This document shows positions 1 through 64,000 of a stretch of 64,000 nt of DNA, one piece after another. Under the pieces are notes generated by a model. That model searched no databases, had not been told where the DNA came from, and saw nothing but the letters and a program-made list of their open reading frames with translations. Position numbers and translations under genes: made by a program. Positions within the stretch are counted from its first letter, which is position 1. Every line of letters starts with the position of its first letter. Source of the DNA: a virus; the IMG/VR virus record IMGVR_UViG_3300008259_000013, positions 92,172 through 156,171 of that record; one strand, written 5' to 3'.

Positions 1-602
1 AAGGAGGGATGATAAGCACAAATAATCATGACATATATCAATTAATTAGAGCTTTTAGATCTCACGGCATGCTTAGAGAAACCACGGACGAAAGTTTAAA
101 GCAAAAAGTTTTAAATGAACATCCAGATCTTAATAAAGATTTCGTTTTCCTAGAAGCTGCTCATAATTTTAGATCAACAGAAATCAACGCTATATTAGCC
201 CTAAATCAAATACAAAATCTAGACGAAAATAATAAAATACGAGCAGAAAATTTAGATATATTTTTAAATAATTTAAACCCAGAAAAGTTTTTCGTTGATT
301 TCGACAGAGTAGGCAACTCTAATTACGCTTTCACGTTAATTCTAAAAAAACCAGATTGGGCATTAAGAATTAATGTAGAAACAGCATTGCGCAATGCAGG
401 TATTGAGTTTAGGCGAGGTTTGTCTGGCGGAGGCAACCAACTACGTCAACCCTATCTTAAGAGATTATTTGGAAATAGTTATCTTAATTTTCCAATAACT
501 GATCACTGCCATAACTTTGGCTGGTACATTGGAAACTACCCAGAACTTCCAAAACAGCGAATTACAGAGCTTACTTCTATCGTAAATGATTTACCTTCAT
601 GA
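1..602 (+). CDS. DegT/DnrJ/EryC1/StrS-family sugar aminotransferase, C-terminal part (cut by window start)
   Basis: This is the last 200 residues of a PLP-dependent aminotransferase that installs an amino group on a nucleotide-linked keto-sugar. The frame stays open to base 3 and reads G-G-M-I-S-T-N, the family's conserved E-G-G-M strand, followed by RAFRSHGM and the NFRSTEINAILALNQ helix that shapes the dimer and cofactor site. The Lys that binds PLP should lie just upstream, outside the window. The ATG at base 9, preceded by AAGGAGGG, is therefore an internal Met and not a start. The stop overlaps the next gene's ATG (ATGA). Its neighbours (heptose-type kinase, cytidylyltransferase, GDP-mannose dehydratase relative) suggest it makes an amino-sugar or amino-heptose nucleotide; the exact substrate is inference. 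Confidence 0.85.
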   Translation, partial: GGMISTNNHDIYQLIRAFRSHGMLRETTDESLKQKVLNEHPDLNKDFVFLEAAHNFRSTEINAILALNQIQNLDENNKIRAENLDIFLNNLNPEKFFVDFDRVGNSNYAFTLILKKPDWALRINVETALRNAGIEFRRGLSGGGNQLRQPYLKRLFGNSYLNFPITDHCHNFGWYIGNYPELPKQRITELTSIVNDLPS

Positions 603-1576
603 TTTTAGTCAAATCTCCATTTAGAGTATCATTTTTTGGCGGATCAACCGACTATGCTGATTTTTATGAGCAGCATGGCTCTTTTATATTCGGGTGTGCT
701 ATCAATAAATATGCATATCTTTCTATCAGAAACAAGCCTAAAATTTTATCAGAAGCCAGCACCATAAGTTATTCTAAGTTTGAACGAGTTAAAGATTTAA
801 GAGATATAGAAAATCCTTTGATCAGAGAAACTTTAAAATATTTCGGAGTAAATGGATCAATAGAATTTATCTCTTTTTCTGATATTCCATCTAGAACTGG
901 CCTAGGAGGCTCTTCTTCTTATTGCGTCGGCATGAGCCATCTTTTAAGAACCTTTTTAGGCAAAGAAATATCAAAAAAACAAATAGCAAAAGATGCTATA
1001 GAAATAGAAAGGAATATTCTCAAAGAAAGCGGAGGAATCCAAGACCAGATTTGGGCAGCGTATGGCGGTTTAAATACGATAGAAATACAAAAAAATGGAA
1101 ACTTCTTTGTAAAACCATTGCCAATCACAAATGAATTCAAGCAGCATCTCCGCGATTCAATGATTCTAATTTATTCTAACGAGCAAAGAATTTCTGATAA
1201 CGTAGCTAAATCTCACGAAAATAAAGATAAAATGCCAATCTTGAAATTGGCTTACGAAGCTTATAATCATTTACTTTCCGAAGACATTAAATCTATGGGA
1301 AATCTTATGTACAATGCTTGGCTCGAAAAATCTAAAATTTCCAGCCATGTTTCTACCAAATCTGTTGAGTCTATAATATCTTCATGTATGAACGCTGGGG
1401 CTTATGGAGCTAAATTGCTAGGAGCTGGAGGATGTGGATTCGTCTTGGTTTTATGCGACCCCTCCGTTAAGAAAAAAATATCAGAAATTTTTGCAGATAA
1501 TATTTTAGAATTTGATTTTGACTATAATGGAGCTTATACAATCTTTGATAATTCATATGGATCATCCATTAAATGA
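599..1576 (+). CDS. GHMP kinase, D-glycero-D-manno-heptose-7-phosphate kinase (HddA) type
   Basis: A 325-residue GHMP-superfamily small-molecule kinase. The start MILVKSPFRVSFFGGSTDY matches the opening of HddA-type heptose-7-phosphate kinases (R-I-S-F-F-G-G-G-T-D). The phosphate-binding loop P-S-R-T-G-L-G-G-S-S-S lies near residues 97-108 and the C-terminal motif 3 (GAYGAKLLGAGGCGFVLV) near 266-283. In the known pathway this enzyme makes heptose 1,7-bisphosphate or heptose-1-phosphate chemistry ready for a nucleotidyltransferase. A matching cytidylyltransferase-fold gene follows at once, overlapping by 20 bases. Fucokinase-like substrates are an alternative, because the family is broad. The gene starts on an ATGA overlap with the aminotransferase and shows no Shine-Dalgarno sequence. 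Confidence 0.82.
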   Translation: MILVKSPFRVSFFGGSTDYADFYEQHGSFIFGCAINKYAYLSIRNKPKILSEASTISYSKFERVKDLRDIENPLIRETLKYFGVNGSIEFISFSDIPSRTGLGGSSSYCVGMSHLLRTFLGKEISKKQIAKDAIEIERNILKESGGIQDQIWAAYGGLNTIEIQKNGNFFVKPLPITNEFKQHLRDSMILIYSNEQRISDNVAKSHENKDKMPILKLAYEAYNHLLSEDIKSMGNLMYNAWLEKSKISSHVSTKSVESIISSCMNAGAYGAKLLGAGGCGFVLVLCDPSVKKKISEIFADNILEFDFDYNGAYTIFDNSYGSSIK

Positions 1577-2003
1577 TTTTAGAGTCGGTATCGTATCTGG
1601 ATATTTTAATCCAATACACTATGGACATATAGAATATATCGATGGCGCAAAAGATAATTGCGACCTTTTGATAGCTATAGTCAATAGCGATTTACAAGTT
1701 TTTTTGAAAGGAAGCAAGCGCTTCATGGACGAAGAGCATAGAAGAAAAATCGTTTCTAGATTAAAATCTGTTGATATAGCTACTATTTCCATTGACAAAG
1801 ATAAAACTCAATGCGCTACTTTAATTAAAATAAGAGAGATGTTTCCTAAATATAAAATGTACTTTTTTAATAGCGGAGATAGAAAGGAAGGCAACCTCGT
1901 ATCGGCAGAATCTGAAACATGTAAAGCTCATAATATTTTTGAAATCGTATTAGATTTGCCTAAAATATATTCATCAAGTGATTTATTAAAAAATAATTTA
2001 TGA
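1557..2003 (+). CDS. Cytidylyltransferase-fold nucleotidyltransferase (HldE C-terminal/TagD-like)
   Basis: A 148-residue nucleotidyltransferase that should join a sugar or alditol phosphate to a nucleotide. The signature G-Y-F-N-P-I-H-Y-G-H at residues 15-24 corresponds to the GxFDxxHxGH nucleotide-binding motif (Asp replaced by Asn), and YSSSDLL near the C-terminus corresponds to the ISSTxI loop. I chose the ATG at 1557 because it places the first beta strand and the HxGH motif at the usual distance. An upstream ATG at 1512 would add 15 residues that overlap the kinase and have no family counterpart. Next to a heptose-type kinase, heptose-1-phosphate nucleotidylyltransferase is the best guess. 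Glycerol-phosphate cytidylyltransferase is the main alternative. Confidence 0.75.
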   Translation: MDHPLNDFRVGIVSGYFNPIHYGHIEYIDGAKDNCDLLIAIVNSDLQVFLKGSKRFMDEEHRRKIVSRLKSVDIATISIDKDKTQCATLIKIREMFPKYKMYFFNSGDRKEGNLVSAESETCKAHNIFEIVLDLPKIYSSSDLLKNNL

Positions 2004-2308
2004 CATTCAAAGAATATTACCAAATGTATTTGACTTTGCACAAAAATAAATGGAACAGAAGACTTCATGTTCTTGGGCAATTAGTCACGATTGCTTATTT
2101 TATTGCGTGTGTTTATTTGGTGTTTTGGAAGTCTTTGTTTTTCTTACCGTTGTTTATAGCTCTTCCTTTCGTAGTGTACCCATTTGCATGGAGCGGTCAT
2201 TTTTTCATTGAGAAAAATAAGCCAGCTGCTTTTAAGAATCCTATTTGGGCTAAAGCCGCAGATTGGGTAATGTTAAAAGATATCATCCTCGGCAGAATTG
2301 AATTCTAA
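2000..2308 (+). CDS. Mpo1/DUF962-like small membrane protein
   Basis: A 102-residue protein with the hallmarks of the DUF962 (YGL010w/Mpo1-like) family: Y-x-x-x-L-H-K-N-K-W-N-R-R-L-H-V-L-G at residues 10-27, two hydrophobic segments at about 28-62, then G-H-F-F-I-E-K-N-K-P-A-A-F and a terminal M-L-K-D-I-I-L-G-R. Yeast Mpo1 is an Fe(II)-dependent dioxygenase acting on 2-hydroxy fatty acids, and the conserved His residues are the proposed metal ligands. Bacterial members are mostly uncharacterised. It sits inside the sugar cassette with 4-base and 1-base overlaps on either side, so it is co-translated with it. Membrane location follows from the two hydrophobic helices. What it does for a phage is unknown. 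Confidence 0.8.
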   Translation: MTFKEYYQMYLTLHKNKWNRRLHVLGQLVTIAYFIACVYLVFWKSLFFLPLFIALPFVVYPFAWSGHFFIEKNKPAAFKNPIWAKAADWVMLKDIILGRIEF

Positions 2309-3438
2309 TGAAAATTATTGTCACAGGCATACTTGGCCAAGATGGCGCCAATATGGTGGAGTATTTATTAAAAAATACTACCGCTGAAATTTATGGAATG
2401 ATTAGAAGAAGCTCTAATCCAAATTTTATAAATTGTTTAAATTTTATTGGAGATTCTAGATTTAAATTGGTTTATGGAGACCTTTCGGATAGCGTAAGCA
2501 TAGATAATCTAGTAAGAGAAATCCAGCCAGATTATTTTATTAATTTTGCTGCTCAAAGTTTTGTAGGATGTAGTTGGAATATTCCGCTTCAGACATTCGA
2601 CACTAACGCTACAGGCGTAGTAAGATGCTTAGAAGCTATAAGAAGATTTAAGCCAAACTGCCGATTTTACTCTGCTGGATCTAGTGAAGAATTTGGCGAC
2701 GTTTCTGCTATTCCCCAAGACATAACCCACCCCATCCGCCCAAGGAGTCCATATGGTGCATCCAAAGCTGCTGCAAGACATGCTGTTAAAGTTTACAGAG
2801 AGTCTTATAACTTATACGCTATACATGGAATTCTTTTTAATCACGAAGGAACTAAGAGAGGAGAAGAGTTTGTAACCAGAAAGATAACAAAGGGTGTTGC
2901 TAGAATATATCACGCTCTTAAAAATAATAAGACATTTAATCCGATAGAATTAGGTAATTTAGATGCTAAAAGAGACTGGTCCGACTCTGAAGATTTTGTT
3001 GATGGTGTATGGAAAATGTTAAATCAAGAAATTTATAGAAAAGAAGATTTTCAACCAGAACTTTATAGAGAAGAATCTTATAGTAAAAATTTACTTAAAA
3101 ACATAAAAGATTATGTTCTTTCTAGCGACGAGACTCATTCTATTAGAGAATTTATTGAAATTGCATTTAATGAAATTGGAATTGAAGGAGTTTGGCACGG
3201 AACTGGAATTTTAGAAGAATATAGTATTTCTACAAAGTACGCCATCGCAAATGATCCATTGTCTTCTGTTTTAATTAAAGTAAATGAAAAATTTTACAGA
3301 CCAGCAGAAGTCGATTTATTGATGGGAGACTCTACGCCAGCCAGAACAGAACTTAATTGGCTTCCAAAAACTGATTTCCAAGGTCTGGTGAAAAAGATGG
3401 TCGCCCACGACATATCTCTCCTTGACAAATCGGCTTGA
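2308..3438 (+). CDS. gmd: GDP-mannose 4,6-dehydratase-like extended SDR (possibly acting on GDP-heptose)
   Basis: A 376-residue NAD(P)-dependent sugar-nucleotide dehydratase. The Rossmann motif G-I-L-G-Q-D-G is at residues 7-13. The family strand NFAAQSFVGCSW is near 80-91. The catalytic Y149-G-A-S-K153 sits in SPYGASKAA, and the Gmd loop NHEGTKRGEEFVTRKI is preserved with small changes. Gmd makes GDP-4-keto-6-deoxymannose, the usual substrate for a DegT-type 4-aminotransferase such as the one at the window start. Relatives such as WcbK and DmhA act on GDP-manno-heptose, which fits the HddA-type kinase here better; that choice is inference. Between residues about 240 and 280 there is a charged stretch that looks longer than in typical Gmd. 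The gene's last codons carry the -35 box of the next promoter. Confidence 0.85.
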   Translation: MKIIVTGILGQDGANMVEYLLKNTTAEIYGMIRRSSNPNFINCLNFIGDSRFKLVYGDLSDSVSIDNLVREIQPDYFINFAAQSFVGCSWNIPLQTFDTNATGVVRCLEAIRRFKPNCRFYSAGSSEEFGDVSAIPQDITHPIRPRSPYGASKAAARHAVKVYRESYNLYAIHGILFNHEGTKRGEEFVTRKITKGVARIYHALKNNKTFNPIELGNLDAKRDWSDSEDFVDGVWKMLNQEIYRKEDFQPELYREESYSKNLLKNIKDYVLSSDETHSIREFIEIAFNEIGIEGVWHGTGILEEYSISTKYAIANDPLSSVLIKVNEKFYRPAEVDLLMGDSTPARTELNWLPKTDFQGLVKKMVAHDISLLDKSA

Positions 3439-3450
3439 TCAGGCAATACT
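3422..3450 (+). promoter_or_regulatory. Sigma70-like promoter predicted to give a leaderless mRNA (GTG start at 3457)
   Basis: TTGACA (3422-3427), a 17-base spacer and AATACT (3445-3450) are followed after 6 bases by the GTG of the next gene. The -35 box lies inside the last codons of the dehydratase gene. Three other places in this half share the layout, which makes it more credible than the -10 box alone would. Confidence 0.55.
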
Positions 3451-3456
3451 AGGCGG

Positions 3457-3816
3457 GTGACTGCGAAAACCAAAAAGCCCAGAAGTCTAAGCAAGCAACA
3501 ACAATTAATCATAAATTTTTTATTAGAAACTAAGTCTTGTAATTGGCCTAACGAGATGCGAATCGCAAATATGCTTATTAAAGAGCATGGCTTTGAGTGG
3601 CTCATGAGCCTTAGAGGCAGGACCAAAGTTATATCGCTTGTTTGGTTTTTGGGCGAAAACGGGAAAAATTTTCTAAGAGACATCAAAAAATATCAATCCC
3701 TTTCTTTTGAAAAGGAGAAAATAATTCTAGAAGATAAACCTGTTGCCCCAGAAGTCGAAGTAAATAAAAAACCAACCTCAGTCAAAGAGTTCTTAAATCT
3801 TTTTAACAAAAAATAA
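3457..3816 (+). CDS. Hypothetical 119-residue basic protein before recA
   Basis: I do not recognise this family. The N-terminus is rich in Lys and Ser, the middle (residues about 10-80) looks alpha-helical with conserved-looking Trp and Arg (NEMRIANMLIKEHGFEW, then GRTKVISLVWFLGENG), and the C-terminus is a Lys/Pro linker ending in the short helix SVKEFLNLFNKK. The layout suggests a DNA- or protein-binding adaptor. Its place just ahead of recA allows a recombination-mediator role, but no motif proves that. The start is GTG, 6 bases after a -10-like box and without a Shine-Dalgarno sequence. The gene ends 1 base before the recA ATG. Confidence 0.6.
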   Translation: MTAKTKKPRSLSKQQQLIINFLLETKSCNWPNEMRIANMLIKEHGFEWLMSLRGRTKVISLVWFLGENGKNFLRDIKKYQSLSFEKEKIILEDKPVAPEVEVNKKPTSVKEFLNLFNKK

Positions 3817-3817
3817 T

Positions 3818-4933
3818 ATGGCAAGACCCAAGAAAGAAGTGCAAGAAGTAGCAGAAGAATCAAACGCTTCAGGAAAACTAAAGGTTCTAGATAGCATCCT
3901 AAGCCGCAACAAAGATCACCATTATGCTTTTGATAATAATATTGATTATATCGTCAGCAGCGGCAGCTTGACTCTCGATATTGAAATGGGCGGCGGCATT
4001 CACCCCGGTATAGTACGGTCTTCTGGAATCACTGAAGGCGGCAAGACCAGCAACGCTCTTGCCTTCGCCCGTAATTTTCAAGTATTGCACCCTGAGAAAG
4101 GTTGTATTATTTATATCAAATCAGAGGGCCGTCTTAGCGAAAATATGGTCGCTAGGTCTGGTGTTGATACAGATCCAGCAAAATGGCGAGTCATTCCTAC
4201 AAACGATTATGAGTTTGTGACCGACACAATGCGCGAATTGATTAAAGATAATGATGAAGGCAACATTTACTTTTTTATAATTGATAGCCTCGACGCTTTG
4301 GTTCCCAGAAATGATCTAGCCAAGTCTGCTACTGAAGCGAACAAAACCGCTGGAGCGGCTTTGCTCACATCAGATCTGTTGCGCAAGATGGCTGCGGCCT
4401 TTTCTTCTAGAGGCCATATTTGCTTCATTATTTCTCAAGTTAGATCTTCGATCAAGATTAACCCGTACGAGAAAGGCGACCCAAAGGTCACTAACGCAAG
4501 CGGCGGAAATGCTGCTCTGCACTACTCCGATTGGATCCTTGAATTCCAGCAGCGGTGGAATAAAGATTTTATTTATGCTAACGCTAAAGGCGATGGCAAC
4601 CCTGTTGGTCATTGGTGCAAGATAGTCTTTAGAAAGACGCCTAATGAAAAGTCTGGTAGAGAGGTCCGCTATCCAATCAAATATGGACGCTCTAACGGCT
4701 CTAGTGTTTGGGTGGAATACGAAATCGTAGACCAACTTTTAGCTTGGGAATTTGCCCACGCCAAAGGAGCGTGGATTACCATTACCGACGAGCTTATCAA
4801 AGAACTTGCTGACAATAGTCTTGAGATGCCAAAACAACATCAAGGCGAGGCCAATCTTAAAAATTTCCTTGAAGAGCATCAAGACATTACACAGTATTTA
4901 TTCAATAAATTTATAAGCGCTCTTAAAAAGTGA
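3818..4933 (+). CDS. recA: RecA/UvsX-type recombinase
   Basis: A 371-residue strand-exchange ATPase that forms filaments on ssDNA for recombination-dependent replication and repair. Walker A is G70-I-T-E-G-G-K-T77. The segment YIKSEGRLS corresponds to the FIDAEHALD block of RecA and keeps the catalytic Glu. Walker B is the hydrophobic strand YFFIIDSLDALVPR, and FIISQVRSSI matches the loop-L1 strand with its ATP-sensing Gln. The first 30 residues are a charged extension, and the C-terminal domain is shorter and unlike that of E. coli RecA. The ATG comes one base after the upstream stop with an A-rich, non-Shine-Dalgarno leader, suggesting coupling. The next gene overlaps by 4 bases and encodes a nuclease, consistent with a recombination module. 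Confidence 0.93.
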   Translation: MARPKKEVQEVAEESNASGKLKVLDSILSRNKDHHYAFDNNIDYIVSSGSLTLDIEMGGGIHPGIVRSSGITEGGKTSNALAFARNFQVLHPEKGCIIYIKSEGRLSENMVARSGVDTDPAKWRVIPTNDYEFVTDTMRELIKDNDEGNIYFFIIDSLDALVPRNDLAKSATEANKTAGAALLTSDLLRKMAAAFSSRGHICFIISQVRSSIKINPYEKGDPKVTNASGGNAALHYSDWILEFQQRWNKDFIYANAKGDGNPVGHWCKIVFRKTPNEKSGREVRYPIKYGRSNGSSVWVEYEIVDQLLAWEFAHAKGAWITITDELIKELADNSLEMPKQHQGEANLKNFLEEHQDITQYLFNKFISALKK

Positions 4934-5346
4934 AGCTTTACAATGTGTACGGAAAGATAGTTAGCAAAAATGTCTCTCAATATTTGATTGACTGGGACGC
5001 TAATTCTCGATCCAAAGTACAATTCAACACAAAGCAATTCTTAAGGACTTACTGGAAAAATCATATAGTATACGAAGAGTTTCCCGTCTTTGGCTCTAGA
5101 CTGAAAGTAGATATCGTCAACGCTACCCTCAGAATAGCCGTTGAAGTACACGGCAAGCAACACACTTCATATAATAAATTTTTTCATGGTGAGTCTCGTC
5201 TAAACTATCTTAAATCTATTAAAAGAGATGTAGCTAAAGAGAAGTGGCTATCTATAAATAAGTTCCAACTTGTGGAAATTTATGAAGACGAAGTCAAAAA
5301 TCTTTCCGCTCAGTTTTTTAAGGATAAATTTAATATAATTCTTTAA
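4930..5346 (+). CDS. PD-(D/E)XK nuclease, VSR/DUF559-like (possible junction or mismatch endonuclease)
   Basis: A 138-residue protein with a compact restriction-endonuclease-like core. D61 (KVDIV) and E72-V-H-G-K-Q-H78 form the D...ExK-type active-site strand pair as seen in VSR and DUF559 proteins, followed by R-D-x-x-K-E-K-W and the strand LVEIYEDEV. In the VSR group this fold cuts beside mismatches. Phage relatives near recA genes could resolve branched DNA. It has an Asp-x10-Glu spacing and a Lys two residues after H74. It overlaps recA (GTG start on GTGA) and abuts the helicase gene by 1 base, so it belongs to the replication and recombination operon. The specific substrate is not shown by the sequence. 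Confidence 0.7.
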   Translation: MKLYNVYGKIVSKNVSQYLIDWDANSRSKVQFNTKQFLRTYWKNHIVYEEFPVFGSRLKVDIVNATLRIAVEVHGKQHTSYNKFFHGESRLNYLKSIKRDVAKEKWLSINKFQLVEIYEDEVKNLSAQFFKDKFNIIL

Positions 5347-6809
5347 TGGCCATATACTCGCTACAGGTAGAAAAATACGTCTTGTCTGGTCTTATCAGAC
5401 ATCCAGCTTCTTTCGCTGACATAGAAAGCTTTATTAATGAAAGTGATTTTATTAATGATGTGCATTACACCATCTTCTGCGTCTTCAAGGAAACGTTTAA
5501 CAAAGGCGAGCAGATTGACAAGATCTTGATTTCTCAAAAATGCAAGAATCTTGGGATTACATTTAAGGATCAATCTATTGATATCTTTAGTTATGTTAAC
5601 AGCATCTGTTTGATACCAACCTCTCAGGCTGGTCTTATTGAAGGCGCTAAAGAGTTGCTTAAACTGCGCGTCAGGCGAGAAATCGAGCAGACCGGGGACG
5701 AGATCAAAAAGTTTGCTAATTCTTGCGCCGAAAAGCCAATTGAAGAAATCATTACAGAATCTGATAAGATTTACAATAGCAAAATTTGCACCTACGCCTC
5801 TGAAAATAATAAACCAGAAGACATAACTAATAATGTCATTGAAATTATTGAAGAGCGCGGCAACAACCCCATCGAAGACACAGGCCTAACAAGCCCTTAC
5901 GCGAACTTTAATCGCCTCTATGGCGGAATTCGACCCGGCAATCTGTATGCTTGGGTAAGCAGGCCAAAGCATGGCAAGTCAACGATCCTAAATGATCTCG
6001 CCATCAAAATTACTTCAATTAACAAAGGATGCAAGGCGCTGGTTCTTGATACAGAAATGTCTACCATAGATATGAAGTTTAGAATAGCTTCATCTTTGAC
6101 TGGAATTCCAGTATGGTATCTTGAAACTGGAAACTGGAAAAAGAACAATAATCTATATCAAAAGTTTGAGCAAAGTAAGGATAAAATTCGTGCTCTTAAT
6201 AATCAAGTCGATCATTTACAAGTCGCAGGCAAACCAATTGAAGAGGTTGTTTCTATTGTCAAGCGCTGGTATTTCTCGAAGGTAGGTCGTGGCAATCAAT
6301 GTGTTGTTGTTTACGATTATATTAAATTAACCGGAGAATCAGATAAGAATAAACAAGAATATCAGCTAATCGGCGAAAAAGTCAATGCCTTAAAGGAGCT
6401 TTGCTCTGAGCTTAATATTCCCATTCTTACTGCTTGCCAATTAAATCGTAGCGCAGAAAGCGGCGTTGATGATAGCAGCGCGATCTCTCAGTCTGATCGG
6501 TTGCAATGGTTCGCTTCATTTGTAGCTATTTTTAGACGCAAAAGTGTTGAAGAAATAGCTGACGACGGCCCAGAATTTGGTTCTCATAAGCTCATACCGC
6601 TTGCCACCCGCTTTCAAGGAAAAGATTCTGCTGGCCATCACGACTTAGTCAGAATCCAAGAAGGCAAAAAAGTTAAATATATGCCTAACTATATAAGCTT
6701 TAACATTAATAATTTTAATGTTCAAGAGACTGGAACGCTTGAGGATATTCTGTCTGCGAGAGCGTTGAAACCTGAGCTTGATGATTCTGGCGATGGCGAA
6801 GTTCTATGA
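5346..6809 (+). CDS. dnaB: DnaB-type replicative DNA helicase
   Basis: A 487-residue hexameric 5'-3' helicase. The N-terminal domain (residues about 1-100, EKYVLSGLIRHP onward) is the primase-interaction region of DnaB. The RecA-like motor domain starts near residue 175. Walker A is S205-R-P-K-H-G-K-S212, with Ser in place of the usual first Gly. DTEMSTIDMKFRIASSLTGIP matches the DnaB H1a region, VVVYDYIKL is Walker B, and TACQLNRSAE is motif H3 with its Gln and Arg. QGKDSAGHHDLVRI contains the arginine-finger-like end. The next gene is the primase, overlapping by 4 bases, so helicase and primase are made together as in a bacterial primosome. No helicase loader gene is recognised nearby. Confidence 0.93.
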   Translation: MAIYSLQVEKYVLSGLIRHPASFADIESFINESDFINDVHYTIFCVFKETFNKGEQIDKILISQKCKNLGITFKDQSIDIFSYVNSICLIPTSQAGLIEGAKELLKLRVRREIEQTGDEIKKFANSCAEKPIEEIITESDKIYNSKICTYASENNKPEDITNNVIEIIEERGNNPIEDTGLTSPYANFNRLYGGIRPGNLYAWVSRPKHGKSTILNDLAIKITSINKGCKALVLDTEMSTIDMKFRIASSLTGIPVWYLETGNWKKNNNLYQKFEQSKDKIRALNNQVDHLQVAGKPIEEVVSIVKRWYFSKVGRGNQCVVVYDYIKLTGESDKNKQEYQLIGEKVNALKELCSELNIPILTACQLNRSAESGVDDSSAISQSDRLQWFASFVAIFRRKSVEEIADDGPEFGSHKLIPLATRFQGKDSAGHHDLVRIQEGKKVKYMPNYISFNINNFNVQETGTLEDILSARALKPELDDSGDGEVL

Positions 6810-7741
6810 ATGACTGCGAATCTGTAAGAAAAATACTTACTGACATAGGATATGTTTTAACTGATCATGGCCGAGAATATCGGACAAGACCTCTTTATAG
6901 AGATTCCGGTAACGATAATGTTCTTAGAATTTGGAAGAATTCTGGCCAATGGGTGGACTTCAAAGAAAACATTAGCGGTTCTATTGAAGATTTAGTAAAA
7001 CTTACCCTAAAACTTAAAACGATTGACGATGCTAAAAAGTGGATTTCTGAGAAAGGGATAGACACATCTTATTCTGAAGACCACCAGCAAAGAGTCACCA
7101 CCACCCAAACTACTGTTTTCGATAAATCTTTATTAATAAAGCTCTCAAGAGACGATTCTTATTGGGAAGGAAGAGGTATTTCAACTCAAACCTTGCAACC
7201 GTTCCAAGGAGGCGTTGCTTCTACAGGCAAGATGTTTAATAGATATGTTTTTCCCATCTTTAACTGCAAAGATGAGATAGTCGGATTCGCTGGGAGAGAT
7301 GTTTCTAAAACAAGTCTAGAAGGACGACCTAAGTGGAAGCTTATTGGAGATAAAAAAGAGTGGGCCTTCCCGCTAAAGGTTAATGCTAAAGACATCAAGT
7401 CTTCTAAAATAATTATCTTAGTAGAAAGCATAGGCGATATGCTGGCGCTTAGAGAAAATGGAATTAATAATTCTATTGTTTCTTTTGGTTTAAACCTTTC
7501 TCCTAAAATTATTTACTCTTTGATTGGCTATAATCCTAAAAAAATTATCATTGCTTTCAACGACGACTCTTTTAATAATGCTGCCGGAAATCTGGCGGCA
7601 GAATCAGCGCAGCAAAGGCTTTTAAATTACTTTGATCCAAGTCAAGTGCAAATCAAGCTTCCTTTCGGAGCAAAAGATTTTGGAGAAATGCATTTAAAAG
7701 ATAGATCTTTAGTTTTTAACTGGTATAATTCTATCCAATGA
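6806..7741 (+). CDS. DnaG-like TOPRIM primase with a Cys-less N-terminal domain
   Basis: A 311-residue primase. Residues 5-70 (YRTRPLYRDSGNDNVLRIW, then GQWVDFKENISGSIEDLV) follow the fold pattern of the DnaG/gp4 zinc-finger domain but lack the four metal-binding Cys/His residues. The RNA-polymerase basal region precedes the TOPRIM core: ILVESIGDMLAL with E207, then IIIAFNDDS with D253 and D254, the magnesium-binding residues. It lacks the long C-terminal helicase-binding domain of bacterial DnaG. It should synthesise RNA primers for the DnaB-type helicase encoded just upstream. A helicase-independent primer-synthesis role cannot be excluded. Start ATG overlaps the previous TGA (ATGA). Confidence 0.88.
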   Translation: MNDCESVRKILTDIGYVLTDHGREYRTRPLYRDSGNDNVLRIWKNSGQWVDFKENISGSIEDLVKLTLKLKTIDDAKKWISEKGIDTSYSEDHQQRVTTTQTTVFDKSLLIKLSRDDSYWEGRGISTQTLQPFQGGVASTGKMFNRYVFPIFNCKDEIVGFAGRDVSKTSLEGRPKWKLIGDKKEWAFPLKVNAKDIKSSKIIILVESIGDMLALRENGINNSIVSFGLNLSPKIIYSLIGYNPKKIIIAFNDDSFNNAAGNLAAESAQQRLLNYFDPSQVQIKLPFGAKDFGEMHLKDRSLVFNWYNSIQ

Positions 7742-8685
7742 GCAACGTAGAAAAAGTAAAGCTAAGCGCTAGTAAAATCAAAACTGCCGAAGGTTGCAGT
7801 TGGCTTTACTATACTAAATATATCCTTAAGCTGCCAGATACATCAAACTCTGGCGCATCTAGAGGAACAATCTGCCATTTAATTTTTGAGCTTCTCTTAA
7901 CTGACAGACACAAGAAATATTTTGAAGATCTATGCTCTGGTAAAGCTGGCGTGATTAAAAACCCAGCTATTCATAGACTTATTCTAAAACACGCTAAAAA
8001 ACTAAAAGTAGATGATGAAGAAAATCTAGATCTGATTTATAACATGATTCAGACTGGTCTTCAAAGCGACTTTTTTTGCAACGGAGCGTTACTTGTAGAA
8101 GCAGAGTCTGAGTTCAAGCTAGAAGAAGAAGACTACATCATCAATGGCTTCATCGACAAGCTCGCAAAATTCAGCGACACAGAATATAAAATATACGACT
8201 ACAAATCAAGCAAGGGAAAATTCTCTAAAGAAGAAATTGACTTCAATCTTCAAAACTTGATGTATTCTTTAGCTGTATTTAAAACTAAGGGGCACATTCC
8301 TGACGTATCTTTTATATTTCTTAAGTTTAAAAAGCAACCGATTCAAGAAGCCCCGAAACCAACCGCAGAACAGCTAGAAGGTTTTAAGGCCTATCTAAGT
8401 TATGTAGCTGGTTATATTTCTTCTTTTGATGAAAAGAAAGCTATCGAAAATCTTGCTGCAAGCTCGCCAAAGAAAAAATGGATGTGTGGAAGCGATGTCC
8501 CCGGCAAGTGGATTTGCCCGTCGAGATCTCCAGTTACTTATTACGTTGGGGTTGACGAGAATGATAAATTTATAAAGTCTTCATTTAAAAAAGAAGATCT
8601 AATTAATGATGCAAAGGTAAAGTTAATAAACAAAAAAGACTACAAAGGCTGCCCCTTCTGGCGCAAGGATGACCCAACTTTCTGA
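7738..8685 (+). CDS. Cas4/RecB-like PD-(D/E)XK exonuclease
   Basis: A 315-residue nuclease of the PD-(D/E)XK superfamily. In order: SASKIKTAEGCSWLYY (C20, the start of the RecB/Cas4 nuclease module), GTICHLIFE with the His of motif I, NGFIDK with D140, YDYKSS with D154 and K156, and NLQNLMYSLAVF, the QxxxY motif. C-terminal C250, C260 and C305 together with C20 could bind an iron-sulfur cluster as in Cas4 and AddB, but their spacing differs from the classic pattern. No CRISPR genes are nearby. In a phage, this fold usually trims DNA ends during recombination or replication. It overlaps the primase by 4 bases and ends right before a promoter. Confidence 0.85.
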   Translation: MSNVEKVKLSASKIKTAEGCSWLYYTKYILKLPDTSNSGASRGTICHLIFELLLTDRHKKYFEDLCSGKAGVIKNPAIHRLILKHAKKLKVDDEENLDLIYNMIQTGLQSDFFCNGALLVEAESEFKLEEEDYIINGFIDKLAKFSDTEYKIYDYKSSKGKFSKEEIDFNLQNLMYSLAVFKTKGHIPDVSFIFLKFKKQPIQEAPKPTAEQLEGFKAYLSYVAGYISSFDEKKAIENLAASSPKKKWMCGSDVPGKWICPSRSPVTYYVGVDENDKFIKSSFKKEDLINDAKVKLINKKDYKGCPFWRKDDPTF

Positions 8686-8714
8686 TTGACTCTCTCCGAA
8701 AACCACGCCATAAT
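8686..8714 (+). promoter_or_regulatory. Sigma70-like promoter predicted to give a leaderless mRNA (ATG at 8720)
   Basis: TTGACT (8686-8691), a 17-base spacer and CATAAT (8709-8714) lie directly after the stop codon of the Cas4-like gene. The next ATG begins 5 bases after the -10 box, where transcription itself should start, so no room remains for a ribosome-binding site. Confidence 0.65.
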
Positions 8715-8719
8715 CCATC

Positions 8720-9484
8720 ATGTACTCGGCTGTCCCTTTATTTAAGTCTCACTATAGTCTTGGCAAATCTGTTCTAACTCTTGCGAAAGCCGGATCAAGC
8801 GAGCCTGATGAACCGAGTTCTGTAATAGACATTGCTAAAAAACTAAATCTTAGTAAAATATATTTAGTAGATGATTCTATTTCTGGCTTCCTTGAAGCTT
8901 GCAAATCTTGTGAAGACGCCAAATTAGATTTTACTTTTGGCCTTCGCTTGACTGTCTGCGACGACATCAATAATAAAACAGCTGAATCCAGAGAGAAAGA
9001 GCACAAGATAATAGTCTTCATTAAAAAATCAGAAGGCTATCAGAATCTTATTAAGATATCTACCGTAGCAAGCACTAATGGATTTTACTATTATCCGAGA
9101 ATAGACTGTAAAACTTTAAGAGAGCTTTGGAATAATGAGAATCTTTTGCTTTGCATTCCATTCTACGACTCTTATGTTTACAAAAACAATTTGACTTACA
9201 GCATTTGCGCCCCTGACTTCAGCTTTTGCAATCCAACCTATTTTATTGAAGATAATAATCTTCCGTTTGATGGTATATTAAAGAAGAAAGTAGAGGAAAT
9301 AGTTCCTGATAAAAATCTTGTAGTCAAAGCTCAGTCTATTTATTACGAAAACAAAGAAGATTTCTTGGCATACCTTACTTTTAGGTGCATCTCAGAAAGA
9401 ACAACTTTGAGCAAACCCAACTTAGAGCACTGCTCTTCAAACGAATTCTGCGCCGAGTCATTCAAGGAAAAATATGGAAAATGA
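8720..9484 (+). CDS. DNA polymerase III alpha, PHP-domain subunit (catalytically degenerate)
   Basis: A 254-residue protein that corresponds to the N-terminal PHP domain of bacterial DnaE. LIKISTVASTNGFYYYPRID matches the DnaE stretch L-x-K-L-x-S-x-A-x-x-x-G-F-Y-x-x-P-R-I-D, and FGLRLTV matches the strand G-C-E-V-Y-V. The C-terminus (LEHCSSNEFCAESFKEKYGK) matches the DnaE helix that follows the PHP domain. The metal-binding residues of active PHP phosphoesterases are gone: the N-terminal H-x-H is replaced in LFKSHYSL, D-H by D-D in LVDDSISG, and the Glu by Arg in GLRL. The domain is therefore probably structural, supporting the polymerase encoded two genes downstream. It begins 5 bases after a promoter and overlaps the exonuclease gene by 11 bases. 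Confidence 0.8.
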   Translation: MYSAVPLFKSHYSLGKSVLTLAKAGSSEPDEPSSVIDIAKKLNLSKIYLVDDSISGFLEACKSCEDAKLDFTFGLRLTVCDDINNKTAESREKEHKIIVFIKKSEGYQNLIKISTVASTNGFYYYPRIDCKTLRELWNNENLLLCIPFYDSYVYKNNLTYSICAPDFSFCNPTYFIEDNNLPFDGILKKKVEEIVPDKNLVVKAQSIYYENKEDFLAYLTFRCISERTTLSKPNLEHCSSNEFCAESFKEKYGK

Positions 9485-10112
9485 ACTACTGAGATTTGAT
9501 AAGTCTAAAAAGCTTGTCTTTATTGATTGCGAGACTTTGAATCTCTGCCTTAACTTCTGCCAAAATCTTCCTTGGCAGATTGCGATGCTGCATACTGTTG
9601 GCGGCAAAAAGGTTGACGAAAGAGATTTCTTGATCAAATGGGAAACCAACCTTAAGATATCAGACGATGCAAGACGAATCACAAGATATCCGGAACAACT
9701 TATCCAAACAACTGGCAAGAAATTTGACGATATCTTTGATACTGTTAGGGATTGGCTTGACTCTGCTGACTATATTGTCGGTCACAATATTCTTGGCTTC
9801 GATCTATATCTCATAAAGGAGATGTACCTGTTGAAAGGATTAAGGTCGAATCATTTAGTTGACAAAATTTTAGACACCAACTGCTTAGCTAAAGGAATTA
9901 AGTACGGGATTCCAAAACTCCAAAAGGAATCCCTTGTAGAATATCAATATAAATTACTGCACACTTATAAAAAAGGAATCAAGACAAATCTAACAGCACT
10001 TGGTAAAGACTATAATATCGATCATGATTATGATAATCTCCACAACGCTATAATAGATTTGGAGCTTAACTTAAAAGTCTGGAACAAAATTAAATTTCAA
10101 GTCGAAATATGA
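9474..10112 (+). CDS. DnaQ-like DEDDh 3'-5' proofreading exonuclease
   Basis: A 212-residue exonuclease. The five catalytic residues are visible: D18 and E20 in FIDCET, D110 in GHNILGFD, and H190 and D195 in HNAIIDLE, which is the DEDDh arrangement of DnaQ/epsilon and of the PolC exonuclease domain. It should remove mismatched 3' ends for the polymerase. The gene lies exactly between the PHP and polymerase parts of a DnaE-like enzyme, overlapping the first by 11 bases and the second by 4 (ATGA). An AAGG Shine-Dalgarno-like sequence ends 6 bases before the ATG. A residual helical stretch after residue 130 (about 50 residues) is longer than in minimal DnaQ and may form the contact to the polymerase. 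Confidence 0.9.
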   Translation: MENELLRFDKSKKLVFIDCETLNLCLNFCQNLPWQIAMLHTVGGKKVDERDFLIKWETNLKISDDARRITRYPEQLIQTTGKKFDDIFDTVRDWLDSADYIVGHNILGFDLYLIKEMYLLKGLRSNHLVDKILDTNCLAKGIKYGIPKLQKESLVEYQYKLLHTYKKGIKTNLTALGKDYNIDHDYDNLHNAIIDLELNLKVWNKIKFQVEI

Positions 10113-12676
10113 GCAACTTTCACGATAATTTTTCTAATGTCAAGCTGCCTTTTCATGGCGTTAGATTGCCTGAATTCAATATCGAGTCTCGCTTAAAAAA
10201 GCAATATGGGCTAAAAGAAGATTCTTCTAACTACGATTTCTTGATGCAGGTATGCAGAACCAACTTCAAGAAACTAAATATCGCCAAAGAAGACTTTCCA
10301 AAGTATTCGGAAAGAGTAAAATATGAACTTGAGACCATTAAAGAACTTGGGTTTCTTGATTATATTCTTTTGGTTTGGACTGTTATTAACTACTGTAACG
10401 AAAATTCCATACCTGTCGGCCTTGGGCGCGGTTCTGCTGCTGGTAGTCTTATTCTTTATTTACTTGGCGTCACGAAGGTAGATCCAATTAAATACGAACT
10501 ATTCTTTGAGCGTTTCATTTCTAAGATTCGCGCAAAGAAACAGGTAGTAGATGGAATCACTTATCTTGACGGATCCTTGATGTGCGATGTCGATATCGAT
10601 ATCTGTTATTATAATCGCCATAAAGTAATTAAGTATCTTGACCAGCTTTTCTCTGGCAGAACTTCGAAAATCCTCACTCTTACCACCTTGAGCGGCAAAC
10701 TGCTTATCAAAGAATGCGGTAAAATCATTGAGGAGAAGCAGGAATCAGAAATGAACGATGTAAGCTCTCTGATTCCAAAGGTGTTCGGCCAAGTGAAAGA
10801 CTTGAAAGAGGCTTACGCCGAAGTCCCAGAATTTCAAACTTGGTGCGACAATAATCCAAGAGCCTATAAGACAGCTTTGCGTTTGCGTAATCTTATTAAG
10901 AATAAGAGCGTTCACGCCTCCGGGATGATGCTTTCATACTACCCGATAGATCAAAGCTGCCCTGTTGAACTTACCAGCGACAAAGAACAGGTATCTAGTT
11001 ATGACATGAATTGGATTTCCATCTTCAATGTAAAACTAGACCTGCTTGGCCTTAGAAGCGTTTCAATTGTTGATAGAGTCTGCAAGCTTGTCGGGATTAA
11101 AGTTTCTGATATTGATTTTAATGATTCTTTAATCTATCAGCAACTTCAAGATCTCAAAACTCCTCATGGATGCTTCCAAATTGAAGCTGAAACGAACTTT
11201 AAGGTATGCAAAAAGGTAAAACCTAAAAACCTAGAAGAACTTAGCGGTGTATTGGCGCTGGCTAGACCTGGAGCATTAGAGTTCGTAGATCAGTACGCTA
11301 ACTTTACAAATAATAATGTTTACGAACCGATCCACCCATTCTTCGACTCTGTACTTAGCAAGAGCGGCGGCGTTGCTCTTTATCAAGAGCAGTTGATGAA
11401 AATGTCTAATAAAATCGGATTCACGCTAGACGAAGCAGAAGTTCTTCGGCGTATCGTAGGTAAAAAGAAGGTTGAAGAGGTGAAGAAATGGAAAGAAAAG
11501 ATTTCCGATAAAATCAAGGAGAATAATCTAGCCCCAGAAGTCGGAGATATTCTATGGCGTATTCTTGAAAATTCTGCTAATTATTCTTTCAATAAGTCTC
11601 ACTCAATGAGCTATGCTGCTTTGGCGGCTTGTACAGTGTATCTCAAGTTCAAGCACTCCAAAGAATTCTTCTTGGCTTTGCTTGAGATGACGAAGCACGA
11701 ACCTGCTCCTTTGGAAGAAATATCTAAGATTCAAAAGGAATTGCGTCATTTTGGCATTCAACTTCTTGGGCCTCATATCTTAAAATCAGAAACAGATTTT
11801 TCTATTCAAGGCAATAATATTAGATTTGGCCTTTCTTCTATTAAGGGCATTTCTGAGAAGACAATGGATAAGCTCAAGCTTTTCAAGAGTGAGCAATCTA
11901 GTAAATTTGAAGTTTTCCAAGCAGCTAAAGAAGTCGGCTTGTCTATTGGCGTATTGTCTGCGTTGATTCAAGCTGGTGCGCTTGACGGCTTCTCTAGCTC
12001 AAGAAGCAGAGTCGTCCTAGAAGCTCAGCTATGGAATGTATTAACAGATAAAGAGAAAGTCCTAGCCATGGAGTATGGCCCTCAATGCGAAAACGATCTT
12101 CTTAAAACTGTTAAAAAACTTTCAGAGACCAAAAATGAGAACGGTAAACTTCTTATCAAAGAAACCCGTTTAGCCACCATTAAAAAGAAATATGATCCAT
12201 ATTTAAAGATCTATCAGCAGAATAATAAATCAGAAAGCTTTGCAAACTGGTTTTATGAAAATAAGCTATTAGGCTATAGCTACGACAAATCTCTCAATGG
12301 CATATTCTCGCAAAAAATGCCAAATCTAATCACAACTTCTCAGGCTTTGGAATGCTCTGATAATCAGACAGTTTATGTGGTTGGCAAGGTTGACGATTCA
12401 TCCGAATGGATATCTAAAAACGAGAAGAAAACCAAAACATTTAAGATGATTGTTTCTGATGAATTTGGTTCCATCCCAATTCTTACTTTCAATGATAAGA
12501 TAGAATTTAATAAATCAGCAAATGGTGATAAACTACCTGAGAAAGACGATATAGTTATCGTTAAAGGACAAAAGAAAAAAGACTGCATTTTCGGCGACAC
12601 AATAGGTATCCAAACCCTCAAAATCTACACAAAATTATCAGAACTGAAAGAAAAAAATCTTGACAATCAAGAGTAA
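10109..12676 (+). CDS. dnaE: DNA polymerase III alpha, polymerase core (lacks PHP domain)
   Basis: An 855-residue C-family DNA polymerase, the replicative enzyme of this phage. The palm contains LGRGSAAGSLILYLLGVTKVDP (G106-R-G-S109, the nucleotide-binding loop) and the catalytic D160-V-D162-I-D164. LEELSGVLALARPGALEF, LYQEQLMKMSNKIGF and NYSFNKSHSMSYAALA are typical DnaE fingers and thumb blocks. A helix-hairpin-helix region follows near residue 580, and a C-terminal OB fold begins about residue 750 (VYVVGKVDDSSEW). Bacterial DnaE is about 1160 residues; the missing 250-300 N-terminal residues are supplied by the gene at 8720-9484. I saw no clear beta-clamp-binding peptide. Its terminal codons contain the -35 box of the next promoter. 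Confidence 0.93.
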   Translation: MSNFHDNFSNVKLPFHGVRLPEFNIESRLKKQYGLKEDSSNYDFLMQVCRTNFKKLNIAKEDFPKYSERVKYELETIKELGFLDYILLVWTVINYCNENSIPVGLGRGSAAGSLILYLLGVTKVDPIKYELFFERFISKIRAKKQVVDGITYLDGSLMCDVDIDICYYNRHKVIKYLDQLFSGRTSKILTLTTLSGKLLIKECGKIIEEKQESEMNDVSSLIPKVFGQVKDLKEAYAEVPEFQTWCDNNPRAYKTALRLRNLIKNKSVHASGMMLSYYPIDQSCPVELTSDKEQVSSYDMNWISIFNVKLDLLGLRSVSIVDRVCKLVGIKVSDIDFNDSLIYQQLQDLKTPHGCFQIEAETNFKVCKKVKPKNLEELSGVLALARPGALEFVDQYANFTNNNVYEPIHPFFDSVLSKSGGVALYQEQLMKMSNKIGFTLDEAEVLRRIVGKKKVEEVKKWKEKISDKIKENNLAPEVGDILWRILENSANYSFNKSHSMSYAALAACTVYLKFKHSKEFFLALLEMTKHEPAPLEEISKIQKELRHFGIQLLGPHILKSETDFSIQGNNIRFGLSSIKGISEKTMDKLKLFKSEQSSKFEVFQAAKEVGLSIGVLSALIQAGALDGFSSSRSRVVLEAQLWNVLTDKEKVLAMEYGPQCENDLLKTVKKLSETKNENGKLLIKETRLATIKKKYDPYLKIYQQNNKSESFANWFYENKLLGYSYDKSLNGIFSQKMPNLITTSQALECSDNQTVYVVGKVDDSSEWISKNEKKTKTFKMIVSDEFGSIPILTFNDKIEFNKSANGDKLPEKDDIVIVKGQKKKDCIFGDTIGIQTLKIYTKLSELKEKNLDNQE

Positions 12677-12688
12677 AACCCTCATCAT
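12660..12688 (+). promoter_or_regulatory. Sigma70-like promoter predicted to give a leaderless mRNA (ATG at 12696)
   Basis: TTGACA (12660-12665) overlaps the end of the polymerase gene. At the 17-base spacing used by the sister promoters the -10 reads CATCAT (12683-12688). An overlapping CATATA (12686-12691) would need a 20-base spacer. The ATG is 7 bases after the first alternative. Confidence 0.5.
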
Positions 12689-12695
12689 ATAACGT

Positions 12696-13271
12696 ATGCT
12701 TCAATTCTACAAGCCTAACTCTAAGAATACTGGTTGCGGTTGTTCCTTTAAATATTCTGCCAAGGATGACTGTATTTTTGTCAATATGATCAAGCAAGCC
12801 AGTTGGGATGATCAAACCAAGCGAGGATCATTCGCTGGTAATGCTCAAAACCCAAAGGCGTCTTGCTCTGTAAAGCTCAGCCTAACGGAGGCCGCTGATA
12901 TTATTTCTGCCGTCCGTCGTAATGGAGAAGTTTCAGCTTTCCATGATTCTGCGAAACAAGTAACCAGAATCAAGTTCTCGCCTTATGTTCGACCCACCAA
13001 GGATGACCCAAGCAAGACTGCTCAAGTAGGCTATTCTTTTTCAATCTCCAAGGAAAGTAAGGAAAACGCTCAAGACAAGACGTCTTTTCTAATTGGCTTT
13101 ACTTTTGGAGAGGGAGTACGTCTTGAGTCTTTCTTTTGCTATGCTCTAGCTAAAAGTTTTGAAAAGGCTTCACTAGATCAAGATAATAGATCAGCCGCTA
13201 TTCCTCCAGCAGCCTCTCCTAAGAAAGAGGAGGCTCCGAAGCAGGAATCGTCGGATGACGATCTATGGTAA
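12696..13271 (+). CDS. Probable single-stranded DNA-binding protein
   Basis: A 191-residue protein with a beta-rich body of about 150 residues (MLQFYKPNSKNTGCGCSF, IKQASWDDQTKRGSFAG, CSVKLSLTEAADIISAV, TSFLIGFTFGEGVRLESFF), a Pro/Ala/Lys/Glu linker, and an acidic tail ending S-S-D-D-D-L-W. The acidic tail with a terminal aromatic residue is the hallmark of SSB proteins that recruit partners. The body is not a recognisable OB fold; its repeated strand pattern resembles PC4/whirly-type ssDNA binders, so the class is uncertain. Its position directly after the polymerase, under its own promoter, fits a protein needed in large amounts at the fork. Confidence 0.65.
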   Translation: MLQFYKPNSKNTGCGCSFKYSAKDDCIFVNMIKQASWDDQTKRGSFAGNAQNPKASCSVKLSLTEAADIISAVRRNGEVSAFHDSAKQVTRIKFSPYVRPTKDDPSKTAQVGYSFSISKESKENAQDKTSFLIGFTFGEGVRLESFFCYALAKSFEKASLDQDNRSAAIPPAASPKKEEAPKQESSDDDLW

Positions 13272-15130
13272 AAAAGAAAAAGATACTTTATCACAGCGAT
13301 TTTGCTTTGTCTAAGACTGGCTTTGGTAGAAATACCAAGGCCATTCTTTCTTATTTATATAAGACTGGCAAGTATGAAATTGTATCTCTTAGTGGCGGCC
13401 TAACATTAAACCATCCAGAGCTAGAAAGAACTCCCTGGAAAAGCTACGGCTCTTATCCTACCTCCGGTGCAGCTTTAGAAGACGCAAATACAAACTCAGA
13501 TAAAAGCAGGCTTTATTCTTATGGCGCGTTTGAGTTAGACAAAGTAATAGAATTAGAAAAGCCAGATATATATATTGGCGTCCAAGATTTTTGGGGAGTA
13601 GATTATGCCATCGAAAAGCCTTGGTTCAATAGGCTTAACCATGTACTTTGGGTTACTTTAGATTCTTTACCGCTTCTTCCTTCTGCCGTAGCTGCTGCTC
13701 CTAAAGTTAAAAATTATTGGGTGTGGTCTAGTTTTGCTGAAAAAGAAATGCATAAGCTCGGGCATACTCACGTTAAAACTGTTCACGGAGCAATCGACAT
13801 TTCCGACTTTAAGCCTCTATCAAAAGAAGATAAACGAAGTATAAGAAAAAAGAACGATATTTCTAATGATGACTTTATAATTGGTTTCGTTTTTAGAAAT
13901 CAATTAAGAAAGTCTGTACCAAATCTTCTACAAGGTTTTAAAATTTTCAAAGAGAAAAATCCTCAATGTAAAGCCAAACTTCTTTTTCATACACATTGGA
14001 AAGAGGGCTGGGGTATTGAAAAGCTGTGCAAAGAAACCGGAGTAGATATAACTGAAATATTAACCACTTATATTTGCAAAAAGTGCAGAAACTACGATGT
14101 GCGCTCGTTCGACGGTCACGAAGTAAACTGCAAGAAGTGCCAAAGCGAAAAGTCTTGCGTTACTACTTCTACATCTTTAGGAACTACTGAGGCGCAACTC
14201 AATGAAGTTTATAATTTGATGGATGTTTACTGTCATCCATTCACAAGCGGAGGCCAAGAAATTCCCATACAAGAAGCAAAATTAACTGGATTAATTACTC
14301 TTGTAACTAATTATAGTTGCGGAGAAGAGATGTGTGTTCCTGAAGCGAACTCTATCCCGCTTGAATGGAGTCAATATAGAGAATTTGGTACAGAGTTTAT
14401 TAAAGCTTCCACTTGCCCTAATTCTATTGCTGAAAAATTAGGTATAGTTTTTTCTATGCCTGAAGAACAAAGAATCAAAATGGGAAGAGCCGCTAGAAAA
14501 TGGGCTATTGATAATTTTTCTGTAGATAGCGTTGGTCAAAAAATCGAAAAGTTCTTGGATTCTTGCGATGTCAAAGAATATACTACGGAAAAAGATCCGC
14601 CCAAGCTTAACGATCCAGACGCCTCTATACCAGACACAGAAGACGAAGTCAAGTGGCTAAAATCTTTATACTCTTTAATCTTAAAGAGAGATATCGCTGA
14701 CAATGATGACGGCTTGATTCACTGGATTGAAAAAATTAAAAGCGGCGTTTCAAGGCCAACAATAGATCAATACTTTAGAGAGGTCGCTCGTAAAGAAAAT
14801 GACAAAAATAGAACTTTTAAATTAGAAGACTTATTTGGAGACACCCAACCAGAAGATAGAATCTTTGTTTCTATAAATTCAACAATAGAAAATATATTCT
14901 TATCCACTAAAATAATTTCTTCTATAAAAGAAAAATATCCTAACAAACACATCTTTGTTTCTTCTAATGAGCAAAGCCAACCCATATTCTCCGGCAACAC
15001 TAATATAAAAGAAGCATTTATACAAACAAAGCAATTCTCTGATCCAGAATTTTTAAGAAAGAATTTCTTTGAGAGTTATTGCTTAGATAATTTTTCAATC
15101 AACAATCATCATTCTGTTCTAATCAAATGA
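13265..15130 (+). CDS. Multidomain glycosyltransferase: GT4-type domain, zinc ribbon insert, DUF4214, heptosyltransferase-like segment
   Basis: A 621-residue protein. Residues 1-450 form a GT-B glycosyltransferase of GT4 type: HSDFALSKTGFGRNTKAIL at the start, AIDISDFKPLS between the two lobes, and CHPFTSGGQEIPIQEAKLTG with the E-x7-E-like donor site. At about 270-296 a C-x2-C ... C-x2-C cluster (YICKKCRNY, NCKKCQSEKSC) looks like an inserted zinc ribbon. Residues about 458-510 (WLKSLYSLILKRDIADNDDGLIHWIEKI) match DUF4214. From about 528 (RIFVSINSTIENIFLSTKII) the pattern resembles the first lobe of a GT9 heptosyltransferase, whose second lobe may be in the next gene. It likely attaches sugars to a phage protein, DNA or a host surface; the target is unknown. 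Confidence 0.75.
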   Translation: MVKKKKILYHSDFALSKTGFGRNTKAILSYLYKTGKYEIVSLSGGLTLNHPELERTPWKSYGSYPTSGAALEDANTNSDKSRLYSYGAFELDKVIELEKPDIYIGVQDFWGVDYAIEKPWFNRLNHVLWVTLDSLPLLPSAVAAAPKVKNYWVWSSFAEKEMHKLGHTHVKTVHGAIDISDFKPLSKEDKRSIRKKNDISNDDFIIGFVFRNQLRKSVPNLLQGFKIFKEKNPQCKAKLLFHTHWKEGWGIEKLCKETGVDITEILTTYICKKCRNYDVRSFDGHEVNCKKCQSEKSCVTTSTSLGTTEAQLNEVYNLMDVYCHPFTSGGQEIPIQEAKLTGLITLVTNYSCGEEMCVPEANSIPLEWSQYREFGTEFIKASTCPNSIAEKLGIVFSMPEEQRIKMGRAARKWAIDNFSVDSVGQKIEKFLDSCDVKEYTTEKDPPKLNDPDASIPDTEDEVKWLKSLYSLILKRDIADNDDGLIHWIEKIKSGVSRPTIDQYFREVARKENDKNRTFKLEDLFGDTQPEDRIFVSINSTIENIFLSTKIISSIKEKYPNKHIFVSSNEQSQPIFSGNTNIKEAFIQTKQFSDPEFLRKNFFESYCLDNFSINNHHSVLIK

Positions 15131-16281
15131 ATCTATTAAAGTCTTTTCAATCCACAACTGGTTTAGAGCCCGGCAAAGGACATATCTATGAAAAAATATA
15201 TCCACTGCCATTTGATAATTTTATAGTTTTAGATACTCAGTCTGCTGATGCTAACAGGAATTACAGTTTCTGGTTCAGAGTAATAGAGCTAATCGAACCA
15301 ATACTATCAAAGCAAAAAATTAATATTGTTCAATTTGTGGAAGACAAGAAGTATCACTTTAATCATACTTATATTGACAATAGCGTTCACTTAAGCCAAA
15401 AAACCTATCTTCTTAAAAAAGCAAAATTCTTTTGCGGCGCTTCCAAAATATACTCTCTAATCTGTTCTGAGTATGGCGTGAAGCAATGCTACCTTAAATA
15501 TGATTACTATTTAGAAAATACTCTAGTAGAAGATGATTGCATCATTCATTCTAATTACAAAAGAAAAAACTTTGTAAATCCAACTAATGCTCCAATAAAT
15601 AATATTAGGCCGGAAGAAATAGCCAGAAAAATTATACAAATGATTTTGGGCTATGAACCTGAATTTGATAGCACAATATCTATCGGCAGGGTTTACGCAA
15701 CTCAAAGCATAGAAATTATTCCCGATAATGTTTTTGATATAAAAGCGGATGGTAAAAATGAAATAATTATAAGAATGGATTACCTTTTTTCTGAAGCTCA
15801 TTTAGATAAGCAGCTTAAGATTTTGCCCGCCTTCATAGTTACGAACAAGCCAATAGATAAAAACATCCTACTACGCAATAGAAAAAATATCAAAAAAATA
15901 TACTTTAAAATAGAAAAAAATTCTGAAGAAAATTTTGTAGCAGAATTAAGCAAAATAGGCATCGATTGTGATCTTATAACAGGCTTAACCGGAGAAGATT
16001 TAGATAAAGAAAAAATCAAATACCTAGATTTTAAAAAAATCAATAGATTAAATGTTTTAGATTTAAGCTTTCTAGACGGCCTTGATAAGTCTAAAGTTTA
16101 TTATAAAGTAAATAAAATCGTGGTAAAGTCTAGTAAAACATTTTGTAGCAGATGGAACGCCAAAGCATCTTTGAGCCACTCAAATGTAAGAGAAGCGGAA
16201 TGCGCTTTGCCGCCTTCTTTCGATGATGCTTTCAAAGAAGAGGCCGACTATTTTTATTTCTTGACAAAAGAGAAGCTGTAG
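15127..16281 (+). CDS. GT9/heptosyltransferase-like protein (probable partner of the upstream glycosyltransferase)
   Basis: A 384-residue protein with weak family resemblance. The segment NSVHLSQKTYLLKKAKFFCGASKIYSLICSEYG (split here as NSVHLSQKTYLLKKAK and FFCGASKIYSLICSEYG, residues about 82-114) follows the GT9 C-terminal-lobe pattern: a helix of residues waiting in line, then G-x-x-S-x-x-x-x-x-A/C-S. IRPEEIARKIIQMILG fits the closing helix of that lobe. After residue 200 a region of strands and lysine-rich helices is unlike anything I know. It overlaps the preceding gene by 4 bases, and the pair together contain both lobes expected for a heptosyltransferase, so the two could be a split enzyme. 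The last codons hold a -35 box. Confidence 0.5.
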   Translation: MNLLKSFQSTTGLEPGKGHIYEKIYPLPFDNFIVLDTQSADANRNYSFWFRVIELIEPILSKQKINIVQFVEDKKYHFNHTYIDNSVHLSQKTYLLKKAKFFCGASKIYSLICSEYGVKQCYLKYDYYLENTLVEDDCIIHSNYKRKNFVNPTNAPINNIRPEEIARKIIQMILGYEPEFDSTISIGRVYATQSIEIIPDNVFDIKADGKNEIIIRMDYLFSEAHLDKQLKILPAFIVTNKPIDKNILLRNRKNIKKIYFKIEKNSEENFVAELSKIGIDCDLITGLTGEDLDKEKIKYLDFKKINRLNVLDLSFLDGLDKSKVYYKVNKIVVKSSKTFCSRWNAKASLSHSNVREAECALPPSFDDAFKEEADYFYFLTKEKL

Positions 16282-16289
16282 GTCATAAT
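16261..16289 (+). promoter_or_regulatory. Sigma70-like promoter predicted to give a leaderless mRNA (ATG at 16296)
   Basis: TTGACA (16261-16266), a 17-base spacer and CATAAT (16284-16289) are followed after 6 bases by the ATG. This is the best match of the four and again begins within the coding end of the upstream gene. Confidence 0.7.
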
Positions 16290-16295
16290 CATCCG

Positions 16296-16988
16296 ATGAG
16301 TATTCCTCCAAAAGTTCTCAAGAGAAATGAGTACGGTCTTCTTGAAGACCCTCCCATCCCGTACGTATTTAATGATGACGGATACGTTAACTGGCGCAAA
16401 ATGATCCGTCCAGAGTTCCTTGTGCCTAACAAGCAAAGAACTCAAGAAACCGACATCTCGAAGCTAGAAGATAAAGACCTATTGATTCTTTTGGGCGGCA
16501 TTAAAGAACTCGCTCAAATCAGAGGTTTTACTTGCGTTTCTTATGATGTGCCAGAAGCTGGGCCTAATTACGTAATTGCTAGTTGCTATATTAATTGGAT
16601 TGGCAATTATGAGACTTCTAATGTAGATGTGTCTTTCCAAGCCTTGGCTGACGCCTCTCCCGACAATACTCAAAGTTTTGCAAGAAACTACTTAGCTGCC
16701 ATTGCCGAAAATAGAGCTTTCGTTAGATGCGTCAGAAACTTTCTAAAGATCAATATTGTCGGCCAAGAAGAAATCGGCACAAAGGTTGTTGATGAGCCAG
16801 CTCCAGAAAATCCAATGTCTCCTGCTACTGTTCTTTACAATCTCATGAAAGAAAAGAACATCTCTTTTGAGCAAATTCAAAAGAGACTAGTCAAAGACAA
16901 GTACGAAAAGGCAGAAGAAATTACATCTATCAACGACCTTTCTAAGCCAAAGATTTTCGAGCTTATCGAAAGAATTAAGAAGGCTTAA
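16296..16988 (+). CDS. Probable ssDNA-annealing (Rad52/RecT-type superfamily) protein
   Basis: A 230-residue protein. The central stretch GFTCVSYDVPEAGPNYVIASCYINW, seen in two parts (residues about 70-95), gives two beta strands. It is followed by ALADASPDNTQSFARNYLAA and AENRAFVRCVRNFLKINIVG (residues about 110-150), which resembles the A-E-x-R-A-x-x-R-A-x-R helix typical of Rad52/Red-beta/Sak-type annealing proteins, with a trailing G-Q-E-E. The C-terminal 60 residues form a small helical domain with a PKIFELIERIKKA end. Single-strand annealing would complement the RecA-type protein and the nucleases of this region. The assignment rests on motif pattern only. It is the last plus-strand gene and its stop directly abuts that of the converging gene. 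Confidence 0.5.
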   Translation: MSIPPKVLKRNEYGLLEDPPIPYVFNDDGYVNWRKMIRPEFLVPNKQRTQETDISKLEDKDLLILLGGIKELAQIRGFTCVSYDVPEAGPNYVIASCYINWIGNYETSNVDVSFQALADASPDNTQSFARNYLAAIAENRAFVRCVRNFLKINIVGQEEIGTKVVDEPAPENPMSPATVLYNLMKEKNISFEQIQKRLVKDKYEKAEEITSINDLSKPKIFELIERIKKA

Positions 16989-17252
16989 TTACCACCTGTT
17001 AGCAGGGCAGCTTTCGTAGTCGGCTTTTACTTTCATCGACACGAAACATCCGCAAATCGTGCATCGACCTAGATCTCTATCTAGGTCTTTGCATTTACTA
17101 CATATGTCTAGTCTTTCTTGAGCTTTGTCTTTTTGAGATATTATCGGTCTTCCATTAGCTATTGCTGATCCAGCTTTCACCGCAGATCCGCTTAAACTTT
17201 TTGAAACCTTCGCTGCTTCTTTAAATAAATCGCTGAAGTCATTTAAGTTCAT
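16989..17252 (-). CDS. Small Cys-rich (zinc-ribbon-like) protein at the end of the tail operon
   Basis: An 87-residue protein. The first half is a helical, Ser/Ala/Lys-rich segment; the second half carries C-S-K-C, then C-T-I-C-G-C, and a final Y-E-S-C-P-A-N-R-W, a pattern that should bind one zinc ion. Small proteins with this C-x2-C / C-x2-C-x-C / C-P-x-x-x-W pattern often close tail operons in large phages, but I know no proven role. The start overlaps the upstream stop by 4 bases (ATGA), with a weak GGAAC ribosome site. It ends at the convergence point with no base between the two stop codons. Confidence 0.7.
   Translation of the reverse strand: MNLNDFSDLFKEAAKVSKSLSGSAVKAGSAIANGRPIISQKDKAQERLDICSKCKDLDRDLGRCTICGCFVSMKVKADYESCPANRW
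17066..17087 (+). terminator. Perfect 9-bp inverted repeat, possible terminator for the converging plus-strand transcripts
   Basis: GACCTAGAT, loop CTCT, ATCTAGGTC, then TTTGC. It lies 78 bases past the last plus-strand stop, inside the Cys-rich minus-strand gene (where it encodes part of K-D-L-D-R-D-L-G). The stem is perfect but the T-run is short, so termination would be inefficient unless helped. Confidence 0.3.
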
Positions 17253-20200
17253 ATTTTTATTGTTCCTGGAAACATATTTGCGTATGTAAAATCTATTGCT
17301 TTAGAATAAGAGTCTCCGCATCCGTAAGTACAGAATATAGCTTCTCCATTTATTCTCCCATTAGAAACTGATAATGCTTGCGCCGTTCCTCTTGCATTGG
17401 CTTCTATAGTGCCGCCTGCATTATAAAATTGAAAATAAGTATTAGGAACAGTATTAGCTGTCGGGAGCAAAGTCCCCGGAGGCACATATTTTTCATAGCT
17501 ATCATTATTTAAACCACGACAACCAATTGCTGTATATCCCCCTACTCCTATTGGCGCGCTATTATTAACGCAAGACGTTGTTTGTTCTGTAACTATTCCT
17601 AATATTTTTCTTCTAAATGTTCTTAAATAACTTTCTTTAAATGCTCCCGCCATCAAAGGGTGCAAGAAAGGCTTAAAGCTTAAAGTCATTGAATCTTCAG
17701 AAGAAACTTTATATATTCCTTGAGCCAAACCTAAAGGCTCAGCTTTATCTGATTTTAATTCTACTCTTCCTACACTTCTAGAAGCAGAAACTGCAATAGA
17801 AGAGTTTATTGGCAAATAAAGACTAGCTTCATTTGTTAGGGCTTCTTTTGTTCCATTTGTATTAAATGAAATCAAATCAAATTCATTATCTCCTAAAGAC
17901 GACTCGAACCAAGCATTATAAGAATTCTTTTGATCTACAGCCCAAATCATTGGTAAAATAACTCTAACTTCATTAAGATTATTTATCCCCATAACTAGTC
18001 TATTGAACATCTCTGCTCTAGGCAGCATGTTTGGCAAAGGACCGAAGCCGTATTGCCCATCTCCTCTCACAGAAAGAGGCAGCAGCGTGAGCCATGGAGG
18101 AGGAGTAAACCTGCTCGTAGAGAAAACTGCTGCGCTGCCATCTGGCACAACAGTCAAATTATTTAAAGAAAACAATTCTGGAACCCCACCATCAGCGCTC
18201 TTTTGTTCTACATTTGGATTTAAAGAAACTGGAGTTATAGCACTAGAATCTTTTGTTGGCTCTATTGTGCTTGAAATCGTCGAGTCTTCCACTTCGCTCA
18301 CGCCCGCGTCCGTATCTTCGGTATAAATTTGGCTATTTTCTAGTGGATTTGTAAATTTATCTGTATATAATTTTGAAATTATATTCCAAGTTTCATCTAA
18401 TATTCCTATAGAAGACACATCTTTCTCTTCTGGCGTTGCGTCAAGATCGTAAAAAGCTACAGAATTTTCTGAGTTTGGCTGCTCTTCTGGTATAGAAAAA
18501 TTTAAATATTCATCGAGCCTAGCCTTTTGCTCTACGGAAAAAGGATTTCCATTGTTTTGCTCAAGTCTTTGTTTGTCAGAATATACGCTTGCCAGTCTCA
18601 CTCCGCCTTCAATAGACGCTTTTAGATTGTCTCTATCAAAAGAATTATTCTGCAAAACCAATACGCTCCTGTTTATATTTAAATCATTAGCTACTATTTG
18701 GAAAGATCTTTTAACAAAAGGAACAAGGTCTGTGAAAGTCTGCTCTCTTTTGCTTTGTAAATTTTTGAATAAAGAATAACCGTGCCCCGGATCAGTTATT
18801 TGTATGCCCACTATTTTTCCATATTCATTTAACTTTACTATTCCCTCTGCTCGCTTGCCGCCCTGCGACTCAGGAACTAAGTTTGGAGGAGGTATTTTTA
18901 AAGTAGGAGGAATAAGGAATACATCTTTAGGCACTGAAGGTAAAAGAATAGAATTTACTGTACCTTCTAATACTGGATCTCTGTAAAAAACATCATATTC
19001 GCACGCTAATTTATAAAATATTTTAAAGTCAAATGTAGACGACGAAGATCTCCCATCTGAAGTTGTGATGCCTTTCAGTTCATCATATTTATAAAAACCA
19101 GCTTCAGGTATTCTAATGCCCCTCAAAACTGGGCTATTTAAGTCTAAATTTATCTTTTTGTCTTTTTCGCTTCTTGTTTCGGCATTTAATGGCACATACT
19201 TATCGTAAGCAATGTATCTCCAGTAAGGTGGAATTAGTAATTTAGAAAAACTCAGAGACTTTGTCCTTCCACTTGATGTGCATTCTACTTCATGTTTTAC
19301 CACCAGAAGTCTTAAGTTATCATTTTTGTTATCTTCTAATTCGTCTATTCTATCAAATAAAGATCTTTGCGCCGCGATAATATCCACATCTCGCTCTATT
19401 GATAAAACAAATTTTTGAGATTTGGTAAAGAAACCAAATTTTTTGTTTTCCGTAGCCGAAGTCGTAGTTGGATCTTTTGTTATTGTTATTGCTTTAGTTA
19501 AATCTACATAAGAAGCTCCACTTTTATATTGTAATTTTACCTGGAAAAGCGTTGTTTTAATTGATATTTTATTTTCAAAAAAAGAATAGTCGAAAAAGTC
19601 ATCATTTATTTTCCAGAATAAAACTATCGATTTATTAGCTAATCCTTCTTTGTTAGTTATTATACATGGATGTATTTCTGTAACTGAAGCTGGATAAAAA
19701 TACCCCTTTGTTTCATTATTTGTTTTTGTATAATTAGGCTCATAGTAGAAAAAATCATTTCCTACTCCATTCGTAAAATAATAATTTCCTATATCCAATC
19801 CTTTAAAAACTGAAGTATCTAAAAAACCATGCGAATAAGTGGGTTCTGCGCTCGTAATCTCATCACCTTGAATTGATTCTGTCCGATTATTTGATATTGT
19901 ATAAACCTCAGAAAATTTAGTATATATTTCGTATCTTAAAGTTGCTGGATTAACTACATCTATTATATTTGTTGATATAGAAGAATCTATTGGTCTTTGT
20001 GGTTCTGCATTGTCTATGTTATCAAAGAAAAGAGTCTTTTGCTCTGTAGTTTGAGGCGTAAACCTATCAAAACTAACCTTTATATAAAAATCAAAATACC
20101 CTCCAGAGTCTGATCTTATTATAGATTGCTTATTAAAATTAAAAATATAACCACTAATTTTTCCTTTGCTATCTTTTCTAGCTAAATATTTATCCTTACT

Positions 20201-20746
20201 TAGAATTATAGTTTTCCAACTTTCTGCGTCTTTTCTCTTATAAAAAAGCTCTAACCCTGATAAAGCAGATATATTGAACTCTTCTGTCGGCGCTAACACT
20301 AATTGCGCATTTACTAAATCATAAGTTTTAGGCTCTCTTTTTATAGAAAAGCTTTCTATGACGCTTGTTGGTAAATCTGTTATAGTTGAACTCGATGGAT
20401 CTATGGTAATAGGCTCGGTGGATACTGTCCCAATAGAATTAGAAGCCGTTAATATGAATCTAGTTTTATATACTCTGTCTACCTCAAAAGACTTGAACTT
20501 TACAGTTTGTGCGTCAAATAATTCTGGCTCTCCTACGGGTTCTTCATCTCCATTTTTGGTAGTAAAAAATTGCTTTGATAAAACAGCCGAAGAAGCATTT
20601 AAAACTATTATTATTAAATTAAACTTATCTAAATTGTTTTCGTATTTTTCTACGGTTAGGCCCACTGTAGGCAAAGAAGATGTTCCCGGGTCTTCTCTAT
20701 TTACAGCTATTGGATATGATTTTTGTTGTGTTAATCTTATTGGCAT
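17249..20746 (-). CDS. Large distal tail or fibre protein (1165 residues)
   Basis: I do not recognise a named family, but the composition (many Thr, Ser, Asn, Tyr; alternating hydrophobic strands) and the position at the end of the tail operon fit a baseplate or fibre protein. The first 400 residues look like successive beta sandwich units. Near residue 650 GKIVGIQITDPGHGYSLF matches the G-x-G-Y repeat common in phage fibres (also in the protein at 37092-38477). The region after 900 (NNLNEVRVILPMIWAVDQKN, then PFLHPLMAGAFKESYLRTFRRK) seems a different folded domain. The C-terminus (NGRINGEAIFCTYGCGDSYS) has two Cys close together. A GGAGA ribosome site precedes the ATG, which overlaps the upstream stop by 1 base. 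Confidence 0.55.
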   Translation of the reverse strand: MPIRLTQQKSYPIAVNREDPGTSSLPTVGLTVEKYENNLDKFNLIIIVLNASSAVLSKQFFTTKNGDEEPVGEPELFDAQTVKFKSFEVDRVYKTRFILTASNSIGTVSTEPITIDPSSSTITDLPTSVIESFSIKREPKTYDLVNAQLVLAPTEEFNISALSGLELFYKRKDAESWKTIILSKDKYLARKDSKGKISGYIFNFNKQSIIRSDSGGYFDFYIKVSFDRFTPQTTEQKTLFFDNIDNAEPQRPIDSSISTNIIDVVNPATLRYEIYTKFSEVYTISNNRTESIQGDEITSAEPTYSHGFLDTSVFKGLDIGNYYFTNGVGNDFFYYEPNYTKTNNETKGYFYPASVTEIHPCIITNKEGLANKSIVLFWKINDDFFDYSFFENKISIKTTLFQVKLQYKSGASYVDLTKAITITKDPTTTSATENKKFGFFTKSQKFVLSIERDVDIIAAQRSLFDRIDELEDNKNDNLRLLVVKHEVECTSSGRTKSLSFSKLLIPPYWRYIAYDKYVPLNAETRSEKDKKINLDLNSPVLRGIRIPEAGFYKYDELKGITTSDGRSSSSTFDFKIFYKLACEYDVFYRDPVLEGTVNSILLPSVPKDVFLIPPTLKIPPPNLVPESQGGKRAEGIVKLNEYGKIVGIQITDPGHGYSLFKNLQSKREQTFTDLVPFVKRSFQIVANDLNINRSVLVLQNNSFDRDNLKASIEGGVRLASVYSDKQRLEQNNGNPFSVEQKARLDEYLNFSIPEEQPNSENSVAFYDLDATPEEKDVSSIGILDETWNIISKLYTDKFTNPLENSQIYTEDTDAGVSEVEDSTISSTIEPTKDSSAITPVSLNPNVEQKSADGGVPELFSLNNLTVVPDGSAAVFSTSRFTPPPWLTLLPLSVRGDGQYGFGPLPNMLPRAEMFNRLVMGINNLNEVRVILPMIWAVDQKNSYNAWFESSLGDNEFDLISFNTNGTKEALTNEASLYLPINSSIAVSASRSVGRVELKSDKAEPLGLAQGIYKVSSEDSMTLSFKPFLHPLMAGAFKESYLRTFRRKILGIVTEQTTSCVNNSAPIGVGGYTAIGCRGLNNDSYEKYVPPGTLLPTANTVPNTYFQFYNAGGTIEANARGTAQALSVSNGRINGEAIFCTYGCGDSYSKAIDFTYANMFPGTIKI

Positions 20747-23556
20747 TATTGTATCTCCGAGTCTAGGATTGGTTGATATTTAGCTTGGAACACAGCGTCT
20801 GTATCATTAAAAAGAGTGCTGTTTTGTATTTTAAATTTAAAAATATATTCAGTCACTCTTTCTGAAATTACACCATCTAAGTCTTTATTAGAGTCGGCTG
20901 ATTCAAGTAGCAAAATTTCAGGCTTGTAGTTTGAGTTCAAATAGCTAGAATAATTCCCTACAGGAATTACATTTCCATCAACATCTTTTAACTGCAAAAA
21001 CGCCCAAAAAAATTCTCCCTTTGTTATCTCAGATATTTCTGTACTCAATATATTCGATGAATAATCAGAATATAAAATAACTTCTGCTTCCCCTATTTTA
21101 GACGGCACAGAGTATGAGTTAGAAGAGGTTTGAGTGCTTTCTGCTTTAGATGGATTCGCTGCAGATATTATATTCCTAACTGTTGCTCTAGCCCTCAGAG
21201 ATGTAACTTGATTATTTATTTTTATGTTATTTATTTGTATTGTTCTTTGCCTAGTCAATCCAGATGTAAAGTAATATTCTATATCATCAAATTTTTCTTT
21301 TATTAATATAGGACCATATAGCTGCTGATCATTTTGATCTATAATAGAGTATTCGACCTCATCCGCATAAGTATAAGTCAAAGGAAAAGATATCGACGCA
21401 TTTGGGTAATCAAGCTGCACTCTAGACAAAGAAAAAGAATTACAAACCGGAGGATTAGAAACTGAAGTGTTTAAGAATGTGAAAGGAAAATTAAATGGCA
21501 CTTCTCCATCTGCTAAAAATGAAAGAATTATTCTATTTTCTTTATCTAATAATCTAAATAAGTTAGACTTTGTTATCACTGCCGAAGAAACCCCGGCGCT
21601 TAAAACCATCGGCCTCAAAGTCGGATCATTCCCTAATCTTAAAAACATCGAAGAATATTTAGTATTAACTAAACTATAAGCTAATTGGAATGTGTAAGAT
21701 CCCCCCTCCGTTATATAATCTGAAAAAACAGTATAGTCAAGTATTTGATCTTGAGACAAGTCAGTAAATGTTAAAGAACTAGACGAATTTCTATTTTCGT
21801 CATAGATTGTTTTTGTTACGCCTCCTATTTTTATTGTTAAAGTAAAAGCTGGTATTGTTATGTTTCTAATTAATTCTATTGATTGTTCGTCCGTTGAGTA
21901 TTGATTTCTTATTGTATTTCCAAAATCATAATAGAAATTAAATGCTTTGCAAGAAAAAGTCCCGACTTTTCCTGTCGAGCTTATTATTGTTGTTTGATTT
22001 GTCCCATTAGCAGTGTCTGTCACGTTCACAGAAATGGTTGATTCTTGATTAAATCTATAGACTAACCTTGTAGCAAAATCAGTTTTGATTATAATTTGTT
22101 TTGCTTCAGTGTCCTCGTCTATTGAAACTATTCTTGGAATTTTAATTTCGACAGGAATATCCAAAGAATAATCTGTTCCATCAGCATCTGTCTCTACTAC
22201 CTTAAAAACCCTGAATCTTAATGTTATGGCTGTTATTGTTCCTGAGTCGGATAGAACCGTTCCATCAGAAATTTCTTTAATGCTAAAGTATTTTGACAAA
22301 TCTAAAACTTGGTCTATATAAGATACAGTCGCTGAAGCAACGCTTCCGTTATCCTTGAAAGCATGATAAACCGTTCCATCAAAATATTTTATATATCTAA
22401 AATTATATCCCCATATGTCTGCTTTTACTGTATTAACCGATGCGAAGTTTTTGTATAATTCTAGTGTTTGATCTGCTTTTAATGAAAAAACTGCTATTAC
22501 TGTTTTTGCTGTTCCATTAATTGGACAAATTTGTTGATCTTCAAATATTTTTATTACTCCATTTACATTTACGGAAACTTCTCCAGCATTACTTGTGCAT
22601 GTTATTGTATTATTAGGAGCTACAGATACTGAAGAATTGCAAACGTCAACATATTCAAATGATATTTCAGACGATATGTTTTCTAAAGTAGCGTCGTTAG
22701 TTTTTTCTAATTGAAAAGAAACTGGTCCATGAAAAACACTTTTAGTCACCCATCCATCTGACGTAACTAGAAGGATAAAAGGACAAAAATAGTCGCTTAA
22801 CTTGATCGAACATTCTGTTAGTTGATCATCTAAATAATATCTTTGCGTGCCTGGATCATAATAAAATTTATTAGAAAAATCTTCTAAATAATCATGACTT
22901 TTATTTTCTATCAAAATTAAATTTTTATAGTAAAAAGTAGCGGGTGATGCGGTGGGAGTAATTTTATAATTTAAAATTTTGCAATAACTATAGTTTATAT
23001 AAACATTATTTGTAGGCACTTTATTTATGTCTATATCAGACATATTAAAAGAAAGCATCGTGGCAGAACTACCATCTCCAGAAGGAAGCAATTTATGATA
23101 TATTTTATTTATTAGCAGCGCGGAATAAGAATATATATCGACCTCAAATACGCTAAGAGCTTCTGCGCTTACTATTGTTCTTCTTTCTATAAAATTTCCT
23201 GCTCCCAATTGCACGTTGCCCATGGTCCCGCCTACGCCATTACTCCCAGCGCCACCATTATCGCTAACGCATTTTAATTGGCCTGATCTATAACCGGCAG
23301 ATAAGTAAAGATTTGATATGTCTAAAGCTGTACCGCCGCCATCTAAACCCAAAGCATCAGTCCAAAATAAATTAGCATTATTAGCCACCCCGAGATGGTC
23401 TAAATAATTTCTAGCTACACCCTTAACATAAGTTGGACTGTTAAAAGCCTCCGAAGGAGAAGTCAAATACTGATTATCGCTAAATATAGAAGCGTAAGAA
23501 TCAGAAAAAGCATTATCCGCATAAAAAAAATCAGCTCTTACATAAAAAGATGACAT
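20746..23556 (-). CDS. Large tail/fibre structural protein (936 residues)
   Basis: No family recognised. The sequence is almost entirely predicted beta strand with Ser/Thr/Asn-rich turns and few charged helices, typical of tail fibre or baseplate-attached proteins. The N-terminal 120 residues are distinct (SDNQYLTSPSEAFNSPTYVKG, Gly-rich SDNGGAGSNGVGGTMG) and may be the attachment part. Repeated immunoglobulin-like units could make up residues 250-850 (for example GEVSVNVNGVIKIFEDQQI). The gene follows its upstream neighbour by one base and overlaps the next by one base, so the three giant proteins are made from one message. There is no Shine-Dalgarno sequence before its ATG. Confidence 0.5.
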   Translation of the reverse strand: MSSFYVRADFFYADNAFSDSYASIFSDNQYLTSPSEAFNSPTYVKGVARNYLDHLGVANNANLFWTDALGLDGGGTALDISNLYLSAGYRSGQLKCVSDNGGAGSNGVGGTMGNVQLGAGNFIERRTIVSAEALSVFEVDIYSYSALLINKIYHKLLPSGDGSSATMLSFNMSDIDINKVPTNNVYINYSYCKILNYKITPTASPATFYYKNLILIENKSHDYLEDFSNKFYYDPGTQRYYLDDQLTECSIKLSDYFCPFILLVTSDGWVTKSVFHGPVSFQLEKTNDATLENISSEISFEYVDVCNSSVSVAPNNTITCTSNAGEVSVNVNGVIKIFEDQQICPINGTAKTVIAVFSLKADQTLELYKNFASVNTVKADIWGYNFRYIKYFDGTVYHAFKDNGSVASATVSYIDQVLDLSKYFSIKEISDGTVLSDSGTITAITLRFRVFKVVETDADGTDYSLDIPVEIKIPRIVSIDEDTEAKQIIIKTDFATRLVYRFNQESTISVNVTDTANGTNQTTIISSTGKVGTFSCKAFNFYYDFGNTIRNQYSTDEQSIELIRNITIPAFTLTIKIGGVTKTIYDENRNSSSSLTFTDLSQDQILDYTVFSDYITEGGSYTFQLAYSLVNTKYSSMFLRLGNDPTLRPMVLSAGVSSAVITKSNLFRLLDKENRIILSFLADGEVPFNFPFTFLNTSVSNPPVCNSFSLSRVQLDYPNASISFPLTYTYADEVEYSIIDQNDQQLYGPILIKEKFDDIEYYFTSGLTRQRTIQINNIKINNQVTSLRARATVRNIISAANPSKAESTQTSSNSYSVPSKIGEAEVILYSDYSSNILSTEISEITKGEFFWAFLQLKDVDGNVIPVGNYSSYLNSNYKPEILLLESADSNKDLDGVISERVTEYIFKFKIQNSTLFNDTDAVFQAKYQPILDSEIQ

Positions 23557-23557
23557 A

Positions 23558-26500
23558 TTATTTTCTATTTATAATTTTAATTACAGAAGATTTAGAGAAA
23601 TCGTCAAATTTAATATCTGGCGCACTCTTTATCTTGCTTATTGTTATATTCACTTCTATATCAGAATTATTAATTATATTATAATTTGCATCTACTGTAT
23701 TTTCTGGGAACAAGCTTTCTACATAAAGACCGCCTATTTCCATTTCGCTTTGTGGCAGTAAAGTATTGTCGGCTGTTTGAGATTGACCCAATAGCTTTTT
23801 GATATTATTTATTTGAGTTGGGTTTAGATTTGCGTCTAAGCCAATCGTAAGCTGTCTATTATCAGGCATCTGCCTAACTGGGCTCAAAGCAGAAAAGAAC
23901 GAATAATTATAATTAAATATAGGAGACCTAAGCCCCGTCTTCTTTATCTCGCATCTTTTAAATGTTATTGTTTTATTTGTGCCTTCTAGATTTATAGTTA
24001 TAGTTTGGCTGTTGTCGATAGCGCTAATAGTCCACCAATCATCAACGTAATCGGAGTTTAACCAAAAAGCCGACTGGTCTCTTGGTATCCAAGCTATAAT
24101 ACTATTTGCAGTTGACTTGTACGCATTTCTAATTTGAGCTTTGAATAACTCAAGTTGATCCACGGCGACCTCTTCTTCTTCAGTTATGCTTGCGTCTGCC
24201 CCACCTTCTTCCCCTTTCTCCTCGGCTTTATTAAACGGCCTGTCTATGTCTTCTACGACTTTATACAAACGAACGAAATTAGGATACTTTATTTCATAAG
24301 TTGTTACATCTTCTCCCACAAATGTCTCGCCATCTGAATAAAACTTTCCTTTATATTTTAAATAAGGCAACTCTGTAGTGTTGGTAAACGCCGTGTCTGT
24401 TGGTATATTTATATTATCAAAAAAGCTCTGGCTTATGCTTACTTGATATTTAATTCCATTTTGTATGCCCGGCAAAGTATAAGTCGATTGGTAGGCATCA
24501 AAGAATAAAAATCTATAAATTGTTTCATGGCCGATTCCTACTTCGTATCCTACCACATTAGAAGGCGAATCCGTTGGTATGTCTTTGCCATTATAGTAAT
24601 TTCTAAGAGCCAGATTTATTGTCGTAGAAGTTCCATCTTTAGATAATAGTTTAACATATGATTTTTGCTCCACTTGATTGTCGTCTAGTATTGGCAAAAG
24701 CTCTTCATTTCTTATTATTCCCAAATTTAGAGTTATTTCTCTCTGTGTCGATATCGCCGTGTTAGGATTGAATATGCAATAAAATTCGTCCCTAGCTTTT
24801 GCTTTTTTCAAATATCTAGAAACAACTCCGCTTGTCGGACCAGCTTCTACGATCATCACTGAATTTCTATAGACTTTTCTTCTTCTATTTTCATCACTTA
24901 ATATATTTACAAAAATATCTCTTGGACAATTATTTATCAAGAAAATTTGCTGCCCATAGCTTGGTGCAGTTACCGTCAAGTCATTATTATTATCTGTTAA
25001 TAGATAATGCCCGGCTGTTGTTATTCTATAGACTGGTTTTAACAAATTATACGATTGAGTATTATTTGTTAAATTCATCGAAGCTAAATTTGTTATATAT
25101 ATGCCTCTGAAATTATTAACTACTGTTTCTATAATGGCTTGATCAGCATAATAATAAGAAGAAGCGTACGTCTCGTCTTTTATTAAAGGAGTGATTATGA
25201 TATTTTTATTATCTTTATCTGACTCTTTTTCCCCAGCAAAACTAACGTAATCATAAATACCATTCAAGAAAAACTTCAAATCAGTTTTTAATAAATAGTT
25301 CGTAGAAGAATCTTTCTTTGATATATAATAAATTCCTTTTTCGTAAGACCCCAAGAAACTAACTCTGGAATCACTTATTTCTATAAAAGATTTTGGCGGT
25401 ATAGAACAAAAAGTCTCTGTAGCAAAATCAAAAAAGATGCTTAAATAATAAGGTGTATTATTGTAAATATAGAACTTTTCTGATCCAAGAAGCCCAGCGT
25501 TTAATAGCTTCAAACTATACGAGTCGAAGAAATTGCCAGAACTGTTTACTTGAGAAGAGCCGTAAATAAACAATTTACTATTAGCATCATAAGAAGTTAA
25601 ATCTTTAAGGTCAAGAACTCCGAATTCTCTGTTTTTTATTATTATTTCTTCTGCTTTATTTTTTGAGTTATATCTAAATAAATATGTATACTTGCTATTG
25701 CCTATATTTTGAATGACCTTTATTCTTGCTCCAAATTTTAGATTTGGATAAAGTTCATTTACTGTTTGTGTTAGATTTTCTGGCGCTCTTCCTTCTGCAT
25801 AGTTGAGCGTTGTCACTGAAAAAACTGACGAAGCATTTAAATCTAAGCTAGATGCAGTAAACAAGTTTTGAGTGGCATTTCTAATTACTCTTGTCAAAGC
25901 TCCATTGCCTAGCAACGAATTATTAGAGCCAATGTACATTCTATATTTGCAAGGATTAAAAACATAAAAATCTCTAAATGATTTATCAATAAAACTATTG
26001 ATGTCTACATTGAATCTATTAAAATTTGGAAGATATAAAAACTCATTGCCCCCTACTATTTCCGTGGTTGATAGCCCAGATATTCCTTTCAGATTTCTAG
26101 CCGTAGCAAATACTTTTTTAACTTGAGGCAAACTAGATGTTTCCTTTACCCAAGCAGAGCCGCTCACAGAATATAAAGCTATTGAATTTACATCAAGTAA
26201 ATTGCTAGTCACCGCTGTGGAATAATTATAAATTGAATTCGGAGCAGAAGAATCTGACTTTACTAAATTAACAAATAATATCTTTTTGCCCGATAGCAAT
26301 GAAGCCAAAGTCGAACCACCAATACTTATATCAAGATTTGGCAAGTAAAATTTAGATGAGTATTTAGTTATTGGAATTAATATAACATTTGGCAAACCAT
26401 TTATTGCATTTTGTGATTTAAAAAACTTAGTTAAATCAGTATGATTTGTATCTATAACTTTTAAATTATATGCCCCGGCGTTGAACTCATCACTTACTCT

Positions 26501-29500
26501 GTCGGTCAAATAAAATTGCTCCTTCTTTATCTTTGTTCCATCGTAAGATGCAAAAAGATAAAAATCATTGACAATATACTTTTTATCGCCTAATTGAGTT
26601 ATGTCGATAGCTTTTCTCCCATAGCAGTAAATAATTTTCGAAGTTGAAACTGATACGGAAGAATAAACGTCAAAAACTGAATAATCAATATCCAGTTTAA
26701 TAGCGTCACCATCTATATCAATAAACGCATCTTGTATTAAATCTATCTTAGAAAAACCAGCCGCCCACAAGGAAGCCAAAGGATGTTCTGCTTCTAAATC
26801 AAAGGCTTGATTACTTAGCGCTATAGAGGTCGGCAAATAAGACACGTTTTCTACTTCGCCAAAAATGTTTGAATCGCTAAAATCAGTAGTATCTGTAGTA
26901 ACTGTGTAAGGCGCTCCAGTATATGTAAACAATTTTTGATTATTACCAGAAGATGGCAAAAGCGTATGCACAAGAACTCCACTCAATGTTTTTATTTCAT
27001 ATGGCCTTCCTGAAACATTTTTAATTACAAAAGAAATCGTTGCTGAAATATCCGGCAAAATAATAGAATCTACATCTGCTTTGTCTGCTTCTATTATATA
27101 ATAAAATGTTGTGCCTCCTGATTTTCTAGTATTAGTTCTTTCAGAATTTACTTGCGCTATGAAGAATTCTTTGTTATTGTATATTGGATATACATAATTC
27201 GCTCCAGAGTTTTTTACTAAGCGGTTTTTCTTAAGAGTTTTTGTAACTGAATCTACTGAAACTGTAACAGTATCATAAGCAAAATTTATTAAAATCTGAT
27301 CTGTCGCTAATGCATTAGGAAAGCTTTTAGCAGTCGATCCGCTCTCACTTTCGTAACTGAATATTCTGGCGTCCGGTATTAAAGGCTTAGAAGCCTGAAG
27401 TCTTCCATTAACATACTCATCTGGAGCATAATCAAAATCAATAGAATTAACTTCTTTTATTCTATATAGATTATTGCCATCCGCTGAATCAAATGATTGT
27501 ATTCCGACGGATTGTTCCAATGTCGGCAAAAATATCTTTCCTTTATACCCATATTTTCTATTATAGCTATCTTTTATTGTAAATGTGTCTATTTGGCTAT
27601 TTCTAATATAAAAATAGTCTTCATGATATCTATCTATTACATTATCCTCTAAATCAATAACAGTGCCGTTTACATTTCTGCTTAAGAAACTTGTTCTTTG
27701 CAATATTGGCAAAGCGTCAGAACTTGAACCAGTTACCCTTAAACATATTGAATTTTGAGCTAAATCCCCTATTTCATTTATTTCCAATGTAGAAGGATTA
27801 TCTTCTGTAGATATTATGTTCTCGGTATCTTTTACTGATTCTTTATTAATTTTATTTGGTAAAAATCTATTTCTGCAAATCAGGAACAGTTCTTTATTTT
27901 GAAGGCTAGAGGCAGGCGGCAAGTTGATTTGAGTTCCGCAGAAATTCAAGTCTAAAATATTAATAGAAGACGAAATCAAAGAATTATCTATATCAAAATA
28001 AAAATGACTCAGAGTTTCGTTTAGGATATCTAATCTGACAACTTGCGTCGAGCCTACTGTCACCAACATTGCTCTTGCTATTTGGTTTTCTGCTAGCGTA
28101 TAGACTATATTTTCCTGGGTATTTCTATAGAAAAATACCGATTGGCTATTTTTATTTACAAAATAAACGAAAGACTCTTTCGGCAACCCTGCGTCTAAAG
28201 ATTTAAGATCTATATATTGAACCAAATCACCTTTAAGCAAAACTAATTGCTCTCTTGAATTTGACAACTCAAAGAATGGCGAAGAAGAAGGATATATAAT
28301 AGAGTAAGTCACCAGTGAAGCAGATTTTTGCGTTACTGTTAACTTGAAATCTTGATATTGCCTTTGCAAAACTTCTATAGAAGAGCCATTAATTATTCTT
28401 ATATTTAATGCTCTATTTATAGATTCATCTTTCAGGAAAAAATAATCTCTAGTCGTTCCAACGGCGGTTGAGAATTGGGACAGGATTATATCTGTATCGT
28501 CTTTTAAGAGTTTAGTAGAATCTTCTTCTGTTTCTTTAGCTTTTAAATATATTTTTATTCCATCAAAATAAGTTTTCTGAGATTTTGAAGCGGATGAGCC
28601 ATTCCAAGAAACATAGTTGAAAGAATCCGCATCTAAACTCAAACCATTGATAACTAATGAGTCTTTAGAAAAATTATAAATTGGCAGATTTGCAAAAGAA
28701 TCAGCCGAAGAAAATTCTCCAGTTGTATGATTAAAATTTATAAACCCTTCTTTAGGATGATAAATTTTAGAGTCTTGCATTGTTACATTTGAATATGTAC
28801 TTTGCGTTTGGATAGACTTAGTCACTCCATCGTCTGAAAACAACAGTTTTTTTGTTTGATTTGCCGATATAGAAACCGTAGATCCAAATGTTACGTTTAT
28901 AGAAGAATTAGAGTCGTTTACTAGAGTTAAAGTTTTCGACGCTATTGAGCTGCTATTTAAAACAGTTACGTTCGCACTTAAATAAAGAATATCATCATCT
29001 TGTTCTGCGTCTAGTAGATCAAAAGAAGAAGAAGGAAGCGAAGCAGCATTTGCTACAGTAATCACCCCATTGTTGGATATTTTAGCGTATTGATTAGTGT
29101 TTACTGATGATCCCCCTACAAAACAACTTGCGTTTCCAGTGTTTAAAACATAAGATTCAAACGAAGATGGAATATTCTCTAAAGATGCGTCCGCCTTGTC
29201 TGTCACGAAATAATATTCATTATAATCTTGATTTATTTTGAAACCAGAGGTTTTAGACTCAGGGTTATTGAAGTCTAACAGTTGACTATAAGTTGGGCTA
29301 GAAACGCTTACCGGAGTGTAAGAAGCCACATTCTCGAACTTTGTTACTGTGTTTTGCTGGGAGTTTGAGTCCCCAACTTCAAAACCATATTCGCTGGCTA
29401 GAGTTTCTTTTTTCTTTACGACAGAAGATTTTATTCCGGAAACTACAATATCATAATAATTATTGCCATTGGCACCGAAATTATAAACTCCTAGATCCAC

Positions 29501-32500
29501 ATTTCTTTGACTAACATCTGGTATAACATATGAAAAACTATTAATTCCAGAAGGCTCCGATCTTAAGAATGTCAGTTTGTTGTTTCTATCTTTCTGATAT
29601 ATATTGTAATAACCACATCCAGCAACCTCATTCCAATCTACCTTAATCGGCAAAAAGTTTGTTTTTTTGATTACATTCGCTGAGTCAGAAGAAACTACTA
29701 ATTTTTCTTGCTTAAAAATCCTAAATTCGTAATTCGCATCGTCTAAGAAAAGTGGCAAATTAGTCTTGAAAGCCACCATTGATAAATAATTTGGCGTCTC
29801 TAAGTCCTCTGCTGAAAAATAATAAGGAGATATCGCCGAATATTCCGCTGAAATAATATCTTTCGAGAACCCAACGTCTTTCGACATCGTTGTCCACCCA
29901 GTAGAAGCCCCAGGGCCAGAAGATCCAGACGATCCAGAAGATCCAGCAGGTGCAGTTTTTAACTTGTATTGCAAATCATACTCCCATCCATAATTAAAAT
30001 TTATGGAATATGGAGATCCAGCATCGCCTATTAAAACTAAGTCCTTAGTATAAAAGTTATATTTTACTTTAGTTATCTGAAGCCTTCTTGTGTTCCTGAA
30101 TCGCCCCTTGCCGTCTAGCACTTCTGTTGAAGGCCTTAATTTTGTTATGTAGCCATTTTCTAGTGTTTCTAAGACATAATTTGATTCGTATTTTTTAGAA
30201 GTTTCGTTTTCTTCTTTTATGTAAATATGATTTTCAAACAATCCGTCGCTTAAAGCGTTTATAGAAGATGTCGTGATTGGTTTGCCCTCATAGTTTTTAG
30301 AGGTATAAGAGCCATTCGGGAAAAAGAATAATGTCGAAAGAAGTTCTTTGGTTTCTTCTTTATCGTCTTGAAAAAATCTAGGTTCAGAGAAATTAGAAGA
30401 ATCTCTTGAGCCGTAGATATTATTATTTATTGGATTTTGATTAAAAAGTGTCCATTGATGATTTTCTAAATTTGCTACTACTTTATAATTATATGTTTGT
30501 ATATTAATTCTAACTTTGGAAGGATCTAAAAGTGAACCAGAGTTATTTGCTATTGTGGTATTAATATATGATTTTGTTATCTTTGCATCGCCTTCGTTTT
30601 CTTCTTGTTGAAAAACTGAATTTGTTAGTCCTTGTTTTATAAACTTCAAAACCACCAAATTTGAGAAAGACGCAGAAGTGGCAGATTCGCCGTTTTGCAC
30701 ATTACTCTTTATAAAAGACAGCGGAGCAGAAGAACTATTATATCCATATAAATGATAAGAATAAGATTTTGTATCTTGGTTCGATATTGTTATATTTGAT
30801 GGAGGGGCGGCAGTCGCAGACCAAGCTCTAAAATTCGAAGTATCATCATAGCTAAAGCTGTTGCCAGTCACATATTCAATTCTGAACAATTTTTCCACTT
30901 CAATATCTTGGTCTTTGAACGATACTGCCCCGAAATTTTCGCCTGTCTGATAAGATAAACTGGCGGCAGAATTTTCCAAAAATCTTCTAAAAGACACTTC
31001 TTCATTGTAATCTTGCGCTGGATAGTAGTAATTTTGTTTACTTATTGTAAAACTATTAGCTTCGTATGGCTCATATGTTTGAACGCAGTAGAGTTTTTCG
31101 ACCTCTTCAGCCGCTAAATCTGCGTCTCCCGGCGTATAAACTCCGCTTAAAATAGCTTGGTTAAGCTCAAATGCTTCGTTTGCTTTGTAAGACTTGGTGT
31201 ATATTTCTCTTTCTACAAACACCCTAGGAGCTTTCGCGGTATTAGAACTAAAAGAATTCACTCCATCTGCGATAGCCGGGCCGCCTATTCTCTCATTTAC
31301 ATCTCGCAAAGCTTGAGAAAACAAAGTATTATAACTATTTTCTGATAAAGAAGGATAAACATTAAAAGATGCTACATAATTTTTAGTATAAAAATAATTA
31401 ACCGCTTTAAGCCAAGACTCTTGATTTACGTAATTATTTTTTGTTATTACCCCATCGCTTTGTATTTGAGTAACTGAACCGTTTTGTATTTTTAAACCGT
31501 CTGAAGCGTATCTGTTGTTATCAAAAAGCGCTGTGTCTCCCTTGCAAAGTCCTGTAGCGTCTATAAAATAGCCATCACAAGTAGAGTTTACTACAGTTCT
31601 AAAAACAGGCTCTGAAGCAGTCGAATTTTTATCTTCATTAATATAATAAGCCAAAACCCCGAACTGATCTCCACAAGACACAAAAGTAGGGCTTAATCCA
31701 TAGTTTGACAGAGGAGTAACTATGTAACTTTCTCCGGTATTTAGATAATTTGAATAGAAGTCTCTAGTTATTATTTTTTTAGGAAGAGGAAAATTCGGCA
31801 AAGCTGTTTTATAAACAGGCATTTCATTATTTGCTTCCGTTAGCAAGTCTTGATCATTTTGGTCTATTTCAGCTCTGGTTTCCCAAGCCTCAGTATTTTC
31901 TGCCCTAGAATCCTCTTCTCCAAAATCATCGTTATAAGCTTTAGCTAAAGCATCAAAATTATCCTGTATTGTTTTAGCCAATTGACTTTGGTCTTCTTCG
32001 TCTCCTGCTTCTGGAATTTGTATATCTTGAGCGTATTTTTCTGATTCATTTAATTGCTCTACGTCAATCAAATCTTGAACGTTTTCATATCCGAATGGCT
32101 CACCATCTTCGCTTATTCTTGGATAAACTGCGCCACCTGCATTTAATGATATATTAACAGCACCAGCTCCTAGATTATAACTTGACATGACATACCCAGA
32201 AACCGCTGGTTTTTCTCTTGTGTTATATCTTTCTACTTGGACATCTAATTTATAAATTTCTTCTGTATCGCCAGTAGTTAGGAGAATAAACTTAAACAAG
32301 TTATCGCTTTTGCTTAATTTGAATCCAGTGAAGAATGAGTCGTTCTTGATTTCTCTTGTTTTTATTTTGTCTGTATCTAATATATTTTGGAACTCTTCTT
32401 TAGTGAAAGAAATCTCTGTCACAGGTTCAAATGCATAACTTATTTGGCCATCTATTACTCCAGAGACCTCTTCCTTGTATTTAGAGTAGTCTATTATAGC

Positions 32501-33274
32501 CTTGCCATCTGCCGTTAAATCTGCATAATCATAAATACCAAGTGGCTCGCTTGCTCTAGAAATTCTATACTTTAAAGAAGTTTGGTTCTCTAACTGGAAC
32601 GGTATTTCAAAAATTGAATTATCCTGCGGTAAAGAATATCCACTATCATTATATAAAAATTTGTATCTAGTTGTTACTTCATTTCTATAGCCCACATATC
32701 CAGAATCAATATATGAATAAGTAGCATCAGTATTATTAGTGTATAGTGAAATATTAGTATTAGCCCAGTCTTCGCCAGAAACAGTTAATAGATCATTATT
32801 TGTTGACTGAGATTTTGTTAAACCTGTAATCTCATATCTTCTATATACTTTGCCAGGAAAGTCCATATCTGGCATAATAACATTTGGCTTTGACCCAGAA
32901 ACGAATCTATCTGTTATTTCAAAATCTCTTAAGTAATTGTAACCATCAATACCTAATAGCCCTTCTGTTATAAAAAACCTTGCTTTTGGGGCTTCTCCTT
33001 CGAAGTTGATGATAGAGAACTTTTTGCCTGTGACTGTAAATTTTGATGCGACGATGTCTTCCACCAACGGTCTTGGGACAGAATATCCATTAGGGCTATG
33101 GTTTGGGTTTTCGAAAAACGAAATCCAAAGGCCGTAAGTATATTTAGAAAAATCTGGTGTTATTCCAGAGCCCCCGCCGCTGCCAGAAGAACCAGATGAG
33201 CCAGAAGATCCTGATGAACCTACAGCACCTAAAACTGTTGTTATAAAATTTTTATTGTCTGTTTCTACGCTCAT
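23558..33274 (-). CDS. Giant tail fibre/tip protein (about 3238 residues) with collagen-like patches
   Basis: The second-largest gene of the window. After about 15 residues comes a Gly-Ser-Ser repeat (GSSGSSGSSGSSGSGGG), and a second one lies near residue 1115 (GSSGSSGSSGPG). Much of the rest seems built from degenerate beta units that recur with a strand ending in L-P-N/D/T/P and, 10-30 residues later, F-x-V/I-x-N (for example FYLPNLDISIGG, FLYLPNFNRFNVD, SIILPDISATISFVIKNVS, INLPPASSLQNKELFLICRN), a pattern common in fibre shafts. I chose the ATG at 33274 with GGAAG 8 bases before it; a TTG at 33289 would add 5 residues but no signal. Likely a trimeric, host-contacting fibre; no enzymatic motif was seen. 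Confidence 0.6.
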   Translation of the reverse strand: MSVETDNKNFITTVLGAVGSSGSSGSSGSSGSGGGSGITPDFSKYTYGLWISFFENPNHSPNGYSVPRPLVEDIVASKFTVTGKKFSIINFEGEAPKARFFITEGLLGIDGYNYLRDFEITDRFVSGSKPNVIMPDMDFPGKVYRRYEITGLTKSQSTNNDLLTVSGEDWANTNISLYTNNTDATYSYIDSGYVGYRNEVTTRYKFLYNDSGYSLPQDNSIFEIPFQLENQTSLKYRISRASEPLGIYDYADLTADGKAIIDYSKYKEEVSGVIDGQISYAFEPVTEISFTKEEFQNILDTDKIKTREIKNDSFFTGFKLSKSDNLFKFILLTTGDTEEIYKLDVQVERYNTREKPAVSGYVMSSYNLGAGAVNISLNAGGAVYPRISEDGEPFGYENVQDLIDVEQLNESEKYAQDIQIPEAGDEEDQSQLAKTIQDNFDALAKAYNDDFGEEDSRAENTEAWETRAEIDQNDQDLLTEANNEMPVYKTALPNFPLPKKIITRDFYSNYLNTGESYIVTPLSNYGLSPTFVSCGDQFGVLAYYINEDKNSTASEPVFRTVVNSTCDGYFIDATGLCKGDTALFDNNRYASDGLKIQNGSVTQIQSDGVITKNNYVNQESWLKAVNYFYTKNYVASFNVYPSLSENSYNTLFSQALRDVNERIGGPAIADGVNSFSSNTAKAPRVFVEREIYTKSYKANEAFELNQAILSGVYTPGDADLAAEEVEKLYCVQTYEPYEANSFTISKQNYYYPAQDYNEEVSFRRFLENSAASLSYQTGENFGAVSFKDQDIEVEKLFRIEYVTGNSFSYDDTSNFRAWSATAAPPSNITISNQDTKSYSYHLYGYNSSSAPLSFIKSNVQNGESATSASFSNLVVLKFIKQGLTNSVFQQEENEGDAKITKSYINTTIANNSGSLLDPSKVRINIQTYNYKVVANLENHQWTLFNQNPINNNIYGSRDSSNFSEPRFFQDDKEETKELLSTLFFFPNGSYTSKNYEGKPITTSSINALSDGLFENHIYIKEENETSKKYESNYVLETLENGYITKLRPSTEVLDGKGRFRNTRRLQITKVKYNFYTKDLVLIGDAGSPYSINFNYGWEYDLQYKLKTAPAGSSGSSGSSGPGASTGWTTMSKDVGFSKDIISAEYSAISPYYFSAEDLETPNYLSMVAFKTNLPLFLDDANYEFRIFKQEKLVVSSDSANVIKKTNFLPIKVDWNEVAGCGYYNIYQKDRNNKLTFLRSEPSGINSFSYVIPDVSQRNVDLGVYNFGANGNNYYDIVVSGIKSSVVKKKETLASEYGFEVGDSNSQQNTVTKFENVASYTPVSVSSPTYSQLLDFNNPESKTSGFKINQDYNEYYFVTDKADASLENIPSSFESYVLNTGNASCFVGGSSVNTNQYAKISNNGVITVANAASLPSSSFDLLDAEQDDDILYLSANVTVLNSSSIASKTLTLVNDSNSSINVTFGSTVSISANQTKKLLFSDDGVTKSIQTQSTYSNVTMQDSKIYHPKEGFINFNHTTGEFSSADSFANLPIYNFSKDSLVINGLSLDADSFNYVSWNGSSASKSQKTYFDGIKIYLKAKETEEDSTKLLKDDTDIILSQFSTAVGTTRDYFFLKDESINRALNIRIINGSSIEVLQRQYQDFKLTVTQKSASLVTYSIIYPSSSPFFELSNSREQLVLLKGDLVQYIDLKSLDAGLPKESFVYFVNKNSQSVFFYRNTQENIVYTLAENQIARAMLVTVGSTQVVRLDILNETLSHFYFDIDNSLISSSINILDLNFCGTQINLPPASSLQNKELFLICRNRFLPNKINKESVKDTENIISTEDNPSTLEINEIGDLAQNSICLRVTGSSSDALPILQRTSFLSRNVNGTVIDLEDNVIDRYHEDYFYIRNSQIDTFTIKDSYNRKYGYKGKIFLPTLEQSVGIQSFDSADGNNLYRIKEVNSIDFDYAPDEYVNGRLQASKPLIPDARIFSYESESGSTAKSFPNALATDQILINFAYDTVTVSVDSVTKTLKKNRLVKNSGANYVYPIYNNKEFFIAQVNSERTNTRKSGGTTFYYIIEADKADVDSIILPDISATISFVIKNVSGRPYEIKTLSGVLVHTLLPSSGNNQKLFTYTGAPYTVTTDTTDFSDSNIFGEVENVSYLPTSIALSNQAFDLEAEHPLASLWAAGFSKIDLIQDAFIDIDGDAIKLDIDYSVFDVYSSVSVSTSKIIYCYGRKAIDITQLGDKKYIVNDFYLFASYDGTKIKKEQFYLTDRVSDEFNAGAYNLKVIDTNHTDLTKFFKSQNAINGLPNVILIPITKYSSKFYLPNLDISIGGSTLASLLSGKKILFVNLVKSDSSAPNSIYNYSTAVTSNLLDVNSIALYSVSGSAWVKETSSLPQVKKVFATARNLKGISGLSTTEIVGGNEFLYLPNFNRFNVDINSFIDKSFRDFYVFNPCKYRMYIGSNNSLLGNGALTRVIRNATQNLFTASSLDLNASSVFSVTTLNYAEGRAPENLTQTVNELYPNLKFGARIKVIQNIGNSKYTYLFRYNSKNKAEEIIIKNREFGVLDLKDLTSYDANSKLFIYGSSQVNSSGNFFDSYSLKLLNAGLLGSEKFYIYNNTPYYLSIFFDFATETFCSIPPKSFIEISDSRVSFLGSYEKGIYYISKKDSSTNYLLKTDLKFFLNGIYDYVSFAGEKESDKDNKNIIITPLIKDETYASSYYYADQAIIETVVNNFRGIYITNLASMNLTNNTQSYNLLKPVYRITTAGHYLLTDNNNDLTVTAPSYGQQIFLINNCPRDIFVNILSDENRRRKVYRNSVMIVEAGPTSGVVSRYLKKAKARDEFYCIFNPNTAISTQREITLNLGIIRNEELLPILDDNQVEQKSYVKLLSKDGTSTTINLALRNYYNGKDIPTDSPSNVVGYEVGIGHETIYRFLFFDAYQSTYTLPGIQNGIKYQVSISQSFFDNINIPTDTAFTNTTELPYLKYKGKFYSDGETFVGEDVTTYEIKYPNFVRLYKVVEDIDRPFNKAEEKGEEGGADASITEEEEVAVDQLELFKAQIRNAYKSTANSIIAWIPRDQSAFWLNSDYVDDWWTISAIDNSQTITINLEGTNKTITFKRCEIKKTGLRSPIFNYNYSFFSALSPVRQMPDNRQLTIGLDANLNPTQINNIKKLLGQSQTADNTLLPQSEMEIGGLYVESLFPENTVDANYNIINNSDIEVNITISKIKSAPDIKFDDFSKSSVIKIINRK
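29911..29948 (-). repeat. Collagen-like Gly-Ser-Ser patch (internal)
   Basis: Four consecutive Gly-X-Y triplets (G-S-S three times, then G-P-G) in the middle of the giant fibre protein, probably a hinge or short triple helix between domains. Confidence 0.7.
33168..33220 (-). repeat. Collagen-like Gly-Ser-Ser patch (N-terminal)
   Basis: Four G-S-S triplets followed by G-S-G-G-G-S-G near the start of the giant fibre protein. It separates a short N-terminal tether from the first beta domain. Confidence 0.7.
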
Positions 33275-33275
33275 G

Positions 33276-36200
33276 TTATTGTCTTCCAACCATATTTGGA
33301 CTTATTGGTACTGATTGATCGCCAGAATTATCATAAGAGTCTCTCATTAGGTCTTCAAATAAATAATCTCCTATAGCAGAATCATAACCTCCAGGTATAT
33401 TTATTCCACTTAAACCAGCCCTAATAATAGCTTCTACTTGTCCCGGACTCATTTCAGAACCTTTATTCACAAAACCATTACACATTGCTCTTAAATAATA
33501 TTCCATTTGTATATAATGGTCGGAATACATTATCGTGTTTTTATCGACCTTTGGGATAAGTTTTACAAAGTAAAATCTTGGATAACAACACCCAAACGGT
33601 CTTTGTTTTTGCCAAAAGTTACCATTATCCATTGAAACATCCCCATTTACGCCTCTCGGGCATTGAATGCCAGCCATTGTATGACAAAGATAATTTATTA
33701 ATGCATTTTCATCTGTTCTATATGAATCAACATTAACTGCCGCAAACTTTATAAACTCTTGGATTTTGCTACTTAGTCTTCCTTTAGGAGTTCCATCTCC
33801 AGTATTTTGTAATCTATTTTCTATAATTACTTTAACGATATCTGATTTCGGGTCGTATGGATTTAGTCTAACTATTGATTTTATTTTATATGGAGGTCTA
33901 TAAATAGGACAACTAGCTGCAAAGTTTGCTGGATGATTTAAATTTCCGCGCCAGTCTCCGTACTGAGGTTTTGTATTTGCGCTTTCTATGTAGTTGTATC
34001 CAGATGGCGCTTCTACAATCAAAGGCAAATCGTTCGGCTTAGAAGACACATTAGCCAAAGCTTGCTTCACATTCCTTGATGTGCCTCTGAATGGCTCAAG
34101 AGACTGGCTAGCCGTTAAGCATCTTGCGTTTAAAGCTCCCATTATGTCTCCATACATTGAAGGCTTCCAATAAGAGCTATTAGACCAGTGGTATAAATTA
34201 TAAGTCATGAACATGGTCCATTCGTTACTTATATTGCCAGATGGTTTTTGTTTTATTCCATCTATAATGATTTCTCCCTTATCTATTCCTTTAATTAAAG
34301 AGTCTGGTGTTATTCCATCTAACTCAAAAACTCCGATTGTGCCCGTAGAATACTCTGAAACAAAATAATAATCTCCGCCCTTGAATGTCGCGCCGTGCTT
34401 TAATATTTTCTTTTTATTATTATCTATATATATAACATGAGAATTTGTTCCCCTTAGTGAGGGTTCTAATTCTATCACAATATAATCCTTGCCTTTGACT
34501 ATTGGAATAAATGTTTCTGCTTTTGCGCCTCTTATCGATCTGTTGCCTACTTCAGTAACAGATGGCCCCATGTTTCTGAAGATATCTACGCCAGTATTTT
34601 TCATACCCATTGCGTATCTATTAAAATATAAAACAGAATCGCCATCTTCATTTACTTCATAATCCAATAAAGCTGTTCTATCAGCCATTCTTACGTTACT
34701 AGTTATGAATTTTCTAGCAGATTCATACACTGGATTAGCGCTAACATAAGCATCATTTTGATAAAGAGTTTTCTTTCTAAAGTTATACGCTACTCCATAT
34801 CTTATATAATTTGTAAATACTGTTTTAGCAGTATCCGCATTAAAATGCCCTACTGGGTCCATTTGCCCAGCATCTGTTCCTGCGCCTTCTGTAGTCGCCA
34901 CTCTCATCATTACATAAGCATCAGCGGCGCTTGGCTTCATTTCTAGAACATGAGCGAACTGTATTGTTATGGCAAAGTTATTTTTTGTTACTGTTTGAGT
35001 TACAATTTTCTTTCCTAAATTTATAGAACCAAAATTATTGTAAGAAGGATTAGGTATTCCATTCGAACCTCTTATCTTAAAAGAAACACTCCCTTTAACT
35101 GGATAAACAAAATAGTGTATTTTATTGAATTGATAAACTTTATAAGTGTTAGCAGAGTTTAAGGAAAGATCATTAACTACTCCAGTTCTATTATTTAAAA
35201 TATACTTATCATTAGAACTCAATGACACAGATTCGTAAATTTCATTATTAACATAAATATCAATAAACATTCCAGATAACAGGGACTCCCCGTTCTCCGA
35301 AATACCACAAGCTATGTCAGAAGTTTGTATAAAGATAGCCGATAAACAAAATCTATTGTTAGATCCTGGAGGATTAGTATTAAAAGCTCTTAATTCTTTG
35401 CCAGATTCATCTTGACCTTTAAATAAAAACGTATCGCTAGCATTTGTTGGTAAAAAATAATCATTTGTTGCCGTATTTTTAACTGCCAAATCAAATGAAA
35501 TATTCCACAAAAAACTTCCTGGCCCTTCTGGGAAAAGTTCAGGATAGCCAAAAGAGTCATATTTTATTTTTTTATTTCCCAAGCTATCCGTCTTTATTTT
35601 ACCCGAAGAATCTAGTTCATATTTTGGTCTAGAATAATTTGGGGCTAAAAGAAATTGTCTTGAAAAAAACTTTTCAAAATCAAACCCATGAGTTATCACG
35701 GTTCTTCCTTTTATTGAATGTCTAGCTCTTTGATCTTCTGTGCCTCTGAAAAAACTTAAATAATAAAAAATAGCTTGCTCAATTTGATCTTTGGAAGCAT
35801 TCTTTTTTCTGAAAATCCCGCCTTTTCCCTCTTGGTCAGGCACATAGCTAGGCGCATATCTTCCTGAAGATATTGCCTCTGTAACATATCTTAAATGCCT
35901 TCTGGCCGCAGAGCATATCCCTAAAGAAGAAAGCTGCAACTCTTTAGTTGATGGCTGCAAGGCATTTCTTGGTAAATATTTATAATTTTGCTCAAACGCT
36001 AAACAACCTCTTTGTATTTCTGAATCGCTCCATACAATATTTAAGTTCGGATCGCCGCTTATTTTTTTAGGCATTTTGTCTGGCAGCGCTAGCTCTAAGC
36101 CGCTTAATCTAATCGGCTCAGACCAATATCCATGAACTCCATCTCTCGTATTGTCTTTAGTACCATTAGCTTGTGTTACTCTTGCTGCGTTGCCAAAAAT

Positions 36201-36518
36201 CCAAGCCATAAACGGATTGGCCACGTTTGCACCTTGAGCTTCTCCAGCTTGCGCTTCTGGCCAACCAAACTTACCATAAGTCATTTTCGGCTCTAAATTA
36301 GCATAAAATTTAAACCACTCATCTTGCGCTGGAAATTGACTATCTTGAGGATTTCTTATTCCTCTAAACATTGAAAATGCGTAGTAAAAGATTCTCCAAG
36401 AACAATCTCCTAACCCAGATAAAATTTTCTCATTAAATGCGTCCGCCAACAGATTATGATGCTCGTAATCAGTTGATTGATTAATTTTTACTTTCTTGGC
36501 TAGTGGAAGAGATGGCAT
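33276..36518 (-). CDS. Large baseplate/tail structural protein (1080 residues)
   Basis: No named family recognised. The first 350 residues are mixed alpha/beta with many aromatic residues (SWRIFYYAFSMFRGIRNPQD, AQDEWFKFYANLEPKMTYG), unlike the pure beta fibres downstream, and look like a folded scaffold domain. Later parts contain beta-rich stretches and a Cys-containing C-terminal region (ALINYLCHTMAGIQCPRGVNG, PFGCCYPRFYFVKLIPK). The start is the ATG at 36518 with GGAG 6 bases before it; the TTG at 36530 would overlap the upstream stop and has no ribosome site. The position between the hub-like protein and the fibres suggests a baseplate component that anchors them. Confidence 0.55.
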   Translation of the reverse strand: MPSLPLAKKVKINQSTDYEHHNLLADAFNEKILSGLGDCSWRIFYYAFSMFRGIRNPQDSQFPAQDEWFKFYANLEPKMTYGKFGWPEAQAGEAQGANVANPFMAWIFGNAARVTQANGTKDNTRDGVHGYWSEPIRLSGLELALPDKMPKKISGDPNLNIVWSDSEIQRGCLAFEQNYKYLPRNALQPSTKELQLSSLGICSAARRHLRYVTEAISSGRYAPSYVPDQEGKGGIFRKKNASKDQIEQAIFYYLSFFRGTEDQRARHSIKGRTVITHGFDFEKFFSRQFLLAPNYSRPKYELDSSGKIKTDSLGNKKIKYDSFGYPELFPEGPGSFLWNISFDLAVKNTATNDYFLPTNASDTFLFKGQDESGKELRAFNTNPPGSNNRFCLSAIFIQTSDIACGISENGESLLSGMFIDIYVNNEIYESVSLSSNDKYILNNRTGVVNDLSLNSANTYKVYQFNKIHYFVYPVKGSVSFKIRGSNGIPNPSYNNFGSINLGKKIVTQTVTKNNFAITIQFAHVLEMKPSAADAYVMMRVATTEGAGTDAGQMDPVGHFNADTAKTVFTNYIRYGVAYNFRKKTLYQNDAYVSANPVYESARKFITSNVRMADRTALLDYEVNEDGDSVLYFNRYAMGMKNTGVDIFRNMGPSVTEVGNRSIRGAKAETFIPIVKGKDYIVIELEPSLRGTNSHVIYIDNNKKKILKHGATFKGGDYYFVSEYSTGTIGVFELDGITPDSLIKGIDKGEIIIDGIKQKPSGNISNEWTMFMTYNLYHWSNSSYWKPSMYGDIMGALNARCLTASQSLEPFRGTSRNVKQALANVSSKPNDLPLIVEAPSGYNYIESANTKPQYGDWRGNLNHPANFAASCPIYRPPYKIKSIVRLNPYDPKSDIVKVIIENRLQNTGDGTPKGRLSSKIQEFIKFAAVNVDSYRTDENALINYLCHTMAGIQCPRGVNGDVSMDNGNFWQKQRPFGCCYPRFYFVKLIPKVDKNTIMYSDHYIQMEYYLRAMCNGFVNKGSEMSPGQVEAIIRAGLSGINIPGGYDSAIGDYLFEDLMRDSYDNSGDQSVPISPNMVGRQ

Positions 36519-36520
36519 AA

Positions 36521-37090
36521 TTAACTCCAAACTCCAATTCCGCCGCCTCCGCCTCCGGATTGGGATTTTAAAGTTCTTGCGCTTATATTAGAATCTCTAT
36601 AAGATAGATATTGTTTGCCTGCGCCATTTTTTGATTTAAGAGGCCCTTGACTTTGTTGCACAGAAGAATTGTTTATGTATGGAGTCTGCGCTATTTTAAC
36701 TTGAGATATTTTTTCAAAAGAAACAGAAGCGACTAACTGTTCTCCATACTCATAGTTTTTTGAAAGATTGCCTTTCTGCCCAATAAAAGTAGATGGCATG
36801 GCTACCTTAGTAAAAGTTAGCGTCTTTATAAAATTCCTATCGCTTGTTTGTATAGTAGGTCCAAAAAAATTAATTAAATTGACTGGAACATTTAGGCATA
36901 AAATGTATCCTTTATTATAATTTATAAAATCCTCTTCAAACAATGCGGCGGCTTCTGGCCCCATTTGCGCCGTAACAAAAGCCCTTAAAGTCGCGCTAAC
37001 TTTTAAACCTACCGTAGTGTTTTTATCCGATCCATTCCAAGACGCTATATAAGGATAAGCGTCTTTTGCAGCTATTGTTGATCTTCTCAT
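36521..37090 (-). CDS. Small tail protein with Gly-rich C-terminus (189 residues)
   Basis: Not recognised. The first 130 residues are an alpha/beta segment (RRSTIAAKDAYPYIASWNG, then TTVGLKVSATLRAFV). The end is Ser/Gln/Gly-rich, including S-Q-S followed by six Gly before IGVWS, a likely flexible tether. It lies between two large tail proteins with a 1-base gap upstream, and a GGAG sequence about 10 bases ahead of its ATG, so it belongs to the tail operon. Confidence 0.5.
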   Translation of the reverse strand: MRRSTIAAKDAYPYIASWNGSDKNTTVGLKVSATLRAFVTAQMGPEAAALFEEDFINYNKGYILCLNVPVNLINFFGPTIQTSDRNFIKTLTFTKVAMPSTFIGQKGNLSKNYEYGEQLVASVSFEKISQVKIAQTPYINNSSVQQSQGPLKSKNGAGKQYLSYRDSNISARTLKSQSGGGGGGIGVWS

Positions 37091-37091
37091 T

Positions 37092-38477
37092 TTATTTTAC
37101 TCCTGTTATATATCTTTCTATTATATTGTTGTTTATGCCGCTAAGAGTAAGTTTTGCGACTAGTGGATTTTCGTCAAATTGAGTGCTATAAATAACTTTA
37201 ACATTTATAGACGTATCTTCTGTTATGGCAACTCCAGTTTTAACATATCCAGCGGAGCCAGAAACAAAAGAACTATCTCTATAACTTATCAAATTATTTC
37301 CTATTCCGGTAAGCAAATCAAAAAATCCAGTTACACTCTTTGTGTAAAAAGAAGTCTGCGCCGTTCCAGAAGCTATGCTTGGATTTGTATTATTTAATAT
37401 TCCGGTGCCCCCAGAAAAGATTACTGTTGGTGCGGATGTATATCCAGAACCAAAATTGGTCATAGTTACATCTACTACAGAATCATATGTTGTGCTGTCT
37501 ATACCAAGAACAGCCACTCCGGAGGCCGATCCCGATGCCCCACCTCCACTAAATATAACACTCGGCGCAGACAAATATCCATTGCCTCCACTAGCTACAT
37601 TTACATCGGTTACCATTCCCATGTAACCAGTAGCTCCAGAAAAATAAGTCAAAGAAATACTTATCGGTAAACTAGCAGGCACTAGCTCTTCTCTATTAGT
37701 AGAATATCCGTAATCTAAAACTAAAGACCCCACTTTAGAAACCCCACTTTCAAATGTTGCTTCTGATATAGAACTTAAAGAATCAGACCCTTCTTGAATA
37801 TTAAAAACATACTCTAAGAATGGAACATCAACCCCCGTAACAGTCAACTGACTTGTATAATCTCCAGCGCTTGTATTTAATGTATAATTTGAAATAAGTT
37901 CTCCAAGACCAGGATAGTTTTGTTGTATTAATATTTGCTGACTGCTAGAAGATTTAACTAGTCCCGTAGGAATGCTTTGAAACGAAAACGAAGATTGAGA
38001 ATCAAAATCTCCTGAGAAAACTTTGATTCCGCTTAGCGAATTTGTCGTTAGCGTGCCTGTTATATAATTTCCAGTTATAAATGTTTGAGGCGTCGTTAAA
38101 GAGAGCGTTGGTTTTTCTGAGCTAATACTTATAGAAGAATCTAACGTGCAACCAGTTAAATTAATAAAAAATCTTTCAGCGTAAAAATCTTCTTTTAGCC
38201 CAGATCTTACTATTTGATCTCCATTTATAGCGTAGTCATAAGCAGCCCCTGAAAAATTTGTAGTAATATTAACTTGATTATCTGGGGTATAAGAGCCGCA
38301 GTATCGATTTTCATTATCAATAATTTTGCCACTTATAAAAGAGATTTTGTAAGTTTTGCTTTGACCACTAAAACCTATGTCGCAAACGCCCGTGCAATTA
38401 TCGAAAGAAAGACCAAATTCTGCTGAAAAGCGGTTCTCTCTTAAAACACTTCTGAATGTATTGCCGGAGATTATCAT
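37092..38477 (-). CDS. Tail fibre/baseplate protein with GxGYxSAP repeats (461 residues)
   Basis: A beta-rich protein. Two tandem copies of a motif read GGNGYLSAPSVIFSGGGASG and FGSGYTSAPTVIFSGGTG (residues about 297-360). This G-x-G-Y-x-S-A-P-x-V-x-x-S-G-G-x-G unit is widespread in marine and environmental phage fibre proteins and probably forms a beta-helix-like turn. The N-terminus contains DNCTGVCDIGFSGQ with a Cys pair. The protein overlaps the hub-like gene by one base (TAATG) and ends before the small Gly-tailed protein. A structural role is likely; no enzyme motif seen. Confidence 0.6.
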   Translation of the reverse strand: MIISGNTFRSVLRENRFSAEFGLSFDNCTGVCDIGFSGQSKTYKISFISGKIIDNENRYCGSYTPDNQVNITTNFSGAAYDYAINGDQIVRSGLKEDFYAERFFINLTGCTLDSSISISSEKPTLSLTTPQTFITGNYITGTLTTNSLSGIKVFSGDFDSQSSFSFQSIPTGLVKSSSSQQILIQQNYPGLGELISNYTLNTSAGDYTSQLTVTGVDVPFLEYVFNIQEGSDSLSSISEATFESGVSKVGSLVLDYGYSTNREELVPASLPISISLTYFSGATGYMGMVTDVNVASGGNGYLSAPSVIFSGGGASGSASGVAVLGIDSTTYDSVVDVTMTNFGSGYTSAPTVIFSGGTGILNNTNPSIASGTAQTSFYTKSVTGFFDLLTGIGNNLISYRDSSFVSGSAGYVKTGVAITEDTSINVKVIYSTQFDENPLVAKLTLSGINNNIIERYITGVK

Positions 38478-41400
38478 TAGCTTAAGAAGTTAGTGTTTAC
38501 TAGTTTTATATTTGGTCTATTTTTGTAGATTAAAGTTTGCAAATTTAACGGCTTGCCCGGATAGCTCTGGAAAGAGCATTGAATAGTCAAGCCATTTTCT
38601 GCTAAAGCAATATTTAATTTCGTTAAACCGTTGTCTACTGTAAGCAAAGACTTTAGCTGATCTGAAATACTAGAACAGAACAAATCAGCAGAATAACTTA
38701 CGTTGGGCTGTAATAAAGATGCGGCTTTATAATCATAAATTGATTTTATTTTTTCGTGAAAGCTTTCAAAGGTGTCGAATTCATATCTTGGTTTTTGATT
38801 TGATCCATATCCTTGGAAATTCATAACTACAGGAGTTCCATCTCCAAAAGCGCCGCCGATTGATTGATTACTAGAGTAAGACTGCTCCGTCTCGTCTGCG
38901 TAAAGCTCTCTTACATTCGGAGTAATATTATTTACATCTAATTCTAGCGAAAACCCTTCGTTGTTCAATATTCTTAGTATGTCATCTTTATCTTCTAGCC
39001 CGCCTCTAATAAAGTTTTTAAAAGGAGCGAAAATCTGACTAGAACTCTTGCTCTTTAAAGTAACTATATAGTTAACTTGCGATGGCAAAGTTATATATTC
39101 TGATTCTAATCTAGTAGTGTTTACCATTGTGAATGGAACTGGAGTAGGAAATCTTGTGCTTCTTACAAGTATATTGTTTAAAGCTGGAGACGCCAAAGCT
39201 AACATGCCACTAGAAGATTGCAAAGATTTGCTAATGTGAGCTGTCAAGAAAGCGTTCGATGGCATTTTTCTTGTTATATTAAAACGCTGACACTGCATAG
39301 AGTCTGGGCCTATACCAAGCAAAGCTGCGTTATTATTTCTTTCAATATTTGATTGCTCTTGCGGATAAACACACACAGAATAAAAAATTGTTTTACTGCA
39401 ATCTTTCTTATTCGCTTGAAGAGTGGCTGGATTCCCAGCCGCAAGCATATCTCTCAATAGAGTGCATCTTTCTGCTATTTGATTTTGGTATTCTATTGGA
39501 TTTGTAAATGAATGCCTCGACAAAGTAGTAGGGAATTGATATATCTGGGCAAGAGAATTAAACCCAAACATCACTCCAAAAGAATAATTACTTAAAGGAA
39601 GATTTGTGACATCTACTGGCAAAGCAGCTCTTAAAACACCTAAAGATACTGGAGATAATTCTTTAAAAATAGGAGAATAAGCTTCTGCAAGATTTATTCT
39701 TGTGAACTGAGCTATAGAATTATTGCTCATAAAAGAATCACCAGAAACAGCGTAATCTAAATATTCTAAACCTCTAATTAGCTCTTGGAAAATACCATAA
39801 GCTGCGTCATCTCTTGCTAGATAAAATCTTACAGGTTTTAATCTATCTAAAGACTGCACATACTTAACGTAAGAAGCCTGAGCTTTACTGCATAAATCCT
39901 CTGTGTTAGCTTTTAATCTGTTGAACTCTGAAAAAGCATTGAAATAAGAATCTGTGCCATTATATAAACTAGCCAAACTTTCAATCAAAAATTTGGCATC
40001 TCTAAATACTGGCAACTTATATATTTCATTTGAATAAACTTTTTGAGTCGCAGGAATTGTTTCTACGCTATATTGGAGTAGCTCATTCTCATTGCCAGCT
40101 ATCCCTTCTGTTATGTTTTGTACATCTGTCCAATAATGTTTTCCTATGAAATCAGCGATATAAGATTCAATAGCTAAAATATTATTAGCTATCGATTCAT
40201 TATAAAAACCAAGATTCATATTTATTAAAACATTTCCATCTTCATCAAAAGTTAATTCGCTTTGCAACTCTAAAGCTCTAGACACAGCCTCGAAAGCTAT
40301 CAAATCAGCCTGTCTATCTATGTAGCTAAGCCTAGAACCTAGTATGTCTCCGCCCAAAGGCAAGAAACCTAATGCTTGATAAGCTCCTATTTGATAATTG
40401 TAAATTTCTCTTAGCTTTGGCGCGTATTTACCCAGAACAGCAGATATCACTACCTGCTCATACGTTCTTTTCGATCCGCAAAAATCATAAGTAGTAGTAC
40501 CATTAGAAAACAATTGCGGAAATATATCATAGAGCCTAATATTTCTAAATGTTCTATTGCCTAAAATTTGCTCGTATTCAATATTCTTCTCTCTCGCTTC
40601 CTTAAAATAATAAGAAGAGTATACCTTTAGATTTTTTTTACTTAAATCATAATCAAAATCTTGTGATCTTATGACAAATTGAGAAGAGTCCGAAGCTTCT
40701 AAATTTTCCAAGCTTAACTTTGTTTTTAGAACATTTTCTTTTGCTAAAGAATCTGTAAGATCTATTCCGCGTATTCTAACTTGATTAGATTGCCCAGAAA
40801 AATCTACTACATAAGAATAAGAATACTCTTCGCACCATTGGGCTAAAACATTTTTTAATGTGCCAGAATATTTTCTTTTAATCTGCTCTCCAGACTTATC
40901 TCTTAAAGATTCTATAGCAGAAGAACTACCGCTGCTGCCAGCATCGCCTGAACTAACATTCGACGGGGCGATTGATATGCCCAAAGCCTTCATTGCTCTA
41001 AGCAAAGAGGCGAAAGAGTAATAAGTTTCGGCAGACTTACAAACACTATCTTTAAAATCTTCTTCTCCCAAAAGAATAATTGCTCCATATCCATTAGTGA
41101 TTTGCTTTAATGGATCTGTAGATTTTATTATTACATAATTGTACTTACCAGGACCATTAGCTGTGTCAGTAATTACTTGAGTCGTTGTCGGGTCTATCGT
41201 TAATTTTTGGCCTAAATTAGACTCTGCAAAATGCAAAATTTGAGAAAAATTTGATACCGTGACCGATCCAGCTTTTGAGCCATTAACTGAAGGGCAATTC
41301 AATATTATTCTATCTATGGTAGCCTCTTTTTCCGACCTGCTATCTATTGCCACCTCGACTCCTAAAACACCAACATAAATCTTATCTAAAACAAAAGAGT

Positions 41401-41920
41401 TATCTTTAAAAGTAACTGTCAGAACTTTTTCATTATTCCTTTTTGATAATGAGTAAGAAGATATTTTAAAATTTTTGAGTTGATATGTTTTTTTGCCATC
41501 GCCATCTGTGATAGTAATATTATAGCTTGTCGTTGGCCCCATGTACTGATCTTCTATCTTAAAATCCTGATCTATTAGCTGAGAAAGAGTGTCTGAAGTG
41601 CCTTTGAAGACTTGGCTTTGGTTATTTATTTGGTTTATTGGCGTGGTTTGAGTATTTCTTGCTGAGTTAAGTTGATTTAAAAGATCAATGTCTCTTCTCC
41701 TCTGCTGCTGCACAGAAAGAGCGCTTTTTGCTTCTTTAAGAGTTTTATTTAAAGCAAGATTAAGAACTAAAGTGCTTGGATTGCCATCGAATCCCACATC
41801 AAGAGATAGGGCGTAAACATAGCCATTAAATAATCTATTCCCAAGATCAACAGGAGGCTGCCCAGAAGAAAATTGAGTTCTTGTTATATTTATACTGCTA
41901 TTGTTTTTTACTTGAGCCAT
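38477..41920 (-). CDS. Probable tail hub / baseplate central protein (1147 residues)
   Basis: The gene follows the distal-tail-like pair and the LamG-like protein, where siphophages carry their hub (Tal-like) protein. The N-terminal 200 residues are beta-rich with a repeated strand pattern (NGYVYALSLDVGFDGNPSTL, then KKTYQLKNFKISSYSLSKRN) that resembles one hub beta domain. Residues 300-560 contain an alpha/beta hub core with the strand SYVVDFSGQSNQVRIRGIDL. A GDAGSSGSSS spacer lies near 325. The middle is helical, and the C-terminal 60 residues (GLTIQCSFQSYPGKPLNLQ) return to strands. A good AAAGGATT ribosome site precedes the ATG. I see no lysozyme or peptidase motif. Assignment rests mainly on order and layout. 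Confidence 0.5.
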   Translation of the reverse strand: MAQVKNNSSINITRTQFSSGQPPVDLGNRLFNGYVYALSLDVGFDGNPSTLVLNLALNKTLKEAKSALSVQQQRRRDIDLLNQLNSARNTQTTPINQINNQSQVFKGTSDTLSQLIDQDFKIEDQYMGPTTSYNITITDGDGKKTYQLKNFKISSYSLSKRNNEKVLTVTFKDNSFVLDKIYVGVLGVEVAIDSRSEKEATIDRIILNCPSVNGSKAGSVTVSNFSQILHFAESNLGQKLTIDPTTTQVITDTANGPGKYNYVIIKSTDPLKQITNGYGAIILLGEEDFKDSVCKSAETYYSFASLLRAMKALGISIAPSNVSSGDAGSSGSSSAIESLRDKSGEQIKRKYSGTLKNVLAQWCEEYSYSYVVDFSGQSNQVRIRGIDLTDSLAKENVLKTKLSLENLEASDSSQFVIRSQDFDYDLSKKNLKVYSSYYFKEAREKNIEYEQILGNRTFRNIRLYDIFPQLFSNGTTTYDFCGSKRTYEQVVISAVLGKYAPKLREIYNYQIGAYQALGFLPLGGDILGSRLSYIDRQADLIAFEAVSRALELQSELTFDEDGNVLINMNLGFYNESIANNILAIESYIADFIGKHYWTDVQNITEGIAGNENELLQYSVETIPATQKVYSNEIYKLPVFRDAKFLIESLASLYNGTDSYFNAFSEFNRLKANTEDLCSKAQASYVKYVQSLDRLKPVRFYLARDDAAYGIFQELIRGLEYLDYAVSGDSFMSNNSIAQFTRINLAEAYSPIFKELSPVSLGVLRAALPVDVTNLPLSNYSFGVMFGFNSLAQIYQFPTTLSRHSFTNPIEYQNQIAERCTLLRDMLAAGNPATLQANKKDCSKTIFYSVCVYPQEQSNIERNNNAALLGIGPDSMQCQRFNITRKMPSNAFLTAHISKSLQSSSGMLALASPALNNILVRSTRFPTPVPFTMVNTTRLESEYITLPSQVNYIVTLKSKSSSQIFAPFKNFIRGGLEDKDDILRILNNEGFSLELDVNNITPNVRELYADETEQSYSSNQSIGGAFGDGTPVVMNFQGYGSNQKPRYEFDTFESFHEKIKSIYDYKAASLLQPNVSYSADLFCSSISDQLKSLLTVDNGLTKLNIALAENGLTIQCSFQSYPGKPLNLQTLIYKNRPNIKLVNTNFLS

Positions 41921-41935
41921 AATCCTTTAGATAAG

Positions 41936-43726
41936 TTACACGTTAAAATAACCTGTGTCATTATTATATATGACTTGGGAAAATGGCTCTAAAGAAAAGG
42001 TAGTATATCTTAAACTAAAGTCTGCTAGTTTTTCATAATCCAATCCTTTTACTTGCCTCAATCCATTCACCCAAATTTGCTCATCAAAAAGATTTATATT
42101 TGTATCAAAATTATTTGAATTATTTCCTGTGTATCTAATCCTATTCATTTCGTGCTTTGGTAATAATAATAAATCTCCATCAATAAGATTCGTAGTATAA
42201 ATAGTTATTGCTCCAGTCACGGCGGCATAATCAATACCAGAAATCAATTTATTGCCATTCAAATAAAGATCTCTATGATTGACATAATTGTAAGACAAAA
42301 CTTTTGTTGTATTTGTTATGTCTTGAGTTGATATTCCAGTCAATGACCCAGAACCAGATATCAAATCATATGTTGCAAAGTCTGTAACATCAAAAAAGCT
42401 ATTAGAATTTATAAAACCACTAGATACAGTAAAGTCTCCGTCGTTATCACCAGTTATTCCTGTCACATATGTGCAAGCCAATCCATTAACATATAAATTA
42501 ACTAATTCTCCCGATCCAGTATTTAATATTGTATATCTTGCGTCAGATTGAGAAAACTGCGGAATCAAATTTACATCTTCTGAATTTTTACCAGAAAAGC
42601 TATAAACTTCTTTATTAGAGTCATCAAAATTCGCAAGCAACAATACTTTAGAATTCCCAAATGGAACAGAATATCTAAAATCTATGATACCACTCGGAGG
42701 GCGATAAACTGTGATTTCAGATGTTCCTTGAGCAGCGCCAGTAAGTTCAACTAATTGATATTCATAAAGATATCCAGTGACTCCTGAATAAAAAAATCCA
42801 GTGACCGAAGACCCGTTCGAAGTCGCTGTAACCCCAGAAGCTGGCACATAGCCAGTTATTCCTGTCCCTACTATTACATTTTGATACTCGACTCCAGTCA
42901 CAGATAAAAATGTTTCAAATTGAGTCTCGTAAACACCAGAAGCGTAACCAGAACAATAAAATGCTTTAGCGAATGTATTTCTTTCTGGGAAATCTAATCC
43001 CAAATTGAACAACATAAAACTATCAATATAACCACTAAAATTATTATAACCAACTCCAGATACGCCTAATCCACCTAAGTAAAAGTTATTAGAATTAGAA
43101 AAATCTGCTAAATCAAACTGCACATTTAATGATTTTTTATTTAAAGTATCTTCGAATTGATGCGTTGATAATTGTATAGAAGAATCTATTTTAGCAACAG
43201 AAATTACATTTTTATTATCTAGCTCTTGGCCTAATGTATAAATTCTTTTTCCATCTGAAGGAGTGCTGTGCTCGCAAAATAGTCTATTGCATCCATTTAT
43301 TCCTATAGAAAAACCAGAAATTGCAGATCCAGAATTTTGAGACGATAATATTACTTTGCTTTTATCAAAAGATCCAGTTTCTAAATGCTTGAATACTATA
43401 AAAGCTGTCCAATCTGGTGAATCAAAATCGCCTAATATTTTTAATTTATTTTGGCCGTTGAATTGACCGCTAACTATTCCTGGATTTACATTACCGCCGC
43501 CTACTTTATCGTTATAAGACAGAGCAGGGTTATCATTTGAATAAATATTAGATCCAGAATACTGATACTGTATTCCAGTTTGATTATTAAAAATTACATA
43601 ATTCGAATAACCAGCAGAATCAGTTACGCCTGTATACGATGGATTGCGGAAATCATAATCAATAGAAACAGAAGACCTGTCGCAAAAAATAGTTTCTAGA
43701 AAACCTGATTTTATAATTTCATTCAT
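41936..43726 (-). CDS. LamG/concanavalin-like tail protein, possible carbohydrate binder (596 residues)
   Basis: Residues about 100-260 follow the LamG/laminin-G-like lectin pattern: SPDWTAFIVFKHLETG, SGFSIGINGCNRLFCEH, VISVAKIDSSIQLSTHQF, and the closing strand FSGYIDSFMLFNLGLDFPER. The C-terminal half has three short repeats with the core V/L-N-G plus a G-x-D-Y or T-G-I turn (LVNLYVNGLACTYVTGI, RDLYLNGNKLISGIDY, EQIWVNGLRQVKGLDY), a common fibre beta unit. LamG domains bind glycans or proteins, so surface recognition is a fair inference. The gene starts on an ATGA overlap with the upstream gene and ends 15 bases before the hub-like gene. Confidence 0.65.
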   Translation of the reverse strand: MNEIIKSGFLETIFCDRSSVSIDYDFRNPSYTGVTDSAGYSNYVIFNNQTGIQYQYSGSNIYSNDNPALSYNDKVGGGNVNPGIVSGQFNGQNKLKILGDFDSPDWTAFIVFKHLETGSFDKSKVILSSQNSGSAISGFSIGINGCNRLFCEHSTPSDGKRIYTLGQELDNKNVISVAKIDSSIQLSTHQFEDTLNKKSLNVQFDLADFSNSNNFYLGGLGVSGVGYNNFSGYIDSFMLFNLGLDFPERNTFAKAFYCSGYASGVYETQFETFLSVTGVEYQNVIVGTGITGYVPASGVTATSNGSSVTGFFYSGVTGYLYEYQLVELTGAAQGTSEITVYRPPSGIIDFRYSVPFGNSKVLLLANFDDSNKEVYSFSGKNSEDVNLIPQFSQSDARYTILNTGSGELVNLYVNGLACTYVTGITGDNDGDFTVSSGFINSNSFFDVTDFATYDLISGSGSLTGISTQDITNTTKVLSYNYVNHRDLYLNGNKLISGIDYAAVTGAITIYTTNLIDGDLLLLPKHEMNRIRYTGNNSNNFDTNINLFDEQIWVNGLRQVKGLDYEKLADFSLRYTTFSLEPFSQVIYNNDTGYFNV

Positions 43727-45534
43727 GATTTTATTACATTTCTATTTGCTAATTGATTTTGGTCTAATGCGAAAGAGAATACAGAATTTGAGGAAACAAT
43801 TGATCCATATTTATTCGATGTTAAGTTATCTGAACTAGTTGAGCTAAAATTGCTATTTGATATAGATACGGAAGAAGACTCTTCTTGCAAAGTGTCTAAA
43901 GACTGATGCAATGCTTTAATAAAATTATCTTTGAAGGCTAACAACAACGTATCTTTATTGCCCAATAAAGTAGACTCTGGAGTCCCCGCCTTAGAAAGAG
44001 ACAAATTGATTGCTGTTTTTTCTCTTTTCGCAACGTTCATGTCTACCGCTATATGCCTCAAAGAATTATTGCAAGAAAATCCATAAGTAAAAATAGTATT
44101 AGTTGGAGTATACTCGATAGAGTAATCTGAATTTGAAAGCCCCAAGAATCTATCTTTATTATCGTATGTTGCAGATATTGATACAGTCCCCAAAATTGGA
44201 TTAGCTTCTACTTGCACTGAAACTGGCTCTTGATTCAAAGTGAATTTAGGAGTCGCCCCATAGTAACCAGTATAATATCCATTTACTAAGGTATACAATC
44301 TTGGCGCAGATGCACTTGTGCCAGCGGTGAATAACTCTGTCACATATTTTAAAGAGTTCTCATATTTATTTTTTACAGAACCTCTGCACTTAACATCTCC
44401 CTTAATTTCTAAAGTGTCTATATAAGATAATTCGTCTATCGAATGAGAAATTGAAGCGTCTAAATAACAACCACTAAAAACAGTTTGATCGTTAGCGGAT
44501 CCATAAAATTCTAAGTTATCATATGAAATGCTAAAATTTATCTTTCTAGCTTTTCGATCTTCATTTATTGTGACTTCGATTGGGTCTGGGCAGAATTTAA
44601 AACCATTCGGGCTACCATATTTACCTGAGATTACCGCGTAAGGATGCAATCCAGAAAGCTCATTAATTAAACTAGAAACTAAAGCATCACCCGTTACTCC
44701 AGTTATCCCAGCCTTTATTTCTCCCTGTATGGAAGCCGTCACGAAATCATCTCCAGCTCCAGAAGTTAAATTAGTAGAGTAAGATACCAAATGATAGTTA
44801 TTGAAAGAATAATTCTGAGCAGACTCAGAGTCTCCTGTGACAGTTCTAAATTTATAGGTCTCTTCAACAGAATAAGTTAAATTTAATTTATCTAAATTTT
44901 CTGCTATGCTTACTAAAACAGGGGTAAAATTACTAGAATTGTCTATGCTAGTAACTAACGGCAAAGATAATATTTTTGAAACACCTGTTCTTGTAGCAAC
45001 ATAAGATTTGGCATTATTTATTGCATCATCTATAGTTGTAGTAACGAAGCCTCTGGCTGCTACAGAATGAGTAATTGTTCCTACTCCATCATTACCAGGA
45101 GATATTGTAATTTCATCTTTTGGGTCTAGCACACCATAAGTGCCAGAAAAAAATCCAGTAAGCCCAGATGGGTAAGACAGCAATTCTACGGAATAATTTA
45201 CAACTTTATTATAAGGAGCATTGTCGAAAGAAACATTTTCTACAGAACACCCAGAGAAAGCATACGCCTCAGTAGTCGGCGGAACATCATCTGCATCTTC
45301 AAATATTTTTAATGTTTTAAAAGAAGATGCAAATATATCAACTAACCCAGTTTGAGCATAATATAAATCATCGAAACTGTTGCCAGTTATAACCCCATTC
45401 AAAACTATCCTTTGAGACATTCCCCATCTATCGCCATGAGTAATAACGTCATCAGTTATTGATATGTAAGGAGTCGGCCCGGTCCTAGAAAGCGGCACTC
45501 TCTTATTATTGTATTTTATTAATACGTCTGACAT
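43723..45534 (-). CDS. Distal-tail-like structural protein, paralogue of upstream gene (603 residues)
   Basis: The N-terminal part (GDRWGMSQRIVLNGVITG, then TGLVDIFASSFKTLKIFED) matches the general outline of siphophage distal tail proteins: a strand with a repeated basic residue, a G-x-I-x-G turn and a helix before a tapering strand. The rest consists of further beta units and a Ser-rich C-terminus (SSSVSISNSNFSSTSSDN). The upstream gene (45536-47440) has the same plan, so the two appear to be paralogues that form rings near the tail tip. The family link is a pattern judgement. It starts one base after the upstream stop, with AAAGGAAA 12-13 bases ahead. Confidence 0.5.
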   Translation of the reverse strand: MSDVLIKYNNKRVPLSRTGPTPYISITDDVITHGDRWGMSQRIVLNGVITGNSFDDLYYAQTGLVDIFASSFKTLKIFEDADDVPPTTEAYAFSGCSVENVSFDNAPYNKVVNYSVELLSYPSGLTGFFSGTYGVLDPKDEITISPGNDGVGTITHSVAARGFVTTTIDDAINNAKSYVATRTGVSKILSLPLVTSIDNSSNFTPVLVSIAENLDKLNLTYSVEETYKFRTVTGDSESAQNYSFNNYHLVSYSTNLTSGAGDDFVTASIQGEIKAGITGVTGDALVSSLINELSGLHPYAVISGKYGSPNGFKFCPDPIEVTINEDRKARKINFSISYDNLEFYGSANDQTVFSGCYLDASISHSIDELSYIDTLEIKGDVKCRGSVKNKYENSLKYVTELFTAGTSASAPRLYTLVNGYYTGYYGATPKFTLNQEPVSVQVEANPILGTVSISATYDNKDRFLGLSNSDYSIEYTPTNTIFTYGFSCNNSLRHIAVDMNVAKREKTAINLSLSKAGTPESTLLGNKDTLLLAFKDNFIKALHQSLDTLQEESSSVSISNSNFSSTSSDNLTSNKYGSIVSSNSVFSFALDQNQLANRNVIKS

Positions 45535-45535
45535 A

Positions 45536-47440
45536 TCAAAGTTTTTCCTTTTTAACTAAGAATTTATATTCTATCGAAGCTCTTAAATTGTAATTATTAT
45601 CAATAGATAAATTTAAATTATCCATGAAATAAGTAAGATCTCCGAGTTTAAAACCAAAATTTTCATTATATATTTTGGAGAATGCTTTTATGCCATATTG
45701 ATATTGAGGATAATTTATACCAAATAAGCGTCCGTTATCTTTATGAAGCATTTCTGTGGAAAACAAATCTTTTATCTTACCAAATACAGTGTCTGGTACA
45801 ATATTAACGCCGGTTCCAGTGTACAGATTGTTTCTATTGATCTTCATTTCTATAGCAATAGATTTGACGCCCTCTGTTAATTGCGTAGTTTGATATATTG
45901 TTTCTTGGCTTCTGTCCACTTTGCGAGAATTTTGATTCCAAGAACCAGGAATATTAGCATTTGAATATCTGTTGACCGGCAAATTAGTGTTCTCTGAAAT
46001 TGTTAATTGACGAACCAATCCAGAGCTTGAAAGCGTCGGAGAATTCGAGTATGTTTTTGTGTAGGTTGTTTCTACTCCGAATTTTAAATGATTAATTGCT
46101 GTGCTAGTTCTTATGCCAGCAAATGTGCCACTACCTGCCACCGCTAAATAATAAGGATTTATTCTTGTCAAATCATCTGCTCCAGAATTTGCGCTAATTA
46201 TATTTTTTATATCAGTCAAATTAGAAGAAAAGGCTTTATTTTTATTTGTATAAAATTTAATAGATCCATTAATTGTAGAATTGTAAATTCCTTGAGCGTC
46301 TTTCACTAGAGAGATGGAATAAGTATGAATAGTCGTAGAGTCGTCGTAAGCGGCATTAGTTGTGAATCTTATTTCATAACCTATTTCTGGCTGAGTTTCT
46401 GTTAGATCTTTTGTTATTGAAATTGGGTTTGACTTTAGTGTATCTAAGGCATTATACTTCGGTAAGATTCTCTTAAACTTAGAATAATCATTAGAGAAGT
46501 ATCTATTAAATACATTATTGCATCTTGAATACGCAGAAGATAAATTAGAATTTAACTTAGATATTGCGTTAGCTCTAGCCGCAGCGAAACTCGATCCTTT
46601 TCCTTTTATTCTTCCTCTTTCTACTACTTCTATTACTCCTTCCGCATTAAATACTACGTCAGTTAATAATGTTTCTGTTGTAGTAGAGCTATTATCAGAA
46701 AAAACTGTATATTGTTTTGAGTACGAGAAGTTATAGTTTATAAGGTCTACAGTTTGATCTATTAAAGAAGATCCATAATCTGTATTGCTTATTTGAAAGC
46801 TTGTGGAGCTATAAAAAGAACGTATCGAAGATAGTGAATCAAGTCCTAAAGCAAAAAATGTATTCGCTATATCTCTTGCGTCCGTGACTACTGTTGTTTC
46901 TGAATCTTTATCTATATTGTCTATTCCGAAAGAAAGTCTATGCGATGCTAAAAAATTACCATCATCTTGCAGTGTAAAATTGAAAGACTCAGAAAAATCT
47001 CTTAACTTATACCAAAGATTTGTAGTATTACTATAAACAGAAGGCAAATTCTCTGCCGCGAAAGTGTTAGAAGAGTCATCTTTAAAAACTTCTAAAGTTA
47101 TAGTAAACTTAGTAAATCTTACAGAATTCTCATCAAAATTTACAGAAGTAGGAAAAGAATAATTTAAAAATCTAGCCTTGCCATAAGACTTATCATTAAG
47201 AAATATTTCTACAAAATCAGTAGAACTTTCTAACAGCAACTTTACTTGCCTGAAATGCTCTTTTATTGGAACACTAGATTCTCTATTAGAAAAGTAGCCA
47301 TCAATAGATATATCTTCTTTTCTTCTATAATTAAAAGCCCCAGCTTTTTGATTCGAGACAGAATAATTCAATAAAGTAGCCACAGCAAAGCTTACTGCTG
47401 TTGAGCCGAACTTTATTACTGTTTCAGAGGTAAAGGCCAT
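45536..47440 (-). CDS. Distal-tail-like structural protein (634 residues)
   Basis: The first gene after the tape measure, where siphophages carry the distal tail (Dit) protein. Near residue 40 NYRRKEDISIDGYFSN is followed by KEHFRQVKLLLESSTDFVEI, the same strand-turn-helix-strand plan as its downstream neighbour. Two more copies of a similar plan seem present (DDGNFLASHRLSFGI near 157, and EGVKSIAIEMKINRNNLYTG near 520), so the protein may be built of three Dit-like beta domains. Its C-terminus is basic (EYKFLVKKEKL). No Shine-Dalgarno sequence is seen before the ATG, only an A/T-rich leader of 15 bases after the tape-measure stop. Confidence 0.5.
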   Translation of the reverse strand: MAFTSETVIKFGSTAVSFAVATLLNYSVSNQKAGAFNYRRKEDISIDGYFSNRESSVPIKEHFRQVKLLLESSTDFVEIFLNDKSYGKARFLNYSFPTSVNFDENSVRFTKFTITLEVFKDDSSNTFAAENLPSVYSNTTNLWYKLRDFSESFNFTLQDDGNFLASHRLSFGIDNIDKDSETTVVTDARDIANTFFALGLDSLSSIRSFYSSTSFQISNTDYGSSLIDQTVDLINYNFSYSKQYTVFSDNSSTTTETLLTDVVFNAEGVIEVVERGRIKGKGSSFAAARANAISKLNSNLSSAYSRCNNVFNRYFSNDYSKFKRILPKYNALDTLKSNPISITKDLTETQPEIGYEIRFTTNAAYDDSTTIHTYSISLVKDAQGIYNSTINGSIKFYTNKNKAFSSNLTDIKNIISANSGADDLTRINPYYLAVAGSGTFAGIRTSTAINHLKFGVETTYTKTYSNSPTLSSSGLVRQLTISENTNLPVNRYSNANIPGSWNQNSRKVDRSQETIYQTTQLTEGVKSIAIEMKINRNNLYTGTGVNIVPDTVFGKIKDLFSTEMLHKDNGRLFGINYPQYQYGIKAFSKIYNENFGFKLGDLTYFMDNLNLSIDNNYNLRASIEYKFLVKKEKL

Positions 47441-47455
47441 ATTTTATTATATATT

Positions 47456-50400
47456 TTATCTCTTAAAATTCAAGGCTGCTGGTCCTAGTTTTTTGAGTTC
47501 TGGAATCTTGTCGAACAAGATGCTGATGATCCCTTGCATTGCTTCGTCTGGAGCATTTTGTATAGATGTCCTTCCATCTATATTTATAACATTAGAGTTA
47601 GAAACACTGCTAGAAGAAGCTCCATTAGGGAATGCTGATGTTATTCCATTTCTCATTGCTTCTGTTATTGCATCGGAAAACTCCCCAATTGCAAAATTTG
47701 GAACGCTTCCTTGAGCAGCAGATGGGAAAGACATTCTTGGAGCAGACATTCTCATTCTCGAATAAACATCCCCAGAAGACATCATGCTGTTGCTCATAGC
47801 GGCGAAGTTAGGTACTTTCCCGCTAGTCCTTTCTTGCATTACTTGTTCAGCGGTAATCCTTCTCCTTACGGCTTCTTCTAGAACATCCTTGGGGAAATCT
47901 TGAGCTCCGGTAGCCGCTGTGTAATCTCTAGAAAGTTGACTATTTATTTCTGGAACAGACATTCCTTGGATAGCTGCGCCTCTTCTTGCGGCGGCCTCTT
48001 CTCTATCTGCGATTACTCTTTCGGCGCTTCTTCCAGTTTTAGTGGCTTCTTCTAATACATCTTGAGAAAAGCCTTTGGGTATTTCTGGAATTAGATAATT
48101 TTTATTACCTTTATTCGCGTTATCTCTTTCCCTCGAATAGTTCCTGTAAGACTCGAATAAACTCTTATCTCCTTCGAAGTCTTTCTCTGTGAATTTGCCA
48201 AAAGTTTTTTCTTGATCAAGTAAATACAAAGCCTTATCTCTAGAAGTTTTTAGCCCAGAGAGATCTTCGTTAGGAGTTAGCCCTCTAACTACAGTTTTTC
48301 TTAAAGAAGCGCTAAATTTTTCTTGTTCTTCATTTCTGGCCGCTTCTTCTGATTTTATAGCTTGTTCATTTTCTTTTGCTACTTTTGCTTTTTGAGCTAT
48401 GGTTGCAGCTATTCTTTGTTGCTCTTCTTGTTCTTTCTGCTTTTGAGCTCTAGCAGCGCTTATTTCTGTAAGCTCTTTGCTCAGTCTATCTGTTATTCCT
48501 TCTGTGGATAATCCTTGCCCTTTGTTTAGATCTTCCAAGGCAGTTCTTCTAGTTCTAATATAATCTGACATAGAAGCTTTTCCTTCTATTACTTCTTTCT
48601 TACTTACTCCTTTTTCATATCCAAATCTAGCATTGTTTGCTATAGCTGAAGCTTCTGCTCCAGCTATAAATTCTCCTAGCGTATTTGCTTTACCTTCAAA
48701 TCCAAGTTTATTGCCTAATACATTTCCTAATCTATATCCAATCTTTGCAGTAGCTACAGCAGCTCCTACTGGGCCTCCTGCGGCAGTTAATGCTGTGCCT
48801 AAAACATCTAAGTATCCTCCTCCTTGTTCTGCTTTACCAAATAAAACATCAGACCAATTTGATGCTAATTCGAAATTTTTCGCATTGACTATATCTCTTG
48901 CCAATCCTATACCTGCAGCAGCCCCGAATGCTTTGCCAGCTAAACCTTGGGCTCCTTTGCCTAAAATTCCAGCTAAACCTGACGCCCCGTAAAGCCCAGC
49001 TTGAGTCGCAGAAACAGCAGCGTTTCCGTATTGGCCAGCCTTGAACTCATCTCTAGCTTGCAAACCGCTAGTCAAAGCTCCTGATATGCCAGCTCCACCA
49101 GCAGCTAACTTGCCTAATGCCCCCGTAAAAGTGAGAGGCAAATTTTTTGAACTCACAAAACGGCCTGTTGTTGGATCTCTGAGAGGCTTGCCCTTGCTTT
49201 GGCTGCCACTTTTAATTAAATTACTGACCAAGCCAGTCCCTAACGCAAGCGAAGCAGTTCCGTATATTGCCGCATCAACTTTATTTCCTTGGTTAAAAGC
49301 ATCAACGGCTTGCGCCCCTAGCGCGGCGGCAGATAAACCAGAAAGAGCAGTTCCTCCTTTGTTTATCGCATTTTTGCCAAAAGACATTAAGCCAGCACTA
49401 GCTTGCCCTAATAGACCTTTAGCTCCAGTAAACAAATTAGATCCAGTAGAACCCAATTTGCCAGCAATATTTTGTGCTTGATCATATAAAGCTGGCCCAA
49501 CTTTACTAGCTAATCCTTTGGCTTTAGAGAACTGATCTTTTACAGAATTTAGTATAGAAGAAGACAGACTTGGCTTCTGAGAAAATCCGGAAGGAAGGCC
49601 GCCAGACAGCCCGGCAGAAGACCCTATAGATGGCCTTATTGATTGAGGCAAAGCAGGCGCTCCAGTAGGATTAATACCTACCGCCGGAGATCCACTAGCC
49701 AAACCTCCTGGTAACGGTTTTTGTCCAAAAATATTTTTAACTAGCTTTTCGGATAATCCTCTACCCATAAAACCTGTAGAACCAGTTTTATCGCTTGGAT
49801 TTATCTCGAAAACAATAGTGCCAACTCGCCCTCTTCCTCCAGAATAAAATTCTCTCGACTTAACTCCAGCATCTAAGGCTGATTGCAAAGTCGTGCCTCC
49901 GACATCTACTCCAAAAAATGCATTTTTAATTCCTTTACTCTTTACTAAAGCTCTGATAGAGTCGAAAGCAGAGGCTTCCGCTGATCTCCTAAAAGATCTA
50001 GTCATCTTAACGGCTTCGCTTTTCGAAAGTCCAGCGTCCATATAAGCTTTTATGGATGGCCCGGCAGAAGGATCAAACCCTGTCGCCTTTAAAACCGTTC
50101 CACCTTTTATTATTTTAATATTTCCTTTATCGTCTACAGCTACGTGGACTCTTAATTCATTATAATAAGTAGGAACTTTTTCTTGAGTAAAAAATCCACT
50201 ACCTGTACCTCTATTAAATTTACCGATTATAGATCTAGCATCTGCGGTTGTAAGCTTCCCACCTAATCCATAAACCCCTTTGCTTTGGACATTTGATTCG
50301 CCGAAAGCTGTTTTAATAAGAACATCTTTGCCACCAGAAATTTTATCAATTTGAGCTAATAAGTTCTTAGGAGTCAATTTGCCTTGTTTATCCAGCTTAG

Positions 50401-53400
50401 TGAGAATGCTATCTATAGATTTTGATCTGGCTATTCCTGGTAAACTTAATTCATCTAATTTAGTTACTCTAGGATCCTTTAAAGCAAGAATAGATTTTTT
50501 CCCAACGCCTTCGCTTAATTCTGTCGATATTGTTCTGGCGCCTCTAGGCAAACTTTTAGAATCAATTAAAGAAGTATCAACAGTTCCATTCGGATTTACT
50601 TTTCTAAAACCATTGTCTATATTATCCCATACATATAATTTTCCAAGCTTGGCGTTTTCTCTAGCTCTTAAAGCCGCTTTTTCTCCGAAAGCAGCATAAT
50701 TGGGAACGAATCCCGAAGACCTCATACCCAAACTTCTAAGTCCGTTTTTTTCATCTATGCTATTCGTAACCGCAAAACCGAAAGGATTGGATTGCGTTAC
50801 TAAATCTGGACTTCTTTCCAAATTAATATTAGCCATAGCGAAATTTGGGACACCCATTATCCCTCTGCTGGCTAGTGCTGTTTTTTCTCTATTTACGGCG
50901 TCTGCTATCGAGCTAGAATATTTTGTTAAACCATTTGCATTGCTTGGTATTCCAGTCGGCATTAATCCGCCCATACCTGCGTAAGCAGAAGCGGCTGCCT
51001 TGACTTTAGATTCGTTACTTGCTTCTGATAATTTTACTTCATCAGCTGTAATATTCGCTAAAGTTGTCTTAATGCCTGTGGTCCCGAATGTAGACTTCAA
51101 GCCATTTTCAAAAGCAGTTATTAAAGCCTTGCTTTGAGATTGAGATATTTCTATTAATTTTTCTTTGATGGGAGAAATTGTATTTTCTAAAACTCTTAGA
51201 GCCGCATCTTCTGTTTTGGCTTGTCTTACTGATTCTACATTAAATTTTTCGAGATCTCCCATCGCCTTCTGAATATCTTTTGGAATTTCAGGGCTACCGA
51301 ATAAAGCATTAGTTTTAAGCCCGGCAGATTCAAGAAGATAACTTTGATCAAAAGCTTTTCCTCTCAACAAATTAGCAGTTTGTCCGAGACCCATCATTTG
51401 AGCCATGCCAGCTCTTCTGAAGAGATCTTTTTGCATGTCAAAAGCATTTAGCCTTGTTAATTCTGCTTTTACAGCTTGGATATCAGAAGGTTCTTTGCCT
51501 CCTTTGGTCATTAATAAACCTGGATATTTCTGTAAAGTATCAGTCAAAAAGTCTGTCGCCCCAGCAATTTGGCCTCTTCTAGAACCAATCATTGATCCTA
51601 ATTGGTAAGTTAATGGTCCCCTTATGGAAGAAGCCATTGCCTCTGCTCTCATTTGAGGATTCAATGAGGCTCTTATATCTCCACCGAAAGCTATTTTTTC
51701 TTGCAGAGCCAAAAACTTTAATTGTATTTTTTTGGACTCTTCGGCTATTATTGTTGCTTTATTTATATCTCTTGATTGCTGAGAATTAAAATCAATAAGC
51801 TTTTGTATGCCTTTGGATTGTGCTTCGCTAAGTCCTGGTAATTTTTGTAAGCTTTCTAATTCTCTACCCGCGCCCGCGCCCGGGGCCTCAATATTTCTTA
51901 GTCTGGCTTCTACCGCAGGAGACAAGTTAGCCAGAAATTCTTTATCATTTAATTGAGTCAATAATGAATTCTGGAAAGAAACCGCAGCATCAGCTTTCTT
52001 TATCGCCAGCGTAGCCTCTGAAGAGGCAGATATGCCAGCTCGTCTGCTGAATGTTCCTGCTAGTTCTGCCAATTCTGGAAGTTGTTGTTCTAAAGCTTTC
52101 TTTATTTCGGTTCTTATATCTCTAGCATCTTCGACAGCTTGTCTTCTTGAAGCTAATGGCTTGCTTATTCTTGCTATTTCTTTTGCTTGCGCGGAAGTAA
52201 TTTTTTCAATTCCTTGGGCCACTTTTAGTGCTTCTATAAAAGCTTTTTTCAATTGATCAGTATTGAGTTGATCAGAAAATTCTTTTACGTCTAATCCGGC
52301 CTTCTTGAGTATTTCGCCGAAATTAGCTGTAGTAGCTTTAGAAAGATCTGTTTTAAATATATCAGTGTTTGCCCTATTTATTATTTCATTAAAGAAAGAG
52401 CTTAACTCTGCTGGGGCTTGTTCTCCAGTTATCTTTCCTTTTCTTCCGAATTCTAAAGCAGAAGTTCTTATTGCTTCTTGTGTTTGTGCTTTCTTTAAAT
52501 TTTCTTCTAGTACAGTAATTTGATCACTAATTGATGTTTGCCCAGCCAATCTAGAAATTAATTCCGGATTCTTTATTGATATTTTCTTTATTAAGTCTTC
52601 TCTAGTTTTGACAAGCTTTACTATTTCTCTAGGATCTGCTTTTGGGTCTTTGTATGCAGCATCTAATTTAGACAAAGAAGCACTAAGCTCTGTTGTATTT
52701 TCGGCCAAGTCTGTGAAAGCTTTCTTAGAGCGGTCTAGTGCATTTTCAAATTTTTTGCTTTGGATTCTTTGATCTAAATCTCCTCCTGACAATTCGCCCA
52801 ACTTAACGCCACCATAAATTTGCGCTGCGCCTGTTAATCCAGCAGCTATTCTGCTGCCCGTTGAAGCTTTTTTAGACAATATAGCTGTTCCTATATTTTT
52901 TACGCCTGCGGAAGCTGGCAAAGCTTGACTTATAAATTTTGACACAGCAGAAGGAATCACTTCTCTTTCTGCCAATTCATCTATTATGCTGGCGTAAGCT
53001 TGTTTTTCAAAAAGTTCTAACGCTCCAGAAATTGGATTGGCAAGTTTTCCGCCTGCTTTGCCAAAAAAACGAGATATTAAAGCTGTTGGAATTTTAGCGA
53101 AATTAGGAACTACGTCTTTTAACCCATTAGGCTCATCTTTTTTGTTTGTTACCGCTATTGGATTTCCGCCTCTATCAAAATGAGCCATAATTTGAGAGGC
53201 TGGTAAGCCACTCATTGTTTTTTCTCTTCCTATAGCATCTGATAAGCCAGCAAAATTAGGAATGCGCCCGCTTGCGAATCCAATAAGTTTAGATATTTCA
53301 TCTCCCTTTTCAAATCTCATTCCGAACGGAAAAAAAGAAGCGAGTGGTTGATATCTAGTATTTGATGGGTCAGATTTGTTAGCTGAAACTTTTACTCCAG

Positions 53401-56400
53401 TTAGTCTTTCAAATTCTGAAGGAAGATCTATGCCTTTAGAGAGAGAAGTTTGAGCGTCTGCATAAGTAGATCTTGGATATAATGGATGATAAGAGTTTGG
53501 AGCGGCAACTATGCCCCCGACATCAGATACCCTTGAAACAACAGAGGAAACAGAATACTTATTTTCTCCAGAGTATTTTTCTACCATTGGATCATGTAGC
53601 CCGGCAGCTCCTTCTCTAAATTTTTTGCCTATAGCTATGGCGCTTAGTCCTTTTTTTGTTAAATATTTTACTGCCTGATCATAAAGAGCGCCAGTGCCGA
53701 GCAAAGACGCACTTGATGGATTTATAGACAAAACAGATTGAACGAAAGAGGGAGGGAAATCTTTTTTATTTTTAGATACTAATTGTTGCAAGAAAAATAT
53801 ATTTCTTTTATTCATCCCGCCTTTAGCAGTTCCATATTTATTTATAGCGCTAGATGGAACGTGAGGCGCGTAATACGCTCTTCCGCCTTGTTTTTTGGCA
53901 TAATCATGCAAAACTTGCATTGCGTCTACGCCAGCAGATCTTGCTGTAGAAGCATAAGATCTATTAGGAAATTTTAATCCATATCCAATACCACCACTAA
54001 TTTGACTAGAAGGATCTAAATTAGCTTTAAGAGAATCATAAGCGCTAGTTAATATTAAATTGGGACCTTCTCCACCTATTATTAATTTTTCTGGATTAAC
54101 TTTAGCAAAATTAGGAACATATCCGCCTGCCCTTCCTTCAATGCCAGATAAAGCAGATCTTACTGTCTCTGGGCTATATTTTTCTTTATGTACGCTATTA
54201 GATTTAAAAATAGCAGCCTGCAGACCTGCCGCTCCAGTTTCTATTTGATGTAATTTAGCAAATTCATTAGCTAGTGATATCAATTTTGCCGCTTCTGTTT
54301 TGCTAGGTTTTTTGCCTCCAAGGATTGCTTGGATTACATTTGTATCTATTGGAAAGGCTGTTTTATCTTGCAATATTGCTCTGGCGTAATGTCTGGTTTT
54401 GGCTGTATCATCACTTCCTAAATCAACCCCTCTTAAAGCCTTCGACAAACCATATCTTCTGGCATCATCTCTAGTTCTTATATTTCCTTCGGCAGATATT
54501 TCGCCTTTTTTGCCGAATAAACCTAAAGACGCTACATTTTTGTGCCTGCTAACTATTTTTGATGGAGCTAAATCAAAATAATCTTCTACATTAGTAGATT
54601 TTGTTTTCATGTACCTGTTGAATATTGGAGCCGCGAATTGAGCAGCTACATAATCAGGCACAGAAGGAGAAATAGCAGAAGTTATATTAGCGTAAATTTT
54701 AGCTTCTTGTGGGGAAAGTTTTTTGCCACTAAATTCTTCGCCATGTATATTATAAAATCCTGCGTAATCCTTTCCTTGTTCATAATGCTTTTGAAATCTA
54801 GCAAAGATTTCTTTCTTTCCAATTCTTTGGATGATGTCTTTGCGTTTTGCAAAATTAGGGATTCTACCTCCAGCAAAATTTGTTACAATGTCACTAATGC
54901 CAAAAGATCCATCTATAATGCTATTTCTTAAAAGTTTTGCATCTCCTTTAAATTTTTGAGACGCTAAGCCAGCAACTATAGAAAAAATATTTTTACCACT
55001 TACTTTACTATTATCATAAGTTAAACCATCATCAATATTTACTGACAATGCGGTATTTTTAGCTGAACCTTTTTGTCTATGTATTAATTGAGGAAAGGCG
55101 ACCTTTAAAACTTGTTCTATGCCATACTTTCCTGATCTAGCTAATGAAGCATCTGTTATATCGTAAACATCATTCGCTTGGGAAGACAAAGACGCGCTTC
55201 TTACCGGCAAGCCCATTCTTTTAGCTGTCTTGCCAAGTCTTTCGAACATTTGCCAACCCTGACCTTTGGCTTCGCTTTTAGAAAAAGTTAAGTCTATAGC
55301 TTTTTTATCATTAGATAATTTATATCTAAGATAACTGTAAGTCTCTGGATCTACAAATCTTCTATCTCCAGAAACAAAAGATTTTGTAGAAGAAAAAGCA
55401 AAATTAGGAACATAACCTCCAGCATAAAGAAAATCTTCTTTTTTACCATACTGTGCGTCTTTAACAAAAACAGTATTTCCAATTTGAATAGCCTTAGAAC
55501 CGCCTACGACTGGTTTTTTTGTTTTTCTGTCGTAGTAATATGAATGTCTATCAGGATTAAAGCCTACTTGAGTCCAGCTACTTAGATCTTTCGGTAAAGA
55601 TTGATTTTCGGATAGAGTCCCTGAAATTTTTAACAATGGACTTTTATTTGCTCCAGCACCTATGGCTAAAGAAGCTTTTTCCAAAGCAGTAGATTTATTC
55701 ATCACTGGATTATCAAAAGCTACAAATGAATCGTAGGACTTAAACCCTTCTGGGCCTAGAGTCTTGACTACTCCTACGCCTTTTCTAGTCATAGAAGGAA
55801 CATCTTGACGCACACTTATGCTGCTTCCAGCAGGAAGTTCTGATAATTTTCCTACTCTTTTAGCTTGCTCTTTATCTAAAGCATTTCTAATCAAAGATTT
55901 CGAAGGTAAATTTTTTATAGAAGAAGGCGCGACTACTTCTCTTATTGGTATATCTCTTTCTATTAAAGCTTCCAACAAGTCTCTATCTATATTTTCTCCA
56001 GATTGAAGTTTTTGCAGCATCCCTCTGACCTCTGGCGAATACATGCGGCCAGCTTTAATTGCAGCTTTGCTCTCTGGGTATTTTGCAAGAAATTCTTTTG
56101 GCATTTTATTGGTCTTGGACCAAGAAAAATTAGGAACGTATCCAGAACTCATTCTGGGGATATCTTGCATTTTTCTATATTTAGGAATTATCGCGGTGTC
56201 TCCTGTGCCAGCAAAGTTAGGAATAATATCCTCTTCGCTATTGACCATTACTGGCTGAGTCTTGCCTTTAATTGTCGCTTGTATTAATTTAGCTTTTGGA
56301 TTTTTAGCTCCATAAGCCTTGGCCATAGCGACCTCTTCTTGAGCTCCGCCAAATGTCGGGACATATCCAGAAGCTCTTACTCTGCTTGGGCCGCCTCTAG

Positions 56401-57991
56401 CAACAACTGTAGGAATTATTCTAGCCCTTAAAGCTTCTTGTGTTTTTAGTTGTTTATTTTGCTCTCTTAAAGTTTGCAATACTGCTTGCTCCGCTGCGGC
56501 CAATGAAATAGTTCCCTTTTGCACAAGAGCAACCAATTTAGGACTTTGTGATAAAATATCATTAACAGCTTTTTGTGAAGCTAATGATTTTTCTCCAGCG
56601 AATACTTCATCAAAATTTTTGCTTACATCTTTTATAGAACTAACTCCGAATTTAACCATCTTAGCTAACAAAGTGCCTCCGATTCCCACTAGAAGAGGGA
56701 TGCTACCAGTCGCTATAGTTTTTCCAAGGGCAGAGGCAGCCCCTTTAAAAAAAGACTCTCCTACAGATTTGCCGCTTTCCTCAGATTTTCCTAAAAGATC
56801 ACTCGTAGGATTTACTGCTTTTAATAATATTTCAGAAAATGAACTACCGATCCTAACTAGCGGCTCTAACAATGGCTTACCTAATGCGGCAGCAGCTTCC
56901 TGAGCTTGGTTTTTTGTTTGTTGTAATAAAGCTGATAAGCTCTTATTTAATTCTTCGTTCTTTTTCTTAGCTTCATCTGTTGCTGCGCTAGAAATTTTTA
57001 AAGCACTAGCATAAACGCTATTTGAGCTAGAAAGATCTTTAATTAAAGCGTTAACTTGGTTGATTTGGTAAATACCACCAATTAATTCTGCTGTTCTTGA
57101 TTTTTCTATCTGACTTAAATTTTTTGTAGCATCAGCGTAATTCTTAAGCACGGACAAACCATCCAATAAGAATCCATTTTGATCTTTAATAGCAACACCC
57201 AACTGCTCCAACTGGCTAAGAACCTCTGGTCTTTGTAGGCGAGTAAATATTGTCTTTAAAGCGTTACCAATTACAGCGCCACCACGACCAGTTATTTGTT
57301 GAGCGGCTGTAACTGTAGCTATTAGCTTGTCTATGCTGATTCCACTTTCTTCCGCAGAGCTACCTACACGGCTAAGAGCCTCGTTCAATTGAGCAGAGCT
57401 AACAGCAAATCTTGTATCAACAGCAATTAACTTATTGACAATGTCTGTTGAAGTCAAGGCTTCTTTATTGAAGCTATTTATTGCAGTAGTGACACCGTTT
57501 ACAGCATCTGCATAACTAATTCCAGATATTCTTGCTAGTGTTAAAGCATCTTCTGTTCTTCTTAATACTTCATTAGCAGACAAACCTTGTCTTGCAAATT
57601 CTTTAGCAGCTTCAGAAGCAGCCTCGAAAGGAACAGCAGCATTTCTTGCTACTTTAAACAATGACTGAGAAAATCCTTCTAGCTGATCCCTAGATTGTCC
57701 TAAAAATGTATTTAATTCTACAAGTTGCTTATCTATTTCTACTGTGGCTCTTGCGCCAGCTCTAATAGCTTCTGAAACTTTATAAATCGCACCAGCGGTT
57801 AATCCGAAGGCTGTAACGCGGGCTGTAGCAGCTTCCAGAGATTTTCTGAACTCTGTAACATCGCCGCTTATCCTTCCTAATGGTTGACCAAATTTAACAG
57901 AAGACGCTCTTTTACTAATACTATCAAAAGCTACGTCTACCTGCTTTGTGTTTGGTATAAGATTTACATTTACGTTTACATTAGCTGGCAT
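47456..57991 (-). CDS. Tail tape measure protein (3511 residues) with 12 PNFA motifs and embedded domains
   Basis: The protein sets tail length and is ejected with the DNA. Residues 1-400 are the conserved phage tape-measure core (AAKEFARQGLSANEVLRRTEDALTL split as AAKEFARQGLSANEV and LRRTEDALTLARIS, then GRGGAVIGNALKTIFTRLQ). At 1.5 angstrom per residue the whole chain would span about 530 nm, fewer if domains are folded. Hydrophobic helices occur near 440-465, 2810-2950 and in the Gly/Ala-rich part. Twelve copies of G-x-V/I-P-N-F-A (P at 545, 591, 620, 862, 1045, 1293, 1578, 1629, 2382, 2430, 3394, 3431) divide the chain. Residues 1630-2300 are coiled-coil-like. An ATP-grasp-like domain lies at about 2500-2745. 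AAGGAAAC lies 5 bases before the ATG. Confidence 0.93.
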   Translation of the reverse strand: MPANVNVNVNLIPNTKQVDVAFDSISKRASSVKFGQPLGRISGDVTEFRKSLEAATARVTAFGLTAGAIYKVSEAIRAGARATVEIDKQLVELNTFLGQSRDQLEGFSQSLFKVARNAAVPFEAASEAAKEFARQGLSANEVLRRTEDALTLARISGISYADAVNGVTTAINSFNKEALTSTDIVNKLIAVDTRFAVSSAQLNEALSRVGSSAEESGISIDKLIATVTAAQQITGRGGAVIGNALKTIFTRLQRPEVLSQLEQLGVAIKDQNGFLLDGLSVLKNYADATKNLSQIEKSRTAELIGGIYQINQVNALIKDLSSSNSVYASALKISSAATDEAKKKNEELNKSLSALLQQTKNQAQEAAAALGKPLLEPLVRIGSSFSEILLKAVNPTSDLLGKSEESGKSVGESFFKGAASALGKTIATGSIPLLVGIGGTLLAKMVKFGVSSIKDVSKNFDEVFAGEKSLASQKAVNDILSQSPKLVALVQKGTISLAAAEQAVLQTLREQNKQLKTQEALRARIIPTVVARGGPSRVRASGYVPTFGGAQEEVAMAKAYGAKNPKAKLIQATIKGKTQPVMVNSEEDIIPNFAGTGDTAIIPKYRKMQDIPRMSSGYVPNFSWSKTNKMPKEFLAKYPESKAAIKAGRMYSPEVRGMLQKLQSGENIDRDLLEALIERDIPIREVVAPSSIKNLPSKSLIRNALDKEQAKRVGKLSELPAGSSISVRQDVPSMTRKGVGVVKTLGPEGFKSYDSFVAFDNPVMNKSTALEKASLAIGAGANKSPLLKISGTLSENQSLPKDLSSWTQVGFNPDRHSYYYDRKTKKPVVGGSKAIQIGNTVFVKDAQYGKKEDFLYAGGYVPNFAFSSTKSFVSGDRRFVDPETYSYLRYKLSNDKKAIDLTFSKSEAKGQGWQMFERLGKTAKRMGLPVRSASLSSQANDVYDITDASLARSGKYGIEQVLKVAFPQLIHRQKGSAKNTALSVNIDDGLTYDNSKVSGKNIFSIVAGLASQKFKGDAKLLRNSIIDGSFGISDIVTNFAGGRIPNFAKRKDIIQRIGKKEIFARFQKHYEQGKDYAGFYNIHGEEFSGKKLSPQEAKIYANITSAISPSVPDYVAAQFAAPIFNRYMKTKSTNVEDYFDLAPSKIVSRHKNVASLGLFGKKGEISAEGNIRTRDDARRYGLSKALRGVDLGSDDTAKTRHYARAILQDKTAFPIDTNVIQAILGGKKPSKTEAAKLISLANEFAKLHQIETGAAGLQAAIFKSNSVHKEKYSPETVRSALSGIEGRAGGYVPNFAKVNPEKLIIGGEGPNLILTSAYDSLKANLDPSSQISGGIGYGLKFPNRSYASTARSAGVDAMQVLHDYAKKQGGRAYYAPHVPSSAINKYGTAKGGMNKRNIFFLQQLVSKNKKDFPPSFVQSVLSINPSSASLLGTGALYDQAVKYLTKKGLSAIAIGKKFREGAAGLHDPMVEKYSGENKYSVSSVVSRVSDVGGIVAAPNSYHPLYPRSTYADAQTSLSKGIDLPSEFERLTGVKVSANKSDPSNTRYQPLASFFPFGMRFEKGDEISKLIGFASGRIPNFAGLSDAIGREKTMSGLPASQIMAHFDRGGNPIAVTNKKDEPNGLKDVVPNFAKIPTALISRFFGKAGGKLANPISGALELFEKQAYASIIDELAEREVIPSAVSKFISQALPASAGVKNIGTAILSKKASTGSRIAAGLTGAAQIYGGVKLGELSGGDLDQRIQSKKFENALDRSKKAFTDLAENTTELSASLSKLDAAYKDPKADPREIVKLVKTREDLIKKISIKNPELISRLAGQTSISDQITVLEENLKKAQTQEAIRTSALEFGRKGKITGEQAPAELSSFFNEIINRANTDIFKTDLSKATTANFGEILKKAGLDVKEFSDQLNTDQLKKAFIEALKVAQGIEKITSAQAKEIARISKPLASRRQAVEDARDIRTEIKKALEQQLPELAELAGTFSRRAGISASSEATLAIKKADAAVSFQNSLLTQLNDKEFLANLSPAVEARLRNIEAPGAGAGRELESLQKLPGLSEAQSKGIQKLIDFNSQQSRDINKATIIAEESKKIQLKFLALQEKIAFGGDIRASLNPQMRAEAMASSIRGPLTYQLGSMIGSRRGQIAGATDFLTDTLQKYPGLLMTKGGKEPSDIQAVKAELTRLNAFDMQKDLFRRAGMAQMMGLGQTANLLRGKAFDQSYLLESAGLKTNALFGSPEIPKDIQKAMGDLEKFNVESVRQAKTEDAALRVLENTISPIKEKLIEISQSQSKALITAFENGLKSTFGTTGIKTTLANITADEVKLSEASNESKVKAAASAYAGMGGLMPTGIPSNANGLTKYSSSIADAVNREKTALASRGIMGVPNFAMANINLERSPDLVTQSNPFGFAVTNSIDEKNGLRSLGMRSSGFVPNYAAFGEKAALRARENAKLGKLYVWDNIDNGFRKVNPNGTVDTSLIDSKSLPRGARTISTELSEGVGKKSILALKDPRVTKLDELSLPGIARSKSIDSILTKLDKQGKLTPKNLLAQIDKISGGKDVLIKTAFGESNVQSKGVYGLGGKLTTADARSIIGKFNRGTGSGFFTQEKVPTYYNELRVHVAVDDKGNIKIIKGGTVLKATGFDPSAGPSIKAYMDAGLSKSEAVKMTRSFRRSAEASAFDSIRALVKSKGIKNAFFGVDVGGTTLQSALDAGVKSREFYSGGRGRVGTIVFEINPSDKTGSTGFMGRGLSEKLVKNIFGQKPLPGGLASGSPAVGINPTGAPALPQSIRPSIGSSAGLSGGLPSGFSQKPSLSSSILNSVKDQFSKAKGLASKVGPALYDQAQNIAGKLGSTGSNLFTGAKGLLGQASAGLMSFGKNAINKGGTALSGLSAAALGAQAVDAFNQGNKVDAAIYGTASLALGTGLVSNLIKSGSQSKGKPLRDPTTGRFVSSKNLPLTFTGALGKLAAGGAGISGALTSGLQARDEFKAGQYGNAAVSATQAGLYGASGLAGILGKGAQGLAGKAFGAAAGIGLARDIVNAKNFELASNWSDVLFGKAEQGGGYLDVLGTALTAAGGPVGAAVATAKIGYRLGNVLGNKLGFEGKANTLGEFIAGAEASAIANNARFGYEKGVSKKEVIEGKASMSDYIRTRRTALEDLNKGQGLSTEGITDRLSKELTEISAARAQKQKEQEEQQRIAATIAQKAKVAKENEQAIKSEEAARNEEQEKFSASLRKTVVRGLTPNEDLSGLKTSRDKALYLLDQEKTFGKFTEKDFEGDKSLFESYRNYSRERDNANKGNKNYLIPEIPKGFSQDVLEEATKTGRSAERVIADREEAAARRGAAIQGMSVPEINSQLSRDYTAATGAQDFPKDVLEEAVRRRITAEQVMQERTSGKVPNFAAMSNSMMSSGDVYSRMRMSAPRMSFPSAAQGSVPNFAIGEFSDAITEAMRNGITSAFPNGASSSSVSNSNVINIDGRTSIQNAPDEAMQGIISILFDKIPELKKLGPAALNFKR
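47699..56359 (-). repeat. G-(Y/R/F)-(V/I)-P-N-F-A peptide motif, 12 dispersed copies
   Basis: The coordinates span all copies inside the tape measure gene. The Pro codons end at 56359, 56221, 56134, 55408, 54859, 54115, 53260, 53107, 50848, 50704, 47812 and 47701. Eight copies read exactly V/I-P-N-F-A after Gly plus one residue; variants are P-T-F-G, P-N-F-S, P-N-Y-A and V-V-P-N-F-A. Synonymous codons differ between copies, so the peptide rather than the DNA is conserved. Confidence 0.9.
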
Positions 57992-58016
57992 AACCTGTTT
58001 CCTTCAGTAGATTACA

Positions 58017-59012
58017 CTATAATCCGTGCATTTCGATAAAATCTTGTTTTGTGAGCTTACCACCTTTTTTCGCGGCCAACTCGTTGAGTGTCACAGCTTT
58101 ACCGCCCACCATTTTTTCTAGCTCTTCTCTTGTTGCTCCAGTATAGCCTACACCACTCGACTGGCTTCCCGCAGTTGGCATAGAAGCAGAGTTTTCTACC
58201 GACTCATACCATTCTATCATTTTGTCTGGATCAGAAACTACGTCAGATGGAGGATTTGTTTGGGCTTGATTTTCCATCAAAGACTTAAAGTACTTTGCCT
58301 GAGAGAATAGATTTACCTGTAATATAGTTAAATCTTTCACATGTTTGCCAAAAAAATTTAAAGGACTATTTTCGCATAAATTAAAAAGACTCATGAAAAA
58401 TGAACAAGCGCAAATTCTCTTTATTTTATCGTGAGCGAACTTTTGGTAAAAACGCGTTAAAATAAGAACAAGATTATCTAACTCTCTATCCGATAATAAA
58501 TCAAATTCTTCCTCTGAAAAAAAACGGTTCTTAAATTCTTTATCGCTGTAGAAAGAAAGATATATCACTAATTCATTTATTTTTTTGTCGGTATAGCTTT
58601 CGGCGCAGAAACCAAGCATGCTCAGTTTTTCGTTTTCTAATTCAGAGAGTTGCTTTGTATAGTTTTTTATTTTGCTTTTTGCGTCGTTAATTTGTTTTTT
58701 TATGATAAGATTTTTCAGTAACATTTCTGTATCTGAAATTTGACGCTCTAAGTTTTGTATTTCTTTTTCTTTTTCATTAGACCATAGTTGATTTCTTATT
58801 AAAAAAGTAAGTTTCTCTTCTTTAGACTCTAGTCCTTTATCTGTTGCTTCTTGGCTAAATTTTCTTCTATATTTATCTAGATCTCCGTTCTCTAGCTCAG
58901 TGAAGTGTTTAATAAAAATAGGCTTTCCTAAGTATTCATCCTCAGAAAAGCCTACAGCTATCTCTTTGTACAAGCCTTTGTAAAAGCTTATTTTTTCATA
59001 AAGATCGCTCAC
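58017..59012 (-). CDS. Presumed second tail-assembly chaperone gene (331 residues, GTG start)
   Basis: Lies directly before the tape measure, where siphophages make the longer chaperone product (GT-like). The sequence is mainly helical and charged (KEIQNLERQISDTEMLLKNL, KQINDAKSKIKNYTKQLSEL are clear coiled-coil repeats), with a compact region at 190-240 containing RICACSFFMSLFNLCENSP, and a short C-terminal helix K-L-T-K-Q-D-F-I-E-M-H-G-L. The frame is the same as that of the upstream gene and only one stop (TAA) separates them. The GTG has no credible Shine-Dalgarno sequence. The name rests on position and helical character. Confidence 0.5.
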   Translation of the reverse strand: MSDLYEKISFYKGLYKEIAVGFSEDEYLGKPIFIKHFTELENGDLDKYRRKFSQEATDKGLESKEEKLTFLIRNQLWSNEKEKEIQNLERQISDTEMLLKNLIIKKQINDAKSKIKNYTKQLSELENEKLSMLGFCAESYTDKKINELVIYLSFYSDKEFKNRFFSEEEFDLLSDRELDNLVLILTRFYQKFAHDKIKRICACSFFMSLFNLCENSPLNFFGKHVKDLTILQVNLFSQAKYFKSLMENQAQTNPPSDVVSDPDKMIEWYESVENSASMPTAGSQSSGVGYTGATREELEKMVGGKAVTLNELAAKKGGKLTKQDFIEMHGL

Positions 59013-59018
59013 GCTATG

Positions 59019-59732
59019 TTAACCGACCAACTCTTCTTTTGGCACGCCAGAGTTGAGCTGTCCAATAAGGAAACCACCCTTTTCGACTACTCCGCTCAAG
59101 AACTCGTCCCCAGAATCTTCTATCTGATTTAATCTTTCGAGTTTTTGCTCGAATGAACCTTCTCCAAATAAACAAGTCTGAGACCCTTCCTCGCCCTGAT
59201 AAAGAAGATTTAATACAAACCATACATTCAAGAAATCAGAAGCTCTCTTTTCTGCTGTATTATCAAACAAAGAATTTTGTACGTTTTCATAGTCAAAAAT
59301 CTTTTGGCGCAGCACTTGATATTCTGAATTCAGAGCGGCATTCTTTAATTCTTTTTCTGCGTCACTTAAACTCGAATCTTGGCGAACCTTTTCTAGTTCA
59401 ATTTCAATTGCTATTGCCTTAGAATAATTTTCCGTGTGCGCCTTCTTTTCTTCTTCAGACGGCAACACACCATCTTGCTGGAACTTACGCAAAAGGTAAT
59501 TTCTAGTAACAAGACCCATCTTTATGCCTTCGGAAACCTTAACTGAATAAAATACGCTCGCCTCGTCTTGGATCTTTCTATTTGGCCTCAGAATATAAAA
59601 CTTGTGCGGGACTTTCTTTTCCACCTCTTTGGTGATCTGTATTTCTTCGCCAGCAGCGTTTACTTCTGCTGTCGTTTCTTTTACCTTTTGAGTTTTTTCG
59701 ACTTCAAAACTATGTAGCCATTTTTCTTTCAT
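59019..59732 (-). CDS. Presumed tail-assembly chaperone (237 residues)
   Basis: Sits between the major tail tube gene and the tape measure, the usual position of the tail chaperone. The first 60 residues form a beta-rich unit (EKWLHSFEVEKTQKVKETTA, then KVPHKFYILRPNRKIQDEAS), and the rest is helical with an acidic middle (EIELEKVRQDSSLSDAEKEL) and the segment SDFLNVWFVLNLLYQGEEGS. Chaperones of this kind coat the tape measure before tube assembly. Its TAA stop is followed in frame by H-S-V and the next open frame. It starts 3 bases after the upstream stop, without a Shine-Dalgarno sequence. Confidence 0.55.
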   Translation of the reverse strand: MKEKWLHSFEVEKTQKVKETTAEVNAAGEEIQITKEVEKKVPHKFYILRPNRKIQDEASVFYSVKVSEGIKMGLVTRNYLLRKFQQDGVLPSEEEKKAHTENYSKAIAIEIELEKVRQDSSLSDAEKELKNAALNSEYQVLRQKIFDYENVQNSLFDNTAEKRASDFLNVWFVLNLLYQGEEGSQTCLFGEGSFEQKLERLNQIEDSGDEFLSGVVEKGGFLIGQLNSGVPKEELVG

Positions 59733-59735
59733 ATT

Positions 59736-60017
59736 TTATTTTAAGGAAATGTTTATAGACTTAAAGCTGGTATCAATGTTTCTAATTGCATCGTTCCCAG
59801 CGTCCAAGATCTTTTTTCTTATGTAATTATATTTATCATTATCGAAATAATCAACATTTTTAGCAAAATCCTCGGAAGAGTTTTCGGCTATTTTTTTTAA
59901 TAGTATTTCATGATCTTGCTTCAAATCATCGATAATCTCAAAATACTTCTTATAAAGAGAAATAATATTTCTGCTATATTGGAATTTCAAATACTCTTTT
60001 AGTTTTTCGTCGTCCAT
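59736..60017 (-). CDS. Small charged helical protein (93 residues)
   Basis: Not recognised. Acidic N-terminus, then alternating charged helices (NIISLYKKYFEIIDDLKQDH, EILLKKIAENSSEDFAKNVD) ending in F-K-S-I-N-I-S-L-K. It lies between the tail tube gene's terminator and the chaperone gene, so it starts a new transcription unit. AAAGGAC and, further up, a TATAAT-like box (TATATAATAC) precede its ATG. A role in tail assembly is only suggested by position. Confidence 0.55.
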   Translation of the reverse strand: MDDEKLKEYLKFQYSRNIISLYKKYFEIIDDLKQDHEILLKKIAENSSEDFAKNVDYFDNDKYNYIRKKILDAGNDAIRNIDTSFKSINISLK

Positions 60018-60060
60018 AGTCCTTTGCTGTATTATATAGAAATAATAGAAAATATAAAAT

Positions 60061-60088
60061 AAAAAACCCCCGCCGGTTAGGGCGAGGG
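60061..60088 (-). terminator. Rho-independent terminator after the major tail tube gene
   Basis: On the minus strand CCCTCGCC, loop CTAACC, GGCGGGGG (8-bp stem with one G-U pair) is followed by six T and more A/T-rich sequence. It is by far the most GC-rich spot nearby and lies 20 bases past the tail tube stop. Confidence 0.92.
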
Positions 60089-60108
60089 CTAGTTTTAGAA
60101 TCTTTTTA

Positions 60109-61233
60109 TTAACCCTTCAAGAAGTGTAGCCCAGAATTCTTACCGATTTGAGCGGAGAATTCCATGGTAACAGTTTGGTTAGGTCCAATTGAAGAAGTGA
60201 AGTTTTGAGAATCCAATTTAGCGCCTTTTAGCATTACATAGGATGTGTGGGCTGTGGCTCCTTGATAACCAACTAGCTTTAGCTCGCAGTAGTACTTATT
60301 AGCATCACCATTTGTAGTCATTAGTGTATACAGCTTATTAGAAGCAGTAGTTCCGACAATAGCATTTACGCTAAGAGTACAATTAATTGGGAATGTAATT
60401 TCTCTAGCGAAAGCGAATGATTTGCCGAGTTTTCTGATTGGCTCACGACCAATTGTCATGGCTACTGTAGCACTTTGAATCTTTAGATCAGACTCGCTAA
60501 GACCAAACATAGGAGCATTATCAGTATCACTAGTTCCTAGTTTCAAAGTAATATCACCTGGTCTAACAGCAGCTATTTGAGTGTCAGCATCAAATAATCC
60601 AGCGCCATCAGGAAGAGTAACTGTGCTGCTTGTAGAAATGTCTGCGCCATCAACTACAGCAGGATTTCCAATAGCGTAGGAGCCTCCGCCTCCAGTGAAT
60701 ACGATATTTTGCCCTTCTAGAGCGCAAGAAACTGTTGGAATTGCTCCTACTGAAGCTTCCAAAGACCAAGAAGTAACGAAAGCATTACCAATACCAATAA
60801 TTCCTTCGACTGTGCTTGTCGACATTTTATTTGTGTCATTGGCATCAATACCAGCATCACTAACTAAAACATAAACATTCTTTTGATCATAACCAGTTCC
60901 GCTAGAAATAATATAATCTAGCATGTGATCGGCTTCTGTGGAAGTTCCAGTGACGGCATCTATTCTGAAGCCTAAATGATCTTCATTAAAACCTGTTGGT
61001 TCAAAGTAGTAGGATAAGTCTACTGCTACGGTTGGTTCTTGCAAAATCAACCTATCAATAGCAGCCAATTCACCATATTGGTTAATATCTTGGCGGGTGA
61101 TTGAGAAATTGTAGTTGCAACTTTGTACTCTGCGTAAATTGTGGTCAGCAGAAGTGATCGTTGTTGTGCCAGTTGGGGCAGCAAATAAAGCTTGGCTTTG
61201 GTATATGACACGATTTCTTGTAGTGTTTGACAT
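60109..61233 (-). CDS. Major tail tube protein (374 residues)
   Basis: Forms the hexameric rings of the non-contractile tail. The opening (NRVIYQSQALFAAPTG, then SCNYNFSITRQDINQYGELA) and the strand LQEPTVAVDLSYYFEPTGFN have the outline of phage major tail proteins of the tube-forming beta-barrel fold. A later segment (TSWSLEASVGAIPTVSCALE) fits the second half of that fold, and residues 200-240 may be an added surface domain. The C-terminal stretch (TVTMEFSAQIGKNSGLHFLK) closes the barrel. The gene stands apart: 61 non-coding bases and a good AAGGAAAC ribosome site upstream, a strong terminator downstream, as expected for a protein needed in hundreds of copies. Position just ahead of chaperones and tape measure supports the call. 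Confidence 0.8.
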   Translation of the reverse strand: MSNTTRNRVIYQSQALFAAPTGTTTITSADHNLRRVQSCNYNFSITRQDINQYGELAAIDRLILQEPTVAVDLSYYFEPTGFNEDHLGFRIDAVTGTSTEADHMLDYIISSGTGYDQKNVYVLVSDAGIDANDTNKMSTSTVEGIIGIGNAFVTSWSLEASVGAIPTVSCALEGQNIVFTGGGGSYAIGNPAVVDGADISTSSTVTLPDGAGLFDADTQIAAVRPGDITLKLGTSDTDNAPMFGLSESDLKIQSATVAMTIGREPIRKLGKSFAFAREITFPINCTLSVNAIVGTTASNKLYTLMTTNGDANKYYCELKLVGYQGATAHTSYVMLKGAKLDSQNFTSSIGPNQTVTMEFSAQIGKNSGLHFLKG

Positions 61234-61294
61234 ATGGTTTCCTTATAGATTCTATTGTCATTTACACAAAATAAATGAACTATAGAAAATTATT

Positions 61295-62140
61295 TTAGTA
61301 AGCATGAGGGGCTCTCACTACCTCTAAATCAAAGTCAACAAAAGCTGCTACAATGTCTGGATTTAAGTTCTTAAATTCTGCTGAACTTGATGTTTTTACT
61401 TGAGATACTGATACGCTGGATAGGTAAACATTGTCTCCTGTAGCTATACCAGTATAATTATATGGTACTCCAGTGTAAGAGCTCATTGCATTAAGATTTA
61501 AATCTTGATTGCTTACTGTTCTAAAAAAGTCATGAGCAGAGTCTCTTAATACTCCGCAAGCGGCATCAAGAGAATACATTGAATTAGACATAACTAATGC
61601 CCTAAAATAACAAGTTGTCATGTCTGTGCCGCCGAATCCAAAAGGCTCATTTTGCGAATTAACAAGCCTTAAGAATATAGCTGGATATGTTATTTCATTT
61701 ACAGCTAAACCAGTTAATGTTTGCGGCTTTCTATTTTTAGGCTCAAATTTAGTAGAGAAAAGTAGATAATCTTCTGCTTTATCAGTGAGGTAGACATTGA
61801 AGTCTTTTATAGAGTAGTTGCCGCTTATTGTATTTGAATTTTTGTTAGATGAAAAAATTACTTGGCCATCATAGTGATTAATCGCTACTAAACCGCTTTG
61901 CCCCGGAGTTATAAAATTTCCATCTAAATAAATCCCAGTTAATTGAGTAGCGCCAGGAATTGATGCGTCACTAACTATTTGCTTATATGGCGCAGCGTAT
62001 GTATAATATCCATTGTAAACACCAGAAACAGGATAAAACTTAGAGCTTGTATTTTTATAGCCCTCTCCTCTTTTTAATATGGTATGGTCTACATAGAGTA
62101 AAAAGCTGCTTGTTAATACATTTTGGAAATTAGCTTTCAT
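61295..62140 (-). CDS. Tail/neck structural protein (281 residues)
   Basis: Not recognised with certainty. It lies between the neck genes and the tail tube gene, the usual place for a tail terminator or completion protein. The N-terminal 130 residues are beta-rich (TSSFLLYVDHTILKRGEGYK, then TGIYLDGNFITPGQSGLVAI, NHYDGQVIFSS), resembling the L-N-G-x-x-x-x-G fibre beta unit of the LamG-like protein in this operon. The C-terminal half has an alpha/beta plan (TTCYFRALVMSNSMYSLDAA). It starts on a one-base overlap with the upstream gene and is followed by 61 non-coding bases that lead to the tail tube gene. Confidence 0.5.
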   Translation of the reverse strand: MKANFQNVLTSSFLLYVDHTILKRGEGYKNTSSKFYPVSGVYNGYYTYAAPYKQIVSDASIPGATQLTGIYLDGNFITPGQSGLVAINHYDGQVIFSSNKNSNTISGNYSIKDFNVYLTDKAEDYLLFSTKFEPKNRKPQTLTGLAVNEITYPAIFLRLVNSQNEPFGFGGTDMTTCYFRALVMSNSMYSLDAACGVLRDSAHDFFRTVSNQDLNLNAMSSYTGVPYNYTGIATGDNVYLSSVSVSQVKTSSSAEFKNLNPDIVAAFVDFDLEVVRAPHAY

Positions 62141-62790
62141 TATGTTATATTATTGATAAAATTGTTAGTGAAATTATTAACAATTTTTGTTATGTATTTT
62201 GTTGTTTTGAATCCCATTGGGCGATTTGATGGGCCTTCTGTGATTGGGCCTTTTAATTGCAAACCTCTTTCAGAACGACCTCTTGGGTAATCAGCATAAT
62301 AAGAAACTCCAGAGATGCCTCTTTCTATGCCTTTTACCCAGTTTCTGCCGCCATTCCATCCTTGGAATTGAGCCGAATCATCAAAGTCTTCTAGTTGAGG
62401 AATTTCAAATGAAACTTTTATCACTCTTGTTCTTTTCCCTCTTGCGAATTGTCCTTTTCTATTTCTTGGATAATTTATAATTAAATCTGTGCCTTTGAAT
62501 TTGATTTTTGATTTTAAGGCTGCTCTCACTGGAGAAATTGGATTAAATCCAGACTCAAAGCCAATGAAACCAAACAAATCTCCATATCCGCCCAAAGTAT
62601 TGCTAATGTTTCCTTCTTCTGGATTTAATAATTCTTGAGTTACAGGGTGCTCGTCAAAATCTTCTAGAGCTTGATTTTTTGCTTCATTAAATTGTTTTTT
62701 TATTGCTCTTTCTATTTCATTTTGCACAGAAGGGTCAGAAAGGGCTTCTGAAACTATATCTCCTTGTATTGTTATATTTCCTATTTTCAT
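62140..62790 (-). CDS. Probable tail-completion/neck protein (HK97 gp10-like outline) (216 residues)
   Basis: The N-terminal helices (VQNEIERAIKKQFNEAKNQA) followed by FDEHPVTQELLN, then GGYGDLFGFIGFESGFNPIS, match the outline of HK97 gp10-type neck proteins, in which the phrase x-H-P-V-T-x-E-L and the G-x-L-F-G-F-x-G-F stretch are typical of some large siphophages. A Lys/Arg-rich loop (NYPRNRKGQFARGKRTRVIK) follows and may touch DNA or the tube. The end has N-N-F-T repeats. AAAGGGAAAG lies a few bases before the ATG. Confidence 0.6.
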   Translation of the reverse strand: MKIGNITIQGDIVSEALSDPSVQNEIERAIKKQFNEAKNQALEDFDEHPVTQELLNPEEGNISNTLGGYGDLFGFIGFESGFNPISPVRAALKSKIKFKGTDLIINYPRNRKGQFARGKRTRVIKVSFEIPQLEDFDDSAQFQGWNGGRNWVKGIERGISGVSYYADYPRGRSERGLQLKGPITEGPSNRPMGFKTTKYITKIVNNFTNNFINNIT

Positions 62791-63233
62791 TATCTTTCCC
62801 TTTCTAAGAAATAGGTGAAATATTGAGAGGATATGTAAGGCCTTGGAGACTGAGAAGAAATAAACTTATACATCAAATCATTAATCGTAACATAAAGAGT
62901 TTTGCCATTATTTTGTATGAAGTCATTTGCATCGCTCTTGATTTTTATTTCGACTTCTCCTTTATCTATTTTATTTTCCGCTTCATCTAATCTGTCTTGA
63001 GATTGTTTTTTAGTAGAAGTTACTAAAGCAGAGAATACTCCTGTTACTGGAGTATAGTTAATATTATCTATGTCTGACCTCTCGTTGTAGCCAAACATTC
63101 TTGGCTGGGCTATATTAATGATGTCGATTTTTGCTTCTTTGTAAATGACTATATCCTGCTTGAAAGTATCAAACAGGTTGGTCATTCCTTTTTCGAAACT
63201 AGCCTTTTGCGCGGCAGACAGTAAAGAAGCCAT
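62790..63233 (-). CDS. Probable head-closure/connector protein (147 residues)
   Basis: Small alpha-plus-beta protein with the outline of head-tail connector (head-closure) proteins: an N-terminal helix (AQKASFEKGMTNLFDTFKQD), a short strand run (DIVIYKEAKIDII), a loop, a strand pair (KGEVEIKIKSDANDF, GKTLYVTINDLMYKFIS) and a C-terminal FTYFLERER. Members of that group typically include a paired hairpin such as this. It precedes the gp10-like gene with a one-base overlap. The assignment is tentative. No Shine-Dalgarno sequence is present; an 11-base ATTACACTATA element lies 8-18 bases upstream. Confidence 0.4.
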   Translation of the reverse strand: MASLLSAAQKASFEKGMTNLFDTFKQDIVIYKEAKIDIINIAQPRMFGYNERSDIDNINYTPVTGVFSALVTSTKKQSQDRLDEAENKIDKGEVEIKIKSDANDFIQNNGKTLYVTINDLMYKFISSQSPRPYISSQYFTYFLERER

Positions 63234-63273
63234 ATTTTTTATTACACTATATGAAAAAAAATAGTTTTAAATA

Positions 63274-64000
<727 letters not shown>

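Follow-up and report, generated by a model that had tools for sequence, protein, structure and literature searches.

The three genes and their surroundings

The window, as we call the whole stretch of 64,000 nucleotides that was analysed, covers bases 92172-156171 of a 174,551-base IMG/VR virus record. The genes considered here all lie on its plus strand, and the locus counts refer to relatives of the module described below.

5346..6809, plus strand: DnaB-like replicative helicase, 487 aa (Pfam DnaB_C, 1e-22; homologue upstream in 93/108 loci)
6806..7741, plus strand: Toprim primase, 311 aa (PHROG 47, DNA primase, 6e-19; 95/108 loci)
7738..8685, plus strand: PD-(D/E)XK nuclease, 315 aa (Pfam PDDEXK_1, 8e-15; 99/108 loci)
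8720..9484, plus strand: PHP protein, 254 aa, a free-standing DnaE-type PHP domain with its metal site lost
9474..10112, plus strand: DEDDh 3'-5' exonuclease, 212 aa (Pfam RNase_T, 1e-9; PHROG 192, DNA polymerase exonuclease subunit, 1e-19)
10109..12676, plus strand: DnaE-type polymerase without PHP domain, 855 aa (palm, fingers, HhH and OB; Pfam and PHROG 405 matches)
12696..13271, plus strand: 191-aa protein with an acidic tail ending in DDDLW (no Pfam or PHROG match; homologue in 76/130 loci)

The helicase, primase and nuclease were counted in the 108 loci with enough upstream sequence, and the three-gene module is part of a replication gene block. Judged by its tail, the 191-aa protein could be similar to a single-strand-binding protein. 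Among the matches listed, the same phage also encodes a UvsX-like recombinase, a ribonucleotide reductase, rII genes, ThyX and PhoH. The 174.5-kb record, which may be incomplete, yielded no family A or B polymerase; this negative carries little weight, as the same type of search also missed the known exonuclease.

Both the list of open reading frames and the bases themselves agree with the first-pass annotation on the three ORFs, their coordinates and their overlaps of 11 bases (PHP and exonuclease) and 4 bases (exonuclease and polymerase). The exonuclease start is preceded by a Shine-Dalgarno-like AAGGAA, and an ATGA is common to the end of the exonuclease gene and the start of the polymerase gene. 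The annotation had further proposed that the outer two ORFs adjoin within a single DnaE, and they do. Since the PHP protein matches positions 62-292 of PHROG 405 (DNA polymerase, 1190 positions) and the polymerase positions 316-1082, the two follow one another along the same DnaE. Aligned to the E. coli enzyme, the PHP protein ends near residue 249 and the polymerase begins near residue 259.

A split conserved across a phage lineage

Related loci were gathered by scans with the polymerase, the exonuclease, the PHP protein and their profiles, and by a scan of bacterial genome contigs. These yielded hundreds of matches, and the true group is larger than the part sampled here by similarity to the window and its deepest relatives. 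After removal of near-copies, defined by an identical 60-residue stretch of polymerase, at least 161 non-redundant loci had all three genes visible; nine others, whose contig ends before the PHP gene comes into view, are kept outside this number. Nearly all loci were found with the polymerase or the PHP protein alone as query, so the presence of the exonuclease counts as independent evidence.

The genes follow each other as PHP, exonuclease and polymerase on one strand in all 161 viral and metagenomic loci, and PHP is fused to the polymerase in none of them. The three-gene split is the property of a large group of uncultured phages, not the quirk of a single genome. In the viral and bacterial genome scans, the matches listed included neither a fused PHP-polymerase accompanied by the exonuclease nor a split lacking the exonuclease, and in the loci examined no exonuclease gene was found elsewhere with no PHP gene adjacent. 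A collection of isolated phages included no phage of this kind: its best polymerase match was 27% identical across most of the chain, and it gave no match to the exonuclease or to a deep PHP.

The joints are much less constant than the order. At most 60 bases separate PHP from exonuclease in 90/161 loci, and more, often entire other genes, in 71/161; the corresponding numbers between exonuclease and polymerase are 94 and 67. In 54 loci a gap of about 200 bases with a conserved small ORF separates exonuclease and polymerase. In relatives, cargo of up to several genes lies between PHP and exonuclease; named by eye, it comprises glycosyltransferases, cupins, a PfkB-type kinase, a radical SAM protein and an IMP dehydrogenase-like enzyme. 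Overall, joint lengths run from -121 bases up to several thousand, and each of the three relative frames is found at both joints. The exonuclease had initially been placed at the joint of PHP and polymerase, and this part of the first-pass annotation goes too far: because unrelated cargo genes flank the exonuclease, on either side, in many relatives, it belongs stably to the module but is not tied to the joint. Split-intein-like pieces occur elsewhere in some relatives, away from the PHP/polymerase joint.

The inheritance of the three genes is concordant. In separate trees, the PHP proteins form one clade and the polymerases one clade (support 100 each) with identical membership, apart from every fused DnaE sampled. 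PHP and polymerase are both of DnaE type and do not fall into different clades, an outcome that supports the annotation. The first trees gave long-branch warnings; long rows were dropped and the PHP and polymerase trees rebuilt. In the rebuilt trees the split clade again stands apart from DnaE1-like, DnaE3-like and fused phage enzymes, the records from Enterococcus, Staphylococcus and Listeria being those we take to be DnaE3. Mantel correlations reach 0.89 for PHP and polymerase, 0.92 for exonuclease and polymerase and 0.86 for PHP and exonuclease, where the best of 300 permutations gave 0.28. The few conflicts among the three gene trees may reflect recombination; their agreement implies that the three genes travel as a module.

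The polymerase and exonuclease chains

By sequence and by predicted fold, the 855-aa chain is a DnaE-type C-family polymerase. It matches Pfam DNA_pol3_alpha (6e-56), DNA_pol3_finger (1e-31) and HHH_6 (3e-15) as well as PHROG 405 (5e-160), and its profile retrieves Taq DnaE at 3e-110, E. coli DnaE at 1e-99 and PolC at 2e-6. The domain order is DnaE-like, with a C-terminal OB domain. In the structural model (pLDDT 78.8), the best Foldseek matches are Taq and Mycobacterium tuberculosis DnaE, ahead of PolC. Across the 105 sequences in which catalytic residues were checked, D162, D164 and D311 (E. coli D401, D403 and D555) are invariant. One feature expected of a DnaE, a PHP domain in the same chain, is missing, PHP being a separate ORF in 161/161 loci. 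The model has low confidence over its first 15 residues, beside the missing PHP, as might be expected of an end that requires a partner, though this is no proof. No conserved QxxLF-like clamp-binding motif was found in the polymerase sequences.

The exonuclease is likewise intact in its catalytic residues. D18, E20, D110, H190 and D195, which make up the DEDDh motifs D-x-E, D and H-x4-D, are invariant in 105/105 sequences. The best match of its profile among PDB sequences is the exonuclease domain of Thermotoga maritima PolC (7e-8), E. coli epsilon following at 4e-4. The protein ends 15-17 residues past the last catalytic aspartate and thus has no epsilon-like C-terminal tail for binding PHP, so that it does not qualify as a Pol III epsilon in this respect. 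The missing tail argues for a new interface.

A PHP domain without its metal site

The small PHP protein matches Pfam PHP (7.6e-12) and, as a profile, Taq DnaE (2e-10); the match covers the DnaE PHP domain plus the segment following it. According to its model (pLDDT 83.7), the PHP fold is retained, and the first Foldseek matches are the E. coli and Taq alpha subunits (DnaE) and structures of an alpha-epsilon chimera. The metal site is another matter. Split PHPs were compared with 21 fused controls and E. coli DnaE at the nine positions of the HHDHEH[C/H]DH set. In the window they read -,K,D,D,R,K,C,S,Y. Split PHPs have between none and two of the nine ligands left, E. coli DnaE has four and 19 of the 21 fused controls have all nine. 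The split PHPs therefore lack the ligand set that defines a metal-dependent PHP nuclease, and with the catalytic site gone, little but a structural role would be left to them. The most conserved stretch of the protein, the near-invariant P-x-F-K-S-H-Y-S-x-G-K-S, occupies the place of the first metal ligands and is a candidate contact surface.

A probable three-chain replicase core

We consider it likely that the three genes encode the three-chain core of a phage DnaE-type replicase, in which the dead PHP would act as a scaffold in trans and the separate exonuclease would proofread. The domains, the catalytic residues kept and lost, the gene order and the co-inheritance are observed as described above; by analogy, the chains would bind each other, the polymerase would need its PHP, and the exonuclease would edit. 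The 855-aa chain is the polymerase, and in this proposal the PHP protein would be the N-terminal domain of the same DnaE, severed by gene fission. Because its metal site is lost, PHP would most likely serve as a scaffold in trans, completing the fold of the polymerase and holding the exonuclease, while the DEDDh exonuclease would supply proofreading. The overlapping genes in one block would deliver the three chains together. Tight co-translation is made less likely by the cargo that separates the three genes in many relatives.

Proteobacteria are known to combine a dead PHP with a separate exonuclease; their PHP lends stability to the polymerase and is the binding site of epsilon (PMC3666897, PMC3919608, PMC12926913). 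Finding this pattern in the phages, with PHP supplied in trans, points to a core of three subunits. A more elaborate role may be imagined, though we find it rather doubtful: the free PHP could be a dissociable adaptor that docks the tail-less exonuclease on the polymerase through a new surface, for example the P-x-F-K-S-H-Y-S-x-G-K-S stretch, and thereby toggles the replicase between synthesis and editing. If true, such a role as adaptor or switch would be undescribed for PHP.

Alternatively, PHP, the exonuclease or both could be no polymerase subunits at all but neighbours with their own jobs, for example in nucleotide salvage or host DNA breakdown, the polymerase working alone. The cargo genes that intervene in many loci and the lack of an epsilon-like tail on the exonuclease would fit such independence. 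Yet the PHP protein matches the DnaE PHP domain together with its following segment and has lost its catalytic site, and all three genes are retained in 161/161 loci with agreeing trees, which makes this explanation quite improbable.

Origin of the split

In a C-family tree rooted with three PolCs, the best topology places the split clade inside the fused DnaEs. In the rebuilt PHP and polymerase trees the stem of the clade is long, at 1.3 to 1.5 changes per site. A tree holding all fused DnaEs together was not rejected with this outgroup (AU p 0.21). PolC, too, has PHP and polymerase in a single chain, so the fused state is most simply ancestral, and the simplest reading of these sequences would be a gene fission on the stem of the split clade.

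The reverse order, in which these phages keep a state that preceded the joining of PHP and polymerase in DnaE and PolC, would fit the unrejected topology, where the split clade possibly comes first, and a state from before fusion has been suggested for another enzyme, the minimal Pol III of jumbo phages (PMC7824862). With the split clade nested among fused DnaEs in the best tree, and a fused ancestor being the simplest for both DnaE and PolC, we regard it as very unlikely. Descent from a PolC cut on either side of its exonuclease domain could draw on the closer match of the exonuclease profile to T. maritima PolC than to E. coli epsilon (7e-8 vs 4e-4), but it is largely refuted by the polymerase profile (3e-110 for DnaE, 2e-6 for PolC) and by the rooted tree, in which the polymerase lies outside the PolC branch; moreover, the domain order with a C-terminal OB is that of DnaE, and the PolC exonuclease lies inside PHP. 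We give it hardly any credence. Finally, that one natural protein merely appears as three ORFs by sequencing error or programmed frameshifting, as the overlaps of a few bases in the window might hint, is practically ruled out by the same split in 161 non-redundant loci and by joints that vary in length and occur in all three relative frames. A fracture by split inteins was rejected as well: the end of PHP and the start of the polymerase are native DnaE sequence, and no intein remnant is seen at the joint.

Comparison with known replicases

The closest parallel is the E. coli Pol III core, representing DnaE1 and DnaQ (epsilon) of alpha-, beta- and gammaproteobacteria, which likewise combines a DnaE-type polymerase, a ruined PHP metal site and a separate DEDDh exonuclease. 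There, however, PHP is part of the polymerase chain, epsilon has a C-terminal PHP-binding tail that the phage exonuclease lacks, and in E. coli dnaQ is not adjacent to dnaE.

The PolC of low-GC Gram-positive bacteria is one chain whose PHP domain is interrupted by the exonuclease. As in PolC, the polymerase, PHP and the DEDDh exonuclease of the phages belong to one unit, but the resemblance is one of gene order only: the phages have three ORFs, an uninterrupted PHP, another domain order and a different branch of the family. The first-pass annotation read the gene order as recreating PHP-exonuclease-polymerase. The order itself is the same in 161/161 loci; it does not recreate PolC, whose exonuclease lies within PHP and not after it. 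The accompanying claim of a third arrangement, besides PolC and DnaE with DnaQ, holds.

Fused phage DnaEs (Moorella phage MTATph1, Streptomyces phage Circinus, gut phage scaffolds) are also phage-encoded DnaE-type polymerases; they differ in having PHP in the chain, mostly with all nine metal ligands, and no comparable exonuclease gene was found in their fetched flanks. Polymerases encoded by several genes are known as well. Cyanobacterial DnaE genes are fractured by split inteins, after which the halves rejoin, and the DnaE of Bacillus phage KLEB27-3 is fractured by endonuclease genes; both are cut inside the polymerase, whereas the present split falls at the PHP/polymerase joint. Group 2.2 jumbo phages have a minimal Pol III alpha split within the catalytic module, with genes far apart, no PHP and an additional family B polymerase (PMC7824862). 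They share with our phages a Pol III alpha in separate proteins and differ in the position of the split and in the PHP that is present here.

Implications for C-family replication

PHP has been called invariably present in C-family polymerases, with a structural part to play where its active site is dead (PMC3666897). Its roles are hard to separate, because mutating PHP destabilises the entire polymerase chain (PMC3666897). No description of a free-standing PHP of a C-family polymerase appears in the literature searched, the 2011 viral-replicase survey of Kazlauskas and Venclovas being outside that scope. What appears to be new here, from the sequences, is a probable DnaE-type replicase core in which PHP forms a subunit of its own.

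The natural separation of PHP across a phage lineage allows polymerase, PHP and proofreader to be combined at will. The role of a dead PHP for Pol III and its proofreader thereby becomes directly testable, and the module joins the two known ways in which a replicase of bacterial type is coupled to proofreading as a third.

Genes around the replicase module

In many relatives, the gene of a conserved small protein of 71-86 aa adjoins the 5' end of the polymerase gene, including in those where the exonuclease lies at a distance. Three of these genes, named by locus, are:
L068, 5766-5981: conserved small protein, immediately upstream of the polymerase
L008, 5741-6001: the same protein and placement
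L198, 6213-6464: the same protein and placement

An acidic tail is common in this protein, which is similar in size to theta and may be a fourth replicase subunit. The window's genome lacks it. Outside the module, the window contains, among others:
12696-13271, +: protein of 191 aa with the C-terminal sequence SSDDDLW, immediately 3' of the polymerase
4930-5346: small nuclease-like ORF, 138 aa, ahead of the helicase gene
23561-33289, -: giant ORF, 3243 aa
47459-57991, -: giant ORF, 3511 aa

The 191-aa protein matches no family in Pfam or PHROG and is conserved in 76 of 130 relatives; its acidic tail, and the tail only, resembles that of single-strand-binding proteins. The nuclease-like ORF weakly matches HNH/homing endonuclease PHROGs and has relatives in 27 of 108 loci. 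Both giant ORFs belong to the structural half of the genome, on the strand opposite to the replicase module.

Breaks within the replicase genes

Putative split inteins further divide the polymerase gene in four related loci:
L043, 5998-8956
L037, 5968-9509
L173, 7630-10632
L213, 4986-7970

The break falls between ...NYSFNK and SHS..., near the position of the cyanobacterial DnaE split-intein site, with an intein-like stretch of ~94-110 aa after the first polymerase piece and another of ~40 aa ahead of the next. These breaks look like split inteins, and with the polymerase split once more, four genes would encode the replicase there. The first L037 piece also contains an HNH endonuclease-like stretch. 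A second split-intein-like break in this polymerase family lies within the active-site motif, between GRG and SAAG (L295, 4995-8042). In another relative (L035, 4655-5159), the PHP ORF is broken off after 110 aa, by either an assembly frame error or a real mutation; the rest of this copy is nearly identical to the window.

In Bacillus phage KLEB27-3 (L245, 3906-8303) and Rossellomorea phage phiT1 (L246, 3161-6443), DnaE is interrupted within its polymerase part, the interrupting elements being an HNH gene and a small ORF. Breaks in phage DnaE genes thus arose independently at several sites.

Follow-up and report, generated by a model that had tools for sequence, protein, structure and literature searches.

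The 3511-residue tape measure protein (TMP) encoded by the ORF 47456-57991 (minus strand) of the window, the whole stretch of 64,000 nucleotides of viral DNA that was analysed, is probably a cargo-carrying ('polyvalent') tape measure, in which a short repeated peptide motif is the joint of exchangeable modules. The motif sits at module borders in unstructured linkers, and modules are exchanged at the motif. Among the matches listed, its repeated occurrence is restricted to one TMP family, which belongs to a large and apparently undescribed family of environmental phages.

The ORF has the homology of a TMP core (Pfam PhageMin_Tail, 4e-26; PHROG tape measure, 5e-48), is very long and lies in a conserved gene block, the upstream genes of which are kept in 21-24 of 24 relatives. 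The virus record, of 174,551 bp, also carries phage replication genes for a DNA polymerase, a DnaB-like helicase and a UvsX-like recombinase. The N-terminal core is distantly related to the TMPs of Bacillus and Lactococcus phages, and the distant TMPs of named phages show 22-28% identity. A scan of genome contigs returned two MAG contigs only (Verrucomicrobiales and Flavobacteriaceae bins), which is too weak for a host call. A second giant ORF, 23558-33289 (minus strand, 3243 residues, TTG start), is in the same strand block as the TMP. The virus's own genome also contains, in L279, a Gly/Ser/Thr-rich repeat ORF (6141-7310, plus strand) that is overlapped by a long open frame rich in proline running the other way (6176-7180, minus). 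The features of the TMP and its neighbors are collected in Table 1.

Table 1. Features of the tape measure protein and its upstream neighbors, in window coordinates; aa, residues of the TMP unless a gene length is given.
Feature	Position	Strand	Basis or remark
237-aa gene, second upstream neighbor	59019..59732	-	24/24 relatives; 66/70 motif loci with enough upstream DNA (among the matches listed)
331-aa gene just upstream of TMP	58017..59012	-	24/24 relatives; 67/70 motif loci with enough upstream DNA (among the matches listed)
Tape measure protein	47456..57991	-	Pfam PhageMin_Tail E 4e-26; PHROG tape measure 5e-48
TMP core, PhageMin_Tail, aa 119-301	57089..57637	-	Pfam E 4e-26
Border unit A, aa 541-624	56120..56371	-	GYVPTF at 545, motif 591 in '..NSEEDIIPNFAGTGDTAIIP..', motif 620
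Degenerate motif PTFG, aa 545	56348..56359	-	sequence
Motif PNFA, aa 591	56210..56221	-	sequence
Motif PNFS, aa 620	56123..56134	-	sequence
Module 1, aa 624-858	55418..56122	-	domain common to giant multi-domain phage proteins; AF2 pLDDT 83
Motif PNFA, aa 862	55397..55408	-	sequence
Module 2, aa 866-1041	54869..55396	-	GNAT-acetyltransferase-like fold (AF2 and Foldseek PDB)
Motif PNFA, aa 1045	54848..54859	-	sequence
Module 3, aa 1049-1289	54125..54847	-	relatives search: same-sample contig and one 15-residue match only
Motif PNFA, aa 1293	54104..54115	-	sequence
Module 4, aa 1297-1574	53270..54103	-	homolog lies between motifs 744 and 997 of L262
Border unit B, aa 1575-1632	53096..53269	-	motif, about 50 aa '..DAIGREK..NPIAVTNKKDEPNGL..', motif
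Motif PNFA, aa 1578	53249..53260	-	sequence
Motif PNFA, aa 1629	53096..53107	-	sequence
Second unit B-like pair, aa 2379-2433	50693..50857	-	motifs 2382 and 2430
Motif PNFA, aa 2382	50837..50848	-	sequence
Motif PNYA, aa 2430	50693..50704	-	sequence
Motif PNFA, aa 3394	47801..47812	-	sequence
Motif PNFA, aa 3431	47690..47701	-	sequence

The protein contains 11 motifs of the form [VI]-P-N-[FY]-[AS], comprising nine exact PNFA, one PNFS (residue 620) and one PNYA (residue 2430). Six of them have the full G-x-[VI]-P-N-F-A; those at residues 591, 1629 and 2382 lack the glycine at position -3. A sequence-only reading had counted 12 copies. Eleven are confirmed in the relaxed form, and the remaining one, at residue 545, is the degenerate GYVPTFG. 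The same reading gave correctly the lengths of four gaps (242, 183, 248 and 285 residues) and the grouping of the motifs in twos or threes, and its statement that the gaps differ in sequence agrees with BLAST, which finds no match between them. Chance or composition is ruled out as the source of the motif, since 2000 shuffles of the protein contain 0.0085 motifs on average and one at most, and since two motifs occur in none of 1212 control ORFs. The motif is absent from all other window ORFs of at least 100 residues and, elsewhere in the 174.5-kb record, from the ORFs of at least 120 residues.

Several motifs belong to larger border units. Unit A is 73% identical in the closest relative (L010) and has similar counterparts in many others. 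Units like B close the module zone in many relatives, with their two motifs spaced by 54-78 residues. The window protein is unusual in having the extra motif pairs 2382/2430 and 3394/3431, which lie far into its C-terminal part.

A search of viral contigs with the first 464 residues of the TMP returned 25 loci, comprising the same sequence on another contig (L009) and 24 others. The motif is carried by 20 of these 24, that is, by every one in which the motif zone is covered; three of the other four (L024, L025 and L026) have no long ORF reaching the zone, and the fourth (L018) breaks off at residue 631, ahead of the first motif. The motif was also used by itself in scans with two DNA patterns (GF-I-PNFA and GY-V-PNFA) that each gave at least about 120 stretches. 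These scans found at least 211 ORFs with G[FY][VI]PNFA, at least 182 of which have two or more motifs; the family is thus sampled by its motif, and many of the loci are fragments. Among the matches listed, the TMP core is present in all 100 N-complete ORFs that have two or more motifs; it is missing from seven N-complete ORFs, and each of these has one motif. In the controls, 1212 non-TMP ORFs with 449,000 residues, three ORFs have one motif and none has two. The confinement of the repeated motif to tape measures, which the sequence-only reading had named as support, is therefore borne out among the matches listed, and the motif is not common in unrelated proteins. Nor is it a general feature of TMPs, because none is found in five distant ones (PSS2, Stills, PMBT69, 2S-4 and phi6255). 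A TMP of the present family did not turn up in any of the named phages.

The motif profile, derived from 783 distinct contexts among the matches listed, is A/S-x-G-F/Y-I/V-P-N-F/Y-A/S. Conservation in these contexts is confined to about positions -5 to +4, and the flanks beyond hold little information. The codons for P, N, F and A, taken from 687 distinct motif DNAs among the matches listed, are close to the proteins' own codon use, which means that the peptide, not the DNA, is conserved. This is stronger backing, across the family, for the earlier suggestion that differing codons reflect selection on the peptide. It also bears on the idea that what matters is the DNA of the motif, serving module shuffling as a recombination site or homology anchor, with the peptide as a by-product. 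Modules do break exactly at the motif, as this idea predicts, but the near-background codon use and the occurrence of the peptide variants I/V, F/Y and A/S make it very improbable, and a DNA-level site as such is rejected by the codon use. The motif DNA may act as a secondary homology anchor between close relatives. The same conservation makes it improbable that the motif is a passive linker that tolerates the insertion of any domain. Its flexible position between folded domains would fit such a linker, but a linker is not normally held to P-N-F/Y-A/S over the 783 distinct contexts among the matches listed, and Gly/Ser/Pro linkers would drift.

The family TMPs share an overall plan, with a constant N-terminal core, a variable zone punctuated by the motif, and a C-terminal part mostly free of it. 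Among the TMPs in the matches listed, the coefficient of variation is 0.72 for the module zone, compared with 0.13 for the N-terminal core and 0.29 for the C-terminal part. The spacing of the motifs is irregular, from 8 to 1491 residues, and the last motif lies at a median of 47% of the chain (both among the matches listed). One option of the sequence-only reading was that the motif is a binding site for the tube protein, repeated along the tail. The motif is indeed repeated within a protein housed in the tube (PMC8718954), but the spacing is irregular, the motifs track the modules, and the motif-free half of the chain argues against a tube-binding repeat; we consider this option extremely unlikely.

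The position of the motif at module borders is most directly seen in comparisons of relatives. The window protein and L010 are 73% identical up to motif 620, after which L010 resumes at window motif 862 with 61% identity. Module 1 is therefore present in the window and absent in L010, exactly between two motifs. Likewise, a 137-residue module of L248, between motifs 629 and 766, is missing from L227, and the sequence ahead of it is 86% identical. Homologs of module 2 occur three times in L232 and three times in L262, with motifs at their joints. In comparisons between TMPs, 34% of the ends of homology blocks fall within 12 residues of a motif, compared with 19% at random. With the motifs masked, blocks start just after a motif and end just before one, the total effect in this masked test being modest (38% versus 28% within 20 residues). 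The claim that the motif splits the protein into domain-sized, exchangeable modules is thus upheld by relatives in which swapped modules break at the motif. There is no cargo between motif pairs spaced by 8-57 residues, and the motif is therefore more than a cargo border.

The predicted structures are in agreement with these borders. Module 1 is folded from about residue 632 to 858 in the AlphaFold2 model (mean pLDDT 83), and its ends are unstructured. In the model of residues 535-1060, which is weak overall (mean pLDDT 55), module 2 is folded, and the motifs at 545, 591, 620, 862 and 1045 are in, or at the edge of, stretches with pLDDT below 50. The models thus place the motif outside folded domains and not inside continuous ones. 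A border defined independently of the motif comes from the motif-less homologs of module 1, which align to TMP residues 632-856 by the medians and thus stop a little short of the flanking motifs (617-623 and 859-865). As homologs of module 1 in other carriers have no motif, the motif is ruled out as part of the module itself and belongs to the TMP carrier rather than to the cargo.

The modules between motifs have a median length of 243 residues among the matches listed, and at least 374 of them form at least 142 clusters. Most of 133 module representatives have no Pfam family match, and the term 'enzyme' is therefore shown for a minority only. The 133 include GNAT acetyltransferases, a tRNA nucleotidyltransferase (PHROG E 8e-58), a cytidyltransferase-related region and P-loop domains. 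The strongest individual example is L240:3939-14582, a single TMP ORF of 3548 residues. Its residues 126-314 match PhageMin_Tail, and a tRNA nucleotidyltransferase lies between its motifs 1209 and 1684, where residues 1241-1368 match the poly(A) polymerase/CCA-adding head (52 bits, cut-off 23); a PDB search confirms CCA-adding enzymes (2e-15). The profile of an SNase-like family (L126), built from two sequences, matches thermonuclease at 1e-6, and that of another family matches a P-loop protein, also at 1e-6. A HAD-like cluster (DxDGT), which gave no PDB profile match, and PD-(D/E)XK-like modules, which were looked at by eye only, are not claimed.

Module 1 of the window has homologs at 58 loci besides the window's own sequence. 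It rides in giant phage proteins of 1400-4000 residues, one of which contains a C5 DNA methylase, and in Roseobacter phages and podovirus ctYwJ313 it is part of a protein adjoining the portal gene. Foldseek against BFVD gives a best E of 1e-22, and proteins with this fold bear the names ART-PolyVal-like, Zeta toxin, PcfJ-like or tail lysozyme. Searches of the PDB found no match and no solved structure for it, and a search of plasmids found none. Judged by homology, the same putative cargo domain is present in several kinds of phage carrier. The domain (L285-L342; L272-L274; consensus 'WTQVGFNPDRHSYFYDR') is widespread and unnamed, and weakly resembles gp82 of mycobacteriophage L5.

The five best PDB matches of module 2 are AcrVA5, an anti-CRISPR acetyltransferase, and At1g77540, with probabilities of.94-.99 and E of about 0.05, which is above 0.001. 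Module 3 has no Pfam match, and its likeness to DNA glycosylases was an impression with no match behind it, so it is not claimed. The stretch after residue 2433 looked ATP-grasp-like by eye, for which Pfam and PDB searches gave no support. The earlier description of the modules as cargo domains is backed by the enzyme-like modules of the family and by a module common to polyvalent-type phage proteins.

The two genes immediately upstream of the TMP gene accompany the motif-bearing TMPs (Table 1) and are found at none of the five loci of motif-less TMPs. Neither the 331-residue nor the 237-residue product has a family match. It is possible that they are tail assembly partners, and we regard them as candidates for this role; the co-occurrence could be explained by shared descent alone. 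In Bacillus phage 2S-4 and Mammaliicoccus phage phi6255 (L037 and L038) the gene directly upstream of the TMP gene is annotated as an integrase/recombinase.

A Pfam scan found no protease among the TMP neighbors, which bears on the suggestion that the motif is a proteolytic site. According to this suggestion, P-N-F-A would be cut by a protease of the phage or of the host, either within the virion or during entry, so that each cargo domain is freed and the ruler is left in the envelope. The motifs do lie in flexible stretches at domain borders, the conservation over about nine residues is typical of cleavage sites, a single-chain carrier of several enzymes would gain from release, and autoproteolysis has been proposed for the polyvalent protein DdrB of phage P1 (PMC5512222). 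However, HEXXH occurs in only 5 of the 374 modules among the matches listed, and cleavage at the conserved motif pairs 8-57 residues apart would free useless short fragments. Cleavage at the motif is therefore rather unlikely, though plausible.

We tentatively favor, at somewhat less than even odds, a different role, in which the motif would be a short recognition peptide for one common partner acting in trans. The likeliest partner would be an assembly factor by which each cargo segment is kept threadable, the products of the two upstream genes being candidates. Docking of this kind is favored because the eight or nine residues stay constant from one unrelated module to the next, with the flanks free to vary, and because the conserved motif pairs 22-78 residues apart, as in border units A and B, would be hard to understand as release sites. 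As for the build of the whole protein, the N-terminal core of about 540 residues and the long C-terminal part probably act as the ruler. The zone between them is probably a cassette region, where phages add, lose, duplicate and exchange domains that fold on their own and are in many cases enzyme-like, with [AS]-x-G-[FY]-[IV]-P-N-[FY]-[AS] as the joint at both ends of modules. In known phages the TMP lies in the lumen of the tube and is ejected before the DNA, and in lambda it is loaded with assembly chaperones (PMC8718954). Because the TMP is ejected in those phages, we infer that the modules would pass through the tail with it and act in the host early in infection.

This arrangement suggests a second role for the tail ruler, that of a delivery chain for several cargoes. 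In its fullest form, for which the chances are not far below even, a peptide recognized in trans at every joint would load or release changeable enzymes (acetyltransferase-like, nuclease-like, tRNA nucleotidyltransferase and NTPase-like) that enter the host before or with the DNA, and the TMP would be the counterpart of polymorphic effector carriers. If this is true, a large class of early effectors delivered by phages can be recognized from a signature of one line of sequence, the motif, and at least 142 module clusters, most of them without a Pfam match, can be found by reading between motifs. The motif would also offer a handle on how a tail ruler carries folded cargo, with the joint peptide as a candidate loading or release signal and as a natural swap point. 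A 2023 survey could not confirm recent mosaicism of TMPs (PMC10684548); the clean insertion events at defined joints described here bear on that remark. In the open-access literature we found no description of the motif or of motif-bordered cargo in a TMP, and no phage paper containing the motif strings.

Related systems are already known, namely TMPs that bear enzymes against the cell wall, polyvalent proteins, and the TMP-like effectors, with swappable domains, found in contractile injection systems (CIS). Enzymatic inserts are known in the TMP of mycobacteriophage TM4, and lytic domains in the TMPs of SPbeta-type and enterococcal phages; these act on the cell wall. The likeness to the present protein is a TMP core that bears catalytic domains; the difference is that those domains are directed at the cell wall, whereas here several exchangeable non-wall domains are strung one after another between motifs. 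Polyvalent proteins (Iyer et al. 2017, PMC5512222) are likewise giant multi-domain carriers of exchangeable effector domains. Like them, the present TMP unites, in a single chain encoded by an invasive element, domains that differ in biochemical activity, as the modules differ in fold and family in both the window and its relatives. Module 1 is common to giant phage proteins and resembles, at the fold level, entries named ART-PolyVal-like, Zeta toxin and PcfJ-like. However, the word 'tape' is absent from the main text of PMC5512222, whereas here the carrier is a TMP and a joint peptide punctuates the modules.

The Sle1/Tme effectors of contractile injection systems (PMC13277306) also have a TMP-derived carrier with a swappable functional domain, packaged in the tube. 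They differ in that they are described with one C-terminal functional domain and belong to bacterial CIS, and the passages on them mention no repeated joint motif. The present TMP is encoded not in the CIS gene cluster of a cell but in a viral record with phage replication genes. Polymorphic toxins (PMC3482391) share the combination of a constant delivery part with variable domains; there it is usually one toxin at the C terminus, whereas here several internal modules are arranged in series within a phage ruler.
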